Shown piece by piece: positions 1 through 64,000 of a stretch of DNA of 64,000 nucleotides. The notes under the pieces were generated by a model that saw nothing but the letters and a program-made list of their open reading frames with translations, ran no database searches and was not told the DNA's origin. Numbering within the stretch: the stretch's first letter is position 1; each line of letters begins with the position of its first letter. A program made the position numbers and the translations under genes. Origin of the DNA: Macrolepiota albuminosa (Eukaryota > Basidiomycota > Agaricomycetes > Agaricales > Agaricaceae); assembly GCA_027475525.1 (NCBI GenBank), contig JAMWFC010000080.1:496001-560000 (forward strand), written 5' to 3'.

Positions 1-953
1 TCGTAGAAAGAGGAATGCCCATCTATGAGGATTGATCGTCTTGGAGGGAATTAAGGAGAAAGATTCGTCCTACCTCGAGCGTGATAGTCAGAGAGCTTGA
101 ATGTGATATGAAATTACCACGATCTGTCGGCAATCGATGACGAGCGGCAGGCACGTAAATACATGAGAACATACATCCTGGATCAAACTGATGAAAATTC
201 TCCAAATAGAAGTGCTGTTGATGGGAAAGTTAGAAGTAAACGGGTGGGTGTAATTTGCCATTTATGGATAGTCAGCCGGATTCCTGGAGTGAAGCGAAGA
301 GCCGCAGCGCGATCGAGAAAACATTTCCGTATCCACCATACATAGTATTTTTGCATTTTAAGCAAATGACTATGCATGTATGGGCGACCTAATAGCAAAG
401 ACAGGTTGTAATAACGATATACCTACATAGCTGTCGATTTCACAATGTCTATATGCGTCTGGTTGACGTAACGGACAGAAATGGCGCGCAGAATCAATCA
501 CGCAATCCATCTGACTTTGATATACTGAAAATGGGCACATAAAGGAAGCACGTTTGAAGTTGGTTTACGGGACGTTCATTCCGCTTGCACCGGTGAGCCG
601 GAAAAACCGAAGTTCGACAATGGACACAAGACCACACCATTAGATTCCCCGAACCTTCGACGTTCAGCCTTTGGATACGTCATCACTTAAACGAAAGACA
701 ATTAGAAAGGCGAAACATCAATTAGGCATTAAGCATAGGCGATAGCTTCAACATACACTTGTCAACTAAGCATCAGAAAGTGCTACAAACTTAGACTTCT
801 CTGTGTAAAGAAGCAGTGAAAAGGACTCTACAGGGTAACATTTAGTATCAGGTAGGTTTTAGTTGTGCCAAGTCCACGTCATTTAACCGTGCTTAGTTAC
901 ATCCATCCATGTACATGTGTCAATATTCCAGGTAGTAAAGTATGTGAGTGAGT
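1..953. other. Intergenic, no gene recognised
   Basis: Only short open frames without recognisable domains are present on either strand. I see no tRNA, no repeat and no splice-consistent coding chain. Confidence 0.5.
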
Positions 954-1287
954 TGTTGGGAATTCGTAAAGTCATAGATGTGACAAGTGTATGGTCCTCA
1001 GGGCCACTGGGCTGGCCACCGCTCTGTTTTGTTCGTACGTGTACATATAGCTCGAACATGGACAAAATACCCTTATTTGGTTTATACACAACTGAGGGTA
1101 CGTTATTCATATCTCACTATACACATAAATACTCACCACAAATCATACCTAGATAGTACTTACGTGTATTGATCCAGGTACCTACAATACAGTTTGGTTT
1201 ATACACAACTGAGGGTTAAACTCACGTGTATTTGAATTTGATCTAGGTGTGACTACGCCTGTCGGATTGTCTGTCCCAGTTCCAACA
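954..1287 (+). mobile_element. Solo copia-type LTR
   Basis: The 334-bp segment begins TGTTGGGA and ends CCAACA. It is flanked by the 5-bp duplication TGAGT (949-953 and 1288-1292), so it is an LTR left by recombination. Inside, a 23-base unit ending ACTGAGGG occurs twice (about 1076-1098 and 1194-1216). The same internal layout, and similar length and ends, is found in the LTR at 50289-50623. It is an old, diverged copy. Confidence 0.85.
1098..1152 (+). other. Putative intron inside LTR
   Basis: A 55-nt segment starting GTACGT and ending CCTAG follows the first ACTGAGG unit. The second, downstream unit lacks it: there ACTGAGG is followed by sequence similar to what comes after this segment. 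An imperfect hairpin (ACCCTTATT with ACTGAGGGT) ends at the donor. Divergence makes this the weakest of the copia cases. Confidence 0.45.
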
Positions 1288-1292
1288 TGAGT

Positions 1293-2215
1293 GACGTGAG
1301 TCTTTTTGTCATGATTGGTGTGGAAAAGTGCCTGTATTGTACACGAGTTAAATGTATTGGTTTTATGCGAGTTAAAACTCCAAGGTGAGGCAAGACATCC
1401 TTCGAAGCTCGAACGGGAAAATTGCCGAGCAACATCTTGCAATTTTGTTGTTTTGCAAAGCATTGGCCACTCGTGGCAGTCCGGACTCCTACAGCTTGCA
1501 GAAGCTTCACTATCCATTGGAAACAAGACAGGTTTGAAGCTCTATCATGATGTATTTAAATCGAGATATGGAACAAAAGGGATACCGACTCCTAGAAAAA
1601 AAAAACTTGGGGTCAGAATTTTTTTTATCAGCGCCGTAACCGAGTATTGATACATCGCTTTCCCACATGAGACAGGCAGTGGGAAAAATATACAAAAATA
1701 ATAATAATGAAACAGATTGATTATTGTATTCTGGTTGAAAACTACAAGCCGAAACAACGTCAAAAACCGTAGACGAAGGACATATCTCGATAAATAATAA
1801 AATTCCCTCACAAACAATCGAAACTCCCCAGGAAAGCAAGCCATCAAAATATGATCGTATTGGCGTCTTCAAGGCCGATGGGGTGGTGAGATCTCGGACC
1901 AACTCCGAGATCAAATCCCATGAGTTCCAATCAACCCGATGTCAGGAACTCTACTCCACCTCTGTCCCACCTGTAAAACTTGATCCTCGACCCCTCCGCG
2001 CCCTCCCACAGTCATGGAAATGCTGGGAAACAACTTCGGCATTCCAGGAAAAAGGGAGAAGAGGGGAAGGAAGCAAAGAACCAGTGACAATAAAAAGTTC
2101 TTGTCAGGTCAGAAAGACACCATGGGCAAGCACATAGCCATGCTCAGGGCTTGGAAATTATATAAACCAACAGGAAATCATGCAGGGAACATGTTGGTCC
2201 ATGCATGCTAGATAG
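1293..2215. other. Intergenic, no gene recognised
   Basis: Open frames around 1315-1914 have no recognisable domains and overlap on both strands. I see no gene here. Confidence 0.45.
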
Positions 2216-2492
2216 TGTTTGACTGGGAAAATAGGATGATGTTACCACAACAAACATTATGCCAGGACCACTTTTTATTTCACACTTGGGCACCACCCCA
2301 TCATACTTGAACAATAGTATGAATACACATATATGGATGAGATAGAAATGGCACCCTCAGTCATTTAAACAAGACTGAGGGTGAGCAAAACATTTACTTT
2401 AATTTAGCTACAATTAACTGACTGTAACACTACAGTATTACAACTGATATTGTATTGTATAGATATCTGTGATACAAGTCCGAACTCTAACA
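2216..2492 (+). repeat. 5' LTR of an old copia relic
   Basis: It begins TGTTTGACTGGG and ends CTCTAACA, and is followed by GGTTAATAGC, a decayed form of the copia primer-binding site GGTTATGGGC. It contains the hairpin CCCTCAGTC...GACTGAGGG (about 2351-2378), and the splice-donor-like GTGAGC sits at the hairpin's 3' foot. The matching 3' LTR was not found, so the 5' boundary rests on pattern only. Confidence 0.6.
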
Positions 2493-3098
2493 GGTTAATA
2501 GCTATTGATTGCACAATTACTTTCTGGACAGTTTTGTGCATCTGATCTTTGGACCTCCTAGTCTTGTCTCTTCACATGTTGCATTGCATATCCTATCTCT
2601 CCAGAGCTCTTATCCTTTGGCTAAATTGCATCAGCCATGCCACCAACCTCACCTTCTGCTATTCTGCCTAGCAATTGTATGAACTCATCTGTGCCAGAGT
2701 ATATCATCCACCACAGGTAGAATGGCACCAAGTGCAGTAGGGCCAAAGGGAACTTCACCTAGTGGACTAAGAAACTAAAGGATGCTCTGATCCTCAATGG
2801 CATCTACATACATGTCTTTGACTCCATCATCCCACACCCTGACACTTCCATTAAGCCTTGTGCTAATGCAAACTGGTCTATGAACAATTGACTTGCAATC
2901 ACATTTATGAAGACTATGTTAGAAGACACTGAGCATTGGAACTTAGTCACAGACAAAAGCATGCACCTTTGTTTTGAAGACCTAAAGACTTGTGCCCAGT
3001 AAAAGGGCCCTATCAAGCAGATTGCCCTTTTACAAAAGGCCTTGTCCACCTACTGCTCCTCATCAGAACCTCTGCCAACCACTGCTGGCTGCATCACA
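2493..3098 (+). pseudogene. Old copia gag relic, 5' part
   Basis: Broken reading frames on the plus strand give gag-like text, for example LKDALILNGIYIHVFDS and FEDLKTCAQ, with internal stops. This resembles the Gag of agaric Ty1/copia elements. The relic is cut at TCACA (3094-3098) by insertion of the copia element at 3099. The same reading resumes after that element's second TCACA at 15692. It is not functional. Confidence 0.65.
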
Positions 3099-3390
3099 TG
3101 TTACGGATGCTATCCTGTTTGGATCAGTTTTACTATGTGGTCACATGATTAGAACTTAGAAGCATACTCAAGCGACACATCATCCTCAGTTGTTTACTGT
3201 CATCACAACGTTACACTGAGGATGTGAGTATTTCTGTTACTACGTATCAGTTTGTTTCTAATAGAGAATAGTCTCTTGACTATTTACTAGGTATGAAAAA
3301 TAAAGTTGTTTACTGTCATCACGACGTTACACTGAGGATTCTCTTGACTATTTACTAGTCATATCATGGGTTCTAGAGTCTGGCTTAATA
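3099..3390 (+). repeat. 5' LTR of copia element
   Basis: The 292-bp LTR starts TGTTACGG and ends CTTAATA. It contains a tandem unit: about 36 bases ending ACACTGAGGAT at 3188-3223 recur at about 3304-3339, and CTCTTGACTATTTACTAG also occurs twice. The first unit carries an additional 48-nt GT...AG segment that the second lacks. Confidence 0.95.
3224..3271 (+). other. Putative 48-nt intron inside copia LTR
   Basis: The segment starts GTGAGT, has TTCTAAT as a branch-site candidate and ends AATAG. Removing it from the first tandem unit gives ACACTGAGGAT joined to TCTCTTGAC, which is exactly the second unit. The donor lies three bases after a hairpin with arms CCTCAGT and ACTGAGG. The copy in the 3' LTR is at 15525-15572. 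Splicing itself is inferred. Confidence 0.7.
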
Positions 3391-3401
3391 GGTTATGGGC
3401 T
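3391..3401 (+). promoter_or_regulatory. Copia primer-binding site, initiator-tRNA-Met type
   Basis: GGTTATGGGCT immediately follows the LTR. As I remember it, Drosophila copia has the same kind of site, complementary to the anticodon region of initiator tRNA-Met and used as a half-tRNA primer. Related sites follow the LTRs at 30669 and, decayed, at 46852 and 2493. Confidence 0.8.
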
Positions 3402-3541
3402 TCCCTCTCTAGGGTTGCTAGTACTCCGAGTTCCTACCATACGTCACCAGGTCTTATCGTTGGCATTTCTCTGTCTTGTTACTTAGGTCCTTGTTACTCT
3501 GGTCTGTTGCGTTGATCTCGTCTTTTCCTTGGGTCGCCAGC

Positions 3542-4818
3542 ATGTCCAATCCTTTCATCCAGCATACTCAATCGGGTTATCCTGTCCCTGCGCCGGGGGA
3601 CCCTTTGCGGTGGCCTTTTTCGATTGGTGTCCCACCCCAATCCGAATCTTTTTCCCACAATTTACCTCTGCATTTCTTGTCCTCGTCTTCTGCTACAGCT
3701 TTTTCTCACCTTCCATTGCATCCTTTTAAGCGTACACATTACAATAGACCGCATATACCTTCTTCACTTGCAAATTCTTTCGTTCCTCATGCTTTTGATA
3801 CACCTACTCCCGTCTCGTCTACTGTTCCTCCCAATTTTCCAAATTCTTTGCATAACACCTGTTCATCCAAGTAGACCCCAATTTTATAATCTTGCTTCAA
3901 ACTTTCCTTTGAATCAACAACAATATCATCGTCCTTCATCAGCTCCTGCCACGTATTTTTCTCCTTCCCAATCCACACCTCCTCCGCTTCACCCGGATGT
4001 GGTTCCCCCGTTTCATCCTCCACCTCTTGTGGATGTTCTCCATTTTACTCCGCCTTCACCTGCCCCATTTCGTTCCATACCTTTGTCTCGCCCTCCCTCT
4101 GTTTTTCTCTCTGTTTCTTCTCCTGCCCCTGGCATTCCACCTGTGGCGCCGCAGGTTCCTTCTTCTCAACCTCCTCCTGTGGATGGTCCTTCTACCCCCC
4201 CTTTCATATTACCTTATTCTTGGTATCCATACCCTTGTTACTACCCACCTTTTCCTCCTTCCGCACATTCGTTTCCTTTTTCTACTTCTCCTCCTGTCGC
4301 TCCGTCCCCACATTTTTCTTCCTCTGCTCCTGTTGAGCCCCTTTCGGATTCTAAGCTTCCTCTCCTTTCCACCATTCCCCGTTTTAATTCTTCTGCGGAT
4401 TGGGGTTTGTGGATCAATCCTGTGATGGCCCTGATTGATCATATGGGATTGAACGGTCATGTTTGTCCTATTCCATCTCCAGGATCTCCCTATGATTCTA
4501 CCTGCAAGGTTGTGGTCACTACAGCCCCCCCTCCTCATCTTACTCAGGATGCTTCTCGTGCATATGAGATTTTTTGGAAGAATGATAACGTTTGCTCATA
4601 CATTATCTCGGGCAAGTTATCAGCGGAGATTTTCAATTCTCTTCCCCCTGCTTGAGGGGGTCCTCACAATTTTCCCATTCGTACTGCACGCAATCTTCTT
4701 GATTTCCTTCGGAAGCATTTCAGCGTTGGCAGTGCTGCCTCAGCACAGCAAATCAAGGACTCAGTGTTCCATCTTCATTGTGCACCCAATGCCATTCCTT
4801 CTTATGTCCAGGCTTGGT
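3542..4818 (+). pseudogene. Copia gag, frameshifted and split
   Basis: The Gag reading starts at the ATG of 3542, the first in frame after the leader. It is proline/serine-rich at the N-terminus, shifts frame near 3855-3880 and reads on to a Gag core (LPLLSTIPRFNSSADWGLW, MALIDHMGLNGHV). An in-frame TGA lies at 4653-4655. The frame continues to 4818, where the gypsy element is inserted, and resumes at 11315. Gag would form the virus-like particle; this copy cannot make a complete one. Confidence 0.85.
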
Positions 4819-5202
4819 TGTCAGGGGACCCCTCATTCCTTTCTTCTTTCACTCCTTATTTCTTTCACTCTCCTTTCATTCACTTCCTTATTTCTTCTAC
4901 CATTCTCTCATTTTGCTGTTACTACTTCTTCAACACTATCTGTTGGTACTATTCTCAACCTTTGAGGTGCTCTGGTTCTTTAGCTATCACTCAGACAAGT
5001 GTGGGCCCTTCAGCACCGCTCCAGGCTGCTTAGATAAGCCGGAGTTTGCCTTTCTGACTTCTAAAGTCCGGAGTTTTCCTCCCTTGTTTGCACACTTGTT
5101 TGGTTAGTCAATTTTCGAGTTTTTAAGGTTTTGTTGTACTGTACAGTTGTTTCCCACGCTTCAGAGGCCCCAGAAGCGTCCAACCTGGCATAGGGGATCC
5201 CC

Positions 5203-5213
5203 AGACTTGTTCT
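5203..5213 (+). promoter_or_regulatory. Self-primer and likely transcript 5' end
   Basis: AGACTTGTTCT is the exact reverse complement of AGAACAAGTCT at 5340-5350, over 11 nt and no further. In Tf1 the first 11 nt of the mRNA fold back on the primer site, so by analogy transcription should start at about 5203. It directly follows the palindrome at 5193-5202. Confidence 0.75.
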
Positions 5214-5234
5214 CTTTGGATCTCCCTCTGCCAG

Positions 5235-5297
5235 GTGAGTAGCTACCTTGATATTGTCAGTATATATTCTAATACACTTTGGATCTCCCTCTGCCAG
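5235..5297 (+). other. Putative 63-nt intron inside gypsy LTR
   Basis: The segment starts GTGAGTAG, has TTCTAAT about 25 nt before the end, and ends CTGCCAG. Solo LTRs of the same family at 32335-32769 and 61920-62354 lack precisely this segment and read CTGCCAG (or CTGCTAG) joined directly to CTGTGTGACTG. The minus-strand copy at 17367 keeps donor and branch site. The 3' LTR copy is at 11212-11274. An alternative is a tandem duplication of the 21-base flank with secondary loss. Confidence 0.65.
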
Positions 5298-5339
5298 CTG
5301 TGTGACTGAGCCACAGCCTCTAGAGGTCGCCCTTACAGC

Positions 5340-5350
5340 AGAACAAGTCT
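5340..5350 (+). promoter_or_regulatory. Self-priming primer-binding site
   Basis: AGAACAAGTCT lies two bases after the LTR. It is complementary to the LTR segment 5203-5213 and does not begin TGG, as a tRNA-primed site would. The old relative on the minus strand keeps the same site (46199-46209). Confidence 0.8.
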
Positions 5351-5451
5351 CTACATTTCGGTCTGGGAGCCCCCTTCAGCCTGCTTGAGCCCTCTCTTGC
5401 CCCTTTAGGTCCCTCCCCCACTGGATTACTTCCTGCCCCTCTGTTGCTTCT

Positions 5452-6717
5452 ATGACCCAACCAGCCCCCTCAGACACTCCCCTGGACGCTTCTGCCCCTC
5501 AGGATGATGCCTGGGGTCGCTTGCTTGCTCTGGAGACTCAGGTGCAGACCACTCAAGCTTCCCTCACCCTCCACACCACCGAACTTGCTGGATTACGACA
5601 GGCCACAGACACTATCTCCCATTCCCTTCAGGCCCTCTTAGAGCGCCTCCCTCTCACTCCTACCCCTCTCCAGGCACCTCCAGTTAGGGCTGGCACACCC
5701 CCAGTCCCTCGCTTTGGGGCCTCCCCCCCAGTTCATGCCAATATTCCTCGCCCAGCACTCCCAGACGCATTCAATGGTGACCGAGCGATAGGCGAGCGTT
5801 TCCTGCAGTCCTGCATCACCTATATTCAGCTCAGTGGTGAGGCTTTCCCCTCTGACGCTCTCAAAATCGCTTGGGTTCTTTCTTACATGAAGTCTGGGCG
5901 AGCTTCAACATACGCGCTACGAGTCTTTCGACGTCCTGGAGGAGTAGAGAGTTTTGGAAGTTGGGATCAGTTTGAGAAGGAGTTTCGGACAGAGTTCTTC
6001 CCCTTGGACCCTGCTAAGGTGGCAGCCCTCACTCTCCGAGATCCTCATCGATATGGGCAGGGGAAGCGGACCCTAGATGAGTACATCGACTCCTTCAGAG
6101 CTCTTGCTGAACAGGCCTGTTATCCGGATGGTCTTCAGCTCTGTCTCACCTTCCGAGATGGCCTCCTTCCCTCTCTCATGGATCGGATCGACAGCATGGC
6201 TGAGGGACGACCTGATGACACGAGTATCGAGACCTGGTATCAGGTAGCACGTGATCAGTGGCAGCTCATGGAGTTACGACGTGAGCTCCACCGTGGAACT
6301 GCCCCTCGCTCCACTCCACAGGCATCCTTTTCTGCTCGTCATCCCATCCAGCCTTCCCTTCCATTTCGCACTCCACCCCCAGCTCAGGTACCTGCAGCAC
6401 GTCCTCTTCCTTTTGGAGTACCTATGGATGTTGATGCCTCTCGTCAACGTTCCTCCCTTCCTCTCCTCTGCCGTCGCTGTGGAAAGCCTGGTCACTTCGC
6501 TCGGTATTGTCCCCAGGGGTTAGAGGTGCGCTATCTCTCAGCTTCAGAGCAGGAGGAGCTCCTTCTCCAGCTCCTTGCTGCCCGAGATGTTCGAGGAAAC
6601 CCCTCCCCAGATGTACAGACTGAAGCAGAACCCTTGGAGGAGTCCTTGGGTCCTGTGGAAGCTGTAGCAGAACCATCGGATGGGTCCTTTGGTTCGGCAG
6701 GGGAGGGTTTTCAATAG
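5452..6717 (+). CDS. Gypsy Gag polyprotein, 421 aa
   Basis: Gag builds the virus-like particle and packages the RNA. The start is the first ATG after the leader, followed by an uninterrupted 421-codon frame. The N-terminus is proline-rich with a coiled-coil-like stretch (LALETQVQTT, LRQATDTISHSLQALLERL). The capsid core of the Retrotrans_gag type lies at about residues 100-280 (WDQFEKEFRTEFFP, YIDSFRALAEQ). A zinc knuckle, CRRCGKPGHFARYC, lies at about 341-354. It ends at TAG 6715-6717, eight bases before the Pol ATG and in a different frame. The slippery heptamer at 6705-6711 suggests Pol is made as a -1 frameshift fusion. It is intact. Confidence 0.95.
   Translation: MTQPAPSDTPLDASAPQDDAWGRLLALETQVQTTQASLTLHTTELAGLRQATDTISHSLQALLERLPLTPTPLQAPPVRAGTPPVPRFGASPPVHANIPRPALPDAFNGDRAIGERFLQSCITYIQLSGEAFPSDALKIAWVLSYMKSGRASTYALRVFRRPGGVESFGSWDQFEKEFRTEFFPLDPAKVAALTLRDPHRYGQGKRTLDEYIDSFRALAEQACYPDGLQLCLTFRDGLLPSLMDRIDSMAEGRPDDTSIETWYQVARDQWQLMELRRELHRGTAPRSTPQASFSARHPIQPSLPFRTPPPAQVPAARPLPFGVPMDVDASRQRSSLPLLCRRCGKPGHFARYCPQGLEVRYLSASEQEELLLQLLAARDVRGNPSPDVQTEAEPLEESLGPVEAVAEPSDGSFGSAGEGFQ
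6705..6711 (+). promoter_or_regulatory. Predicted -1 ribosomal frameshift heptamer
   Basis: G GGT TTT fits X XXY YYZ in the gag frame and is followed by CAA TAG. Slipping back one base enters the Pol frame, which is open upstream of its ATG. GGGUUUU is, as I recall, the slippery site of barley yellow dwarf virus. The decayed relative on the minus strand has G GAT TTT CAA TAG at 44973-44961, also a valid heptamer. Confidence 0.65.
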
Positions 6718-6725
6718 AGCGACGG

Positions 6726-9700
6726 ATGAGTTGTACGCCTCCGCCGCCTGGTGCTAATCAGTTTACATGTCAATCAGTAGAGTCTTCTAATGTATCGCTC
6801 CCTACTCCTGATTCTCTGACTGAAACTGTAAGCACCCCCTCCGACGTACAAAATACCCCCTTGGTCCAAGCCTCAGCTAAGACTTCTTCTTCTCCTTCTC
6901 CTGTCCGACGACCACGTGTCCCAGCTTGGGAACGACGCCTTCCCCGTCGCTATGTTGTTGCTTCTACTCCCTCTCCCAACTCTCTGCGTCTGAATGTGGA
7001 GATTGAGACAACTGACACTCAGCAGACTCGAAGCGTCATAGCTCTCTTGGACAGTGGTGCTACTGGACTCTTCCTAGACACCCGTTATGTGGAACAACAC
7101 CGGCTCACTACCCGCCCCCTCTCTCACCCTATTCCAGTCTATAACATTGACGGTACGCTCAATGAAGCTGGATCCATCCGCTCAGTGGTGGATTTAGTCC
7201 TTCGTTATCAGACTCATTCTGAGCGTGCAGTCTTTGCAGTTACCAGCCTAGGAAAGCAGGACATGATACTTGGGTTCTCCTGGCTGCGTGATCACAATCC
7301 TGAGATTGACTGGGCCAAGGGTAAGGTGAGCATGAGCCGCTGCCCTCGACGGTGTTCCACATGTGCTAAGGAAGTGAGAGAGGAGCGCAGAGAGTCAGTC
7401 CGTGAGCGTGCCGCTATCCGGGCTTGCCGAGTTGGACACCTCCCCTTTGCAGACCTTGACCTACTGGATCCTCCTCCCTTGGCGTTCCCTTATAGAGAGG
7501 CCCTCTATGAGGACGTTCGAGGTGTAGCGAGTGAAGCCCAGATGGAAGATGGACGCGAGGGTGAATTTGGATGCGCTCCTGACCCAGAGTCTCCAGACGA
7601 GGCTATCGAGACAGGTGATAGGATTTATGCAACTATGTTACGACCTCCACCAAGTGTAGCAGAGATCAGAGCTAGCCAAACTACCTCCCAGCGGCTAGCT
7701 CAGGCATTTGCTGCCAACTCTGCTCCTAAGTCGTTCCGAGATGCGGTTCCTCATCACCTGCAAGACTTTGAGGATGTTTTCTCTAAGGCATCATTTGACT
7801 CCCTGCCAGAGCGTAAGCAGTGGGACCATGCAATTGAGCTTACACCCAATGCTGAGCCCTCTAGCTGCAAGGTCTACCCACTCTCTCCCAGAGAACAGGA
7901 TGAGCTTGATGCCTTTTTGCAGGAGAATTTAGACTCTGGTCGCATCCGTCCCTCAAAGTCTCCGATGGCCTCTCCAGTCTTCTTTATTAAGAAGAAGGAT
8001 GGATCTCTACGTCTGGTTCAGGACTACCGAGTCTTGAATGCGATGACTGTGAAGAATCGCTACCCCTTACCACTCATTTCAGAGCTTGTCAACAACCTCC
8101 GAGGTGCGCGCTACTTTACCAAGTTGGATGTCCGCTGGGGCTACAACAATGTGCGCATCAAAGAAGGAGATGAGTGGAAGGGAGCATTCCGAACAAATCG
8201 TGGACTCTTTGAACCTCTGGTAATGTTCTTTGGCCTCACTAATAGCCCTGCCACCTTCCAGACCATGATGAACGACATTTTCCGAGACCTCATAGCGGAA
8301 GGTGTTGTGTGTGTATACCTCGACGATATTCTCATCTATACCAAGACTCTAGAGGAGCATCGTCGGATTACACGCATCGTACTGGAACGTCTTCGCCAGC
8401 ACCAGCTCTATCTTAAGCCAGAGAAGTGTGAGTTTGAGCAGACTAAGGTTGAATATCTTGGACTGATCATCTCTCATGGAATGGCTGAGATGGACCCAGT
8501 CAAGGTGGCTGGTGTAGCGGAGTGGCCAGAGCCTAAGAACAAGAAGGAGGTTCAGGCCTTCCTGGGTTTTACCAACTTCTACCGGAGGTTTATTCAGGAT
8601 TTCTCACACCATGCCCGGCCCCTCTTCGATCTCACCACTAAGGACACTCCTTGGCACTGGGATGCAGCACAGCAGACAGCCTTTGATGCCCTCAAACAGG
8701 CGGTCACTTCAAAGCCTGTCCTTATATTCCCAGATGATGACTCTCCCTTCCGTGTCGAAGCTGATAGCTCAGATTTTGCTACTGGGGCCGTTCTCTCTCA
8801 ACAGTCAAGGGAGGATGGTAAGTGGCATCCTGTGGCCTTCTACTCCAAGAGTCTCAATGCCGTGGAGCGGAATTATGAGATCCATGATAAGGAGATGCTA
8901 GCTATTATTCGGTCATTTGAGGAGTGGCGACATTTCCTTGAGGGTGCCAGGCATAAATTCGAGGTGTGGACTGATCACAAGAACTTAGAGTACTTTCGGA
9001 CGGCCAAGAAACTCAACCGCCGACAGGCTCGATGGTCCTTGTATCTGGCCAACTTCGACTTCTCTCTGCATCACAAACCGGGACGGAGCATGGGTAAGCC
9101 AGATGCGCTTTCTAGGCGAGCAGACCATGGTTCAGGAGCTAGTGACAATGACAATATTGTACTTCTGAAGCCAGAACTATTTGCTATCCGTGCTCTAGAA
9201 GGTGTGGTTGGCCAGGGAGAAGAAGTGAGCATCCTTCGAGACATCCGACGAGGTAACCGGGAGGGTGCCCAAGAAGATCTGGTAGCCAAGGCTGCCATGG
9301 CCTTGCATGCTCGAGAGAAAGCTGGAGTGAAGTCTGTCCGCACCGACGAGTGGTCTCTGGAGAATGGTCTTCTCACCTTCCGGGGACGCATTTATGTTCC
9401 CAACCTGCCAGACCTCCGGAGGCGGATTGTGGAGCAGCATCATGACTCTCGAGTTGCAGGACATCCTGGCAGATGGAAGACACTGGAGCTGGTTTCGCGG
9501 AATTACTGGTGGCCTCAAATGTCACGGTATATTGGCTCTTACACCTCCACCTGCGATCTTTGCCTTCGGACTAAGCCTCGTCGTCAGCCTCCTATGGGAC
9601 AGCTTCATCCATTGCCTATCCCAGCTGAGCGTTGGAGTGTGGCCTCGGTAGACTTCATTGTTGAGTTACCTGATTCTCATGGATATGATGCGATCATGGT

Positions 9701-10784
9701 GGTAGTGGATCTCTGTGGCAAGCGTGCTCATTTTATTCCAACACACACTACTTGCTCAGCCATGGGCGCTGCCAATCTGTACCGGAAGCATGTCTGGAAG
9801 CTCCATGGGTTGTCAGATGCTTATGTCTCAGACCGCGGACCTCAGTTTGTGGCAGAGTTTACGAGAGAACTGTATCGCCTCCTCCATGTCAAACTCCACA
9901 CCTCCACAGCCTACCACCCCCAGTCTGATGGCCAGACTGAGCGTGTCAACCAGGAGCTAGAACAGTATCTCCGGCTCTTCTGCAATGAACGACAGGATGA
10001 CTGGGACGATCTATTACCAGAGGCAGAGTTCCAGTACAACAACCGTGTACACGCTGCCACCCAGATGTCTCCTTTCCTTCTAGATACTGGTCGACATCCT
10101 CGGATGGGATTTGAGCCTCGTGGACGACCTTCAGAGAATGAAGCTGTCAATGAGTTCATAGATCGGATGAAGGCAGCCCAGGAGGAGGCCAAGGCAGCTT
10201 TAGCTAAGGCAAAGGATGACATGGCCCGCTACTACGATCGTGGACGAACTCCAGCCCCCAAGTACAAGCCTGGAGATCGAGTCTACCTGGATGCCTCTGA
10301 CATTGCCACTACCCGACCTTCTCAGAAGCTCTCTCACCGTCGTCTAGGCCCCTTCCCTATAGTAAGACAGGTAGGCCCACTTGCCTATCGACTCAAGCTG
10401 CCTAGTGGAATGAGTCGACTCCATCCAGTCTTCAATGTGGTGAAGCTTTCTCCAGCCCCAGAGGATCCAATTCCAGGTCGACGTCCACAGCCACCTCCAC
10501 CACCAGTTCTGGTAAACAACCAAGAAGAGTATGAAGTGGAGCGGATCCTAGACAGCCGACTCTTTAGGAATAAGCTTCAGTTCAAGGTCAAGTGGAAGGG
10601 CTATGGAATCGAGGACGTTTCCTGGGAGCCACAAGAGAATGTCCATGCCCCTGCCTTGGTCCGGGAATTCTATCAACAGCATCCTGATGCTCCTCGGGCA
10701 ATCAGAGGCCTCTATTCTCTTTCCAAAGTAGACCAGGCCATCCAGAACTACTTCTATCCAGCACGTCGAGACGCCGCACTCTAG
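6726..10784 (+). CDS. Gypsy Pol polyprotein with chromodomain, 1352 aa
   Basis: This polyprotein replicates and integrates the element. Domain order: aspartic protease with LLDSGATG near residue 108; reverse transcriptase with FIKKKDGSLR, LDVRWGYNN and the catalytic YLDD near 529; RNase H with EADSSDFATG and WTDHKNLEYF; integrase with an HHCC zinc domain (GHP...CDLCLRTK) and a D-D-E core (VDFIVELP, VSDRGPQF, DGQTERVNQELE); a GPF-type module (LGPFPIVRQVGPLAYRLKLP); and a C-terminal chromodomain at about 1268-1322 (YEVERILDSR, FKVKWKGYG, SWEPQENV). Chromodomains usually direct chromoviruses to heterochromatin. No stops or shifts are seen. The ATG at 6726 could also serve for reinitiation after the gag stop. 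Confidence 0.96.
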   Translation: MSCTPPPPGANQFTCQSVESSNVSLPTPDSLTETVSTPSDVQNTPLVQASAKTSSSPSPVRRPRVPAWERRLPRRYVVASTPSPNSLRLNVEIETTDTQQTRSVIALLDSGATGLFLDTRYVEQHRLTTRPLSHPIPVYNIDGTLNEAGSIRSVVDLVLRYQTHSERAVFAVTSLGKQDMILGFSWLRDHNPEIDWAKGKVSMSRCPRRCSTCAKEVREERRESVRERAAIRACRVGHLPFADLDLLDPPPLAFPYREALYEDVRGVASEAQMEDGREGEFGCAPDPESPDEAIETGDRIYATMLRPPPSVAEIRASQTTSQRLAQAFAANSAPKSFRDAVPHHLQDFEDVFSKASFDSLPERKQWDHAIELTPNAEPSSCKVYPLSPREQDELDAFLQENLDSGRIRPSKSPMASPVFFIKKKDGSLRLVQDYRVLNAMTVKNRYPLPLISELVNNLRGARYFTKLDVRWGYNNVRIKEGDEWKGAFRTNRGLFEPLVMFFGLTNSPATFQTMMNDIFRDLIAEGVVCVYLDDILIYTKTLEEHRRITRIVLERLRQHQLYLKPEKCEFEQTKVEYLGLIISHGMAEMDPVKVAGVAEWPEPKNKKEVQAFLGFTNFYRRFIQDFSHHARPLFDLTTKDTPWHWDAAQQTAFDALKQAVTSKPVLIFPDDDSPFRVEADSSDFATGAVLSQQSREDGKWHPVAFYSKSLNAVERNYEIHDKEMLAIIRSFEEWRHFLEGARHKFEVWTDHKNLEYFRTAKKLNRRQARWSLYLANFDFSLHHKPGRSMGKPDALSRRADHGSGASDNDNIVLLKPELFAIRALEGVVGQGEEVSILRDIRRGNREGAQEDLVAKAAMALHAREKAGVKSVRTDEWSLENGLLTFRGRIYVPNLPDLRRRIVEQHHDSRVAGHPGRWKTLELVSRNYWWPQMSRYIGSYTSTCDLCLRTKPRRQPPMGQLHPLPIPAERWSVASVDFIVELPDSHGYDAIMVVVDLCGKRAHFIPTHTTCSAMGAANLYRKHVWKLHGLSDAYVSDRGPQFVAEFTRELYRLLHVKLHTSTAYHPQSDGQTERVNQELEQYLRLFCNERQDDWDDLLPEAEFQYNNRVHAATQMSPFLLDTGRHPRMGFEPRGRPSENEAVNEFIDRMKAAQEEAKAALAKAKDDMARYYDRGRTPAPKYKPGDRVYLDASDIATTRPSQKLSHRRLGPFPIVRQVGPLAYRLKLPSGMSRLHPVFNVVKLSPAPEDPIPGRRPQPPPPPVLVNNQEEYEVERILDSRLFRNKLQFKVKWKGYGIEDVSWEPQENVHAPALVREFYQQHPDAPRAIRGLYSLSKVDQAIQNYFYPARRDAAL

Positions 10785-10795
10785 AGGGGGGGTGA
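10783..10795 (+). promoter_or_regulatory. Polypurine tract of gypsy element
   Basis: AGAGGGGGGGTGA directly precedes the 3' LTR (TGTCA at 10796), where plus-strand DNA priming is expected. Confidence 0.8.
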
Positions 10796-11314
10796 TGTCA
10801 GGGGACCCCTCATTCCTTTCTTCTTTCACTCCTTATTTCTTTCACTCTCCTTTCATTCACTTCCTTATTTCTTCTACCATTCTCTCATTTTGCTGTTACT
10901 ACTTCTTCAACACTATCTGTTGGTACTATTCTCAACCTTTGAGGTGCTCTGGTTCTTTAGCTATCACTCAGACAAGTGTGGGCCCTTCAGCACCGCTCCA
11001 GGCTGCTTAGATAAGCCGGAGTTTGCCTTTCTGACTTCTAAAGTCCGGAGTTTTCCTCCCTTGTTTGCACACTTGTTTGGTTAGTCAATTTTCGAGTTTT
11101 TAAGGTTTTGTTGTACTGTACAGTTGTTTCCCACGCTTCAGAGGCCCCAGAAGCGTCCAACCTGGCATAGGGGATCCCCAGACTTGTTCTCTTTGGATCT
11201 CCCTCTGCCAGGTGAGTAGCTACCTTGATATTGTCAGTATATATTCTAATACACTTTGGATCTCCCTCTGCCAGCTGTGTGACTGAGCCACAGCCTCTAG
11301 AGGTCGCCCTTACA
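10796..11314 (+). repeat. 3' LTR of gypsy element
   Basis: It has the same 519 bases as the 5' LTR as far as I can compare by eye, including the 63-nt GT...AG segment at 11212-11274, and it is followed by the target duplication TTGGT. Confidence 0.97.
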
Positions 11315-14300
11315 TTGGTGCATTGCCATTAATCAATTATCTCAGACTGCGTGGGACTTCACACCATACAAGAGGATCCAGAAATTTATGGATGGTATTC
11401 CGGATCATCGTGCCTTCACCTTTTTACATGAAGAAGTTTGTCGCTCCTGGACAAACAATCCTGAGGGCACTTTCGATTTTTTCACTCTGGCCGACACCAT
11501 TCTTGATACCAATGTTGATGTTCGCCGACACCTTCAGTCATCTGTTTCTCATCACAACAAGACATCGGCTCCTTCGGCTCCTCGCCCTTCTACTTCGAAT
11601 ACCTCTACCTCCCAACACCCCAACATTTCTGATCCTGGCTCTTCTCAGCACATTTCTTCATCTGAGACCCCTCAGGACTCACCTATTTGGCCACACACGC
11701 ATGTAGCTATTTCCAACTCATTGCCTGACGACTCTTCATCCACTGTTCCAATCGTTCCTGACGGTACTGACACATCCGATGTTCTACCTGTTGTAATCAA
11801 TGACAACAACAATGATATGGCTTTTCACCTGTATGATCTACCCGATGGGTCAGCCCCACCACCGTTTCATGCGTTTGTGAGCTCAACTGATCCTGTTGCG
11901 TTGGCATTGATCTCTTCTTGTTTCAATTCTATCCTTGATTCGGGTTGTATGACCCACATCATTTGTGATAAGCGCTGTTTTTGGACCTACAATGAGGACT
12001 TGGCGGTACCGGTAGGCACTGCTAATTGTGGTTGGCTCAACACATTAGCCCAGGAAGAAGTTCGTTTTCGTGTGATTATTGATGGCAAACCCGTTGTGCT
12101 GATACTGTCCGATTGTCTTCATGCTCCCGATGTTCCCATCAACCTTCTCTCTGTCGGTTCTATGACCGAACGTGACCTAGAACTGTGCTTTGAAAAAGAA
12201 GCGACGACCATTTATTTTCCGAAATCCTCCCAACTTTGTGGGAAGTCTTTACAGGTGACGGTTTTGAATCGTCTATCATTCCTTCATTGTGACTTTATTC
12301 TCCCTGGGTTTTCCGGCACTACTTCATTTCCTGCAATTCCTTTTTCATCTCTGAATTTTCCCAAGATTCCGATTACCCCCAGTCTATGGCATTGGCAATT
12401 GGGCCATCCTGCTCGAGACACTACGCGGATTACGCTTACTAAGGGCTGCGCAATTGGGGTTGATTTCAAGGGATCTTTTCACGACGACCACTGCATCCCA
12501 TGTATAATCGGAAAACAACCTGCTCAGCCGTATGACAATTTTCAGCACCGTGCTTCTGGTGTTTGTGAGCTCGTGCACATGAATTCGTGTGGGCCTTTCT
12601 CGACTCAGTTTGCGAACGGACATTCATCTTATTTCCACTCAATTCTCGATGACTATTCAAATTTTGGAAGCACTGCATTATTATCAAAGAAGGATTACGC
12701 ATGTAAGCACTTCAAGGACTTTCAGGCTCACCTTAAACTCAAATCTGGTAACAAAATCATTAATGTCCGTTGTGATGGCGTGAAGGAGTTTGTTGAGGGT
12801 AAATTGAAGAACCATCTGGATAAGAAAGGGATCACAATCCAGTCAACGGCAGCGTATGCCCACCAGCAGAATGGGAAAGCAGAGCGGTATATCCGCACTC
12901 TAGAGGATATGGCACAAACTCTCATGGCTGAGGCGGGTCTACCTATTTCCTTTCTAGGCAATGCTATCCTAACAGCGCAATACCTGCGAAATCGTTTGCC
13001 CACGTCGACACTGCCTGATTTTACAACTCCGTACGAAATCATTGAGGGTCACAAGCCTGACCTTTCCCATCTTTGGGTATGGGGTTGTCAGTGTTTTGTC
13101 CTTTTTCCGAAAGAAACACACCAAAAAGGGAGTACAAGGCATTTTGAAGCTGTCTTTGTCGGATATGAAGAAAATCAAGTTGGATGGCGCATTCAAGACA
13201 TGAATGGACGATATTTTTTCTCGCGCGATGTTGTGTTCAACAAAAATGTGAGAGGCAAATTGCAACCCATGAACATTTCATCTGTGACACAGATTTCCCA
13301 AACACAATCCCCTGCTTTTCAAATCAACTCTCCTGATCCACAATCACCCAAACAATTATCCTCTCCCTTACATTCATCCATCCCAATTGAAACAGTTTCC
13401 ACCTCCCGTCCTCGTCGGAATATTATAATGACCGATGCAGGTCAAGCATTTTTTGAAGATATGCACAAGAAAAATGAACGCCTTGTTAAACTTCATGCGG
13501 ATCAACAAGCGCGGCTCAAACCACATCAAGGTCTCTCCGCTATACTAGATCTCAACACTTTCCAAGATCTCGTTCAATTCTCTACGTCTTTGAGAGAACT
13601 GGTCCATCTTGAGTCTGCAGTTGTCAATGATTACCAAACATATGCACTTTTTGGCCCTGATACACCTAAATTGAAAACCGACAAATCCTTCAATCTCGAT
13701 AAACCTCTGGATAGCTACTATGAAGCACTTGACTGACCGGATGTGTCTGTCTGGCAGGCTGCAATGGAGAGAGAGATAGCCAGTCTCAATCAACAGAAGG
13801 TTTTTACACCTGCTGACTTGCCTCCGGGTCGTAAGGCCATAGGAGTCCGATGGGTTTATGCTTTTAAGCTTAATGCCGATGGATCAATAATCAGAGGAAT
13901 GGAGAAGGCTCGCTTAGTAGCCCAGGGTTTCAGCCAATGACCTGAGGATTACGGTACAACATATGCATTGGTTGCCAAGATGACTAGCATCAGGATTACG
14001 TTGGCTTATGCAGCTATGTATGATCTAGAACTTTTTATGTTCGACGTCAAGACCGCATTCCTAAACGCTCTACTCTCACAAGAAATATATTGTAAGCAGA
14101 TTCCCGGGTTTCCAAATGCTGAACCATCAAAAGTGAATTGAGTTCTACGTGCGCTGTATGGACTCAAACAAGCCTTGCACGAATGGTATGAGGTGATCCG
14201 AGAAGAACTCGAATCATACGGCCTTACTAGATGCAGCGTTGATCATGCAGTCTTTTATGGTCGTTTTTCCACATCACTCGATGCTTCTATACCACCTCTG

Positions 14301-15338
14301 AAAGATGGCCAAGACCTCTTTATTATTATATGTCTCCACGTTGACAATGGGCTAAATGCTACAAATTTGAAGGAACTCTATGATTGGATATTGCAACGCA
14401 TGAGACAACGGTTCGAAGTCAAGGATTCTGGCACAATGGACCTGTACCTTGGCATACGCATTGATCAGGATCAAAAGAAGTTGTGGATATTGCAGAAGGG
14501 ATATATCCTTGATCTCCTAACAACCTATTGGTTACTGGATGCCACTCCGTTATTGTTACCAATTGCAGGAAGAATTGAGGACTTACCAGAACCACCACCA
14601 AACGCTTTGCCAGAGATAAGTGACGACAATATCAAGATCCACTTTCAACGACTCATCAGATCAATCCTATACCTTAGCTTGTGTACTCGACCAGACCTAG
14701 CATTCACAGCAATGTCTTTGGGTCAATATAATTCCAACCCTACTCGAAAACATTTACTGGCGGCGAAATGAGTTCTTTGATACCTCTCCGGCACTAAAAA
14801 CTTTGCGATCGTATACAATTTCTCCAAAACGCCATCCAACCCCCCAGTACGGATGATTTTCCCATCAGATTTTAGTGCAGTCAACGCCGATTGGGCTTCT
14901 GATCCCAGGAATCATTGTAGTGTATCAGGCTATGCCTTTTTCATTTACTCAAGTCTCGTTTCCTGGTCTTCCGTTAAACAACAAACGGTTGCTCTCTCAT
15001 CAACGGAAGCTGAATATATGTCGGTTGCTCATGTGATGCAGGAAGCCTTAGCCATCTGATATTTCATGACATCCTTGGATCTTCCGATACCATGTCCTTT
15101 TCCAATCTTCTGCGATAATAAGGGTGCATTGGATATTGCAAATTCCAATTCCACTGGTACACGCTCGAAACATATTGACATTCGTTACCATTTTATCAGA
15201 CAACACCTTAAGACTGGTTCTTTCGTCACGTCTTGGGTACCAACTTCTGAAATGGTTGCTGATATCTTCACGAAGCCGTTGGGAAAAGAATCTCACTATA
15301 AATTTGTAAAGGCTCTGGGTATCATCTCTTTACCTTAA
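11315..15338 (+). pseudogene. Copia Gag C-terminus and Pol, seven in-frame TGA across gag-pol
   Basis: The Gag reading resumes at 11315 (INQLSQTAWDFTPYK) and runs in the same frame into Pol. Visible parts: protease (ILDSGCMTHI), GAG-pre-integrase (LWHWQLGHP...CIPCIIGK), integrase core (SILDDYSNFG, RCDGVKEF, HQQNGKAERYIRTLEDM), reverse transcriptase (AIGVRWVYAFKL, KARLVAQGFSQ, FDVKTAFLNA, ALYGLKQA) and RNase H (VALSSTEAEYMS, IFCDNKGALDIA, HIDIRYHFIR). In-frame TGA codons lie at 13734, 13938, 14139, 14769, 14778 and 15057, each where the family has Arg or Trp. There is no frameshift over 4 kb, so decay is by point transitions. The natural stop is TAA at 15336. Confidence 0.93.
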
Positions 15339-15399
15339 TTTCTTTGTTCTTTTGATTTCTAATTTTCTTTTCGTAACCACTTCGTCACTGATGGGGTTG

Positions 15400-15691
15400 T
15401 GTTACGGATGCTATCCTGTTTGGGTCAGTTTTACTATGTGGTCACATGATTAGAACTTAGAAGCATACTCAAGCGACACATCATCCTCAGTTGTTTACTG
15501 TCATTACAATGTTACACTGAGGATGTGAGTATTTCTGTTACTACGTATCAGTTTGTTTCTAATAGAGAATAGTCTCTTGACTATTTACTAGGTATGAAAA
15601 ATAAAGTTGTTTACTGTCATCACGACGTTACACTGAGGATTCTCTTGACTATTTACTAGTCGTATCGTGGGTTCTAGAATCTGGCTTAATA
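15400..15691 (+). repeat. 3' LTR of copia element
   Basis: The 292-bp partner of 3099-3390 is followed by the duplication TCACA. The putative intron copy is at 15525-15572. It differs from the 5' LTR by about six transitions, several of CG-to-CA or CG-to-TG type. Confidence 0.95.
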
Positions 15692-17366
15692 TCACAGATA
15701 TTGTCAGGCATGCATTTGACATTGAGATGATTGATGCCAAACTCTTCACATGCATCACACTTCTAAATAGTCTGCTGAGCAAGAGTATTATTGACTCACC
15801 CTGCCAGGCAATCAACATTCGCTTTCTGATGGAAAATGTAAAAGGACACTTTATTGTGGAAAGCCAAGCAGACATGTCAACCACTCAAACCCACCACTAA
15901 GAAGAGCAATGATGACACCCAAAAGTTGATCAGGAGCAGACACAGTTTATGGCTACTGACCAGGAAATATGTGTTAGGTGTGCTAAGTGTTTGAGGGAGT
16001 CCTGAGCAGGTCCCAGAGAAAAGTCAGAAACAAATTAAACAGCAGGAAAAGATGAGTGTCAGCAAGGATAGTCAGCAAGGGATGTGCAGAAAGGAAAGTG
16101 CACTAGCAAATAGATGTGCCTAGATGAGGGAGGGAATAGATATGAGTTAAGTGTGGCAAGGAGTGTGGCAAGAAAACCAGAGGCTTAGCAACAACTAAGC
16201 TGCATAATGCCTGCCATAGGTGCAAGGCATGTAGGTTCCATATGCATAACTGCAGCAAGCAGGGCTAGAGGTGTTCAGACAATTGGTGACTTTGAACTGA
16301 GTCAGCACCAGTGCTATCACTGATTGGATCTGTTGCTGACCATGCATGGCCATTGGGTATAGCCTAAAATAGATAAATTGTGCATGCTAAGTTTGGAATG
16401 AGTGCAGCAAAATGTCTGGAGCTGGTGCCAAGCCTGCTGTTAATGCATGTAGCCTGTGTAGGGTCCTATCAGCAAGTGTCAAGCAAGCCTGGTGACAAGC
16501 AGTGAGCAGGCAAGAAGGCAGGCTATCTATAAGGAGCAAAGCAAGAGGGTGAAGGCAGAAGGCAAGGTTGTTACTGAGGAGCTCACAGTTATGCTACATA
16601 ATGTGTAGACCCAGAGGCAATGCTATTGCCAGGACTGAAGATGTTCCATCTATCAGTCTTACTTATATACTACATCAGACATATTATGACTATGATGTAT
16701 TGACTAACAGGGCTGGTATGTACTAAGCACCAATGAGTAAGCAACAATCAGCATGAGCAAGCCAGCCAATGGCATAAAAGCCTGCCAGCAAGTAGAGTGG
16801 GTCCAAAGACTAGCTGACCTGTCAGATGTCAATGCCAAGGCAGGGATGAAGCAGGATAGGGCCAAGCAATCTGGATTGTGGCTAGATAGAAGTTCCAACA
16901 TCAACACAGACTAAGCAGGGCTAGGGTGAATGGTCCAAGAACCTGTTCCCTGACAGAGAATGTGCAAAACATTATTAACTCTAAGGCCAGCATTGCCTAT
17001 GCCACAGCCCTCAACACAAAAGGAGGAGCCAATTTTCACAGCACAAACCTATCTAGACATAATCACAGCCCAGATACAGTCTGCTGTAAGAACTGCAGTT
17101 TGCATAGATGACCATGCTGAGGACATACTAAACTATTTTGCATCCAAAAGGGTGAAGGAATGGCCAGAAAATCCATTGCTGATGCACAAGCAGCCCAGAA
17201 AGAACAGAGTACTGGGAGCATGCTAGTTTCATAACCATAGAGGAAGCCAGAGCAACCATAGACTGGAACAGAGATTCTACTGAAGTCAACAATTGGATAT
17301 TGGCTGCAGACATCACCATCTGCACAGCCAAAATGCACTCCACTCACCTAATGACAATGATGAAAT
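15692..17366 (+). pseudogene. Old copia relic, continuation
   Basis: After the duplication TCACA the Gag reading of the old relic resumes (VRHAFDIEMIDAKLFTCITLLNSLL, 15696-15897) and then decays. Around 16195-16260 a run of Cys and His codons (CHRCKAC...H..HNC) may be a broken zinc knuckle. Further on, 16926-17226 has an open stretch with no recognisable domain. I could not identify protease, integrase or reverse transcriptase of this relic. Confidence 0.5.
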
Positions 17367-17886
17367 TGTAAGGGTGACCTCTAGAGGCTGTGGCTCAGTC
17401 ACACAGCTGGCAGAGGGAGATCAAAAGTGTATTAGAGTATATACTGACAATATTATAATAACTACTCACCTGGCAGAGAGAGATCCAAAAAGAACAAGTT
17501 TAGGGATTCCCTATGCCAGGTTGGATGCTTCTTGGGCTTCTGAAGCATGGGAAACAACTGTACAGTATAACAAAACCTTGAAAACTTGAAAATTGTCTAA
17601 ACAAACAACTGTGCAAACAAGGCAGGAAAAACTCTGGACTTTGGAAGTCAGAAAGGCAAACTCCAGCTTATATAAGCAGTCTGAAAGCGGTGCTGAAGGG
17701 CCCACACTTGTCTGAATGATAGCTAAAGAACCAGAGCACCTCAAATGCTGAGAATAGTACTCACAGATAATGTTAAGAGAGTAGAAACAGCAAAATGAGA
17801 GAATGATAGAAGAAATAAGGAAATGAATAAAAGAAGAGTGAAGGAATAGGGAGTGAAAGAAGAAAGAAATGAGGAGTTCCCTGACA
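17367..17886 (-). mobile_element. Solo gypsy LTR (minus)
   Basis: The 520-bp LTR of the 4819 family is in reverse orientation, bounded by TG...CA and the perfect duplication GAAAT (17362-17366, 17887-17891). It keeps the CCTGGCA/TGCCAGG arms, the GTGAGTAG donor and CTAAT of the putative LTR intron. It is diverged from the intact copy, hence an older insertion. Confidence 0.93.
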
Positions 17887-17891
17887 GAAAT

Positions 17892-20338
17892 GTCTATGTA
17901 GTTCCCTTAGCATGGCACTGATTCTGTACCTACAGTGTCATGCTAGGATTGTCAGTGGATAAAGGCTTGATTAAATATTTTTCAGCTAATGATTCTTTGT
18001 ATTTTGTAAGGCCATGGTGGCTCAGCCAGAACTAAGGTAGGGCCCATGGACAACGTGCCCATATCACATGATCAAAAGTGACAGAGTGTTACATTGGCTG
18101 AATTTTGGCAAGGAAAAGTCAGTGATATCACCTTCAAATAGAAATAATGTACATTCAGTTCTGCAGAATTGTTGAAATAGAATATATGGAGAGATCTGTG
18201 CAAGCAAATCACTAAAATCTGAGTACAATCTTTTAGCATCTAAGGAAATAGTGTGAAATACACAAGGAATGAAAACCAATGAAACAGGATTTTGTAATGG
18301 GTTTTCAAGTACCAGCAATGCCTCTCCATGACTATCAGAACCTCAAAAACCTTGGACACTATGCTATATGGAACACATGAAGGATGGTGGAGAGAAAAAA
18401 GGCAAAAATGGCAGGGGGATGTGATAGAGAGGACAAGGAAAACCTAGTAAGTTTATTTGATGTCAGCTTATTGCTCCACTGCCTTACATTGTTTTCTTGT
18501 AAAGAGAATGGGTCAATTGAAAAGACCAAAGGTGTGGGCTCAAAAAAAATACTATGGCCATCATACTATTTCCAATGATATTTTGGCTCAGTTTAATGCT
18601 GCTACTGCCTAATTTTGTGCTAAATTCTCATTTAATTCTCTATTATCATGTGTATATATACCCTAATATACTCTATATCCTCTTATACGACCTTTTTCAC
18701 ATTACCTCTGGCTTCAAACGTGTAAAGCTCATTGAGTCAACTCATTTACAACATGTTTGCGACCCTTCATGTGATGTCAGCACATTGTCTATGGACCCTA
18801 CCTTATTATGGTCCCCAGGAGGGTTACATAATCCTCAAGTAGGGAGAGCTTAGGTTTGAACCATGCCTGTGTAGAAAACACTTTTGACACCATGTAGGTT
18901 CTTCAATGCCACTGGGCAGTAGAATTAGGAGAGGCAACTCACTGACCAAGCAAGCTGTGGCATGGGTAGGCAAGGAAAATAGGATGTCAAATAGCATTAT
19001 AGCCCAGGCTGCCAAAGTACTGTGTGGCCCATTTTATCAGAATCAGCTGAGGGTCTATAGACCCTGTCCCACAGGTCTGCTGATCTGAATCATTGCTAAA
19101 AAAGAGTAGGGGGAATGGCACTTCCAAAAATAATTGTCTGGGACTAGGGGAGGTTAGAGTTGTGGAGCCTCAGCTCTTCAGAGCAAGCATTGCTGAGTGT
19201 AGCTGGGTTTAGAAAAAGAGGAAGGCATGTTAGTGGCAGATGGGTTAGAGATTCATAGCAGGAAGTAGTATGAACACTGGAAAGATCAAATTGTAGTAAA
19301 ATGGCTATGAGGCATAACCAGCACACTTGAAAAAGTGGTTGGCCAGAGTACTTACCATGTGTGTCCATAATTATTGTACTGTAGGACCTAGGACACAGTT
19401 AGCTCAAGCATACGACCCTCTGTATGGTCACGCGTGTAAAAATAGGTCCTTAAAACAAATAAAACCGATTTGCCCTCCTCCTTCGTGTTTTGTCACTTCG
19501 CATCAGAAACCTCATTAGTATGAAAGCATAACTTTGTCTGCGATCTTCAATATTTACTCTGGGTAACCGGTCCATGAGCTACTTTCACCACCTCTCCCGG
19601 GGTCATAAACATCTTCTCTTTTTAATTACATCAGACACATGTCCACATCGACATTGACCAGGATGATTCGCTGCCTTGTGAAAAGCTTCATGTCGACTCA
19701 GAGTTATCGTATGCGATGTAGACGTTAAAGTATTCGTCCACAGAAGCAATTCATTATGGGAATATGGTGGTGAGTATATACGCACTTTGCAGATAACGAG
19801 TATTGGATATCTCAGGAATGGATGTCGTCAATACAATGATGTTACGGACGCGCCACTGTAATACTTTCTTCACATGAGGGCGACTTTCGTGCAAAGGACA
19901 CTCTTTGCCGACCAGATAACATCTGGATACAAGGAACGTCTACAACATTCCAGTGCCTTTGAAAGAAATGCTGAACTGTGAGCAATCAACAGTAACGAAA
20001 AGGGTTTTTTTTATCACCTTTTGAAGCTCGTTCATTTACAGCGTCTGGTCTAGACTGTATGAATTGGGCTGCGACGATTACGATTTTTCTGTTTCAATAC
20101 TTCAGAGTTTTGATATGTTTACCCAGCGTTCCCAGAACCCTTTCTTTTGATTGTTTGTATTTTCTTCCTCATCTTTCCAAACGCTCAGGTAGAGAGAAAC
20201 TGCTGTCCAACGCACCAATCGGACAGCATCGAGATGGAACATCGGCTTTGCCGGTGAATGACGACTACAAACGCTTGTCTGCCTTTAATAGAAATTCAAT
20301 ATATTAGCAAGGCAATGACCGATACGTATGTTTGGATA
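17892..20338. other. AT-rich intergenic or relic DNA, no gene recognised
   Basis: Short open frames only. I see no coding chain with plausible splice sites and no clear element boundaries. From about 19380 base composition becomes more like the host genes. The last few hundred bases are the downstream flank of the minus-strand gene ending at 20339. Confidence 0.4.
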
Positions 20339-21441
20339 TTAGAATCTGTTAGGGGAGGTAATATGTCCGTTCCTCAAGCGCCACCTCATGAGCGTTGCGT
20401 CGCGCTTCTTTGTTTGCTCATATGTCGCTTGGTCAACCTTCTTGAGCGTCCACTTCAACCAGGCCGACGGTTTCTCGGAGAAAGACCCGGGTGCAGGAGC
20501 TGATAGCTTGATTTCTCGCTTGGGCTTAGTTCGCCCAAGAAGGACCTTGATCTGAGGAACGAGAACATTTGCGACGGACAAGGAGTGTTCAGTGTTGTGT
20601 TGGAAACATGCGGAGGCGACTAAAGAGGCAGATACGAGGTCTTCGGAGACAGATGGGAGGCAGTGTACGTCGTACAGGGATGCTGCGGTCATGACTGCTT
20701 CGATCGGATACTTTTGATGAAGGGAGTGTAGAAGCTGACGAGCGCCGGGGAGTGTGAGATGGAGGTTATATTTGGCAAAGTCACCGTAGACTTTGACAGC
20801 GAGAAGTGGACATTTCAGCTCCTCACATCGACCTTGAAGAAACGGAACATGAAATAGCGAAGATTGAATAAAAAGTAGAATTGCTTACGAACGAAAAGCT
20901 CAGAAAAGGTGTCGTCGAACTTACGTCCTGCTTCTATCCATCCGGGGAACATTCCAACAATCGTCTCAAGCTGCTGTTCCGTCTTCGCGAGTTGTACGAG
21001 ATGTTGCCATGCAGCGTTCCGGACAATCGGCATCTTAAGAATCGGGCGCCGCCCAAGACGTGGTGTTACAAACTCAACAATCTGGTTGAAGCGCGCCGTA
21101 CGGTCCTCTACAGACAATCTTCGACCTTTTTTCTCCTTCGCCTCCACATCCGACGTAGCCTTCGAGCTCGACGCTTCGGCTACACCTGCGGAAGGAAGAG
21201 TCTTCTCCCCAGTTGCAGGCTTAGATGGTATCAAGTCTTCGACTGCATTATCTGAGAATAAATCCTCAATCTCGAAAGCCGCCGCCTTCTTTTTCAGGAC
21301 TGCATGGGTGACAACTCAATATGACTTTTTTCCCAAGAGAAACGAAGACTCACCAATAGGGGTAGAGTGTAAGGTTCTCCTACTGTATCCTGCACAAGAG
21401 ATACGAAGATTAAAGGGAGCACGACGGGCTACAAACGCCAT
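20339..21441 (-). CDS. Putative mitochondrial helical-repeat protein, 330 aa
   Basis: Three exons on the minus strand (21441-21354, 21299-20889, 20832-20339) join into 330 codons. The introns are 54 and 56 nt with GTGAGT/GCAG and GTAAGC/CAAG ends. The start ATG opens an Arg-rich presequence (MAFVARRAPF, then YSRRTLHSTP) typical of mitochondrial import. A low-complexity linker follows, then an alpha-helical body (VEFVTPRLGRRPILKMP, WQHLVQLAKTEQQLETIVG, CPLLAVKVYGDFAKYNLHL) resembling PPR-type or mitochondrial ribosome-associated repeats. The basic C-terminus ends MRWRLRNGHIT. I do not recognise a specific family. The gene diverges from the ammonium transporter across a 1.2-kb intergenic region. 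The structure is well supported; the function is inferred only from targeting and fold. Confidence 0.75.
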
Positions 21442-22681
21442 TCCTGCCGACGACGACGTCGAGGTTGAGAAATCTTCTGCCGCGCACGTGATTTACTCGT
21501 GGTCGGATGGCTCACGTAAATAGTGACAAGCGCGACCTTTTCCAATCTCGGACCCAGACGTCAGTACTTTCGATTAAAAGGATGTAATGTTCTTGGTTGC
21601 TTGCACGACGCCAAAAGCAAGTCTCAGTCAAAGAACTTGCAAGGACGCAGTATCTTTCTGGAAAAGTAGAGAAGTCTGATAGAGATCAAGGTGCAATTCA
21701 AAATCAGAAGATGGCTGCTCAAATTCGGTCTTGGAAAAGCACGATCCGCAAGCACTGACGTACCACACTCCATCCACAATCAGAGTCTCCATGTGAGAGG
21801 AAGAGAGATCATCAATCGCGGCTTCTTCGAGAACCATGACCGCGTGGATAAAATAAGCACGGCTACAACTTTAACCGTTCAAGTTCTGCGTACATATGGC
21901 TTCAGAAGATAATTGAATCGTTAGAAGTTTAGATCCTGGGCATTTTTTACAACAAGCATGCGCTCATCAACTGCTTGTTCATTACACATTTGTTGTACAT
22001 TAACCCCAATCTGAAATTGAAATTAGTAAACTAACATCGCGGAAACTCGAAGGGTAACTGAAAGCAGGCCTATCCGCTGTTTCACTATCATAGCACAATA
22101 GTGACAGGACCTCGGTTAAACGCCGAGCTGGCCCTGGCTAGTTCGCATTATCAGGCATTCAGGGCCACCGATACTTATCTCGACGCAATGCCACTTATGC
22201 ATTGACGCCAGGTATCCTGTGATAAGGACGTTAACTAGCTAAACGGTGCCTAGCTTCTGCTGTTCCATTCCAATCACCACATTGACACACGGCTTCGTGT
22301 GGAAAGTTACCCAGACCAAGCTCCATTTGCGACAGTCCAGATAACCCCCCGTTTTTTGAGACTCGAGGCAGTATAATTGAAAATGCCAAGAATAAATGCC
22401 TTCTGTTGCAGGTAAATCAGGGTTACCCATTTTGGTGTTTGTCTAAAAGATAACAATGTCAGCGCTTATGATTGGTCGATAATATGCGTGGGAAATGATT
22501 TATAATACCCATGTTTATCTTATCCATTATCTCGCGCCACAACACCGCGATTCGCCCCTGAGAGACCCATCAAGCGTGTATATATAAATCATGCTGTTCG
22601 CCTATTCTATTGCTTCCGTAAAAAGCCTCCTTTTATTCCGCTACTCGTGGTCGAGTTCTTCTTTCCCGACGTTTCCCTAAG
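21442..22681. promoter_or_regulatory. Divergent promoter region with GATA-site cluster and TATA box
   Basis: This is the upstream region of both the minus-strand mitochondrial gene and the ammonium transporter. Fungal GATA-factor motifs (GATAA or its complement) occur at about 22168, 22211 and 22453, and three are packed into 22515-22532 (TTATCTTATCC, then TTATCT). A TATA-like TATATAAA lies at about 22580, 100 bp before the ATG. GATA factors of the AreA/Nit2 type control nitrogen-scavenging genes. A minus-strand open frame at 21628-21837 has no recognisable domain and is left uncalled. Confidence 0.6.
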
Positions 22682-24602
22682 ATGGTCAACTTTAACTTCA
22701 GTGACGCTTGTAAGCCGCTGCTGCCTTCACGCGGACGTGATAGTCATTTACCTCCCCCTTTTCTTCAGCAGGAGACATAAATTATGTTGATGCGGCTGGC
22801 GACACTGTTGTCTACAACTTGGGTGATATTGCCTGGACATTAGCCTCGACTGCCCTTGTTTGGCTTATGATACCAGGTGTCGGTTTTTTCTACTCCGGAT
22901 TGCTACGGAGGAAGAATGCTCTCTCCATGATATGGACGAGTATGATTGCGGTCGCTGTCGTCTCCTTCCAGGTGTGTCAAAAGCCTGATTATCCTTTTCT
23001 TGCTCACCTCTGAATACAGTGGTTCTTCTGGGGATACTCCTTGGCGTTCAGCGAAACGGGCAGTGCGTACATTGGTAACCTCAGTGAGTACTTGTGGCAG
23101 GTCTCTCGTTCGTTCTGTTAATGCCATTCCCTAGAGTATTTCGCCCTCAAAGGTGTTCTTGCCGAGCCATCAATTGGGAGCACACGTATTCCATCTATCG
23201 TGTTCTGCATTTACCAATGCATGTTCGCTGCCATTACGTAAGCATCTGTTCCATTGAAGTCTTCTCAAATTGACTGACTTCCTTCCCATTTCCGTAGCCC
23301 AGCCCTCGCAATTGGTGCTATTGCCGAACGCGGCCGACTCGGACCGATTCTTGTATTCGTTTTTGTCTGGTCGACTCTTGTATATGATCCCATAGCTTGT
23401 TGGACATGGAACTCAAATGGCTGGTCATTCGTCATGGGCGGTCTTGACTTCGCCGGAGGCACGCCTGTCCACATCTCTTCGGGTACTGCGGCTCTTGCGA
23501 TCTCGATCTTCCTTGGCAAACGCCGAGGCTACGGAACACAACGTCTCGCTTACAAGCCGCAGAACACTTCTTATGTAGTACTTGGTACCGCGTTCCTCTG
23601 GTTTGGCTGGTTCGGCTTCAATGGCGGATCTGCTTTGTCTGCGAACTTTCGGGCTGCCCAGGCGTGCATTGTCACTAATTTGTCTGCCAGTGTTGGCGGT
23701 TTGACCTGGATGTTCTGGGTAAGTCGATAGAGGGTTCACATCTCTATGGATTTGAAACTAGTGTGTGTTGAATACTTATTTCTTTATAGGACTATCGTCT
23801 GGAGAAGAAGTGGAGTGCTGTTGGCTTCTGTTCGGGCGCCATCGCCGGCCTCGTTGCCATTACTCCAGGCTCCGGTTACGTCGGTTCTCGTAAGTTTTTT
23901 CCGTTTTCTACCCGATCATTATATTCAGTGTCTGCTTAGCTGCTGCTGTTGCATTCGGCTTCTTGGGCGGAACAATATGTAACTTCGCTACCCAACTTAA
24001 ATTCATTCTTGGTTATGATGATACCTTGGATGTACGTTTGGAGAACCCATGGTTGAAAGTTCCTTGCTTATGTATTTGCTAGATCTTCGCGTCGCACGCT
24101 ATCGGCGGTGTCGTGGGGAACATCCTCACTGCTTTTTTCGCCCAGGCCAGCGTTGCTCACTTCGATGGATTCACTGTTATCCCTGGAGGCTGGTTTGATC
24201 ATCACTATATCCAGCTGGGTTATCAACTCGCCGATTCCGTCGCTGGCCTTTCTTACTCTTTCGTTATGACCGTAAGTTATATATTTTCAAGTGATGCGAT
24301 GATTTTCTGACACGGAGGTGTGACAGACTATCATCCTATGGGTCATGCACTTCATCCCCGGCTTGTCGCTCCGCGTAAGTGAAGAAACTGAGATCCTCGG
24401 TGTCGATGACGCGGAGATGGGAGAGTTCGCGTACGACTATGTTGGGCTCGAGCAAGAGATTGGCCATGCAGTGGACTGCAGCGTCGGCGCGATTGGTGGT
24501 TCTCGGGAGCCCGAGCACAGACACGAACATGCCACACCAACGGTAGCGGGGTCTATACATTCAAATGAAAAGGGCACGGCGGAGGCCCCCCAGTCATCAT
24601 AG
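22682..24602 (+). CDS. Ammonium transporter, MEP2/AMT type, 491 aa
   Basis: This plasma-membrane protein imports ammonium. Nine exons (22682-22709, 22769-22971, 23020-23083, 23135-23237, 23298-23718, 23790-23889, 23940-24031, 24083-24271, 24327-24602) join in frame to 491 codons, normal for Amt/Mep/Rh proteins. Family marks: PGVGFFYSGLLRRKNA near the N-terminus, the signature DFAGGTPVHISSG, WFGWFGFNGGSA, and FASHAIGGVVGN. Both pore histidines of the twin-His motif (in TPVH and ASHAIGG) are present, as in high-affinity MEP2-type rather than MEP1-type proteins. The cytosolic tail is acidic and hydrophilic. Introns are mostly 50-60 nt. The cluster of GATA motifs upstream fits induction under nitrogen limitation. 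The ATG is the only one giving a spliced N-terminus. Confidence 0.95.
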
Positions 24603-25573
24603 AGCTCGGAATCTCATTTCTTTTAGATGCTATACGTCAATTGTACATGTTATATATAACTCATTGGTCTTACACAGGGTTTTTACTCATTTTCTGTTCA
24701 ATCCAGATTATTCCAGATGGCTTTACATCGTAGGAAAATTAATAAATGCATGCACACCACTTCCATACTCAAATTATAAAGTTGGAAAGAATGGCTACAG
24801 AGTTTTCACCATTAACAATACCATAGGAACTTCTATTTCTTCCTATCAAAGAGATTTCAGAACTTCAAGGGCTAGATTTAAGACATTCGTAACTGCTGCG
24901 CCTTGCGCTGAGAAGAGGTTGTTTTGAGGCAGTGGACTTGTCTAGCCGACCTTCCGCCATGCCGCAATTTTTAAGTTCCCTCCTCTGATGGCTCGGATCA
25001 CACGACGTACCAGGCATGCATTCATTCTCATATGGCTGTTCGCCTGAGATCGGCGGACTCATATGGAGAACGTACGTCACATGGATCATGTTGAGGTCCT
25101 GAATGTCAAAATTAGACCCCATGTTCCTCTACAGTACCCACGTTAAGTTCAATTGTAATGTTCTGTTTAGTCAACACTCGCTGGCGATTGGATTGTAACT
25201 GAGATCGATCTTGTTCTCGACGTACATTTTGTTTCACATAAGTCTTGTCAGAACACCGCCACTGTCAAAAATACCAAGTACTGTAGCATTTGATGGTCAT
25301 TCATGAACATTACATTGCTACGACTTCATTCTGAATCTGAGATGGATCATTAAATGGCCACCCAGGACAAATTTTCAAAGTCCTCATGTCACAGCAGACG
25401 TCGAGATATAAAGTCATTTCCTGTAGTCATTTACAACTTGGTTATAATTTCAGACCGATATGAGCATAGTACGAGTCCAAGGACAGAGAGAGTATAGTGT
25501 TTCGAAGTTGAGGTATTATTCGTAAGAGAGAAAATTGGCGAAGGGAATGCGCGCACATAACTACTGGTCCCAT
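24603..25573. other. Intergenic between convergent genes
   Basis: This is the 3' flank of the transporter (+) and of the PLAC8 gene (-). No domain is recognisable in the short open frames, including 24565-24927 and 24865-25122. Confidence 0.5.
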
Positions 25574-26173
25574 TCAGGCCTTCTGTCCACCTGGTTGTCG
25601 AGCTAAGGCCTTCTCCTCCAAGTCAATTTCTCCTTCTTCCTGTGCGAACGCGCAAGGGGAACAGTACCAAGCGGACCAGAAATCGGTGCAGTCTCCTCCA
25701 TCGATGTCGTAGCGATTACGAACTTGCGCACGATGGGTGGGCTAGGTTAACTAAATTAAGATTCCTCTTGACGGGTAAGTTACGATACATACATGCAAAA
25801 TACAAGGACCGTAACATCCAAGGATACAGTAGAGGAAGCAGTTGCCGCTAAACACACCTCCTCCATGATCGGGGTCGGGTGTTCCATGGCGTTCAAGGTG
25901 TTCCAGACGTCTTTTCTGATTGCCATACACGATACAAGGTAGGCACCAAGCCAAGCAGACTGTATATCAACGTGATCAACATAGAGTGGATAGGGAGTAT
26001 AGCAGGAAGTTACATGTTCCAGTGTTCTCGCAACCGAAGAAATCGTAGCTCCATGCTCTACCATTGCCTTCAATATCAGGCTTGTTGAGCGAATTCTTGG
26101 GGTTGACGACCATTCCTTGTGAGGCTACAGGCTGCTTGGCAATGGGCTGCTGGGCGTCATGAGGAGCGGACAT
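25574..26173 (-). CDS. PLAC8-family protein, 164 aa
   Basis: Three exons on the minus strand (26173-26014, 25959-25793, 25741-25574) with introns of 54 and 51 nt join to 164 codons. The protein has the Cys-rich PLAC8/Cornifelin layout: WSYDFFGCENTGTFC, then CLAWCLPCIVYGNQKRRLEHL, a hydrophobic stretch FLYCILGCYGPCILH, and the C-terminal block QVRNRYDIDGGDCTDF followed by CSPCAFAQEEGEIDLEE. Related fungal and plant proteins (for example FCR/PCR cadmium-resistance proteins) sit in membranes and affect divalent-metal resistance or cell size. The role here is inferred from the family only. It stands alone between the transporter and TE-derived sequence. Confidence 0.9.
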
Positions 26174-27061
26174 TTCTGGTACTTCTAGTGGGTGGGAAGG
26201 ACGCAGTGAAAAGAGCGGGAAAGTCGGATCCGCAGAAATACCTTGACTGTTACAGATGTGTATGTACTAGTCATCACGGAGAAGATCATTTTGAATCGTG
26301 ACCACTCCTATGTTTACCTTGCACTTGAGCCACAGCGCTGAGGTTGCTTCTAGTGTCTGCACGTAAATGCCTAAATCCTAGCGCATTACAGTGATTTGCG
26401 CCAAAACGACATTTGAAAGCTTCGTTTGAATGGCTATAAGAGAACAAACACATCACAACGAAGTCCTTTCCAAATTCCCGCACCCTGACTCACATTCTCA
26501 GACTTTCGTATGATTTTCTCTCCTTTTCTAGACATTTTTTATGCCTATCATATGATTTTTCCTTTTTGGTCACTTCGATTTCACAAGTCTCCTAATTTCT
26601 TAGCTTTTCCTTGCTTCCTTACTTACTCCTTTATGAATTATGGTTCTTAGTAGACCTCTTGTATTTATCTACAAAATCCGTGGAATGAATACAATTGTTG
26701 TGATTTTCCATCTGTTGAAACTCTGAAGTTAGGAATCATCAATGATGTCCGCTTTCATAAGTTCCCACAGTCAATCAAAGATTTGGACAACTGATCAGCC
26801 AGGGCACTTGGCAGGAGGTGCTAGGCCAGGTGCTGGGGGGAAGAGAAAGAAAGGAGATCAGAGACGAGACAAATAAAGCACGATGAGTACTGACTGTATG
26901 TTGAGAATTGATTTTTGATACAAGATCAAGTTATAACATCTGGGACCGAGTTGTGGCAGATTCTTCCTCCAGGCTAAATTTTCATTTGCCTTGTTTTATA
27001 CTTCTCTTCAACAAAGCTTGTTGTCAGAGCTTTTTCCACACTTGGTTGGAACGCTTCGTTG
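26174..27061. other. Intergenic, no gene recognised
   Basis: AT-rich, with short open frames only. The first part is the upstream flank of the PLAC8 gene. Confidence 0.45.
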
Positions 27062-27353
27062 TGTTAGAGTCGTTGTGTCAGAGTTACTGAGGGAGTGTCT
27101 ATACGACGATGTCTAATTACAATATCAGTAACGGCACTATTTCGGTACAGTTATAATGTGTATAGTTTTACTTACCCCCAGTCTCATATAAACGACTGAG
27201 GGTGCTGTCTCTACGTAGTCCGAATATGTGTAATTCGGTTCCATTGTTTACAGTCTGAAAGGTTGCCGTGCCTGGCATGACCACAATGTGAAGGGTGGCG
27301 TTTCGCCCGTCACAATGAGTGGCTGTCGCGGTGCACTGTGGTAACATCCAACA
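27062..27353 (-). mobile_element. Solo copia-type LTR (minus)
   Basis: The 292-bp segment, read on the minus strand, starts TGTTGGATG and ends CTCTAACA. The flanks are CGTTG (27057-27061) and CGGTG (27354-27358), a duplication with one mismatch. It contains the LTR hairpin (CCCTCAGTC with GACTGGGGG), followed at once by the donor-like GTAAGT. Confidence 0.7.
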
Positions 27354-27648
27354 CGGTGTCCACTATCGCTGTATGGCGTCGATTTATGAGTCAAGGTTTG
27401 GTATGTTACTGGCCTTGTATCGTGGACTTCTTAAACAAAACTCAGGACATACACAACGACGACTACGGTAGACTCGATGTCGGACATGGCCTTGATATCA
27501 TTTGTGACACGAAGATCGACATAATTCAAACTTAGATAAGAACGAGACTCATTTCAATCGTGAAACATGATGTTTCCTAAGAGTGCGGTGTTAGGTCATG
27601 ATAAAAAGTCGATCGACGAAATGCTAAAATCCAACCATTCATTCAGGG

Positions 27649-28293
27649 TCATTTCTTACAGCTGCATTCCCACTCTTCGACATGAATCACGAAATCGTCT
27701 GCTCCATCTCCTTTCGCCGGCCGCGCTCCGTAGAATCCAATCCATATTTCTTCGTCATCTTGTGGGGCAGCAAAAACCCATGTAACCTCTCTCACCACTT
27801 CCCCGTCAATTTCCACGAACAGACTTGTTCCCGTGCCGTCCTCTTCTCGCTCAAACTTTACGACAGTAGGTACAATTCCAGCATTATCGGATGTACGCGA
27901 CACGGGAGGTGATACGCTCCAATCCGCGCCATGATCCTGGCCAGTTGTGACGACTACACTGCGCTTCGCGATCCCATCTACAAATTCCAGGCCACCTTTA
28001 ATCCATTTGCTCTGATCGCGTGGAAAAAGGAGCACCAAGCCTGCTTGGTCATATTGAACTTCAGGCCTGAATGATATCGTCGTAGTGGCTCGGATAAAGG
28101 ACGACAATGATGTAATAGCATAGAATGTTGGCTGGTTCCTTGCGATCAGAGGAAGAGAGGGTGATCCATCGATTGCCGCAGGTTTCAGCCAGAGATCTGT
28201 CTCAGGAGGGACTCCTAATATGAATGGGAAAGAAGTCGGTGGGTTTTGAGATGTGTTGAGAGGGAACAATTGGGTACAACTGGTTAACGACAT
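27649..28293 (-). CDS. DUF1349 (REE1-like) protein, 214 aa
   Basis: A single-exon frame of 214 codons with an ATG start. The DUF1349 beta-sandwich (concanavalin-like) pattern is clear: TDLWLKPAAIDG, YAITSLSSFIRATTTISFRP, QYDQAGLVLLFP, KWIKGGLEFVDG, SVVVTTGQDHGADWS, and a C-terminal EEIWIGFYGARP. The yeast member REE1 is a small cytoplasmic protein implicated in regulation of enolase; bacterial members are sugar-binding-like. There is no signal peptide. The gene is flanked by a solo copia LTR downstream and a foldback element upstream. Confidence 0.85.
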   Translation of the reverse strand: MSLTSCTQLFPLNTSQNPPTSFPFILGVPPETDLWLKPAAIDGSPSLPLIARNQPTFYAITSLSSFIRATTTISFRPEVQYDQAGLVLLFPRDQSKWIKGGLEFVDGIAKRSVVVTTGQDHGADWSVSPPVSRTSDNAGIVPTVVKFEREEDGTGTSLFVEIDGEVVREVTWVFAAPQDDEEIWIGFYGARPAKGDGADDFVIHVEEWECSCKK

Positions 28294-28703
28294 GGTTATG
28301 ATGAGCGCAATAATAAGTCAACTGGTTGCAAAGATTGTAATCAATAAAGTCAGGTGGCATAAGTTCAGGATAATTATGGACGATAAGTAACACATGACTG
28401 CGTGAAAACCAATTCATCTACAAGGAAACACCGCGTGCGAAGGAATCTGACGATTTGCCGCATGCGATGTTTTTTTTCCATGTTAGGCTTGGATGAGTGG
28501 AGCCAATCATCTATATCATTTTGTCTGAAAGCCGACAGGGATGAGTATGCCAGAATTTCAAGCCTCTAGGGCTTCATGGTTGGATGTAGCCATTTCTTAG
28601 TGCACCCGTTGGGGCTATGTCTTCTGCATTTTTGTCGGTCAGGAAGAAACAGATGGAAGGAGGCATCAAGAAGATTGATTGGAATAATTCCGAGGTCCAC
28701 TTT
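28294..28703. other. Intergenic, upstream of the DUF1349 gene
   Basis: No coding signal is seen. It ends at the foldback element. Confidence 0.5.
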
Positions 28704-28908
28704 ACACTGCTGGCAGTGAAAGATGTTTCCGTTGGAAAAAGTGTGAAAGAAACATGTTATACCATTTCCCACGTGCCAATTCCTGACAGAAAAAGTCTTT
28801 AAACAAAGCAAAGTGCCTTTTTCTATCTGAAATCGGCACTTTGGAAATGGTATAACATGTTTCTTTTACACTTTTTCTAATGGAAACATCTTCCAGTGCC
28901 AGCAGTGT
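28704..28908. mobile_element. Foldback MITE-like element, 205 bp
   Basis: The whole segment is a long imperfect palindrome. It begins ACACTGCTGGCA and ends TGCCAGCAGTGT, and long internal stretches also pair (AAACATGTTATACCATTTCC occurs on both arms in opposite sense). It has no coding capacity. A second, diverged copy is at 62630-62909. No clear target duplication was identified. Confidence 0.75.
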
Positions 28909-30351
28909 TGGTAGTCCGTACTTGCTTTGGCATGCATATTTTTGGCAAAATAATGCCAATGAGCTGCTTAATCGCTTGTGTCAGACAGTAAGAATTTTTA
29001 TACCGGTTCTTCCAAGAGCTCACTGAGCTGGTCTTGGTCAAAGTCAAAATTCTTTCTTTCTTTCTTTCTTTTTTTTGGAGAAGCGTTTGATAGTAAAAAG
29101 GTAAACACTCTGGGTGTCCAACTTCCACCCGCTGTGCTGCGCACCTGGAATTAAAACTGGGTTCAGATCACTTAGGCAGCTGTTATTTCAATTTATAATC
29201 TCCATGAGAAAATGCCTTTATGCACTTGTGTGGGGCTACGGGCCCTCAGATAGACTTTAGCCTATTCCTTCCTCCCTTTCTTTGTACCTGCTGATGTGGT
29301 GTGGACATGGGGTGGACTATCTGATGAAACGGGAACGAAGTCAAAGGAGTCGAGGGTTGAGGATAGGGGTAGAGGTAGAAGTAGATAAGAAAAATGTAGT
29401 GTCATGTGTAGGCATGGAGTATTGTTTGTTGTAGCGGAACAAAAGCACATAGTTCAATGGAAGACAAGAACCAGTAGAAACAATGAGTTCAGTTCGGAGA
29501 GAGAGTAACCATGTGTCACCTTAAGATGAGACTAAACAAGCACTGAGCAGAGAGAACAGAAGCGAAGCAAAGACAACCAAGAGATTGACTAGCAGAAGAC
29601 AGTCAAGACATCTAGATATCAAGATACCAGAAAGCTGAGAACAGAGCCAAGACTAAAGCAGAGAAGTCAAGCCAAGCGATCAATCCGAGAACTAAGCCAA
29701 GACAGGCAAAAGCAAAGCTGAGACAGAGAAGCACAGAACACTGAGAAGCCAAGAGAATTGGAGTCTGCTGCTGTAGACAGCGGGCACATGATGTTTGATG
29801 TCAGACCAGACATCGGCCAAGCCAGACAGAGCTGAGCATACAAGACAACCAAGAACAGACCAGACGATGACAAGACAGTATAACGAGATGCGCGAATCGA
29901 GCTGAGCTCAAGACCAGAGATTATGGGGCATCAAAAAACTGTCTATTCGTATATTTCTCTCAACTTTTATGCTTATTTTACATGCTCACAGCATTGACAA
30001 TCTCCTGCTACATAGCTTCAAATCAATGATTTTTCTCCAATTCTGTTTCTGACCATTGATTAGTCTCATAATCCTGAAACTCTATTTCCTTTCCTATTCG
30101 TACTACTCATTTCCTAATCCAGCTCAATCACTTTCTACCATCATTCTACGCAGACGTTCCTTTCCTGTTTTGTTTGTACTTGTTGCCCCCTTAGTCAAAC
30201 CCAATTTACTTGTCCATTGTTACCTTTAATCTGATTCCATCAGCAATCTTTCCCCCTCTACCACAGCGGCTAAGACTCTAAGGGAAGTGGTGGGTAGTGC
30301 AAAACTGTAATTACATATTTTTGCTATCTAAAGATTGCTCAGTGAGATGAT
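28909..30351. other. Intergenic with simple repeats
   Basis: A (TTTC)n run lies near 29050-29072. A purine-rich, strongly strand-biased stretch with repeated AGCCAAGAC-like words lies at about 29540-29900. No gene is recognised. Confidence 0.45.
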
Positions 30352-30668
30352 TGTTGAGGAATGTGACGTTTAACTTCGGCTACTCACTCATGACATCACT
30401 ATTTTATCATATTCATATATGTTTCACTTTTATTTCATTATGATGTGTTTATTATCTTTATATGACATAACTCATTATATACACATCTATAAATATTACG
30501 TGGAGACCTGGAGTCATGTCATCTCTCTCGACATTGACTCCAGGTACATTGTTTACCTAATGTCATTACATTACTTGTACTTATATTTCTCTCAACATTG
30601 ACTCCAGATTACAACTTTATTTTTTACTATATACGAATATATCATCATTGCGCTATAATGCTGCAACA
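30352..30668 (+). repeat. 5' LTR of truncated copia element
   Basis: The 317-bp segment starts TGTTGAGG and ends TGCAACA, directly followed by the primer site GGTTATGGGCTC. It holds a hairpin CTGGAGTC...GACTCCAG, with the GT of a donor-like GTACAT immediately after the 3' arm. The CTC(G/A)ACATTGACTCCAG unit occurs twice (ending at 30543 and 30607). No 3' LTR was found. Confidence 0.7.
30544..30607 (+). other. Putative 64-nt intron inside LTR
   Basis: It begins GTACATTG, contains CCTAAT, and ends GACTCCAG, the same eight bases that precede it. As in the gypsy LTR, the acceptor lies in a second copy of the upstream exon. No intronless sister LTR was seen in this window, so support is structural only. 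Confidence 0.4.
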
Positions 30669-31500
30669 GGTTATGGGCTCTGCCATTGCAAATGAGACCA
30701 ACACTTCTGAAACGTTATAGTTTCCAAAATTTAATGGTACAAACTACCATACCTGGTCCAATAATATGAAGTCAGCTTCGCAGGCTAAAGCCTTGTGGGG
30801 TGTAGTATCCAGAAGAGAACCTCATCCTCCAAAACCACCCACTGTGTACACTGACCTCATGACCACTATATGCCCTACCAATGATCAGCCCTCTCAAGTT
30901 GTCTATAAAGAGGGATCTGACTTGATGAAGGTGTTACAATCCAAGGATTTTTTGACCTGGCAGTCTGCTCATAATAAGTACAAGCACTGGCTCAATAAGG
31001 ATGACTTGGCTATGGGATTAATTTGTAATGCTATTGAATACACCCAGTGCAAAACTATAGTTGACCTCAACACTTCCCAAAAGATTTGGGAACATATACA
31101 CAAGAATTACATTGACCGGCAGAGTGGTATTAATATCCACTACTATTATCAGCAGTTATACACAAAGAGATGGGACAGCAACTCACCCTTGGCTGATCAC
31201 CTCAGATTTTATATGAGTATCCATCACTGCTTTATTGAGGCTGGTCACGATGTCGACAACTACACTATTCTTAATGCCATGCTTCTTTTGTTACCCCGTA
31301 CTCCAACCTGGAAGGTTGTTAAACAAAATCTATTGTCTTGTGGTACTTTACTCACCCTCAAAACCATAACTATGGAATTGTTATCTGTGTATGACAGAAT
31401 AACTATCAAAAATAATTCTATGAATAAAACGTTAGAGATGGTCTGCTCATCTAGAAAGTACATCTGGCTTGCCCATGCTCTGTCTGGGTTTGTGATGTAG
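30669..31500 (+). pseudogene. Copia gag, truncated
   Basis: GGTTATGGGCTC (30669-30680) is the primer-binding site. The ATG inside it opens a Gag reading (MGSAIANETNTSETL) that meets TAG at 30718. The frame then continues as a copia Gag/UBN2-type protein (FPKFNGTNYHTWSNNMKSA, QKIWEHIHKNY, LADHLRFYMSIHHCF, LPRTPTWKVVKQNLL) to 31500. There, minus-strand gypsy pol sequence begins abruptly. Protease, integrase and reverse transcriptase are missing. Confidence 0.8.
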
Positions 31501-32334
31501 AGAGAAGTCAAAGTTGGCCAGATACAATGACCATCAAGCCTGTCAGCGGTTAAGTTTCTTAGCTATCCAAAAGTACTCTAAGTTCTTGTGATAAGTCCAC
31601 ACCTCAAATTTATGCCTGGCACCCTCAAGGAAATGTTGCCACTCCTCAAATGACCAAATGATAGCTAGCATCTCCTTGTCATGAATCTCATAATTTCACT
31701 CCATGATATTGAGACTCTTGGAGTAGAAAGCCACAGAATGCCACTTACCATCCTCTCTTGACTGTTGAGAGAGAATGGCTCCAGTAGCAAAATCTGAGCT
31801 ATCAGCTTCAACATGGAAGGGAGAGTCATCATCTGGGAATAAAAGGACAGGCTTTGAAGTAACTGCCTGTTTGAGGGCATTAAAGGCTGTCTGCTGCACT
31901 ATGTCCCAGTGCCAAGGTGTGTCCTTAGTAGTGAGATCAAAAAGGGGCCAGGCATGGTATGAGAAATCCTGAAGAAACCTCTGGTAGAAGTTGGTAAAAC
32001 CCAGGAAGGCTTGAACCTCCTTCTTGTTCTTAGGCTCTGGCCACTCTGCCACACCAGCCACCTTGACTGGGTCCATCTCAGCCATTCCATGAGAGATGAT
32101 CAGTCCAAGATATTTGACCTTAGTCTGCTCAAACTCGCACTTCTCTGGCTTAAAATAGAGCTGGTGTTGGTGAAGATGTTCCAGTACAATGCACATGATC
32201 TGATGATGCTCCTCTAGAGTCTTGGTATAGATGAGGATATCGTCAAGGTATACACACACAACACCTTCCACTATGAGATCTTGAAAAATGTCATTCATCA
32301 TGGTTTGAAAGGTGGTGGGGCTATTAGTAAGGCC
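31501..32334 (-). pseudogene. Gypsy pol relic: reverse transcriptase and RNase H
   Basis: Minus-strand reading from 32334 gives TNSPTTFQTMMNDIFQDL, VVCVYLDDILIYTK (catalytic YLDD kept), the Ty3 RT thumb and connection, and EADSSDFATGAILSQQ of RNase H. It then runs through several stops to 31501, equivalent to about position 9066 of the intact element. The left junction with copia gag is abrupt. Confidence 0.85.
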
Positions 32335-32769
32335 TGTCAGGGGACTCCTCATTTCTTCCTTTCTTCACTCCTTATCTCTTCACTCTCCTTTCATTCATTC
32401 TCTTATTTCTTCTGACATTATTTCATTTTACTGTTTTTATTCTTTCAACACTATCTGTTAGTACTATTCTCAGCTCTTGCAGTGCTCTGGTTCTTTAGCT
32501 ACTATTCAGACAAGTGTGGGCCCCTCAGCACCACTTCCAGACCACTTACATAAGCCAGAGCTTGCCAGAGTTTGCCTCTTATTTGTGCAATTGTTTGTGT
32601 AGGCAATTTTCGAGTTTTTAAGGTTTTGTTGTACTGTACAGTTGTTTCCCATGCTTCAGAGGCCTCAGAAGCATTCAACCTGGCATAGGGAATCCTTAGA
32701 CTTGTTCTCTTTGGATTTCCCTCTGCCAGCTGTGTGACTGAGCCACAGCCTCTAGAGGTCACTCTTATA
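32335..32769 (+). mobile_element. Solo gypsy LTR lacking the LTR intron
   Basis: The 435-bp LTR (TGTCAGGGG...TTATA) is flanked by the perfect duplication AGGCC (32330-32334, 32770-32774), inserted into the pol of a related relic. It reads CTCTGCCAG directly into CTGTGTGACTG, so the 63-nt GT...AG segment of the intact element is absent. It also lacks part of the U3/R text near CTGACTTCTAAAG. Confidence 0.93.
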
Positions 32770-32952
32770 AGGCCAAAGAACATTACCAGAGGTTCAAAGA
32801 GTCCACAATTTGTTCAGAATGCTGCCTTCCACTCATCATCTTCTTTGATGTGCACATTGTTGTAGCCCCAGCAGACATCCAACTTGGTAAAGTAGTGTGC
32901 ACCTTGGAGGTTGTTGACAAGCTCTGAAATGAGTGGTAAGGGGTAGCGATTC
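32770..32952 (-). pseudogene. Gypsy pol relic: N-terminal part of RT
   Basis: Reads [29 protein letters not shown] and GLFEPLVMFFGL on the minus strand, with stops. It connects 32334 (across the solo LTR) to 44103 (across the giant element), sharing GATTC at 32948-32952. Confidence 0.85.
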
Positions 32953-33143
32953 TGTAACAGATAATACTTAGTTAGTTAATTAATATACACTTATATTAAT
33001 TAATTATTATTACTCTACATACATGCTGGCTGCCTTACATAAGGCAGCCAATTTTACTGTCATACTCGTAGTACTAGAATTGAATACCAATCTGGTTCTG
33101 CTGGTGTGACCATAAGGCTACCTTTATACTTGACATTGTTTCA
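32953..33143 (+). repeat. 5' LTR of giant gypsy element, long form
   Basis: 191 bp. Compared with the 3' LTR it has 77 additional bases between AATACTT and CCAATTTTAC. These end in a perfect hairpin (GGCTGCCTTA, then TAAGGCAGCC). The rest matches with a few transitions. Confidence 0.88.
32971..33047 (+). other. Possible 77-nt intron in 5' LTR of giant element
   Basis: The segment can be framed as GTTAGT...GGCAG, 77 nt. Its removal gives the 3' LTR sequence except for one A/G difference at the junction. Framed one base earlier, it is an exact 77-bp deletion without GT-AG ends, so a plain indel is equally possible. Confidence 0.35.
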
Positions 33144-33293
33144 CTTTTTTGAACCTTTCGGGTTCAATTCTGATACTACGGACAAAGACTACGGGTCTAG
33201 ACTGATAGCCTAGACTGTGATTGCATCGAACAGTGTATCAACTTCTTTGACGCACGCTTCCGGGTAAAACGAGACGTAGCAACAATTGATTGG

Positions 33294-36200
33294 ATGGAGA
33301 CCAATCAATCTACTGAACCGACACGCGATGATGAGACCATCGACCAGTCGTTGGCATATCCTCAATCTGCGGTGACTGACCCGGGTTGTCCCGGGTCAGA
33401 ATACACAGAGGCCGAGCCTTCCTGGCAGCCTCAGGGAATGCCAGGAGGGACGCAATGGAGTGAAGTGCGGCCGACAGCTGCGCCAAGCGGTGCAGCGAGA
33501 CCAGGGGCATTTGTGGAAGACCTGGAACAGCAGGTCGGCAGGGAGCATGAATCTCCCATGCAGACTGGGAGGTCAGGGCGGCAATCCCAGAGCAGGAGTA
33601 GTGCTCAGGGACCTACCGAAGGTTGCAGACCTTCGTCGTACTTTCTGGGAAAGATGCCGAGGCAAGAGGCGGGCAGTTGGAGAGTTCCAACTGAATCCAC
33701 TCCCATGACGCAACGTCAGCAGGGATCCGGAGTGCCACAGGAAACGACAATTCCTGAGCAAAGGACGCCGGCAGTACACTGGGAAGACGAAACATCTGAT
33801 GACGAAGAGAGTGGACGGAGTGAGTCCACCCTTCAGGTTCAGTGTGCTATGTTATGGAAGAGATATCCTAGCATTACAAAGGATACCACACGTGCTCGAC
33901 TAGGACTGTATGTACTGAAACACATACGGTTAATACAGGCTAGAGGTGAAAATGTACCTCAATTGAATACTGCTGAATACATTATATTGTACGTTCAGAT
34001 TCTTGAGCTGGAAGCCCAAGCATACATTTATCGCAAGGCTAATCGAGGATCAGCTGCCTTGACTCCAGAGGGGGCAAATTTGATTCCGAATATACCCCCG
34101 GTGGCAAAGCCAGAGTTGTCTCCCCATCTGGAAGAGGCAATGAGCAACATATATGCGCCCCAGCAAGCAGGAGAGTCTGACGAGCAGTTCGCTGCCAGGT
34201 TCGCGGCAGCACAAAGACAGAATGTATTCAGAGGTCAGCGAAGGAGACCTCTGTCGACAACGGAATCGGTGTCCACCATACCTGTGGCAGATAGCAACCT
34301 ACCCGAAGCGGGGGAGTCAAGGCACCCTCACACAAAACAGGAATCAGTGGAGAATGTTCCACTGACAAATCAAGTGCCGTTGGCTGATAAGTTTGCGGAG
34401 AGAGTAGCTTATCAGCGCATGCGGAACCAAGACCTGAAGCGCCAGGGACACTCCTGGATAGACGACCAGGGAATTGTATTCGATGGGATAACGCCCATCG
34501 ACGAGATGAGAAGGCAATATGTCCAACGGACACGACAGCCTGACACCAGGAGAGGGGACCCGCCCACGGTGGATCCGAGCCGAGGCCCTGGAAAGCAGGT
34601 GGTAGAAGAGCTAGGGGGACAGGAGAGCCCCCTGCATTGGAAGGGTGCAGAGAAAGTGCACTACACAGGTCACCGACCTGTACGTGCATTTTCCGTGGTA
34701 CCTCCAGCGGAAGGTAGAAATAAAACGCCTGGAATAACTGAGGCGACAAAGGTGTATACTGAGAATATGCACCAGCGCCTCAGTAGTATAATCGACGATG
34801 CGGTAGGCGTAGCATTACGCCTGCCCAAAGGTATCAAACCGCGTAAGGCGGAGTCAAAACACATCCAACCGTACAGAGGGGAGTCCAAGTTTAGCGACTT
34901 GGAAAATTGGACGATGGATGTGTGCAACCATCTGGCAGCATGCCAGTATGGAGGGGATCGTCTGGATCGAGAACGTGTGTTCATGCTCCCGGAGTTCCTG
35001 GACGGACCAGCCAAAGCCTGGTTCCGTCATCATGTCTTGCACTACAATCGTGCACGACAGCAATGGACGTTCAAGGATGTAATCCTTGAATTATATAACC
35101 GGTTCGTGAGTGCATCCACCATGCAGGATGCTCGGGAGGCGTTTATTGCAACCTCCTACACTGAACGATTAGGTGTTCAAGGTTTCTATGATACCTTGAT
35201 AGACCACGCACAGAATATGTCTATTTACCCAGACAACTGGGTAATGATTGATACCTTCCTGCGGGGAATACCTGACGCAATGAGAGAGTCCCTCATTTGT
35301 GATGACGGACTATCGCCCGAAGTAAATACCGTCGAGGAATTCGTAGCGCATGCATTGCGCTACGAGCAAGCCCACAAAATAGCGCGACACTTTGGGCTAC
35401 ATAGCTCAAAGGTTCGATCGGTAACCAGGGCCGAGCCTCGGAAGGTAGGCACCTTCTGGGCTCGTCGAAAGGAGATGGTGGGCAATACGAACCCGAGGTT
35501 CGTGGTAAGAGCAGCACCTCGGCAAGACCAACGCTTCCGGAGCGACCGGCCGGGGGACCGTAGGGATGCACCGGCACAGGATGCTCAGAGAGGTCCACGC
35601 CGAGAGGGTGTTCGACCGCATCAGGCTGCTGGTGAGGCTAAATTGCCGACACCGACTGGGCCACCGAAGTATGAAGCAGCTCGCCCTTTCGTGGCGAGTA
35701 AGTGCTTCAAATGTGGTCAGCCTGGGCATTTTGCGAATGCATGCCCAGTGGGTGGTGGAAAGCCTATGGGTAAGCCACGCGCCTATGTACGGGCGGCGCA
35801 CACTGCTATCCCAGATGCTGAAGGGATAGACTCCGGAAATGAACCTGATATTGAAGACGATGAGGTGGAGAACCTCATACCTGATGCACCAGAGGATGAA
35901 AGCGCCTCTGTGGTGGAGGAGTTGTCGGATGATGAATACGTGGAGGTTGACGTATACGACAACGATTATTACGCCCGGGAGTCAGACTCAGAGTTCATGG
36001 GAGCTCTGACGGACTACCCGGCCAGCGCATTAGACCGTCCCATTGGAGCAGCCAATGTTAAGGTGTATAAGGTACACCTTCGCAAGGCTCCAGAAAAGCT
36101 GGTGAGACCGGTGTTGAAGCGCGAGGACAAGGAGTGCCTGGCGTCGTACGTTGAGGTGAATGGCCACAAGGCATGGACATTGTGGGATTCAGGTAGTACG

Positions 36201-36569
36201 ACTACTGGGGTGACACCCCAGTTTTGCCAAGTGCACGATATTTCTGTCAGTGAGTTGAAGGAGCCACTACTCCTTCAATTGGGTACTGTGGGCAGCCGAG
36301 CTGCGGTACAGTTTGGTACGCAGGCGAGTATCGCCTGTGCGAAATCAAGGACGAGGGAGTACCTTGACGTGGCGAACTTTGATCGTTACGACATGATTAT
36401 AGGCACGCCGTATATGAGGAAGCACAACGTTCTGCTGAACTTCAAGAAGAATGAGATAGTGGTGGATGGCATGACCATCCCTGCAATGCGAGTGACCATA
36501 GATAATGGAGATGGACGTCTCCATCGACACCGTGCCACGGAGAAGAAGGTGCTAGTCAGGCGACACTGA
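33294..36569 (+). CDS. Giant element Gag-protease, 1091 aa
   Basis: The open frame starts at the first ATG after the leader. The N-terminal third is hydrophilic and low-complexity. A Retrotrans_gag-like capsid core lies at about residues 525-700 (FSDLENWTMDVCNHLAACQYGGD, FLDGPAKAWFRHHV, QGFYDTLIDHAQNMSIYPDNW). A zinc knuckle, CFKCGQPGHFANAC, lies at about 804-817, followed by an acidic stretch. A retropepsin-like end has the catalytic LWDSGSTTTGVTP and DMIIGTPYM. The frame stops at TGA 36567-36569 and stays open downstream in the same frame into pol, so protease is fused to Gag and pol would need readthrough. It is much longer than the usual gypsy Gag. Confidence 0.88.
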   Translation: METNQSTEPTRDDETIDQSLAYPQSAVTDPGCPGSEYTEAEPSWQPQGMPGGTQWSEVRPTAAPSGAARPGAFVEDLEQQVGREHESPMQTGRSGRQSQSRSSAQGPTEGCRPSSYFLGKMPRQEAGSWRVPTESTPMTQRQQGSGVPQETTIPEQRTPAVHWEDETSDDEESGRSESTLQVQCAMLWKRYPSITKDTTRARLGLYVLKHIRLIQARGENVPQLNTAEYIILYVQILELEAQAYIYRKANRGSAALTPEGANLIPNIPPVAKPELSPHLEEAMSNIYAPQQAGESDEQFAARFAAAQRQNVFRGQRRRPLSTTESVSTIPVADSNLPEAGESRHPHTKQESVENVPLTNQVPLADKFAERVAYQRMRNQDLKRQGHSWIDDQGIVFDGITPIDEMRRQYVQRTRQPDTRRGDPPTVDPSRGPGKQVVEELGGQESPLHWKGAEKVHYTGHRPVRAFSVVPPAEGRNKTPGITEATKVYTENMHQRLSSIIDDAVGVALRLPKGIKPRKAESKHIQPYRGESKFSDLENWTMDVCNHLAACQYGGDRLDRERVFMLPEFLDGPAKAWFRHHVLHYNRARQQWTFKDVILELYNRFVSASTMQDAREAFIATSYTERLGVQGFYDTLIDHAQNMSIYPDNWVMIDTFLRGIPDAMRESLICDDGLSPEVNTVEEFVAHALRYEQAHKIARHFGLHSSKVRSVTRAEPRKVGTFWARRKEMVGNTNPRFVVRAAPRQDQRFRSDRPGDRRDAPAQDAQRGPRREGVRPHQAAGEAKLPTPTGPPKYEAARPFVASKCFKCGQPGHFANACPVGGGKPMGKPRAYVRAAHTAIPDAEGIDSGNEPDIEDDEVENLIPDAPEDESASVVEELSDDEYVEVDVYDNDYYARESDSEFMGALTDYPASALDRPIGAANVKVYKVHLRKAPEKLVRPVLKREDKECLASYVEVNGHKAWTLWDSGSTTTGVTPQFCQVHDISVSELKEPLLLQLGTVGSRAAVQFGTQASIACAKSRTREYLDVANFDRYDMIIGTPYMRKHNVLLNFKKNEIVVDGMTIPAMRVTIDNGDGRLHRHRATEKKVLVRRH

Positions 36570-36573
36570 CTAG
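36567..36573 (+). promoter_or_regulatory. Candidate leaky stop, UGA CUAG
   Basis: The gag-protease stop reads CAC TGA CTA GAC. UGA-CUAG is a known readthrough-promoting context. The pol reading follows in the same frame without another stop until the 196-bp duplication. Because other stops in this element look like CGA-to-TGA mutations, this one could also be a mutation. Confidence 0.45.
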
Positions 36574-39500
36574 ACGGAGGCAGGAAAGCGCCTACGGTTG
36601 AGGATGGAGAGGATGAAGAGCAAGCTCGTGTGAGCTTGCCCATGGATAGTCCGGCGGTGTTGATGCTGGAAAGCGAAGCTGTAGAGTACGAACGTACTCT
36701 GAAGAGGGGGGAGAGCCCCGAGATGAAGGAGATGAAGTGTGAAAAGCAGAGTAAGTCTGAGGACAAGCGGCCTCAGCATGCGGCAAGCACAGAGTGCCAA
36801 CCGGCGTCGTCGCGGGTGAAGGTTGAGGACTTGGTAACAGATGACAACGACCAAGGACTGATGGGGGATGAGGCGTCCTCCACACATACGAATCGGTCAA
36901 TCTGGGGAGAGCCCCGAGATGAAGGAGATGAAGTGTGAAAAGCAGAGTAAGTCTGAGGACAAGCGGCCTCAGCATGTGGCAAGCACAGAGTGCCGACCGG
37001 CGTCGTCGCGGGTGAAGGTTGAGGACTTGGTAACAGATGACAACGACCAAGGACTGATGGGGGATGAGGCGTCCTCCACACATACGAATCGGTCAATCTG
37101 GGATCGACCAGTACCTCATCCCACATTTGAATGGGCATTTGATCCACGAATGCCTGCTGAGTGGAATGACCTAGTGGCGTCGATGTATGCGTGGAATGGA
37201 CCACGATGGACGTCGAAGGAGGAGTCGTATCGTCAGGCTAGTGACGACGAGATATCGTCGCCGAGTGAGGTGTTCTTCGACGGACTATCTGTGACGTCGC
37301 GGAGAAGTAAGAAGGAAGTGCCTGTGCGACTGCACACGCCGGATGACAGCGAGCTGAGGATTACTGCCCTCAGAGAGAAGTATGGCCGTCCAGCCGTACA
37401 AGCAAAGCTGTCTGGGCGCCCATGCAAGGATGTGGACTGGAAGGGCAAAGGTAAAACCAGTGGTTTTACGAAGGAGGACATTCCAGACCTACGATTGCAG
37501 TGGCAGCAGGAATTTGCGGATATTCTGAATGGAACCAAGGAGGAGTTACCTCCTTGGCGAGAGGTCAACCATGAAATCAACCTTATTGATGAGAATAAGG
37601 TGTATAAATATCATTTGCCTCGATGTCCAATGGCGCTGCAGCAGCAGCTCCGAGACAAGACCAATCGGTACCTGAGAGCCCACTGGTGGGAGGCTCAACC
37701 AGCCTCCCAAGCTGCTCCGCTATTGTGCATTCCGAAGAAAGATGGTACATTAAGGACGGCGTTGGATGCACGCCAACGCAATGACAACACCGTGAAGGAC
37801 GTGACGCCACTTCCGGATCAGGAAGTGATTCGAGAAGATGTGGCGAGAGCAAAGTTCAGGTCAAAAATTGACCTGACGGATGCGTATGAGCAAGTGAGAA
37901 TTCGCTTGTCTGATATCCCAAAGACAGTGTTTTCGTCAATCACGGGAACATATGTGAGCAACATTATGCAGATAGGAGATTGCAATGCTCCTGCGACATT
38001 TCAGAGGTTGATGACCTCCATCTTCCGGGATGTTATCGGGAGGTTCGTCCATATCTATTTGGACGACATATTCATATATTCCGATTCAATCGAAGAACAC
38101 GAAGAGCATCTTCGTGTCATTTTCAAGCGACTGAGGTCTAACTTGCTATACCTCAAGTGGAAGAAATGCGAACTATATGCCGAGACAGTGGATTGCCTCG
38201 GACACAAGATTGATAGTCAGGGTATTCACCCTGACCAGGACAAAATTGATCGCATACGCGAATGGCGTGTGCCTCGTAACTATAATGATGTGCAAAGATT
38301 CGTGGGACTAGTGAACTATATCGGCAATTGTCTGCCTGATATAACAGCATATACTGGACCGTTGATGTCTATTACTCAGAATGGTGCTCCATTTATATGG
38401 AGACCTATACACCAACGATGTTTTGAGATGATCAAGAGGATCTGCTCAAAGACACCAGTCATTCGTCCCATAGATCCCTGACGTGATGAGCCGATTTGGC
38501 TCATCTGTGATGCCTCAAAGACTGGAGTAGGAGCAATGTATGGTCAGGGAAGTTCCTGGCAGAATTGTCGACCGGCTGGGTTCATGTTGAGGAAGTTCAC
38601 CTCGGCCCAACAGAATTATGCGGTCCATGAGCTGGAAACGCTGGCGATACTTGAGGCGCTCCTTAAGTGGGAAGATAAATTGATGGGATATAAGATCCAC
38701 ATCATTACAGACCATAAAGCACTTGAGTTCTTCAAGACTCAAGCAACGTTGTCCCCCCGGCAACGCCGGTGGATTGACTATATGTCTCGCTACAACTTTG
38801 ACATCACATATGTCAAAGGCGAACTGAACAAGGTGGCGGACTGTCTCTCGAGGTACTTCGAGAGCGATAGAGCAGGCGAACACCATGATACGCATGAATA
38901 CGTCGATGCGGATATTCGCATTGATCCTCATGGCGATGATCTTCCGTATTATCGTTACAGAGAGGTGAAGGAGCATGTGGTCGAGCTGCGGGCTATGCAA
39001 GCTACCGAACTGTGACGCAGTCGACGACTGCAAGAGCGGAAAGAGGGCCGCGACATAGAGGCTGAGCAACTAGAGCAGGCTCAGCAAAAGGAGGCGACAA
39101 AGCCACACCAAAGTGAGACTGGAAGCAGTCGTGGACCGGATAGCCACGACCTGACGCTCGCTGACGCGTTATCGCCTACAGGAGAGTATCGCAACCCTCC
39201 TGTTCCTCAAACCGATGAGTACCTCCAGAAGGTGATGAGGGGCTATAGACGCGATGCGTTCTACACAGAAATCCGGCAGAACGCAAACGCCCATCCACGC
39301 TTCAGCGTGGATGAGAAAGGACTAGTCCGGATAACGAATGTTCGAGGACACGATGTGGTGTGCTTACCACGCGACCGAGCACTGCTCACTAAGGTTGTCA
39401 CTCAAGCTCATGAGGTTGTTGGTCACTTTGGAACCAACAAAACACTAGAATACCTGAGGCAATGGTACTGGTGGCCTCAGATGCAGAAAGAAGTGATGCA

Positions 39501-40701
39501 GTTCTGCCAGACCTGCGAGGCCTGCCAGCAGTCGAAGACCAGCAATAGGAAGCCAGCAGGGAAGTTGCATTCCCTGCCCATCCCGATGAAGCCGTGGGAC
39601 TCCATTGGAATGGACTTTGTTGGTCCATTCCCCGAGTCCAAAGGGTATAACTACCTTTGGGTGGTCATTTGCCGAATGACGAGTATGGTACATCTGATAC
39701 CAGTGCACACAACCATTACGGCGTCCGCGTTATCCTGGATCTACTTGAAGGAGATTGTAAGGCTACATGGCCTACCAAGTTCGATCGTGAGCGATCGAGA
39801 CACCAAGTTTACATCTTACTGGTGGCGAGAACTTCACAAGCTCCTGGGAGCTAAGCTACTCATGTCTACATCGTTTCATCCGCAGACGGATGGACAGATG
39901 GAGCGAGCGAATAGAAGTATTGCCCAGATCTTTCGTACGGTGGTCCGACCGGACCAACGCGACTGGGTGGATAGAATACCGTTAACTGAGTTCGCGATCA
40001 ACGCAAGTGTGTCTGAGACCACGAAATATGCACCGTTCGAGCTCAATGGAGGTTACATGCCCTCCATGCTGCGCGAACTAAAGGCAGACGGAGTCGTTCA
40101 CAAAGGGGTAAAGGACTTTGCACAGCAGGCATTGGCGAATCTAGCCAATGCACACGATGCTATCATAGCCGCGTGGGTTGTACAGGCACGACATGCAAAT
40201 GATAGGCGAAGTGAGGAACCAGAACTAACGCCTGGGACGTTAGTGTACCTGTCAACAGAGAACTTGAACCTTCCGAAAGGAAGAGCAAGAAAGCTGTGTC
40301 CAAAATTCATTGGACCATACAGAGTCTTGGTCGCGGAACCAAGCACGTCGAACTATGTCCTGGAGCTGCCTGCAGCTCTGCAAGCACGTCGGATTGTGCC
40401 TAAGTTCCACGTATCGTTACTTAGGCGGTATAACGCAAACGATGATGCTATGTTCCCTAATCGGGTGACTCCCAAGCCATATGATTTCGGTGCCAGTGAC
40501 GAACAAGAATGGTTCGTCGAGGACATCCTGGGCCATCGGTGGCAGGAAGGAACGCACCTCGAATTCGAGGTGCGGTGGAGTGCAGGTGATACGACATGGG
40601 AGTCGTACCACACATGTGCCAAGTTGGCAGCGTTGGATCAGTACTTAGAGCTGCAGGGCGTGAAGCGCCCAAATCAGCTTGCTAAGCGCTCACGTGCTTA
40701 G
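36570..40701 (+). pseudogene. Giant element Pol, broken
   Basis: The reading begins in the gag frame, is shifted by a 196-bp tandem duplication (36711-37102) and continues to 40701. Parts: reverse transcriptase (AAPLLCIPKKDGTLRTALD, KIDLTDAYEQVRI, FVHIYLDDIFIYSD), RNase H (LICDASKTGVGAMY, HIITDHKALEFF), integrase zinc domain (HEVVGHFG...CQTCEACQ) and D-D-E core (GMDFVGPF, IVSDRDTKFT, HPQTDGQMERANR), a GPY-like module and a chromo-like end (WFVEDILGHRW, FEVRWSAGDTTWESY). In-frame TGA codons at 38479 and 39013 interrupt it, each followed by CG and each probably from CGA. Confidence 0.88.
36711..37102 (+). repeat. 196-bp tandem duplication in pol
   Basis: Copies 36711-36906 and 36907-37102 are nearly identical (a few transitions). 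The period is not a multiple of three, so it moves the downstream pol frame by +1. The peptide EMKEMKCEKQSKSEDKRPQH is read in one frame from the first copy and in another from the second. Confidence 0.92.
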
Positions 40702-40940
40702 ATCGATGGCAGTGATAAGATGAAGGCCGGATCAATCGGATCTCGGATCGACCGAGTATCTGATTCTGATCGGATCACAAGTTGTCCAGATAGATAAGAT
40801 GGAAGTTGATCTATCTGATGAGATAACGCGGGTCGTGATGCGGAGGAGAGGGTCGGATCAGATTATGTAACCTGATGATGGGGAATTTAATGTGTTTTTT
40901 CCCACCGACACGTCGACGTTTTTTTTTTTTTTGCGATACC
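40702..40940 (+). other. Spacer between pol and extra ORF
   Basis: 239 bp rich in GGATC/GATC words (40730-40860). It ends in a run of about 14 T just before the ATG of the extra ORF. No conserved signal is recognised. It could hold a promoter or leader for the second ORF. Confidence 0.5.
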
Positions 40941-43796
40941 ATGTCGTACCCTTACCAGCGTACGACCAGTGAGCAGCAGCCTCAGAACCCACAGGGTTCT
41001 GGAGGAGGGGGGGATCGCCCCCAGCAAAACATTCAGCAGCCTGTAACGACGCCGACTGTGGCGTTGTATCCAGTGGTGTCCCAGTTTGGGCAGAACCCAG
41101 CCCAATTTGGACAATCTCCGCAGTTTTACCCGCCGTTCTTCCAGATGCCGTATTTCCCAGGACCAGCTGGTCCTGGACAGCAGATGGGGGGACAGGTTAT
41201 GTGGGGAATGCCAATGCCGATGCAGCAGACGCAGACCCAGAGTGCAAGTACACTCCTCTCGGATGAGAAAGCACTAACTGCGCCACAGGTAACACCCATG
41301 GACGTGGATGATGACGCAGGGCACCAACAGCAAGTAAAGAGCGAGGTGGTGCAACCTCGACAACAGCGAGAAAGGACGCCGCCCCCACGAGAGACGTATA
41401 GAAGAGACCGGAGGCGATCGCCTCCGAGGAGTACTGGGGCACGAGGAGGCGGGCCTCGGGAAATGGTTGGGCGCAGACGGGATGAGCAGGCGCCGAGGAC
41501 GCAAAATCGAGGTCAACCCCGACCTCGAACACCGCCTCGACAAGCTTCTCCGTCACCCCGTCGTGCACCATCTCCGCGGCGCTTATCGTATGCGGAGAAA
41601 GGAAAAGGAAGAGAGATCGGAACGCCGTCAGAGGTGTTGGACCCTCAGGCAGAGGCAGTCTGGAGACGCCTCATATCTGCCGGCCAGCGAGTGCCACCGG
41701 AGTCTGCGTTTTTAGTGGATCTGGTGGCTCAGGTGGTGATTACGGGTCTGTTGGATGAGATCGTTATGCTGCAGCAGCATAACGACAATACTATCAAAAC
41801 CTTCACGAATGCTATGAAGAAGTGTCCGTCGTCATCGGAGGAGCTACCTGAGGCGAAACGCCTCAGAGCGCGTGATGCAGGACCGGAAGTTGGGGTGCGG
41901 GAATCTGGAGAACTCACTCCGAGCCCGGCCGAGTTACATGACGAGCTGGTGGAGGTTGACAATAGTTTACGAGGACTGTCCTCGTCAACACATGCGCCCT
42001 CCCAGCAGTCAGGGGCGAAGCGGCAGGATGAGGTGGTCCTGTCGGAAGTGGAGTTCAGAGCGGATGTCCCGCGAGGAGCAGACAGAGTTGTGATGCGGTT
42101 CGGAGCAGTGGTGCAGTTTGAGGCACCACTGAGGGCATATGCGTCCGCGGTCCCCATAAAGGACACGAGGACGGACGCCGAGGTCGAAGGGCGACTCCTA
42201 ACGTTGGCTGCGCTCGGTCTGAACGAACCGAGTGACAGGAGTGATTATGGGGAGTCATTGGATGAGACCCCCTCGGAAGGAGAAACCCCCGCTAAACGCC
42301 GAGTGCGTTTAGACAAGAAACGCAAAAAAGAGGCTCGGAGGAAGCACGAGGCCGCCCGGCAGGCAAAGGTCGATAAAGACCGGGAGGAGCAGGCCACAGG
42401 CCGTATTCCTGATGGCCTCGGGGTGTTTGTCAGCGGGACGTCGGTGGAGCGTTCCAACTGGTTCTACGGCGGGGCACTCGACCGCCATTTTTATTACTCC
42501 CGGCTCACCAATACGGTATTTGTGAGCGATGAAGCCTTGGCCACGAAGACGCACGAGGAAGAAAGGGGAGAGAGGTATTACCATACCTCGAAGGAGTTGA
42601 GTCGAGTGGTACCGCGGGGATTCCCAATGAATCCCCAGCAGTTGCGAAAGCTTTATGAGCTTTCGCAGAACAAGTTCACCTCGGTGTCTCTACGCACTGA
42701 GGCTTACTATCTGTTGCGCGAGTTTCAGCGCATCAGTATTAATTACTATACGTCAGTGAGGGATAGGACGATGGCTCTGGTGTGTTCACCAGAGTACGAG
42801 CACATTTCGCCCCCTCTCGATTTATCATCCCATCACATGAACATCGCGGTCATGCCAACCCCAGACGGGTACCTGCGATGGAAGGACCGAGCCGGCAGAC
42901 CGTTCTTTACTCTCTCCGGGTTTGACTCCGAAGGTGTACGTTTCACCTTCGATCTGGACAAGCTGGCGCAGAACGTTCTCTACTTCTGTCGACCGGGGAT
43001 GATGAATTCGGTATACAGTATCGCAGTAGATAGGGCTTACCGCATTCACTGGCGTACTCTGCTGGGCCATGCCCTGACGCGTGGACTGTCCCCTTTGGGA
43101 AGAGCTCGGGGACGCTTTGCAAGGCTGTTAGCCTTGATTCTCGTGCGCCCTGGGCTGTATCGTGAGGCGGTCGCGGATTACGACGCTGCCAACCCCAGCA
43201 ACCCATTCGTACCCATGAGCTGGACTGACGTCCAGTTCCGACCCCCGTACTTCGACGCGGCTAATGCCGTCAACATCACCGATGCTGACGTGCTACGGGC
43301 TATGATAGCCAACCGCGTACCTATCGAGTGGGTGGACCACGCCTATACCTTCGGTGTGGTCTACCTCAAAAACCAATTCCTTGCGGCCACAGCCTCCATT
43401 GACCAGTTCCGTGAGGTCAACGATGAACGTCATCGTCGACTGGACCTCTATGGAGAGCCTGCAGCCATTTCATGGTGGGACGATTGGCGATTGCCCACGG
43501 ACGATGATATGATTCGTCTCCACGCACTGCTCGCCTGCAAATCCGATCAAGGTCATGAGTACCTTGAAAGTGGACTATATTATCCGGTGGGGATGAACCC
43601 CAACCGTCGAGACTTATGGCAACACCGCTCTCGACACGGGCCCTATCCCCCCTCTCCGTCACACCCTTCCACGTCAGTTCAGGCTCCTACAGCCTCAACA
43701 TCGTCAGGTCCTGTTGCCTCATCATCCTCGGTTAACGTCGACACTGAGATGAGGATTGATACGGCTCGCGAGTTGTCGCGTCCGCCGTCTGCGTGA
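40941..43796 (+). CDS. Extra ORF of giant retroelement, 951 aa, unknown function
   Basis: An open frame between pol and the 3' LTR, same strand as pol. I place the start at ATG 40941 (MSYPYQRTTSEQQ) because the earlier in-frame ATG runs through the poly-T tract. The first 250 residues are Gln/Pro/Gly-rich, then Arg-rich with RRDRRRSPPRSTGARG-like text. A basic lysine-rich coiled stretch lies near 475-500 (LDKKRKKEARRKHEAARQ). A folded-looking region follows (GVFVSGTSVERSNWFYGGAL, YYLLREFQRISINYYTSVRD, WRTLLGHALTRGLSPLGRAR, IEWVDHAYTFGVVYL, WWDDWRLPTDDDMIRLHALL). It is not an envelope: I see no signal peptide or membrane span. I do not recognise the family. It has no stops although pol is broken. 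Confidence 0.8.
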   Translation: MSYPYQRTTSEQQPQNPQGSGGGGDRPQQNIQQPVTTPTVALYPVVSQFGQNPAQFGQSPQFYPPFFQMPYFPGPAGPGQQMGGQVMWGMPMPMQQTQTQSASTLLSDEKALTAPQVTPMDVDDDAGHQQQVKSEVVQPRQQRERTPPPRETYRRDRRRSPPRSTGARGGGPREMVGRRRDEQAPRTQNRGQPRPRTPPRQASPSPRRAPSPRRLSYAEKGKGREIGTPSEVLDPQAEAVWRRLISAGQRVPPESAFLVDLVAQVVITGLLDEIVMLQQHNDNTIKTFTNAMKKCPSSSEELPEAKRLRARDAGPEVGVRESGELTPSPAELHDELVEVDNSLRGLSSSTHAPSQQSGAKRQDEVVLSEVEFRADVPRGADRVVMRFGAVVQFEAPLRAYASAVPIKDTRTDAEVEGRLLTLAALGLNEPSDRSDYGESLDETPSEGETPAKRRVRLDKKRKKEARRKHEAARQAKVDKDREEQATGRIPDGLGVFVSGTSVERSNWFYGGALDRHFYYSRLTNTVFVSDEALATKTHEEERGERYYHTSKELSRVVPRGFPMNPQQLRKLYELSQNKFTSVSLRTEAYYLLREFQRISINYYTSVRDRTMALVCSPEYEHISPPLDLSSHHMNIAVMPTPDGYLRWKDRAGRPFFTLSGFDSEGVRFTFDLDKLAQNVLYFCRPGMMNSVYSIAVDRAYRIHWRTLLGHALTRGLSPLGRARGRFARLLALILVRPGLYREAVADYDAANPSNPFVPMSWTDVQFRPPYFDAANAVNITDADVLRAMIANRVPIEWVDHAYTFGVVYLKNQFLAATASIDQFREVNDERHRRLDLYGEPAAISWWDDWRLPTDDDMIRLHALLACKSDQGHEYLESGLYYPVGMNPNRRDLWQHRSRHGPYPPSPSHPSTSVQAPTASTSSGPVASSSSVNVDTEMRIDTARELSRPPSA

Positions 43797-43977
43797 ATTT
43801 CGTAGGCGGCTCATCTCCTTTTCAATTCATACTGTCGGTTAACGTCGGCGTTGTATTTTTTGACAGATGACTTGGACATTTTTGAGCCGTGGAGGATCAG
43901 CGATCCTCCACATTGACTTAATTAGTGACCCGGACAAAAACGTGTTCCTCCTTACATCGAGACTGGTTACCAGTCTC

Positions 43978-43988
43978 AAAGGGGGGCA
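43978..43988 (+). promoter_or_regulatory. Polypurine tract of giant element
   Basis: AAAGGGGGGCA directly precedes the 3' LTR (TGTAACAG at 43989). Confidence 0.75.
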
Positions 43989-44102
43989 TGTAACAGATAA
44001 TACTTGCCAATTTTACTGTCATACTCGTAGTACTAGAATCGAATACCGATCTGGTTCTGCTGGTGTGACCGTAAGGCTACCTTTATACTTGACATTGTTT
44101 CA
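43989..44102 (+). repeat. 3' LTR of giant element, short form
   Basis: 114 bp, TG...CA, followed by the duplication GATTC. It lacks the 77 bases present in the 5' LTR. Confidence 0.9.
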
Positions 44103-44952
44103 GATTCTTTACAGTCATTGCATTCAAGACTTGATAGTCCTGAACCAGACATAGAGATCCATTCTTCTTCTTAATGAAGAAGACTGGAGAGGCCATTGGA
44201 GACTTGCTCTCTACACTCCTCTCTAACTTCCTTGGCCATTCTTCTTCTTAATGAAGAAGACTGGAGAGGCCATTGGAGACTTGCTCTCTACACTCCTCTC
44301 TAACTTCCTTGGCACATATGGAACACCGTTGAGGGCAGTGGCTCATACTCACCTTACCCTTGGCCCAGTCAATCTCAGGATTGTAATCATGCAGCCAGGA
44401 GAACCCAAGTATCATGTCCTGCTTTCCTAGGCTGGTGACCACAAAGACAGCATGTTCAGAATGAGTCTGATAACAAAGGACTAAATCCACTACTGAGCAG
44501 ATGGATCCAGCTTCATTGAGCATACCATCAATGTTATAGACTGGAATAGGATGAGAAAGGGGTTGGGTAGTGAGCTGGTGTTGTTCCATGTAATTGGTGT
44601 CCAGGAAGAATCCAGTAGCACCACTGTCCAAGAGAGCTATGATGCTTTGAGTCTGCTGAGTGTCAGTTGTCTCAATCTCCACATTCAGATGCAGAGAATT
44701 GGAAGAAGGAGTGGAGGCAACAACATAGCAATGAGGAAGGCATCATTTCCAAGCTGAGACATGTGGCCATTGGACAGGAGAAGGAGGAGAGGAGGTCTTA
44801 GCTGAGGCTTGGACTAAGGGGGTATTTTGTACATCAGAGGGGGTGCTTACAGCTTCAGTCAGAGAATCAGGAATGGGGAGCAATATATTAGAAGATTCTA
44901 CTGATAGATATGTGAGCCAATTAGCACCAGGTAGGGGAGGCATACAACTCAT
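44103..44952 (-). pseudogene. Gypsy pol relic: protease, with deletion and 77-bp tandem repeat
   Basis: On the minus strand the Pol start is at 44952 (MSCMPPLPGANWL). Protease follows (IALLDSGATGFFLDT, QDMILGFSWL). After CAKEVREE about 565 bp of the intact element is deleted, and the reading joins [13 protein letters not shown] of reverse transcriptase. The junction region is duplicated in tandem (44160-44236 and 44237-44313). Confidence 0.85.
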
Positions 44953-44960
44953 CCATTGCT

Positions 44961-46097
44961 CTATTGAAAATCCTCCCCTGCAGAACCAAAAGATCTATCC
45001 AATGGTTCTGCTACAGCTTCTACAAGACCCAAGGACTCCTTCAAAGGTTCTGTTTCAGTTTGTACATCTGGGGAGGGGTTTTCTTGAATGTCTTAGGCAG
45101 CAAGGAGCTGGAGAAGGAGCTTTTCCTGCTCTAAGGCTGAGAGATAGTGCACCTCCAACCCCTAGGAGCAATATTGAGCAAAGTGACCAGGCTTTCCACA
45201 GTGACAACAGAGGAGAGGAAGAGAGAAACATTGATGAGAGGCGTCAACATCCATAGGTACTCCAAGAGGGAGGAAACGTGCTGCAGGTACCTGAGCCAGG
45301 AGTGGAGCATGAGATGGAAGGGAAGGCTGAGTAGGATGATGAGCAGAGAAAGATGCCTGTGAGGTGGAGTGAGGGGCAGTTCCATGGTGGAGCTCATGTT
45401 GTAACTCCATGAGCTGCCATTAATCACATGCTACCTGATACCAGGTCTCAATGCTTGTGTTGTCAGGGTTGTCTCTCAGCCATGCTGTTGATCTGATCTA
45501 TGAGAGAGGGAAGGAGGCCATCTCAGAAGGTGAGACAGAGCTGAAGACCATCTGGATAGCAGGCCTGTTCAGCAAGAGCTCTGAAGGAGTTGATATACTC
45601 ATCTAAGGTCTGCTTTTCCTGCTTATATCGGTGAGGATCCTGGAGAGTGAGGGCTGCTACCTTAGCAGAGTCCAAGGGAAAGAACTCTGTCCAAAACTCA
45701 TTCTCAAACTGATTCCAACTTCCAAAACTCTCCACTCCTCCAGGGCATTGAAAGACTCGTAGCACATACATTGAAGCTCGCTCAGACTTCATGTAGAAAA
45801 GAACCCAAGTAATCTTGAGAGCATCAGAGGGGAAAGCCTCACCACTGAGCTGAATATAGATGATGCATGACTACAGGAAATGCTCACCCATTGCTTGGTC
45901 ACCATTGAACATGTCTGGGAGTGCTAGGCAAGGAATATTGACATAAACTGGGGGAATCCAGCAAGTTCAGTGGTGTGGATGGTGAAGAAAGCTTGAGTAG
46001 TCTGCACCTGAGTCTCCAGAGCAAGCAAATGACCTCAGGCATCATTCTGAGGAGTAGAAGCATCCAGGAGAGTAGCTGAGGGGGCTGGTTGGGTCAT
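44961..46097 (-). pseudogene. Gypsy gag relic
   Basis: On the minus strand the Gag reading runs from ATG 46097 to TAG at 44963-44961 with frameshifts and stops. Recognisable parts include FENEFWTEFFPLDSAKV, YINSFRALAEQACYPDG and the zinc knuckle CCHCGKPGHFAQYC. The end keeps the slippery site G GAT TTT before CAA TAG, parallel to the intact element. Confidence 0.85.
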
Positions 46098-46211
46098 AGA
46101 AGCAACAGAGGAGCAGAGAGTAATCTAGTGGGGGAGTGACCTAAAGAGGCAAGAGAGGGCTCAAGCAGGCTGAAGGGGGCTCCCAGACTGAAATGTAGAG
46201 ACTTGTTCTGC

Positions 46212-46736
46212 TGTAAGGGCAACCTCTGGAGGCTGTGGCTCAGTCACACAGCTAGCAGAGGGAGATCCAAAGTGTATTAGAGTATATACTGACAATATCA
46301 TAATAACTACTCTGGCTCAGTCACACAGCTAGCAGAGGGAGATCCAAAGTGTATTAGAGTATATACTGACAATATCATAATAACTACTTACCTGGCAGAG
46401 GGAGATCCAAAAAGGACAAGTTTAGAGATTCCCTATGCCAGGTTGGATGCTTCTGGGGCCTCTGAATCATGGGAAACAACTGTACAGTACAACAAAACCT
46501 TGAAAACTCGAAAATTGCCTAAATAAACAACTGTACAAACAAGACAGGAAAACTCTGGACTTTGAAAGTTAGAAAGGCAAAGTCTGGCTTATATAAGTGG
46601 TCTGGAAGCAGTGCTGAAGAGCCCACACTTGTCTGAATGATAGCTAAGGAACCAGAGCACCTCAAAGGCTGAGAGTAGTACTAACAGATAGTGTTGAGAA
46701 AATAGAAACAGCAAAGTGAGAGAATAATAGAAGAAA
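46212..46736 (-). repeat. 5' LTR (minus) of gypsy relic, internally duplicated
   Basis: TGTAAGGG at 46212 is the LTR end next to the primer site (46199-46209). About 75 bp, including the LTR-intron region (CAGTCACACAGCTAGCAG through ATAATAACTACT), occur twice in tandem at about 46238-46387. The LTR is split at 46736 by a copia insertion and resumes at 49379-49454, where it ends CTCCTGACA. Confidence 0.88.
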
Positions 46737-46851
46737 TGTTGGGGAGGATTGCAAACACATCAAGCACACATAATCAGTAGCAAGATGATGGGAAAAGCAG
46801 GATATGGATATACCTCAGTTGCTATTACACCGACTGAGTCTGTATCAAACA
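46737..46851 (+). repeat. 5' LTR of deleted copia, spliced form
   Basis: 115 bp, TGTTGGGG...TCAAACA, followed by GATTATGGGCTC, a decayed primer site. ACTGAG is joined directly to TCTGTATCAAACA. The 3' LTR has 57 nt in between. Confidence 0.88.
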
Positions 46852-48499
46852 GATTATGGGCTCTGAGCCACTCAGAATAGTAAACAACTCACTGAGAAAA
46901 CTAGCAACCAAATTGAAATCAAAAATTGAATACAATGTTGCAGAATCCACCACTGTTCCTGCTACCAATGGAGGAAAAGTTTGATGGGTCAAATTAGGCC
47001 ACTTTTAAGACCATTGTCACTGAAGCAGTGTGTGGATGTAGACTATTGAGATATCTGAATGGCACAATAACGAACTACAAAGAGAGCATAGGAAAAGCAG
47101 AAAACAAGTCTGGAGGTGCAGAGATGAGATGGTGAGGAGCTCTCAACTCCACATCCAAGGAATAGACTCAATGCAATGTATATGCACATAGTATAATCAT
47201 TTTAACATCATAAACCTGATAGGTGCTGGAGTGGACATGAAAGGATCCGCAGTGGATGCGTGGACTTTGCTTACCGTCATACACAACACAAAATCTGATT
47301 GAGGGTTAATACATGCTGAAAAAGAACTAAACATGATCAAGTACACAAATAGATCCAATATCAAATTATATTTTAGGGCAATGCATACTGCATGGTCAAA
47401 AGCAAATGACCAGGGGGCAGGGATTACTGATAAACAGTTTAGGATATACATTATCAAATCTATGCCAAGTTCCTGGGCAGCAGTAACTGGCACATTGATG
47501 ATGGAAAAAACATTGGCAAAAGTAATATCAAGACTCACTACACATGCTTTGTTGCTCCATGGACCAAATGTGATAGCTCCATCAAAATCAGTTCAGACAC
47601 TGTCAATACAAATAGACAGACAACGAGGGGACAAAGATAAGCCAATGTATGAGAACTGTAAGCCAACAGAACATACCAAGGAGAAATGCTTTAGAAAAGG
47701 TGGCAGATTGGAAAAACAGTTTCCTGATTGGTGGAAGAAGAACAATAAGACCACTCAAAGCACAATGACGACAATGCCTCAGTCAAACTCCACACCCACC
47801 GCTATGACAAATGCAAGCAGCTCATTACAGGCCAACGTGACAGTAGTATCAGCTAACAACACAAACAACAGTCACTGCTTGGCATTCACAGCAACCACTG
47901 TATCAGAGCCAGGAATGATGCAGAGTGTTACCACATATGCCAATTCAGCAGCAAGCCATTATTTCTTCACAAATAAAGCAGATTTTGTAACATATAGTGC
48001 CCCATCACTTGGGAATATGACAGAATCAACTGCAAAAGAGGGTGAGTTCAAAATACATGGCTGTGGAAAGGTTTGAAAGTGGGTTCAGTATAATGATGAG
48101 ATAACCAAGCTCATATTCAAAAATGCATTACATGCCCCAGATCTAACGCATAATCTGATATCTGTGGGATCTCTGGTGCAAAAAGGAGTTAGAATAGAAA
48201 TTGGCAGAGATAGAGCAACTCTTTTTGCAATAAATGGGATACCTTTTTTGCATTGTTCAATCAATGGAACTATGTTCACAGTCGAATTTGTGGCCCTACT
48301 GCCAATGGCTATGGCAACAATGTTGTTACATCACTCAGTTGATCTTGAGACCTGACACTGATGGTTAGGACATGTGGAGGAGAGCACGTTACAAAGGATG
48401 ATCTGCAAGGAGGTGGTTGATGGATTAGACATAACAAAGATGTCAGTAATGGGGAAATGTGAAGACTGTATAATGGAGAAACATGCACGACAACTATTT
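46852..48499 (+). pseudogene. Copia gag-protease remnant
   Basis: The ATG of the primer site opens MGSEPLRIVNNSL and stops after about 43 codons. The longest open part is 47333-48076, with Gag (YFRAMHTAWSKAND, MPSSWAAVTGTLMMEK), a zinc knuckle that lost its first Cys, and a protease whose DSGA motif reads NSAA, so catalytic Asp is lost. It is not functional. Confidence 0.8.
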
Positions 48500-49155
48500 G
48501 AAGGCACACGGCCAGATATAGCATATGCTGTAACATTGCTTAGTCAGTTCATGTCAAATCCTGAAAAGCCATACTGGTTAGCATTGCAGCACATAATGCA
48601 ATACATCAAAGCAACGTTATACTACTGAGTATGATATGGAGGACCAAACTATCAAGATTACATCCCATGAGGGTATTATGACTCTGATTTTGCAGCCGAC
48701 ATAGATACATGCAAATTGATATCTGGTGGAATGTATTTACAAGCTGGAGGACCCACAAGCTGGAGCTCAAAGTTCCAGGACACAGTATCAACCTCAACTA
48801 TAGAAGCAGAGTACATCACATTGGGAAGGGCAGCTGAACAGATACAGTGGATGTATGCAGCCTTAGCCAAAGTAGGAATGGCCATCCCTAACCCAGGAGA
48901 GTTGAAGGGTAACAATAATGGTTCTATAGCAATCACAAAAAATAAGTGAAACCACAACCGAGTCAAGCACATCAATGTTCAACATCATTTTATCAGACAT
49001 TGTATCGAAGAAGAGAAGATATTGATTATGTATGTACTAAGTGAAGACAACCTAGCAGACTTATTCACCAAACTGTTATCCTGACCCCAACATGCTAAAT
49101 TTTATGCAGCCCTTCAGCTGTTCGAAGCTTGATGCATACGACAAGTCCAGGAGAG

Positions 49156-49378
49156 TGTTGGGGAGGATCGCAAATGTGTCAAGCACACGTGATCAGTAGC
49201 AAGATAATGGGGGAAGCAGGATATGGACATATCTCAGTTGTTATTACACCAACTGAGGTATGTTGAACCTTTCTTTGTACAATAGTTACCACGTATGCTA
49301 ATGACATACGTCAGTCTGTATCAAACAGGTAGACTTATAATACATTTATTATTACACCAACTGAGTCTGTATCAAACA
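49156..49378 (+). repeat. 3' LTR of deleted copia, unspliced plus spliced units
   Basis: It begins TGTTGGGG. ACTGAG at 49252-49257 is followed by a 57-nt GT...AG segment, then TCTGTATCAAACA (ending 49327). Next come a short linker starting GGTAGAC and a second unit ATTACACCAACTGAG joined directly to TCTGTATCAAACA. Confidence 0.85.
49258..49314 (+). other. Putative 57-nt intron inside copia LTR
   Basis: It starts GTATGT, has the branch-like GCTAATGAC 12-20 nt before the end and ends ACGTCAG. LTR text up to 49327 (172 bp) minus these 57 nt is 115 bp, exactly the length and layout of the 5' LTR. The donor is at the 3' foot of the hairpin CTCAGTTG...CAACTGAG. Confidence 0.7.
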
Positions 49379-49454
49379 AGAAATAAGGAAATGAATGAAA
49401 GGAGAGTGAAGAAATAGGGAGTGAAAGAAGGAAAAAATGAGGAGTCTCCTGACA

Positions 49455-50283
49455 GAACCTTCTTTTTAGAGTAATGACATAAGAGTTGGCTCATTTGAAT
49501 ATTAGAGAATTGCAAGAAAATCACTAAAAATAAAATCAGGAAAAATTCAAAGGCTAACAATATACTGATTTAAGTTTTTTTTTTGAGATTTATCAATGCT
49601 CAAAAAAATGTGAAAATTTCAAGAGAAATTCAATTGCTCTGTTTTTCAGTAGAACTTCCTGAAAAATCACTGAAAAATCCAGGAAAATTCAGAGGCTACT
49701 GATACACAACTCTTTAGTTTAGTTTAGTTTAGTTTTTTTTTTTTTTTGAGATTTATAAATGCTTAAAAAATCTGAAAAATTCAATCTAGCTTACATTAAT
49801 GCTTTGAGAGTTGAGAAAAGCCAAACAAAATGAGGTTGAGGCTGAGATTAAGCACTGAGTTGTGAAATATTAAGGCTTTAACCAAACAAAGTGAGGCTGA
49901 GGCTGGAATTAAGCATTGAGTTCTCTATACATACTTGGAGCCCTAACCAAACAAAGTGAGGTTGGGGTGGAGGCTAAGTTACTTATACATACTTGGAGCC
50001 CTAACTGAACAAAGTGAGGTTAGGATGGAGGCTGTGTTGGGGGAGGGGGTTTAACGAACTACGAAATTTGTGCGAAGGGCACGAATCGTAGCTCGTACTG
50101 TAGATGGCTCGCTCATCGTTACCTTTTGGTATTACCAGAATTCAATAGTCTTTCTATAGTTTTTTCAAGTATCCTCCATTTGTTTCATTTTTCTTGGACC
50201 TTGTATACTATTCTTGGACTTTTTATATGCTTTCCGACCTCAGGCTTCTTATTAAGTACTAGTATATTCAATCTAGTGTAGAG
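49455..50283. repeat. AT-rich DNA with diverged repeats
   Basis: Two related blocks with T-runs followed by TGAGATTTAT lie at about 49565-49620 and 49710-49770. At about 49800-50040 a 60-80 bp unit around CCAAACAAAGTGAGGTTGAGG recurs about four times. No gene is seen. Confidence 0.6.
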
Positions 50284-50288
50284 CAAAG

Positions 50289-50623
50289 TGTTGGGACTGA
50301 GCGTGCAAAGGCACAAGGCCACCGCGAGCATCAAAGAGACAATGCCACTTTGTACAAAGCCTGGGCCACTAGGGCCATCGGACAAAGAGACAATGACGGA
50401 CGACAAGTATATAGACTAGCTATGGACACAAACACCCTCAGTCGATTACACCAGAGACTGAGGGTGAGTAATTAACCTACTCGTATATTATGGACAACAA
50501 ACTCACGGTACCATAGATAAGCACTTCCGGTGTATTGTCTATAGGTACGAAATACAGTCGATTACACCAGAGACTGAGGATAAGCACTTACGGTGTATTG
50601 TCTATAGGGTATAACTTCTAACA
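50289..50623 (+). mobile_element. Solo copia-type LTR with tandem unit
   Basis: 335 bp, TGTTGGGA...TTCTAACA, with perfect duplication CAAAG (50284-50288, 50624-50628). CAGTCGATTACACCAGAG plus ACTGAGG occurs at 50440-50463 and again near 50552, each time followed by ATAAGCACTT(C/A)CGGTG, directly in the second unit and after 53 additional nt in the first. Confidence 0.93.
50464..50516 (+). other. Putative 53-nt intron inside copia LTR
   Basis: It starts GTGAGTAATT, has CAAACTCAC as a weak branch candidate and ends ACCATAG. Removing it yields ACTGAGG joined to ATAAGCACTT, the exact text of the downstream unit. An 8-bp hairpin (CCCTCAGT, ACTGAGGG) ends at the donor. Confidence 0.7.
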
Positions 50624-50628
50624 CAAAG

Positions 50629-51087
50629 TCCGACGAATCGCCGAATAAAAACAAGGGCCGCTAAAAAAATGCAGCTATCAGCCATGTGACTTGTCTTATC
50701 CGTTTCCCTATCGAGATGACGATTCTAACAGCCAGGCATTTACAATACTGGATACATAGCCAGAAAACAAACCTTTATATTTAACCGCAAATAATCCGGA
50801 CGTTCGTGACAATGCAGAGCATGATCTTCTTTCGGCCTCGTGTTTGTGAAAGGATGTCCATGGTTTCCGCATAAAGGAATGTCTGTGAGAGAGATGATCT
50901 TCTCCGCAACTCCAGTGCCAGGAATTCTCAGAGAATGAGTCCGTCAAGTCACCGAAAAAAGGTGTGGAGTTGGAATCTTATTTATACCGATATGCCTCAG
51001 CTAACACATAAGAGAGCAGGACTACAATAAGATCCTTTGAATATTAAAAGACCGGTCGCCAGAAAGAGGGGCTCAGCTCCTTTTACC
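50629..51087. other. Upstream region of epimerase gene
   Basis: No gene is recognised; an open minus frame at 50708-50947 has no domain. It presumably contains the promoter of the gene starting at 51088. Confidence 0.5.
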
Positions 51088-52853
51088 ATGCTTTTGCATT
51101 TCATCGCGTTTAGTAGCTTGCTCTCTTTGGGCCTTTCTTCTGCGTCATGGGTAAGTTAACCAGCCTGAGGTTTTCATCCGGCTATTCATCTCGTGCTCGT
51201 TAGCCCTTTGACGTGACGACATTGTCGGCGCCGGATGGGTCCATTACAGCAAAGTTCGTGTCTTTTGGTGCTACAATGACCGAACTGTGGGTTAGGGATA
51301 AGTACGGGAAAGCAAGGGATGTGATCCTCGGATACGACGATAATGTATGTGCTCCCAGTCTGGCTCCTCTTCATGTTATACAGAGTTACCTAGATCCTTA
51401 GACCCGTCTTTTAACCGATCCGGACCATCCAGTGTTCAATCCCATCGTCGGTCGGTCAGTATGAAGCCTTAGGAGTCTTATTCATGGAAATTGACCAAAA
51501 ACATCTCGCCAGATACGCGAATCGCATTAAGAATGGTAATTTCAGTTCTGCTCCCAATCGAACCTTTTTAACCTCTCAAAATGGAGGCACGTTTTCGATT
51601 CCGATTACGAAAGATCCCCAACCAGACGGCCCCAATGTTTATCACATCCCACTAAATAGCGGTGAGCCTATCGCATATTTTCTTGTGCGATGACAATTTT
51701 ACTGGATGCGCTCGCAGGACAGGTAAAGTCTTTCAGGTGCGATTTCAAGTCGAAGTTAATCTCAAGACATAACGCTAGGTTACTCTTCACGGTGGTATCT
51801 ACGGCTGGGATAGACGAAACTGGACAATCGTCTCCAAAACAGAAACAAGCGTCACGTACAAGCATATTGATGCTGCAGACGAAGGTTTTCCTGGAAACGT
51901 TACGGCATACGTAAGTTGATTTAATGTTTGAATCCTCTATAGCATTCGTGCACTAATGGTTATCCATTACAGGCTACTCATACCGTCTTCGAAGGCGGTG
52001 TTCTGAAAACTGAGGTCTATGCGACCGCTACACAGCAGGTAAATCGCCCTTTTCGAACGTTGCACTGCGACTGACGAGAAGTGCGATAGACACCCATCAT
52101 GCTCACGCAACACATATATTGGTGAATTATTTTTGACCTTGACACATCTCGTAAACTGATGACTTCCAAGGAATCTGGACGCCTTCCAAGATGGTGTTAA
52201 CGATATTCTCGGGCACTATCTGCAAGTTGATTCCTCGAAAGTCATCGCTGTCGATAGTATTGCCATTCCGACCGGCCCCTTCATCCAGGTTGAAGGAACG
52301 CCGTTCGACTTCAGAAAAGAGGAACAGATTGTCGCTCGTTGGAATGAGACTATCAATCTCTGTGGTCCTGGTTAGTTTGCTTTCTTGCTACACCTTCGTT
52401 CGCCTTTAGCCCTTTCTAGGATGCCAAGGCTATGATCATGCCTGGGTGTACGACAATACGGAGAGCAGTAAGATTGGAACTTCACTCTGGAGTGATACCT
52501 CTGGTATCAGGTGGGTGCAGTTTTGTGTAGCCTCTACGATCAATTGACGACAGCCTCAGGGTCGATATCTCTACGGATCAACCAGCCGTTCAAGTGTATA
52601 CCTCCTTTTGGTTAAATACGACTCGGAAGGAAATACATGGTGGACCAAGTCTTACTTATGGCAGATGGTCTGCAGTAGCCATTGAACAAGAGGGCTACAT
52701 TGACGCAATCAACACACCGGAATGGGGTGTGGATCAGATCTGTGAGAGTATTTCACTCTATGTAGTGGCGAATCGACTCACGATACCAAAATAGATCATC
52801 CTGGAAGAGACTTCAAATGGAGCTCGACGTACAAATTCTCTGTCAACGAGTGA
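51088..52853 (+). CDS. Secreted aldose 1-epimerase family protein, 375 aa
   Basis: Thirteen exons (51088-51150, 51204-51344, 51402-51454, 51513-51535, 51587-51661, 51718-51722, 51779-51910, 51973-52038, 52090-52121, 52171-52370, 52420-52510, 52554-52741, 52795-52853) join in frame. Aldose 1-epimerases interconvert alpha and beta hexoses. The first exon encodes a signal peptide (MLLHFIAFSSLLSLGLSSAS), so the product is probably secreted. Family marks: FVSFGATMTELWV, DPDHPVFNPIVGRYANRI, TLHGGIYGWDRRNW with an active-site His, LTQHIYWNLDAF, GYDHAWVYD, and VAIEQEGYIDAINTPEWG, where the catalytic Glu is expected. The 5-nt exon is required to keep the frame. Exons 3 to 6 are the least certain. Confidence 0.88.
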
Positions 52854-53390
52854 AGCGGTGTACGCTTCCGTTCATCACCGTTTATCGCTGAGCTATGTAG
52901 TAGACTGAAGAATATGGACGTCAGTCCTTTACAAGTTAAAGCCACTTGTTCTATGTACCTGTTTTTTTTTCATGCCAATAAATCATTCATTTTGTCTACT
53001 GATTGCGCAACTTTAAAACATATGGTCTTCAAGTTCGGCTAAGCTCGGCAATCTGATGATTCTACATAACATAGATATCGAGGTATGTGACGCATGCTTA
53101 GACGCATCCCTTGGGATATTGTCTGGCTGCCATCTGGCAATGGTTTTGGAAAATTTAATATCCTGTCCTGTATGGAGCTCGACGAGGGAGAAGGACTCTA
53201 ATGGATATTATGAGACGGCTCTGAGAAACGATTTTCCTGGTTTATTACGCTGTGCCTTGACACGAGGAAGGTCTTAATTTTTGATGCGGGTGTGACAGCT
53301 GTTTCTCTTGCGTACAATTATGTCACTGGTAGATATGGACTTAGTTGATTTTTGCCTCATGGCCTTGCACATCTCTGTCTTGTCCTTATC
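52854..53390. other. Intergenic
   Basis: This is the 3' flank of the epimerase and the promoter of the next gene. Open frames here have no domain. Confidence 0.5.
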
Positions 53391-55076
53391 ATGTCCGATG
53401 CGCTCAGTGCACCAGAGCTTGCTGACACTGCAAATCATTTGTACGTGTTTCTTATCTTTTTCTCGGTATACACCCTCACGCGACTTGCAGGATGGCGGCC
53501 AAAATGTTCTCTCTTGCTGCGTGTGGTTGGTGCACCAGTTGATCACTGCTTTTCTTATTCCATCCTACGACCACAGTTATGCTTTTTTATGACATGGCTA
53601 TCACAATGGGGGATGAGGTGGAAAGGATATGGCTGCGGCCGTATACGCCGATGACGATATTATGGACCATGGTGAGTTAGATTGCTCGAATTCTCTTCAG
53701 GCATCTAAGTGAAATCAGAATCGTTATCTTTCGCCACTAGGTTACATTATCATTATCATCTGCAAGCCTGGTTTTTTCTTGTTTTTCATGGTTTTTGGCA
53801 GCTAAAACTGCTCTCTAGCCTTTCATGATCCATGGAGCAAGTCCGTCTGTGACCGTTATGTACTGTTCCCGGAGGCTCTCAAGGTGGTGACGTCGTTTAC
53901 AATCGGAGGTACGTTCATCCCGTCTACGTGTTTTATCAACCAAAGCGGTCCTTCAGTCATCTTTGTCCTGAGATTATACGCCATATACTCTCGGAGCGTG
54001 ACAATAGCGGTATTAGGCGGTCTCCTCCTTGCGGCGGAACTAGTTATCAAGATTGTACGCTGATTCTTCTTGATTACCCTCATTGACATTAATGGTCATT
54101 ATCTGATGCTAGTGGTCATTCATGGACGGGACGAGGCTCGACCTTCCGGAAGGTACCCGAAACTCATCGTAGGTAACCTTGACATGATAGCTAAATCTTC
54201 TTCATAGGTCTCGTTGGCTGTATCTTAGTCGGAAGGACTCATTTGTCAGTGTTCATACCTTTGGAGTCGGAATCGTTTCATTGAATAAACCAGACGGTTT
54301 GCCTTCACGTGGATAGCAGAATTGGCTTTTGGTTCGCGTTATCACAGGTCGGGAACTTACCCATCGCACTGACACTAGCTTTATAGACTCAGTTATATTC
54401 TTTGCGACTCTCTATCGCGTGTTTCAGCATAATCGTCTCCGGCACGGCACTGGGAAGACCCTCTTGGATCGGATACTTCATGATGGTTTGTTTTAGCCCT
54501 TATTCAATTCAGCAGTCCTTCATTCTCAGCGCAAAACAGGAGTGCTTTATTTTGCTGTTATCTTTATTGTAAATCTTGTCACAGTCCTTATATTTATGGT
54601 GAGCCGTTACTTGAGATGTTCATGGAATAGTTCTTATATCAGATTTAAGCTCGCTCCTGTAGGTTACTTTGGCATGTGTGTGGACAAATAACCGACCCAT
54701 TCTGTTATATGTATATATAGCCAGACATCAAGGCTATTAATGCGAGCTTCAGTACCTTGTAAGTTGTAACCATCTTTCATTAAAGTCATACATAATCCAT
54801 TTCGAACTCTTAGAATTACAAACGTTATGGTGTCAAGACTAATTCTCAACCTACGTCAACCTCCTGATGGGGTTGTAGTCATTCAATCTGGCTTAGGAAC
54901 ACCTGGAGTTGAATTGGCCCCTGGTCAGTAACGAGTCATTTGCTGCATTTGTACTGCCCTTTCTGAGACTTCTATCATCTGTTTCTCTAGATGAAGAGGA
55001 CATGGGCTTGCCGAAGACTCTATTTCGCCTCCGTTACAAGCTCTACGCCCTTCATCAACATGCATCAACGCGTTAA
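53391..55076 (+). CDS. DUF6533 multi-pass membrane protein
   Basis: A gene of about a dozen short exons. The first ones are 53391-53440, 53491-53525, 53577-53671, 53719-53761, 53819-53908, 53957-54054, 54113-54152 and 54208 onward; the stop is TAA 55074-55076. The spliced text matches the basidiomycete DUF6533 pattern: VMLFYDMAITMGDEVERIW, NRYLSPLGYIIIII, SFHDPWSKSVCDRYVLFPEAL, FVLRLYAIYSRS, GLVGCILVG, FTWIAELAF, then DSVIFFATLYRVFQHNRLR and a C-terminal helix FIVNLVTVLIFM. It is predicted to be a membrane protein with about seven spans. The function of the family is not known to me. The exon 4 donor appears to be GC instead of GT. Later exon borders (after 54208) are approximate. Confidence 0.85.
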
Positions 55077-55550
55077 TAGTCGCTAAGACTAGGTTAAACT
55101 TGTAGTGTTATCGGCGAATTACACACGTGTTACTAGAATACTGGGTGGTTCACCTTTGGGAGCATGATTATCATACAGTAATCTGGACCTTGGGGTATCC
55201 TTGCTAACGACAATCCAAAAAGTTTAGAAAGAGGTTATCATGAGTCCAGAACCTGTGTATCCAAAATAGATTAATACAGATATTAAACCTCAGTCTGATA
55301 AAGAAAGATTAAGGGTGCTGCCTTTGAACTACCCAGTAAATATGCAGGTAAATAAAAGCGTCTTTGTTTATAGTATGAGAAAGGACAGTATGTGGACTGG
55401 CACAGAAAATTTGTCTGGATGCGATCGTCAACCTCCAACGTTATTTACTACGAGCATCATAAGGAAGGAGACTAACAATCAGTCACCGACACCTTGTACA
55501 GCACAACGTTATCAAGATAAGCGTCGTTCAAGATATTGATTCATACCGGG
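55077..55550. other. Intergenic between convergent genes
   Basis: No gene is recognised. Confidence 0.5.
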
Positions 55551-58500
55551 TTATCTTTCCCTCCTGAAATTCTCTAGATCACGTAGAATTTCCTGGATAG
55601 CTTGAAATGATGGAGGTTTCCACCTGGAGGACACCAGAGGCCGAAAATCTGAGGACAAAATAGTATCGATGTTGCGACCATCTTTCAACATTTTCAAGTC
55701 CTCGTGGGAACAGATAACATCAATACTTGGCCGCTGCTTCGGGCTGGGATCCCAGCATGACTCCATAAGCCTCCAGAAGGACCTAGTAAGTCGCATTGGC
55801 CACCAAGCCGGGCTCAAATCTGTGGGACGAGATGGACGGACTCCGGCTTTGACGTTAAGCATAATTGTTGGCTCTAGCTTTCCAAGTTCAAAGAAAGGAA
55901 GTTTCTCGGTGAATATCTGTGTAAGAAGCACCATCAACGTTTTTATCATGGGATGCAGAAAAACATACTTCGTATGCTGCACAGGAGAGCGCATATACAT
56001 CAGATGCCTTGGTATTATGGATTACTTCGTCATTCACATTGTCGAACAGCTCGGGAGCTTGCCAGCGGACGGAACCACCCTTTGATGCGACACTAGAGTG
56101 TGACGCCCAATGCAGAATATTTGAATCAGACACAGCAGAAAGACCAAAATCAGCTATGATCGCCCTCTTGTACTTGTTGACGAGAATATTAGCCTAAACG
56201 TTCAGTAGTTAATCACAGAACTATGGGCGGGGAACGGTGAGGAACAGACTCCTTTGAGATCCCCATGGATTACATCACGTGAATGTAAGAATTTGACACC
56301 CGATGCCACATCGGAAACCTGATAGCGATCAGTTGTTGGGCTTCCTGAAACGCGGTTTGAAAAGCAATCACCAGAAGCCTCCGATTAACCTCCGGATTAT
56401 CACTCAAGAAACAATTTACATCTTGATCCAACCATGGCGATACAAGACAAGGCCGGTTGTTCATATAATATATCCCATAGAATGGAAGGATGTTAGGGTG
56501 TTGTAATTGACCCCAAAGGATAGCTTCCGAAGAAATTCGCTATGGTGGACACATCAGTAATTATGACTTCACTGGCAAGAAGGTGCATACTTTGAAGATT
56601 AATTCCAAGTGCGAAGTTTGATACAACCTTATGACCTTCAGACAAACCATCTGATCATCACGACACCCCTTATAAATATCCGCAAATCCACCAGATGTTA
56701 TAGGATGATTTCCAATCAGCTCGATTTCCTTCAGGTCATAACATTTTGGATATAAGCCGGAGCATTGGGAGAGGCGTTGCATTGCAACAGAAAAGTTTCG
56801 CCAGAGCTCGGGAAGTAAGCCAGGCATATCTAAAATCTATTATCGCCGTCAAAATTGGCATGAAGGCACAAGTTGAGCTGGGAAAAATATACAAACAGAC
56901 TGAAAAAAATCTAGAAGTCGCTTCGCTTTCCGGGTACGAACGCCAAGCAAGCGTCTGTATTGCGACACATCCTCGAGAATATCGTTTAATCTTGCGATAG
57001 CCACCTTGGATAAAAACAAAAAGATGTAAATTAGCAGAAGGGTGAAAGTGTCTTGTTTTTACAATTATAGCGTGAGCTGTTTGGCAGTCCTCTCGTAAAG
57101 GCGGATACCGTTGATATAGCTCAATGTAAACCTCTTGAACAAAGTTTTGGAAGTCGGAAGCTGAAAAAGAAGACAGCTTTTGCCGAGCTTGATTTCGTAC
57201 AGGAGAAAAGCCAGCTCGAGGCGGAAGAAATGGTGCTATTGAAAGATTGCGTTGGTAGGGCCCCAGATAGAAGATAAATTGACGTACTCGTATATTCGTC
57301 CCGCCATGCCTTCTGACGGCGCAACACTTCATTGTAAACATCGGTTGAGAGTTCAAATAGCTGAACACTAGAAAGTGTAACTATTTTGCGTTGTGTGCTT
57401 GACCGGTTCAGGTGCACTGGGTATACGCCATGTAAGCAGTACAAAAAGTGCCAATGAACCGTTGACATACCTCCAGGCCTATCTTTGAGTGGCAGATAAC
57501 CACAGAAAACATCATAATGCGCCTTCAAATCCAGTAACGCTTGATGTCCTCGAAGAGGGTACGCTAATAGTGAGTGTTGTACATCCTCGATCGCCATCTG
57601 TGGACTAACGCTAGGCGTATATTCCGGTGGCGCTTCGTGAGTGCAGTGGACATTGCTTTTGGCGGTATCGGAAGCATGACTGATAGTCACTCCGGTGTCA
57701 GCCACAGCCACCGTAGGAACCGTGCAAACGTTGTCTGTTCGTTCCAGATGTGGGAGACTTGAGTCATCCTTTGTCGACAGTGACCGGGTGTCTTGTGCGA
57801 TACTCGTAGTTCTTTTGGCCTCGGCATTTTTGGAGTTATGATAGAATGTTGTTGTTATAGGACTGCGGGGGTGTTGATCTCCTTGATAAACTATGGCGAT
57901 GGACATTGTAAACATGCTGACAATGGAGGGTACGCCTTCCATCGTTTCAACAAGAGCGTCTGAGAAAAATCCGCCTGTAAACAGATTAGGATTCAGCATT
58001 GAGCGCAAGAAGGACTAACTACGTACCAACCATCCTTTTAGCTATGTGTTGAAAATTTGCCGATGAGCGAACTCTCAGAAAATCTTTCTTCATAATTCTG
58101 CTAACACCAATCTTCGAGCCGTTCGTACCAAAGTCAATAAAATGGAAAGCAATGTCCTTCAGTGCGCATAATCCCAATATTGGCGGCGAGGAACGACTTC
58201 CGTTATGATTAGGAATGTCACGGCCCACAATACACACAGCTGAAGCATTCCGATACTTCATAAGTTGGGCGGTTCGACGCACAGTGTATAGAGGGCCAAC
58301 AAAAATAGGCTGTCCTTGGTCGGCGACAATTGCACCGAAATCGGGCATTGATGACTGTTCGACAAGTTCCGCAGCAGAGGCAAGCATCTGTGCGAGCGAT
58401 TCATTTGTCCCAAACGTTGCTTTAGCAGAAACAACTGTGTTGTATAAAGTTTCTGAAGCGTCCAGGATATGGCAACTGTTCTCCAGATACTCGCTGAAGA

Positions 58501-59167
58501 CATCTTTGAGACAAAGCAGGCGTACAACAGTGCCATTCTTATCACAAATAGGCTCAAAGGAATTCAGTCTCGCAAAGAAATCCCGGACAAGAAAAATACA
58601 ATACCAGATGCTTAATTTTGTGTGATACCATCAACGACAGGGCGTGGTTAGGAGATATAGAATCGCGGACCACGACCGGATTACGAGTCATGATTTGTCC
58701 GGCAATCGTTGAATGGGGATCAAGACCATATGCGATAATCTAAGTTGTCTGTGTCAGATGATTCCACGGACCACGAGAGAAAGGGAACGAACGCCATAGA
58801 CTATGTCTGTTGATGTAATTATTCCAACTAAGTTATTACTCTTGCCTAGAACAAGAATATAATCTTTCTTGACGTTGTATGACCGAAATGCTTCAGCCAT
58901 AGTCGTGGTCTCGAAGACTGATATCGTGTGTTCCAAAGACGTCGTTGCAAGTCTCTCTGTTGTCTTTTGGCACACAACAGTCGAACAGTCACGATTCAGC
59001 AACTTTAGGGGCGCCTTTTTCGGTTTCCCTTTAACATGATCCTTTCGAGCGTGCCGACAAAAAAGTCAGATTAGCACTCTATGGAACGGAAAGTGATCTA
59101 CCGACTCAAGCTTGTGCAATATCTTCCTTCTGAATTCTGAAGGACGCGAGTTGCGAGGAGCAAACAT
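55551..59167 (-). CDS. Predicted CBS-SHD-protein kinase fusion
   Basis: Minus-strand multi-exon gene from ATG 59167 (MFAPRNSRPSEF) to TAA 55551. N-terminal CBS-type repeats: STVVCQKTTERLA, DYILVLGKSNNLVGIITSTD, PIFVGPLYTVRRTAQLM, AVCIVG, ILGLCALKDIAF. A canonical 52-nt intron (58026-57975, branch CCTAAT) joins them to GGFFSDALVETMEGVPSIV and a long linker. Next comes a Spa2-homology-like domain with two repeats (QLFELSTDVYNEVLRR; RNQARQKLSSFSASDFQNFVQEVY). The kinase domain has the glycine loop (ITSGGFADIYKG), VCLKVI lysine, HGDLK catalytic loop (about 56262), ADFG, and RWQAPE, so it looks active. The C-lobe ends SCWDPSPKQRPSID. CBS domains bind adenine nucleotides; SHD proteins act in polarity scaffolds. 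Most inner exon borders are approximate, and two adjacent genes remain possible. Confidence 0.68.
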
Positions 59168-60562
59168 CGTAGCTTGAGCTGAGTAGACGAATCAATCGAA
59201 CATGGAAAAACGTACATATATATGATGTTCAGGCAAAGGGTCCTTGATATATCAGATTGCCTTAAGGACTAGTGGTGTGAAAGGCTGCCCCTCGGATCTT
59301 TCTGCGAGTTGACAGAACCAGAACTGACCTGTCGCAAAATAATGCCTGTTTATAGTTTGTGTTCGAACTTGGCAAACTTTACTTTCCTAAGGTTTTCGGC
59401 GACCTGAGAAAGCCTTGTGCACAGTACCATACAGAGCGACGTTACTAGTCTCTCAGAAATACATTCTGCTAGATACATGGCTTGATGTACGTGGAGAAAT
59501 TTGTAAGATAGGTGATGGGTCGCATGGAAACCTCGGCAAAATGGGAAATTTGCCTGAGCTTTGACGGTCCGGGCTCGATACCACAAGGATATATTGCACT
59601 GCATAGCAATAGCCAGCTTTGGCAGGATTGCAGTGAAGATTTTTGATTCTAACGCAGTGTCTGTCAAAGGCTGAATACGGCGAGAGGTGCATGGCATTAA
59701 AATTACGTAATTACAAAGTTAGTATTTCCCACGTTTGCAACCAAATAAACAAGTCGCGTTCTTCCTCGAACGGTCAGCTTTTATTGTCTTCGGTCAGCTC
59801 TCCCGCCTCTCGTGGCCACCCTCGCATTCTCCACAGTCAGCTCTGATTGCTCTAGCCCTTCAACAGTGTCAGTGATTAATCAATGATTCTGGGCAAATAT
59901 TTGATGATTAAATGGTGTTTTTATGTGATCAATAAGGGCATGCAGAGTGTCTAGCCATCACATGCAATATCTAGCACAGATGAGACTTACTCTTAGTACA
60001 GTCTCATCTCAATGACTACTCCTTAAGTGAGCAAACAATCTTGAGTGGAGTGTCATCAAAGATGACCAGGACTTAGGCATAGCAAGTTGTGTTTATTCCA
60101 TAGCTACTCACCACTCCACTACCTGAAGTGTACTTATTTTTATGTACATTAAATTTAATGCAAGTGTTGGAGCTGAAACAAGCTGAAATGGGCCTCTTGA
60201 GAATGCTCTGACTTATTCAGTAATGACCATCTGAGTTCAGTCATTGGGATAATTACTACAAATACTTACATATATGCTGCTTAATAAGCAGCTTATTTTG
60301 TGTTTATACTATATAGTCAATAGACCGGACTGGTCTGATTCTGTGCAGTGTGAACCTTAAGCTCTCACAAAACTGTAACTTCATTACATTGAATGAAATC
60401 AAACTAGACTTTGGTGAAATTTCAAAACATCTATTAAAAAAAGTCATGGGGCTTAATTCACACATACATACACTTGTAATCACTTGAGAGCATGACAGAC
60501 ATACCTGGAGAGACATCTATTAGAAACAGGTCATGTAATTTCTAACAAGTATTTCTTGAGCC
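59168..60562. other. Intergenic and relic DNA
   Basis: The first part is the promoter of the minus-strand gene; the open minus frame at 59350-59697 has no domain. From about 59880 the DNA is AT-rich and holds small hairpins (GATGAGACT...AGTCTCATC at about 59976-60006; GCTGCTTAATAAGCAGC near 60276). These could be old LTR pieces, but no boundaries were found. Confidence 0.4.
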
Positions 60563-61667
60563 AATGACCACACATTGCATGAGTTTTTTTACTAGACAAG
60601 TCAGAGCACATTCCAGGAGAGCCTGTACAATCTGTTCTGAGCCCTGACACATGTATATGAGAAGAAACTACTTTACAACAAAGGTGTGGAGTGGTAGGCA
60701 AGCTCTTACTAGGCAGACTCAAAGTCTACAAGGTGTCTCCAGGCAACAGCAGGTGAGCTCCAGAGTTTTGGGTAAGGTGCAAGGATGCTTCAGGGAGTAT
60801 GCAGAGTGCCAGAGTTTGAAGAGACAAAGAGGCAGGATCCTGGGCTAAGTCTGAGATGTGACAAAGAGGAACAGAGCCAGGAAGGGTGGAGAGATAATGA
60901 GGAGGTGATTGGAGAAGAGACTGAGACTGGAAAACAGAAAAAAAGACTGAAGTGAGACTTAGTGAACTGGGAGACTTTTGAAGAGAAGAAAGTAGATTGA
61001 GCAAGTTGTACGAGACAGACAGACAGACAAGTATAGAGGCAGGAGTTATGGCAATATCAAGACTAATGTGATGAGCTACTGGCTACAAGTTAAATACCTG
61101 TGTTGGGCAAGCTCCAGATTGATTGGGTGAGGTCTAGAGCTGTGTTCCATGTGGCTAGTCCTGCATAGTATATTGCTTGGATATGAGTCCTGTGCAGCGT
61201 ATAGTCTGAATATGGGTGTGGCACCCTCTGGGCTGATTGGAGGTAGTGTCAGGTGCTGGCAATGATCAGATGGCTGACTAATGGGGCAGGGCATTGGATG
61301 CTAGCAATGATCAGAAGTTGAATAATAGGGCAGAGTGCTGGGATGCTGAGTGGTCCTAGTATGTGGGAGGGCTGGTGCTAGTCAGATGTTTGGAGTATGC
61401 CTGGGGTTTCAGGATTGGATTGGGAACAGGTCTGAGGAGGTGCTGGTTGAGTGTCCAGAGTGTGTCTGGAGTCCTGGAGTTGGGTTGGGGGTGAGTCTGA
61501 GATGCTAGTTGTGACAACATAAAAACCCACATTTTAATTGCCACCAATAACCACACATTGCATAAGTCTTTTTACTAGACAAGTCAGAATACATTTCAGA
61601 AGAGCCTGTACAGCCTGTTCTGAGCCCCAATATGTGTATACAAGAAGAAAACTACTTTACAACACCA
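60563..61667. repeat. About 110-bp direct repeats, 1 kb apart
   Basis: 60567-60676 and 61549-61661 share about 85 percent of bases by eye (ACCACACATTGCAT, TTTTTACTAGACAAGTCAGA, GAGCCTGTACA, CTACTTTACAACA). The DNA between has no long frame. This could be a small terminal-repeat element, but no target duplication or primer site was found. Confidence 0.5.
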
Positions 61668-61919
61668 CCTTCCACTGATATCCTAAAATATGAAGTAAAG
61701 TAATTGAATAAAAAAGGTGTTTATTTTTATTTTTATTTTTTTTTCAGTATAATCTGTTCAAATTATTGAGTTTCAGCAGGATGCTATAGTGTATATGATA
61801 ATTGGGTTTTTTCAAATATACTATTGAAACACTTTTGAGAACCACTTTCCTGTAGCTTGAATAAGATGTGGAGCCACCACCTCTGTCTCTGCAAGAAAGG
61901 TAGGTCTCTCTGCTTTTAT
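61668..61919. other. Short spacer, nothing recognised
   Basis: AT-rich with a T-run near 61725-61745. Confidence 0.4.
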
Positions 61920-62354
61920 TGTAAGGGCGACCTCTGGAGGCTGTGGCTCAGTCACACAGCTAGCAGAAGAAGATCCAAAGAGAACAAGTCTAGGAATTTT
62001 CTATGCCAGGTTGGATACTTCTGAGGCCTCTAAAGCATGAGAAACAACTGTACAGTACAACAAAACCTTAAAAACTCAAAAATTGCCTATACAAACAATT
62101 GCACAAATAAGAGGCAAACTCTGGCAAATTCTGGCTTATATAAGTGGTCTGGAAGCGGTGCTAAGGGGCCCACACTTGTCTGAATAGTAGCTAAAGAATC
62201 AGGGCACTTCAAGAGCTGAGAATAGTACTAACAGATAGTGTTAAAAGAATAGACATAGTAAAATGAAATAATGTCAGAAGAAATAAGAGAATGAATGAAA
62301 AGAGAGTAAAGAGATAAGGACTAAAAGAAGAAAGAAACAAGGAGTCCTCTGATA
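61920..62354 (-). mobile_element. Solo gypsy LTR (minus) lacking the LTR intron
   Basis: 435 bp, the same length as the solo LTR at 32335-32769, in reverse orientation. The text corresponding to the 63-nt GT...AG segment is absent, with CTGCTAG joined to CTGTGTGACTG on the minus strand. The flanks TTTAT and CTATT do not match, so the duplication is lost or the ends are off. Confidence 0.82.
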
Positions 62355-62629
62355 CTATTGACTGGCCTGCAATTGATGTTGGAAAGAGTGCTCTCAAGCA
62401 GGTGATAAAAATGGATTGGATTAGTTGCTTACCACTGCTTGTAAGCTATAACTTCTGTCTTAACAGGAATTTTGATGCACATCTGTGTAGGTTGACAGAG
62501 CTCATCCAAGCAGAGCAGCTCATAAATCATCATAGTTGAACAAGATGATTCTAAGATAACAGTAATTTCCTGCTGATTGAAGAGGACCTCATGCTTATGC
62601 AATATATGAGAGTGTTTCTAACTAGCATT

Positions 62630-62909
62630 CACTGCTGATACTCAAAAGTGTTTCTAATAGAAAAAGTGTAAAAGAAAGCTGTTATGCTATTTCTGATGTA
62701 TTAATTTTCCATAAAAAGAGTCATTTAACAAAGAAAAGTGCCTTTTTCTTTTGAAAATTGGCACATTGAAAATTGCATAACAGCTTTTTTTTTGAAGTCA
62801 TTTAACAAAGAAAAGTGCCTTTTTCTTTTGAAAATTGGCACATTGAAAATTGCATAACAGCTTTTTTTTTGAATTTTTCCAATAGAAACACAATTCAGTG
62901 CTAGCAGTG
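62630..62909. mobile_element. Second copy of the foldback MITE
   Basis: It begins CACTGCTG and ends GCTAGCAGTG, with arms matching the element at 28704-28908 (GTTTCTAATAGAAAAAGTGT on the left against AATAGAAACAC on the right). A 77-bp internal segment is duplicated in tandem (about 62721-62797 and 62798-62874). Confidence 0.7.
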
Positions 62910-64000
62910 GTTGAGTTACAAATCTTCTGGATACATGGATAGTATATTTGAGTTGGTTACATATATGTATTTGTAAAGTACGTCTGCACAGATCTTGGCT
63001 CAATATGGTGTAATATGTAGATAACAACGAGTCCTGTGCTAGTTCAATGTCCATGTTGTATAGTTGGACAAAGTTTCAATATAAGTTTAATGCCAAAGAG
63101 TATGAATAATAAGTGCTAGAATTAATAAACATTCCTAGTGTGAGAAACTGTTCTCTAATAAGTTTTTCTTATAACTAAGCAGTTTATTGTGACTGACTAG
63201 CTCTGATAGGAGCAATAATCATTTTTGTGCTGTCTTCAATAGCAATTGATAAAGTTTAAATAAGTTGATAATAAGTAAAGAAAACATATAATGTGCTTTA
63301 GAAAATTTTTGCCTTGAAATAAAGTCTACAACTTGATTCTCACCTAGTATAAAGCAGATCTTCAACTGAGGGTCTCTCTCAATTATATCATCCACGATAT
63401 ATTTTAATAAAAGATTATATCTTGAAAATGCATGGAAAGAATTGAACATTGCTATAGTGTTAAAAATCATGATTTTCAGTGGGTGTGTGGCAGCATTAAT
63501 AGCAAGGAAAAAAGCAGACACTACTATAAATGCCTCTAGAAAAAAAAATGAGGTCTATCAGTATTTCAAGAGGTGTAGGGAAAAAAAAGCTCTCTGAGTG
63601 TATAGATACTAAAACTCCAGTTATGTGAAGCATGCATTGGATTGATTATAACATTACATCAACTTCATCCAATGCTATTAACATCAAAATTCTTGTGTCA
63701 TTAGATTGTTCTATGTGTTAAGCTTTCTGCAGGAAGTCCAATTTTATAGCTTTGTTAGATTATATCTGAGCCAAGAAGAAATCTCCAATACTATTCAGCT
63801 TTGCATATATATTTGATAGGCATAAGTGCCAAAAGCAGGAAGACATTGAGTCTTCAGTTTATCTATTCAGGTAGTTTCTGCTAGCCTTGTTTAGAAAAAT
63901 ATTTTGATTTACTCTTCAGAGACTTGGCAAAATGTTTTATTTTGATTATCAAGTCAGCTTTTGCTTCCTCAGATAATATCATTGTCATGTCATTGAGATC
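62910..64000. other. AT-rich DNA, no gene recognised
   Basis: The minus open frame at 63219-63521 has no recognisable domain. No repeat boundaries were found up to the window edge. Confidence 0.4.

Follow-up and report, generated by a model that had tools for sequence, protein, structure and literature searches.

Copia-type LTRs of Macrolepiota albuminosa appear to hold an intron together with a spliced copy of the same leader sequence

The long terminal repeats (LTRs) of copia-type retrotransposons in the Macrolepiota albuminosa genome contain a segment with the signals of a spliceosomal intron, followed by a second unit that repeats the flanking sequence without the segment. Their order can be read as U3 - E1 - intron 1 - E2 - spacer - E1'E2' - U5, where E1, intron 1, and E2 make up unit 1 and E1'E2' is unit 2. 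The sequence supports well that intron 1 is an intron, that unit 2 represents the spliced 5' end of the RNA, that the two units were alike when an element inserted, and that a stem next to the predicted transcription start covaries. We see an even chance that these parts add up to a general copia LTR design in this genome, which would store an unspliced and a spliced leader side by side, build splicing into reverse transcription, and tell the two RNA ends apart by a hairpin that the start site splits.

Copia-type LTRs in the window

The window is the whole stretch of 64,000 nucleotides that was analyzed. The first-pass annotation had placed GT...AG segments in copia LTRs at 954, 3099/15400, 49156, and 50289, each followed by a unit without the segment, and these coordinates check (Table 1). 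As it had also noted, unit 2 matches unit 1 minus the segment in the LTRs at 3099, 49156, and 50289, where the border is fixed to 1 to 3 positions. In the LTR at 954 the units have diverged and ungapped scans set the border 4 to 5 nt off; GT...AG fits at 1098-1152, another GT...AG lies at the scanned border by chance, and the border counted in the survey is 4 nt from the preferred one. Beyond the earlier annotation, the window holds a spliced 5' LTR (46737-46851) and an intron-bearing LTR with one unit (2359-2492). The LTRs at 46737 and 49156 belong to one truncated copia and are unlike, the 5' LTR having the spliced form and the 3' LTR the intron plus the spliced copy.

Table 1. Coordinates of the copia-type LTRs, their parts, and the gypsy segment in the window
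Feature	Position	Strand	Remark
Copia element, 5' LTR	3099-3390	+	3' LTR 15400-15691, TSD TCACA, copia pol domains inside
U3 hairpin arm (..CATCCTC)	3178-3187	+	Pairs with donor side of E1
Unit 1 exon 1 (E1)	3188-3223	+	Starts at predicted transcription start; homology step at A of CTC/AGT
Intron 1, GTGAGT...AATAG, 48 nt	3224-3271	+	
Unit 1 exon 2 (E2)	3272-3290	+	Ends AG/GTA
Spacer GTATGAAAAATAA	3291-3303	+	Putative donor 2, poly(A)-signal-like; putative function
Unit 2 (E1'E2'), spliced copy	3304-3358	+	Matches unit 1 minus intron
3' LTR: unit 1 (intron 15525-15572, 48 nt), spacer, unit 2	15489-15659	+	
Solo copia-type LTR	954-1287	+	TSD TGAGT
Parts of LTR 954	E1 1075-1097, intron 1098-1152 (55 nt), E2 1153-1177, spacer 1178-1190, unit 2 1191-1246	+	
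Solo copia-type LTR	50289-50623	+	TSD CAAAG, TATA 50408
Parts of LTR 50289	E1 50440-50463, intron 50464-50516 (53 nt), E2 50517-50544	+	
Further parts of LTR 50289	Spacer 50545-50555, unit 2 50556-50607	+	
Truncated copia 3' LTR	49156-49380	+	Exact end uncertain
Parts of LTR 49156	E1 49236-49257, intron 49258-49314 (57 nt), E2 49315-49328, unit 2 49344-49380	+	
5' LTR of the 49156 element	46737-46851	+	U3 followed by intronless E1E2, adjoining GATTATGGGC, a PBS-like stretch
R/U5 part of one-unit copia-type LTR	2359-2492	+	E1 2359-2380, intron 2381-2435, E2 2436-2462, no unit 2
Gypsy LTR segment, 63 nt, GTGAGT...CCAG	5235-5297	+	Intron status ambiguous

The window elements are otherwise ordinary copia retrotransposons, two by their domains and three by their ends, and the LTR design is the new part. 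Element 3099-15691, interrupted by a nested chromodomain gypsy, has copia pol domains inside, with PF22936 and PF25597 above their cut-offs in 11388-13736; PF13976 in the same region and PF14223 in 47333-48076 are both below their own cut-offs. The domain search covered two window elements, and all further loci are classed as copia-type by the structure of their LTRs. TG... LTR ends with 5-bp target site duplications (TSDs) are found at 954, 50289, and 3099/15400. Right after the LTR end, several loci have GGTTATGGGC(C), a putative primer binding site (PBS) of the half-tRNA(iMet) type. Scanning the 64-kb window for tRNAs and Rfam families gave no matches.

The window also contains a host gene on the minus strand (57121-58008), for which the protein search returned two homologues, one being a Termitomyces protein with 53% identity. 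Contig C66 holds near copies of several window stretches (C66:114085, 191476, and 203027), so the assembly may hold both haplotypes of a dikaryon in places; C66 and C67 look like homologous haplotypes, and their copies may be allelic. Head-to-tail duplications with a period of 77 nt occur in unrelated sequence at 62719-62872 and 44159-44312, both exact, and at 46212-46389 of the window, as well as in the loci L033, L035, L097, L105, and L141. These are very likely joins from an assembly k-mer of 77, and they produce false extra repeat units.

Genome survey of two-unit LTRs

The survey covered the genome assembly of 100.1 Mb in 129 contigs. Loci were collected by similarity searches with the four window LTRs and by a hairpin pattern around the donor, CCTCAGT...ACTGAGGGTR, which has 732 forward and 728 reverse matches in the genome, compared to 1 and 1 for the backwards control; the pattern is palindromic, so that one place is counted on both strands. 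The loci L001-L088 comprise 8 of 42, 30 of 43, 30 of 39, and 20 of 41 matches of the four similarity searches, L089-L142 are the pattern places on contigs C1, C2, and C6 among the matches listed, minus loci already taken and with some trimmed to avoid overlap, and L143-L162 were hand-picked among the matches listed. The six window LTRs and these loci, with four duplicates left out, gave 144 stretches, which were scanned for the arrangement A-insert-B...A'B'.

The scan yielded 105 two-unit loci with the hairpin exon, from which one-unit, cut, and decayed copies are absent: 26 of the 54 loci L089-L142, 11 of the 20 loci L143-L162, and 68 others. They represent 93 distinct sequences, with eleven groups of identical ones that are mostly the two LTRs of one element; L032-L034 have the same sequence. 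Depending on the analysis, families were defined by intron identity at 72%, 75%, or 65%. The splice signals were studied in 44 families at 75%, covering 103 of the 105 loci (954 and L035 left out), the E2 tests in 42 of these 44 (L112 and L154 have no AGGT there), and the stem covariation in 17 families at 65%, covering 101 of the 105 loci (954, L035, L086, and L155 left out).

The first-pass annotation had asked whether the segments respect GT...AG borders across the LTRs of the genome, and the copia segments do. Within the allowed slide, GT...AG stands at the junction in 102 of the 105 two-unit loci, with segments of 48 to 70 nt, whereas shifting the border by 1 to 12 nt either way gives GT...AG in 0 or 1 of 105 at each shift, which rules out a chance occurrence. 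The exceptions are L017 and L053, with a changed AG, and L145, where the border was set one base off.

Intron 1 carries the signals of a spliceosomal intron

Beyond the GT...AG borders, the donor has G at +5 in 42 of the 44 families, the insert ends in TAG or CAG in 41, and its length lies between 48 and 70 nt. CTNAY is the branch motif, and it is found 9 to 40 nt before the AG in 42 of the 44 families, compared to a mean of 14 and a maximum of 23 in shuffled sequences; a control in U3 gave 13 of 44, compared to 11.7 by shuffling. The interior of the intron differs strongly between families, and the donor, branch motif, and acceptor are conserved.

Introns of the host chaperonin (CCT) genes served for comparison. 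By reading frame and profile spacing, 18 introns were placed from 20 gaps, of which 2 had no candidate and 7 had more than one. Sixteen of the 18 are 46 to 70 nt long, 17 end in TAG or CAG, and 12 have CTNAY, compared to 5.3 by shuffling; G at +5 is found in 12, a donor count that is flattered, since the choice among candidates favored consensus donors. The proposal that the copia segments are spliceosomal introns just past the transcription start is thus strongly supported by the GT...AG borders, the branch motif, the host-like signals, and the position of unit 2 at the predicted start, and we consider intron 1 almost certainly real.

Unit 2 very probably corresponds to the spliced 5' end of the RNA

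The homology between the two units starts at the A of CTC/AGT, where agreement rises from 20 of 44 families at -1 to 43 of 44 at +1. Upstream, the units agree in 3 to 21 of the 44 families at each of 14 positions, compared to 38 to 44 at the first ten positions downstream. Relative to that A, a TATA motif is found between -37 and -27 in 28 of 43 families, compared to 1 and 0 of 43 in two neighboring windows, and is absent before unit 1 in the other 15. A transcription start in unit 2 was considered and rejected, since TATA precedes unit 2 in 3 of 44 families. At the other side, the match between the units ends at an AG, with its last two bases shared in 41 and 35 of 42 families, followed by 28, 31, and 8 at the next three positions. 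Unit 2 therefore begins at the predicted transcription start, passes over a clean splice junction, and stops where E2 ends. It very probably copies the 5' end of the RNA as it is after splicing.

The units within one LTR are far more alike than those of different families: unit 1 and unit 2 have a mean identity of 97% (median 100%, minimum 74%; 42 families), compared to 59% between families (861 pairs). Comparing 22 pairs of LTRs, which are disjoint loci and not independent families, and two of which use the two LTRs of one element, we found 170 substitutions mirrored in both units, 24 confined to unit 2, 20 confined to unit 1, and 12 others. The mirrored changes come mainly from the 8 more distant pairs, with 141 compared to 9 one-unit changes; in the 14 closest pairs, one-unit changes exceed mirrored ones (35 compared to 29), as expected if changes in a single unit are mostly mutations after insertion. 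Between L014 and L030, an indel is also mirrored in both units.

The two LTRs of one element allow differences present at insertion to be separated from later ones. The comparison covered 14 elements with two units in both LTRs, paired by contig, strand, and distance; L076/L080 is not among them, nor is L077/L079, whose LTRs do not belong to one element. Of 682 unit positions, 1 differs between the units in both LTRs, and this one lies in the window pair 3099/15400. A further 13 unit differences are private to one LTR, and the LTRs differ at 84 of 3,632 positions. The units were thus identical, or nearly so, when each element inserted. For copia, the genome survey strongly supports the suggestion that spliced RNA has been fed back into the LTR. 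Given that the two units already matched when the elements inserted, this feedback seems to belong regularly to the cycle and not to be an occasional event. A regular renewal of unit 2 through reverse transcription is what we consider probable from these comparisons.

A predicted hairpin across the start site

U3 ends in bases that can pair with the last part of E1 and the first part of the donor. With the C of CTGAG taken as position 0, the stem is paired at positions 6, 7, and 8 in 17, 16, and 13 of the 17 families, compared to permutation means of 8.0, 11.1, and 5.8 and maxima of 14, 16, and 12 (5,000 permutations). Position 6 is kept with four kinds of base pair (CACCC/GGGTG, CAGCC/GGCTG, CATCC/GGATG, and ATACC/GGTAT), and positions 5 to 13 jointly have 91 pairs, compared to 64.9 ± 5.4 with a maximum of 87 in the permutations. 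Positions 0 to 5 are invariant and therefore uninformative. Positions 9 to 13 are paired in 6, 7, 8, 3, and 4 of the 17 families, near the permuted rate, so that the stem covers only the first donor bases. In the additional hairpin families of L144, L148, L149, L150, and L160, the loops are longer and the donors lie two bases further on (GAGGCT/GTAAGT, GAGGAT/GTAAGT, and GAGGTG/GTAAGC), and some of the stems extend into the donor.

The 5' arm lies upstream of the predicted transcription start, so the full stem would form only in the 3' copy within the RNA. In folding predictions for 43 of the 44 families, the unpaired probability of the donor is 0.30 when the sequence begins at +1, 0.14 with 40 nt of U3 added, and 0.27 with shuffled U3. 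Access to the donor is lower with U3 in 35 of the 43 families and behaves the opposite way in 8; with shuffled U3 it is lower in 28. Even when U3 is left out, the GT of the donor is paired for the most part (mean unpaired probability 0.19), so the folding counts as support and not as proof. Taking covariation and folding together, we find it moderately likely that the donor in the 3' copy is hidden by U3.

Alternatively, the donor might act mainly as a U1 site that silences a poly(A) signal located in the spacer, close to the promoter, in the manner of foamy virus, with splicing and the spliced copy being side effects. By eye the spacers do resemble poly(A) signals, and the pairing of the U3 arm with the donor region in the 3' copy alone, for which foamy virus is a precedent, would suit such a role. 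Yet U1 binding alone would call for neither the complete intron that is kept, branch motif and acceptor included, nor the renewal of unit 2 in spliced form, and as the main role of the donor we regard this as rather unlikely. It can hold alongside a renewal of unit 2, the two being compatible.

A possible second intron

Splicing of intron 1 alone was rejected as a sufficient account of the cycle: by reasoning, it would erase the intron or add a unit in each round, and among the 105 loci only L112 has three units. A second intron made up of the spacer and unit 2 is suggested by the bases after E2, where A stands at +3 (GTA) in 41 of the 42 families, compared to 8 of 42 after unit 2; the G and T of this GTA were required by the search. 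From the putative donor after E2 to the AG of unit 2, the distance is 50 to 74 nt in 41 of the 42 families. CTNAY lies 12 to 28 nt before this AG in 22 of 42 families, compared to a shuffled mean of 5.7 and a maximum of 14, and 9 to 40 nt before it in 23 of 42, compared to 10.5 and a maximum of 20. The second donor has G at +5 in only 13 of 42 families, and the AG of unit 2 is followed by G in 28 and by T in 31. On these signals we lean slightly towards the presence of this intron.

If real, its removal would give E1E2-U5, equal to unit 2 plus U5, so that strong-stop cDNA would fit unit 2 and the number of units would stay constant. A jump of the polymerase from E2' to E2 also gives E1E2-U5 and can replace the second splice. 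In L043, L047, and L054, unit 2 appears to reach the LTR end, so that the G of the AG at the end of the putative second intron is supplied by the PBS, as its first base; in a 3' LTR of the 49156 family that stands before other DNA, this AG is missing unless the flank starts with G.

Proposed replication cycle

Taken together, the observations can be arranged into a cycle that we consider likely as a whole, with splicing, start, and poly(A) sites being predictions from sequence. Transcription would begin with the first nucleotide of E1. Near its 5' end, the RNA would lose intron 1 by splicing, and the spacer and unit 2 would be removed, probably as a second intron from E2/GTA to the final AG of unit 2, so that the resulting leader would be E1E2-U5. 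At the 3' end, the last ~10 nt of U3 would form base pairs with the final part of E1 and the first bases of the intron 1 donor, hiding the donor, and the intron would be kept. Minus-strand strong-stop cDNA made on the spliced leader would end in E1E2 and could anneal to the unit 2 that lies close to the RNA's 3' end. Its extension through the spacer, E2, the intron, and E1 into U3 would then rebuild the full LTR. The new unit 2 would reproduce unit 1 of the parent in spliced form, and the intron would survive.

Variant LTRs and an alternative, one-time origin of unit 2

A motif count found exactly one further copy of the E1 end, and hence two units, in 102 of the 105 loci. Only L112 was accepted as having three units, the extra unit of L141 being like the 77-nt assembly duplications and the second count in L030 looking spurious. 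One-unit LTRs with the intron account for about 10 of 54 loci by eye (L093, L098, L100, L106, L113, L118, L119, L120, L131, and L135). Intronless one-unit LTRs were sought among the collected loci with exact 18-nt junction words, giving 5 matches at three places: C124 (L012 and L021, overlapping), C66 (L063), and the window at 46737-46851 (also L066). Unlike 5' and 3' LTRs in one element are seen in L017/L100, L117/L118, on C62, and in the window pair 46737/49156. The 5' LTRs of the 49156 family that stand before a PBS have two units (L043, L047, and L054), the intron and one unit (L055 and L057), or the fully spliced form (the window copy and L063). Recombination between the repeats yields the same products here as splicing does, so the forms cannot tell one from the other. 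One-unit, intronless, and unlike LTRs are not predicted directly by the renewal of unit 2. A search for the inverted order, with the intron in unit 2, gave 14 raw matches, which by eye are LTRs on the opposite strand, 77-nt duplications, and other internal repeats, and none fits.

Some of the variants would suit another history, in which intron 1 is real but unit 2 arose a single time from the spliced RNA of an ancestor, the later likeness of the units being due to recombination or reverse transcriptase jumps between the repeats, with no intron 2. The one-unit LTRs L100, L118, and L135 and the intronless LTRs have forms that fit repeat-mediated deletion, as does the three-unit L112, and the jump from E2' to E2 during strong-stop synthesis would supply the same leader. 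Conversion between the repeats would, however, spread or delete the intron, yet unit 1 has it, its GT...AG intact, and unit 2 lacks it in 102 of 105 loci. The constancy of two units in 102 of 105 and the 13 of 14 LTR pairs without a unit difference from before insertion also argue against a single event, which we judge unlikely. That the segments are instead a conserved insert, such as a protein-binding or promoter element carried by one of two tandem repeats, is very improbable: the stem is palindromic in DNA too, but donor, branch motif, and acceptor are kept while the rest of the segment varies, the lengths are those of host introns, and the spliced copy starts at the predicted transcription start.

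The gypsy segment

The first-pass annotation had described a 63-nt segment, present and absent, in a gypsy family. Both forms are indeed in the window. The segment stands at 5235-5297, again in the 3' LTR (from 11212), and on the minus strand in copies near 17486 and 46408, and it is absent at 32713 and near 61976; its reading as an intron is ambiguous. A donor, CTAAT, and AG are present, but there is no second unit, and the last 20 nt equal the preceding 20 nt (5215-5234). The borders therefore slide over 20 positions, which makes GT...AG weak evidence here. A gain by duplication or a loss by deletion between the repeats is as likely as splicing, and the idea of an intron common to Ty1 and Ty3 families is not borne out, as the repeat explains the gypsy copies equally well.

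A genome query with the segment retrieved 40 near-identical copies with it (40 scored among 1,835 candidates), and a query without it retrieved 40 copies without a gap of that size (40 scored among 2,434); each query finds its like, so that no frequency follows. We do not claim a mechanism common to copia and gypsy: by eye, the repeats at the exon end and the intron end differ by 1 to 2 nt in two of three window copies, and these differences are not mirrored. The chromodomain gypsy family (4819-5337/10796-11314) looks like a recent burst, with 35 of the 40 scored LTR pieces of 255 nt sharing the top score at 100% identity.

Significance and comparison with known systems

An element that is copied by reverse transcription from spliced RNA should lose its introns, and such loss is classically taken as proof that an RNA intermediate existed. 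In this genome, many LTR families keep a full intron in the part of the RNA that is reverse transcribed first, and the anatomy of the LTR would explain how. If true, the cycle offers a way for spliceosomal introns to persist in retroelements, being renewed from the 3' end in each round, with the spliced copy as a landing site for spliced strong-stop cDNA. It would be a testable answer to how an element with a spliced leader still copies itself faithfully, it parallels the foamy virus finding on U3, and it would leave a natural record of the 5' ends of spliced RNA. LTR annotation, LTR dating, and the prediction of transcription starts in such fungi would need to account for the design. Among the open-licence papers listed for this subject, we found no description of a complete intron in an LTR or of a spliced R copy beside it; subscription journals, preprints, or papers further down the lists might hold one. 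One literature lead proved false, judging by the part of that source that was available (PMC5542766).

Introns can be gained by tandem duplication at AGGT. Such a gain fits the 63-nt gypsy segment, whose last 20 nt duplicate the preceding exon end, but not the copia LTRs, where the border slides by 1 to 3 nt and the intron is not a repeat of its flank.

The introns of the retrotransposons Ogre and EVADE lie in the internal region, whereas the copia intron described here is inside the LTR. According to the available part of the source, Ogre and EVADE are LTR retrotransposons with functional introns that serve to make subgenomic RNAs (PMC12786077).

An engineered arrangement also places a splice signal in an LTR. 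From what is available of the source, split-intron retroviral vectors have a splice donor at the U3/R border that is copied to the 5' LTR by reverse transcription (PMC3182074). As far as that part goes, they are unlike the copia LTRs in being engineered, in having the acceptor outside the LTR, and in not being meant to keep the intron over further cycles. Such vectors were reportedly the work of Ismail et al. in 2000.

The closest analogue is foamy virus (Spumaretrovirinae), in which, as far as the accessible part of the source goes, the upstream U3 tells the two RNA ends apart, the principle proposed here for the copia LTRs. Its donor splices into the viral body. In the part of the paper that is available, the major splice donor is placed in R and so in both RNA ends, and SHAPE data show that the U3 bases -13 to -1 change the fold of the 3' LTR and reduce access to the donor; a complete LTR intron or a spliced copy of R is not described in that part (PMC3694450). 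In the copia LTRs, by comparison, donor, intron, and acceptor all lie inside the LTR with the spliced copy behind them, and the host is a fungus and the element a copia retrotransposon.
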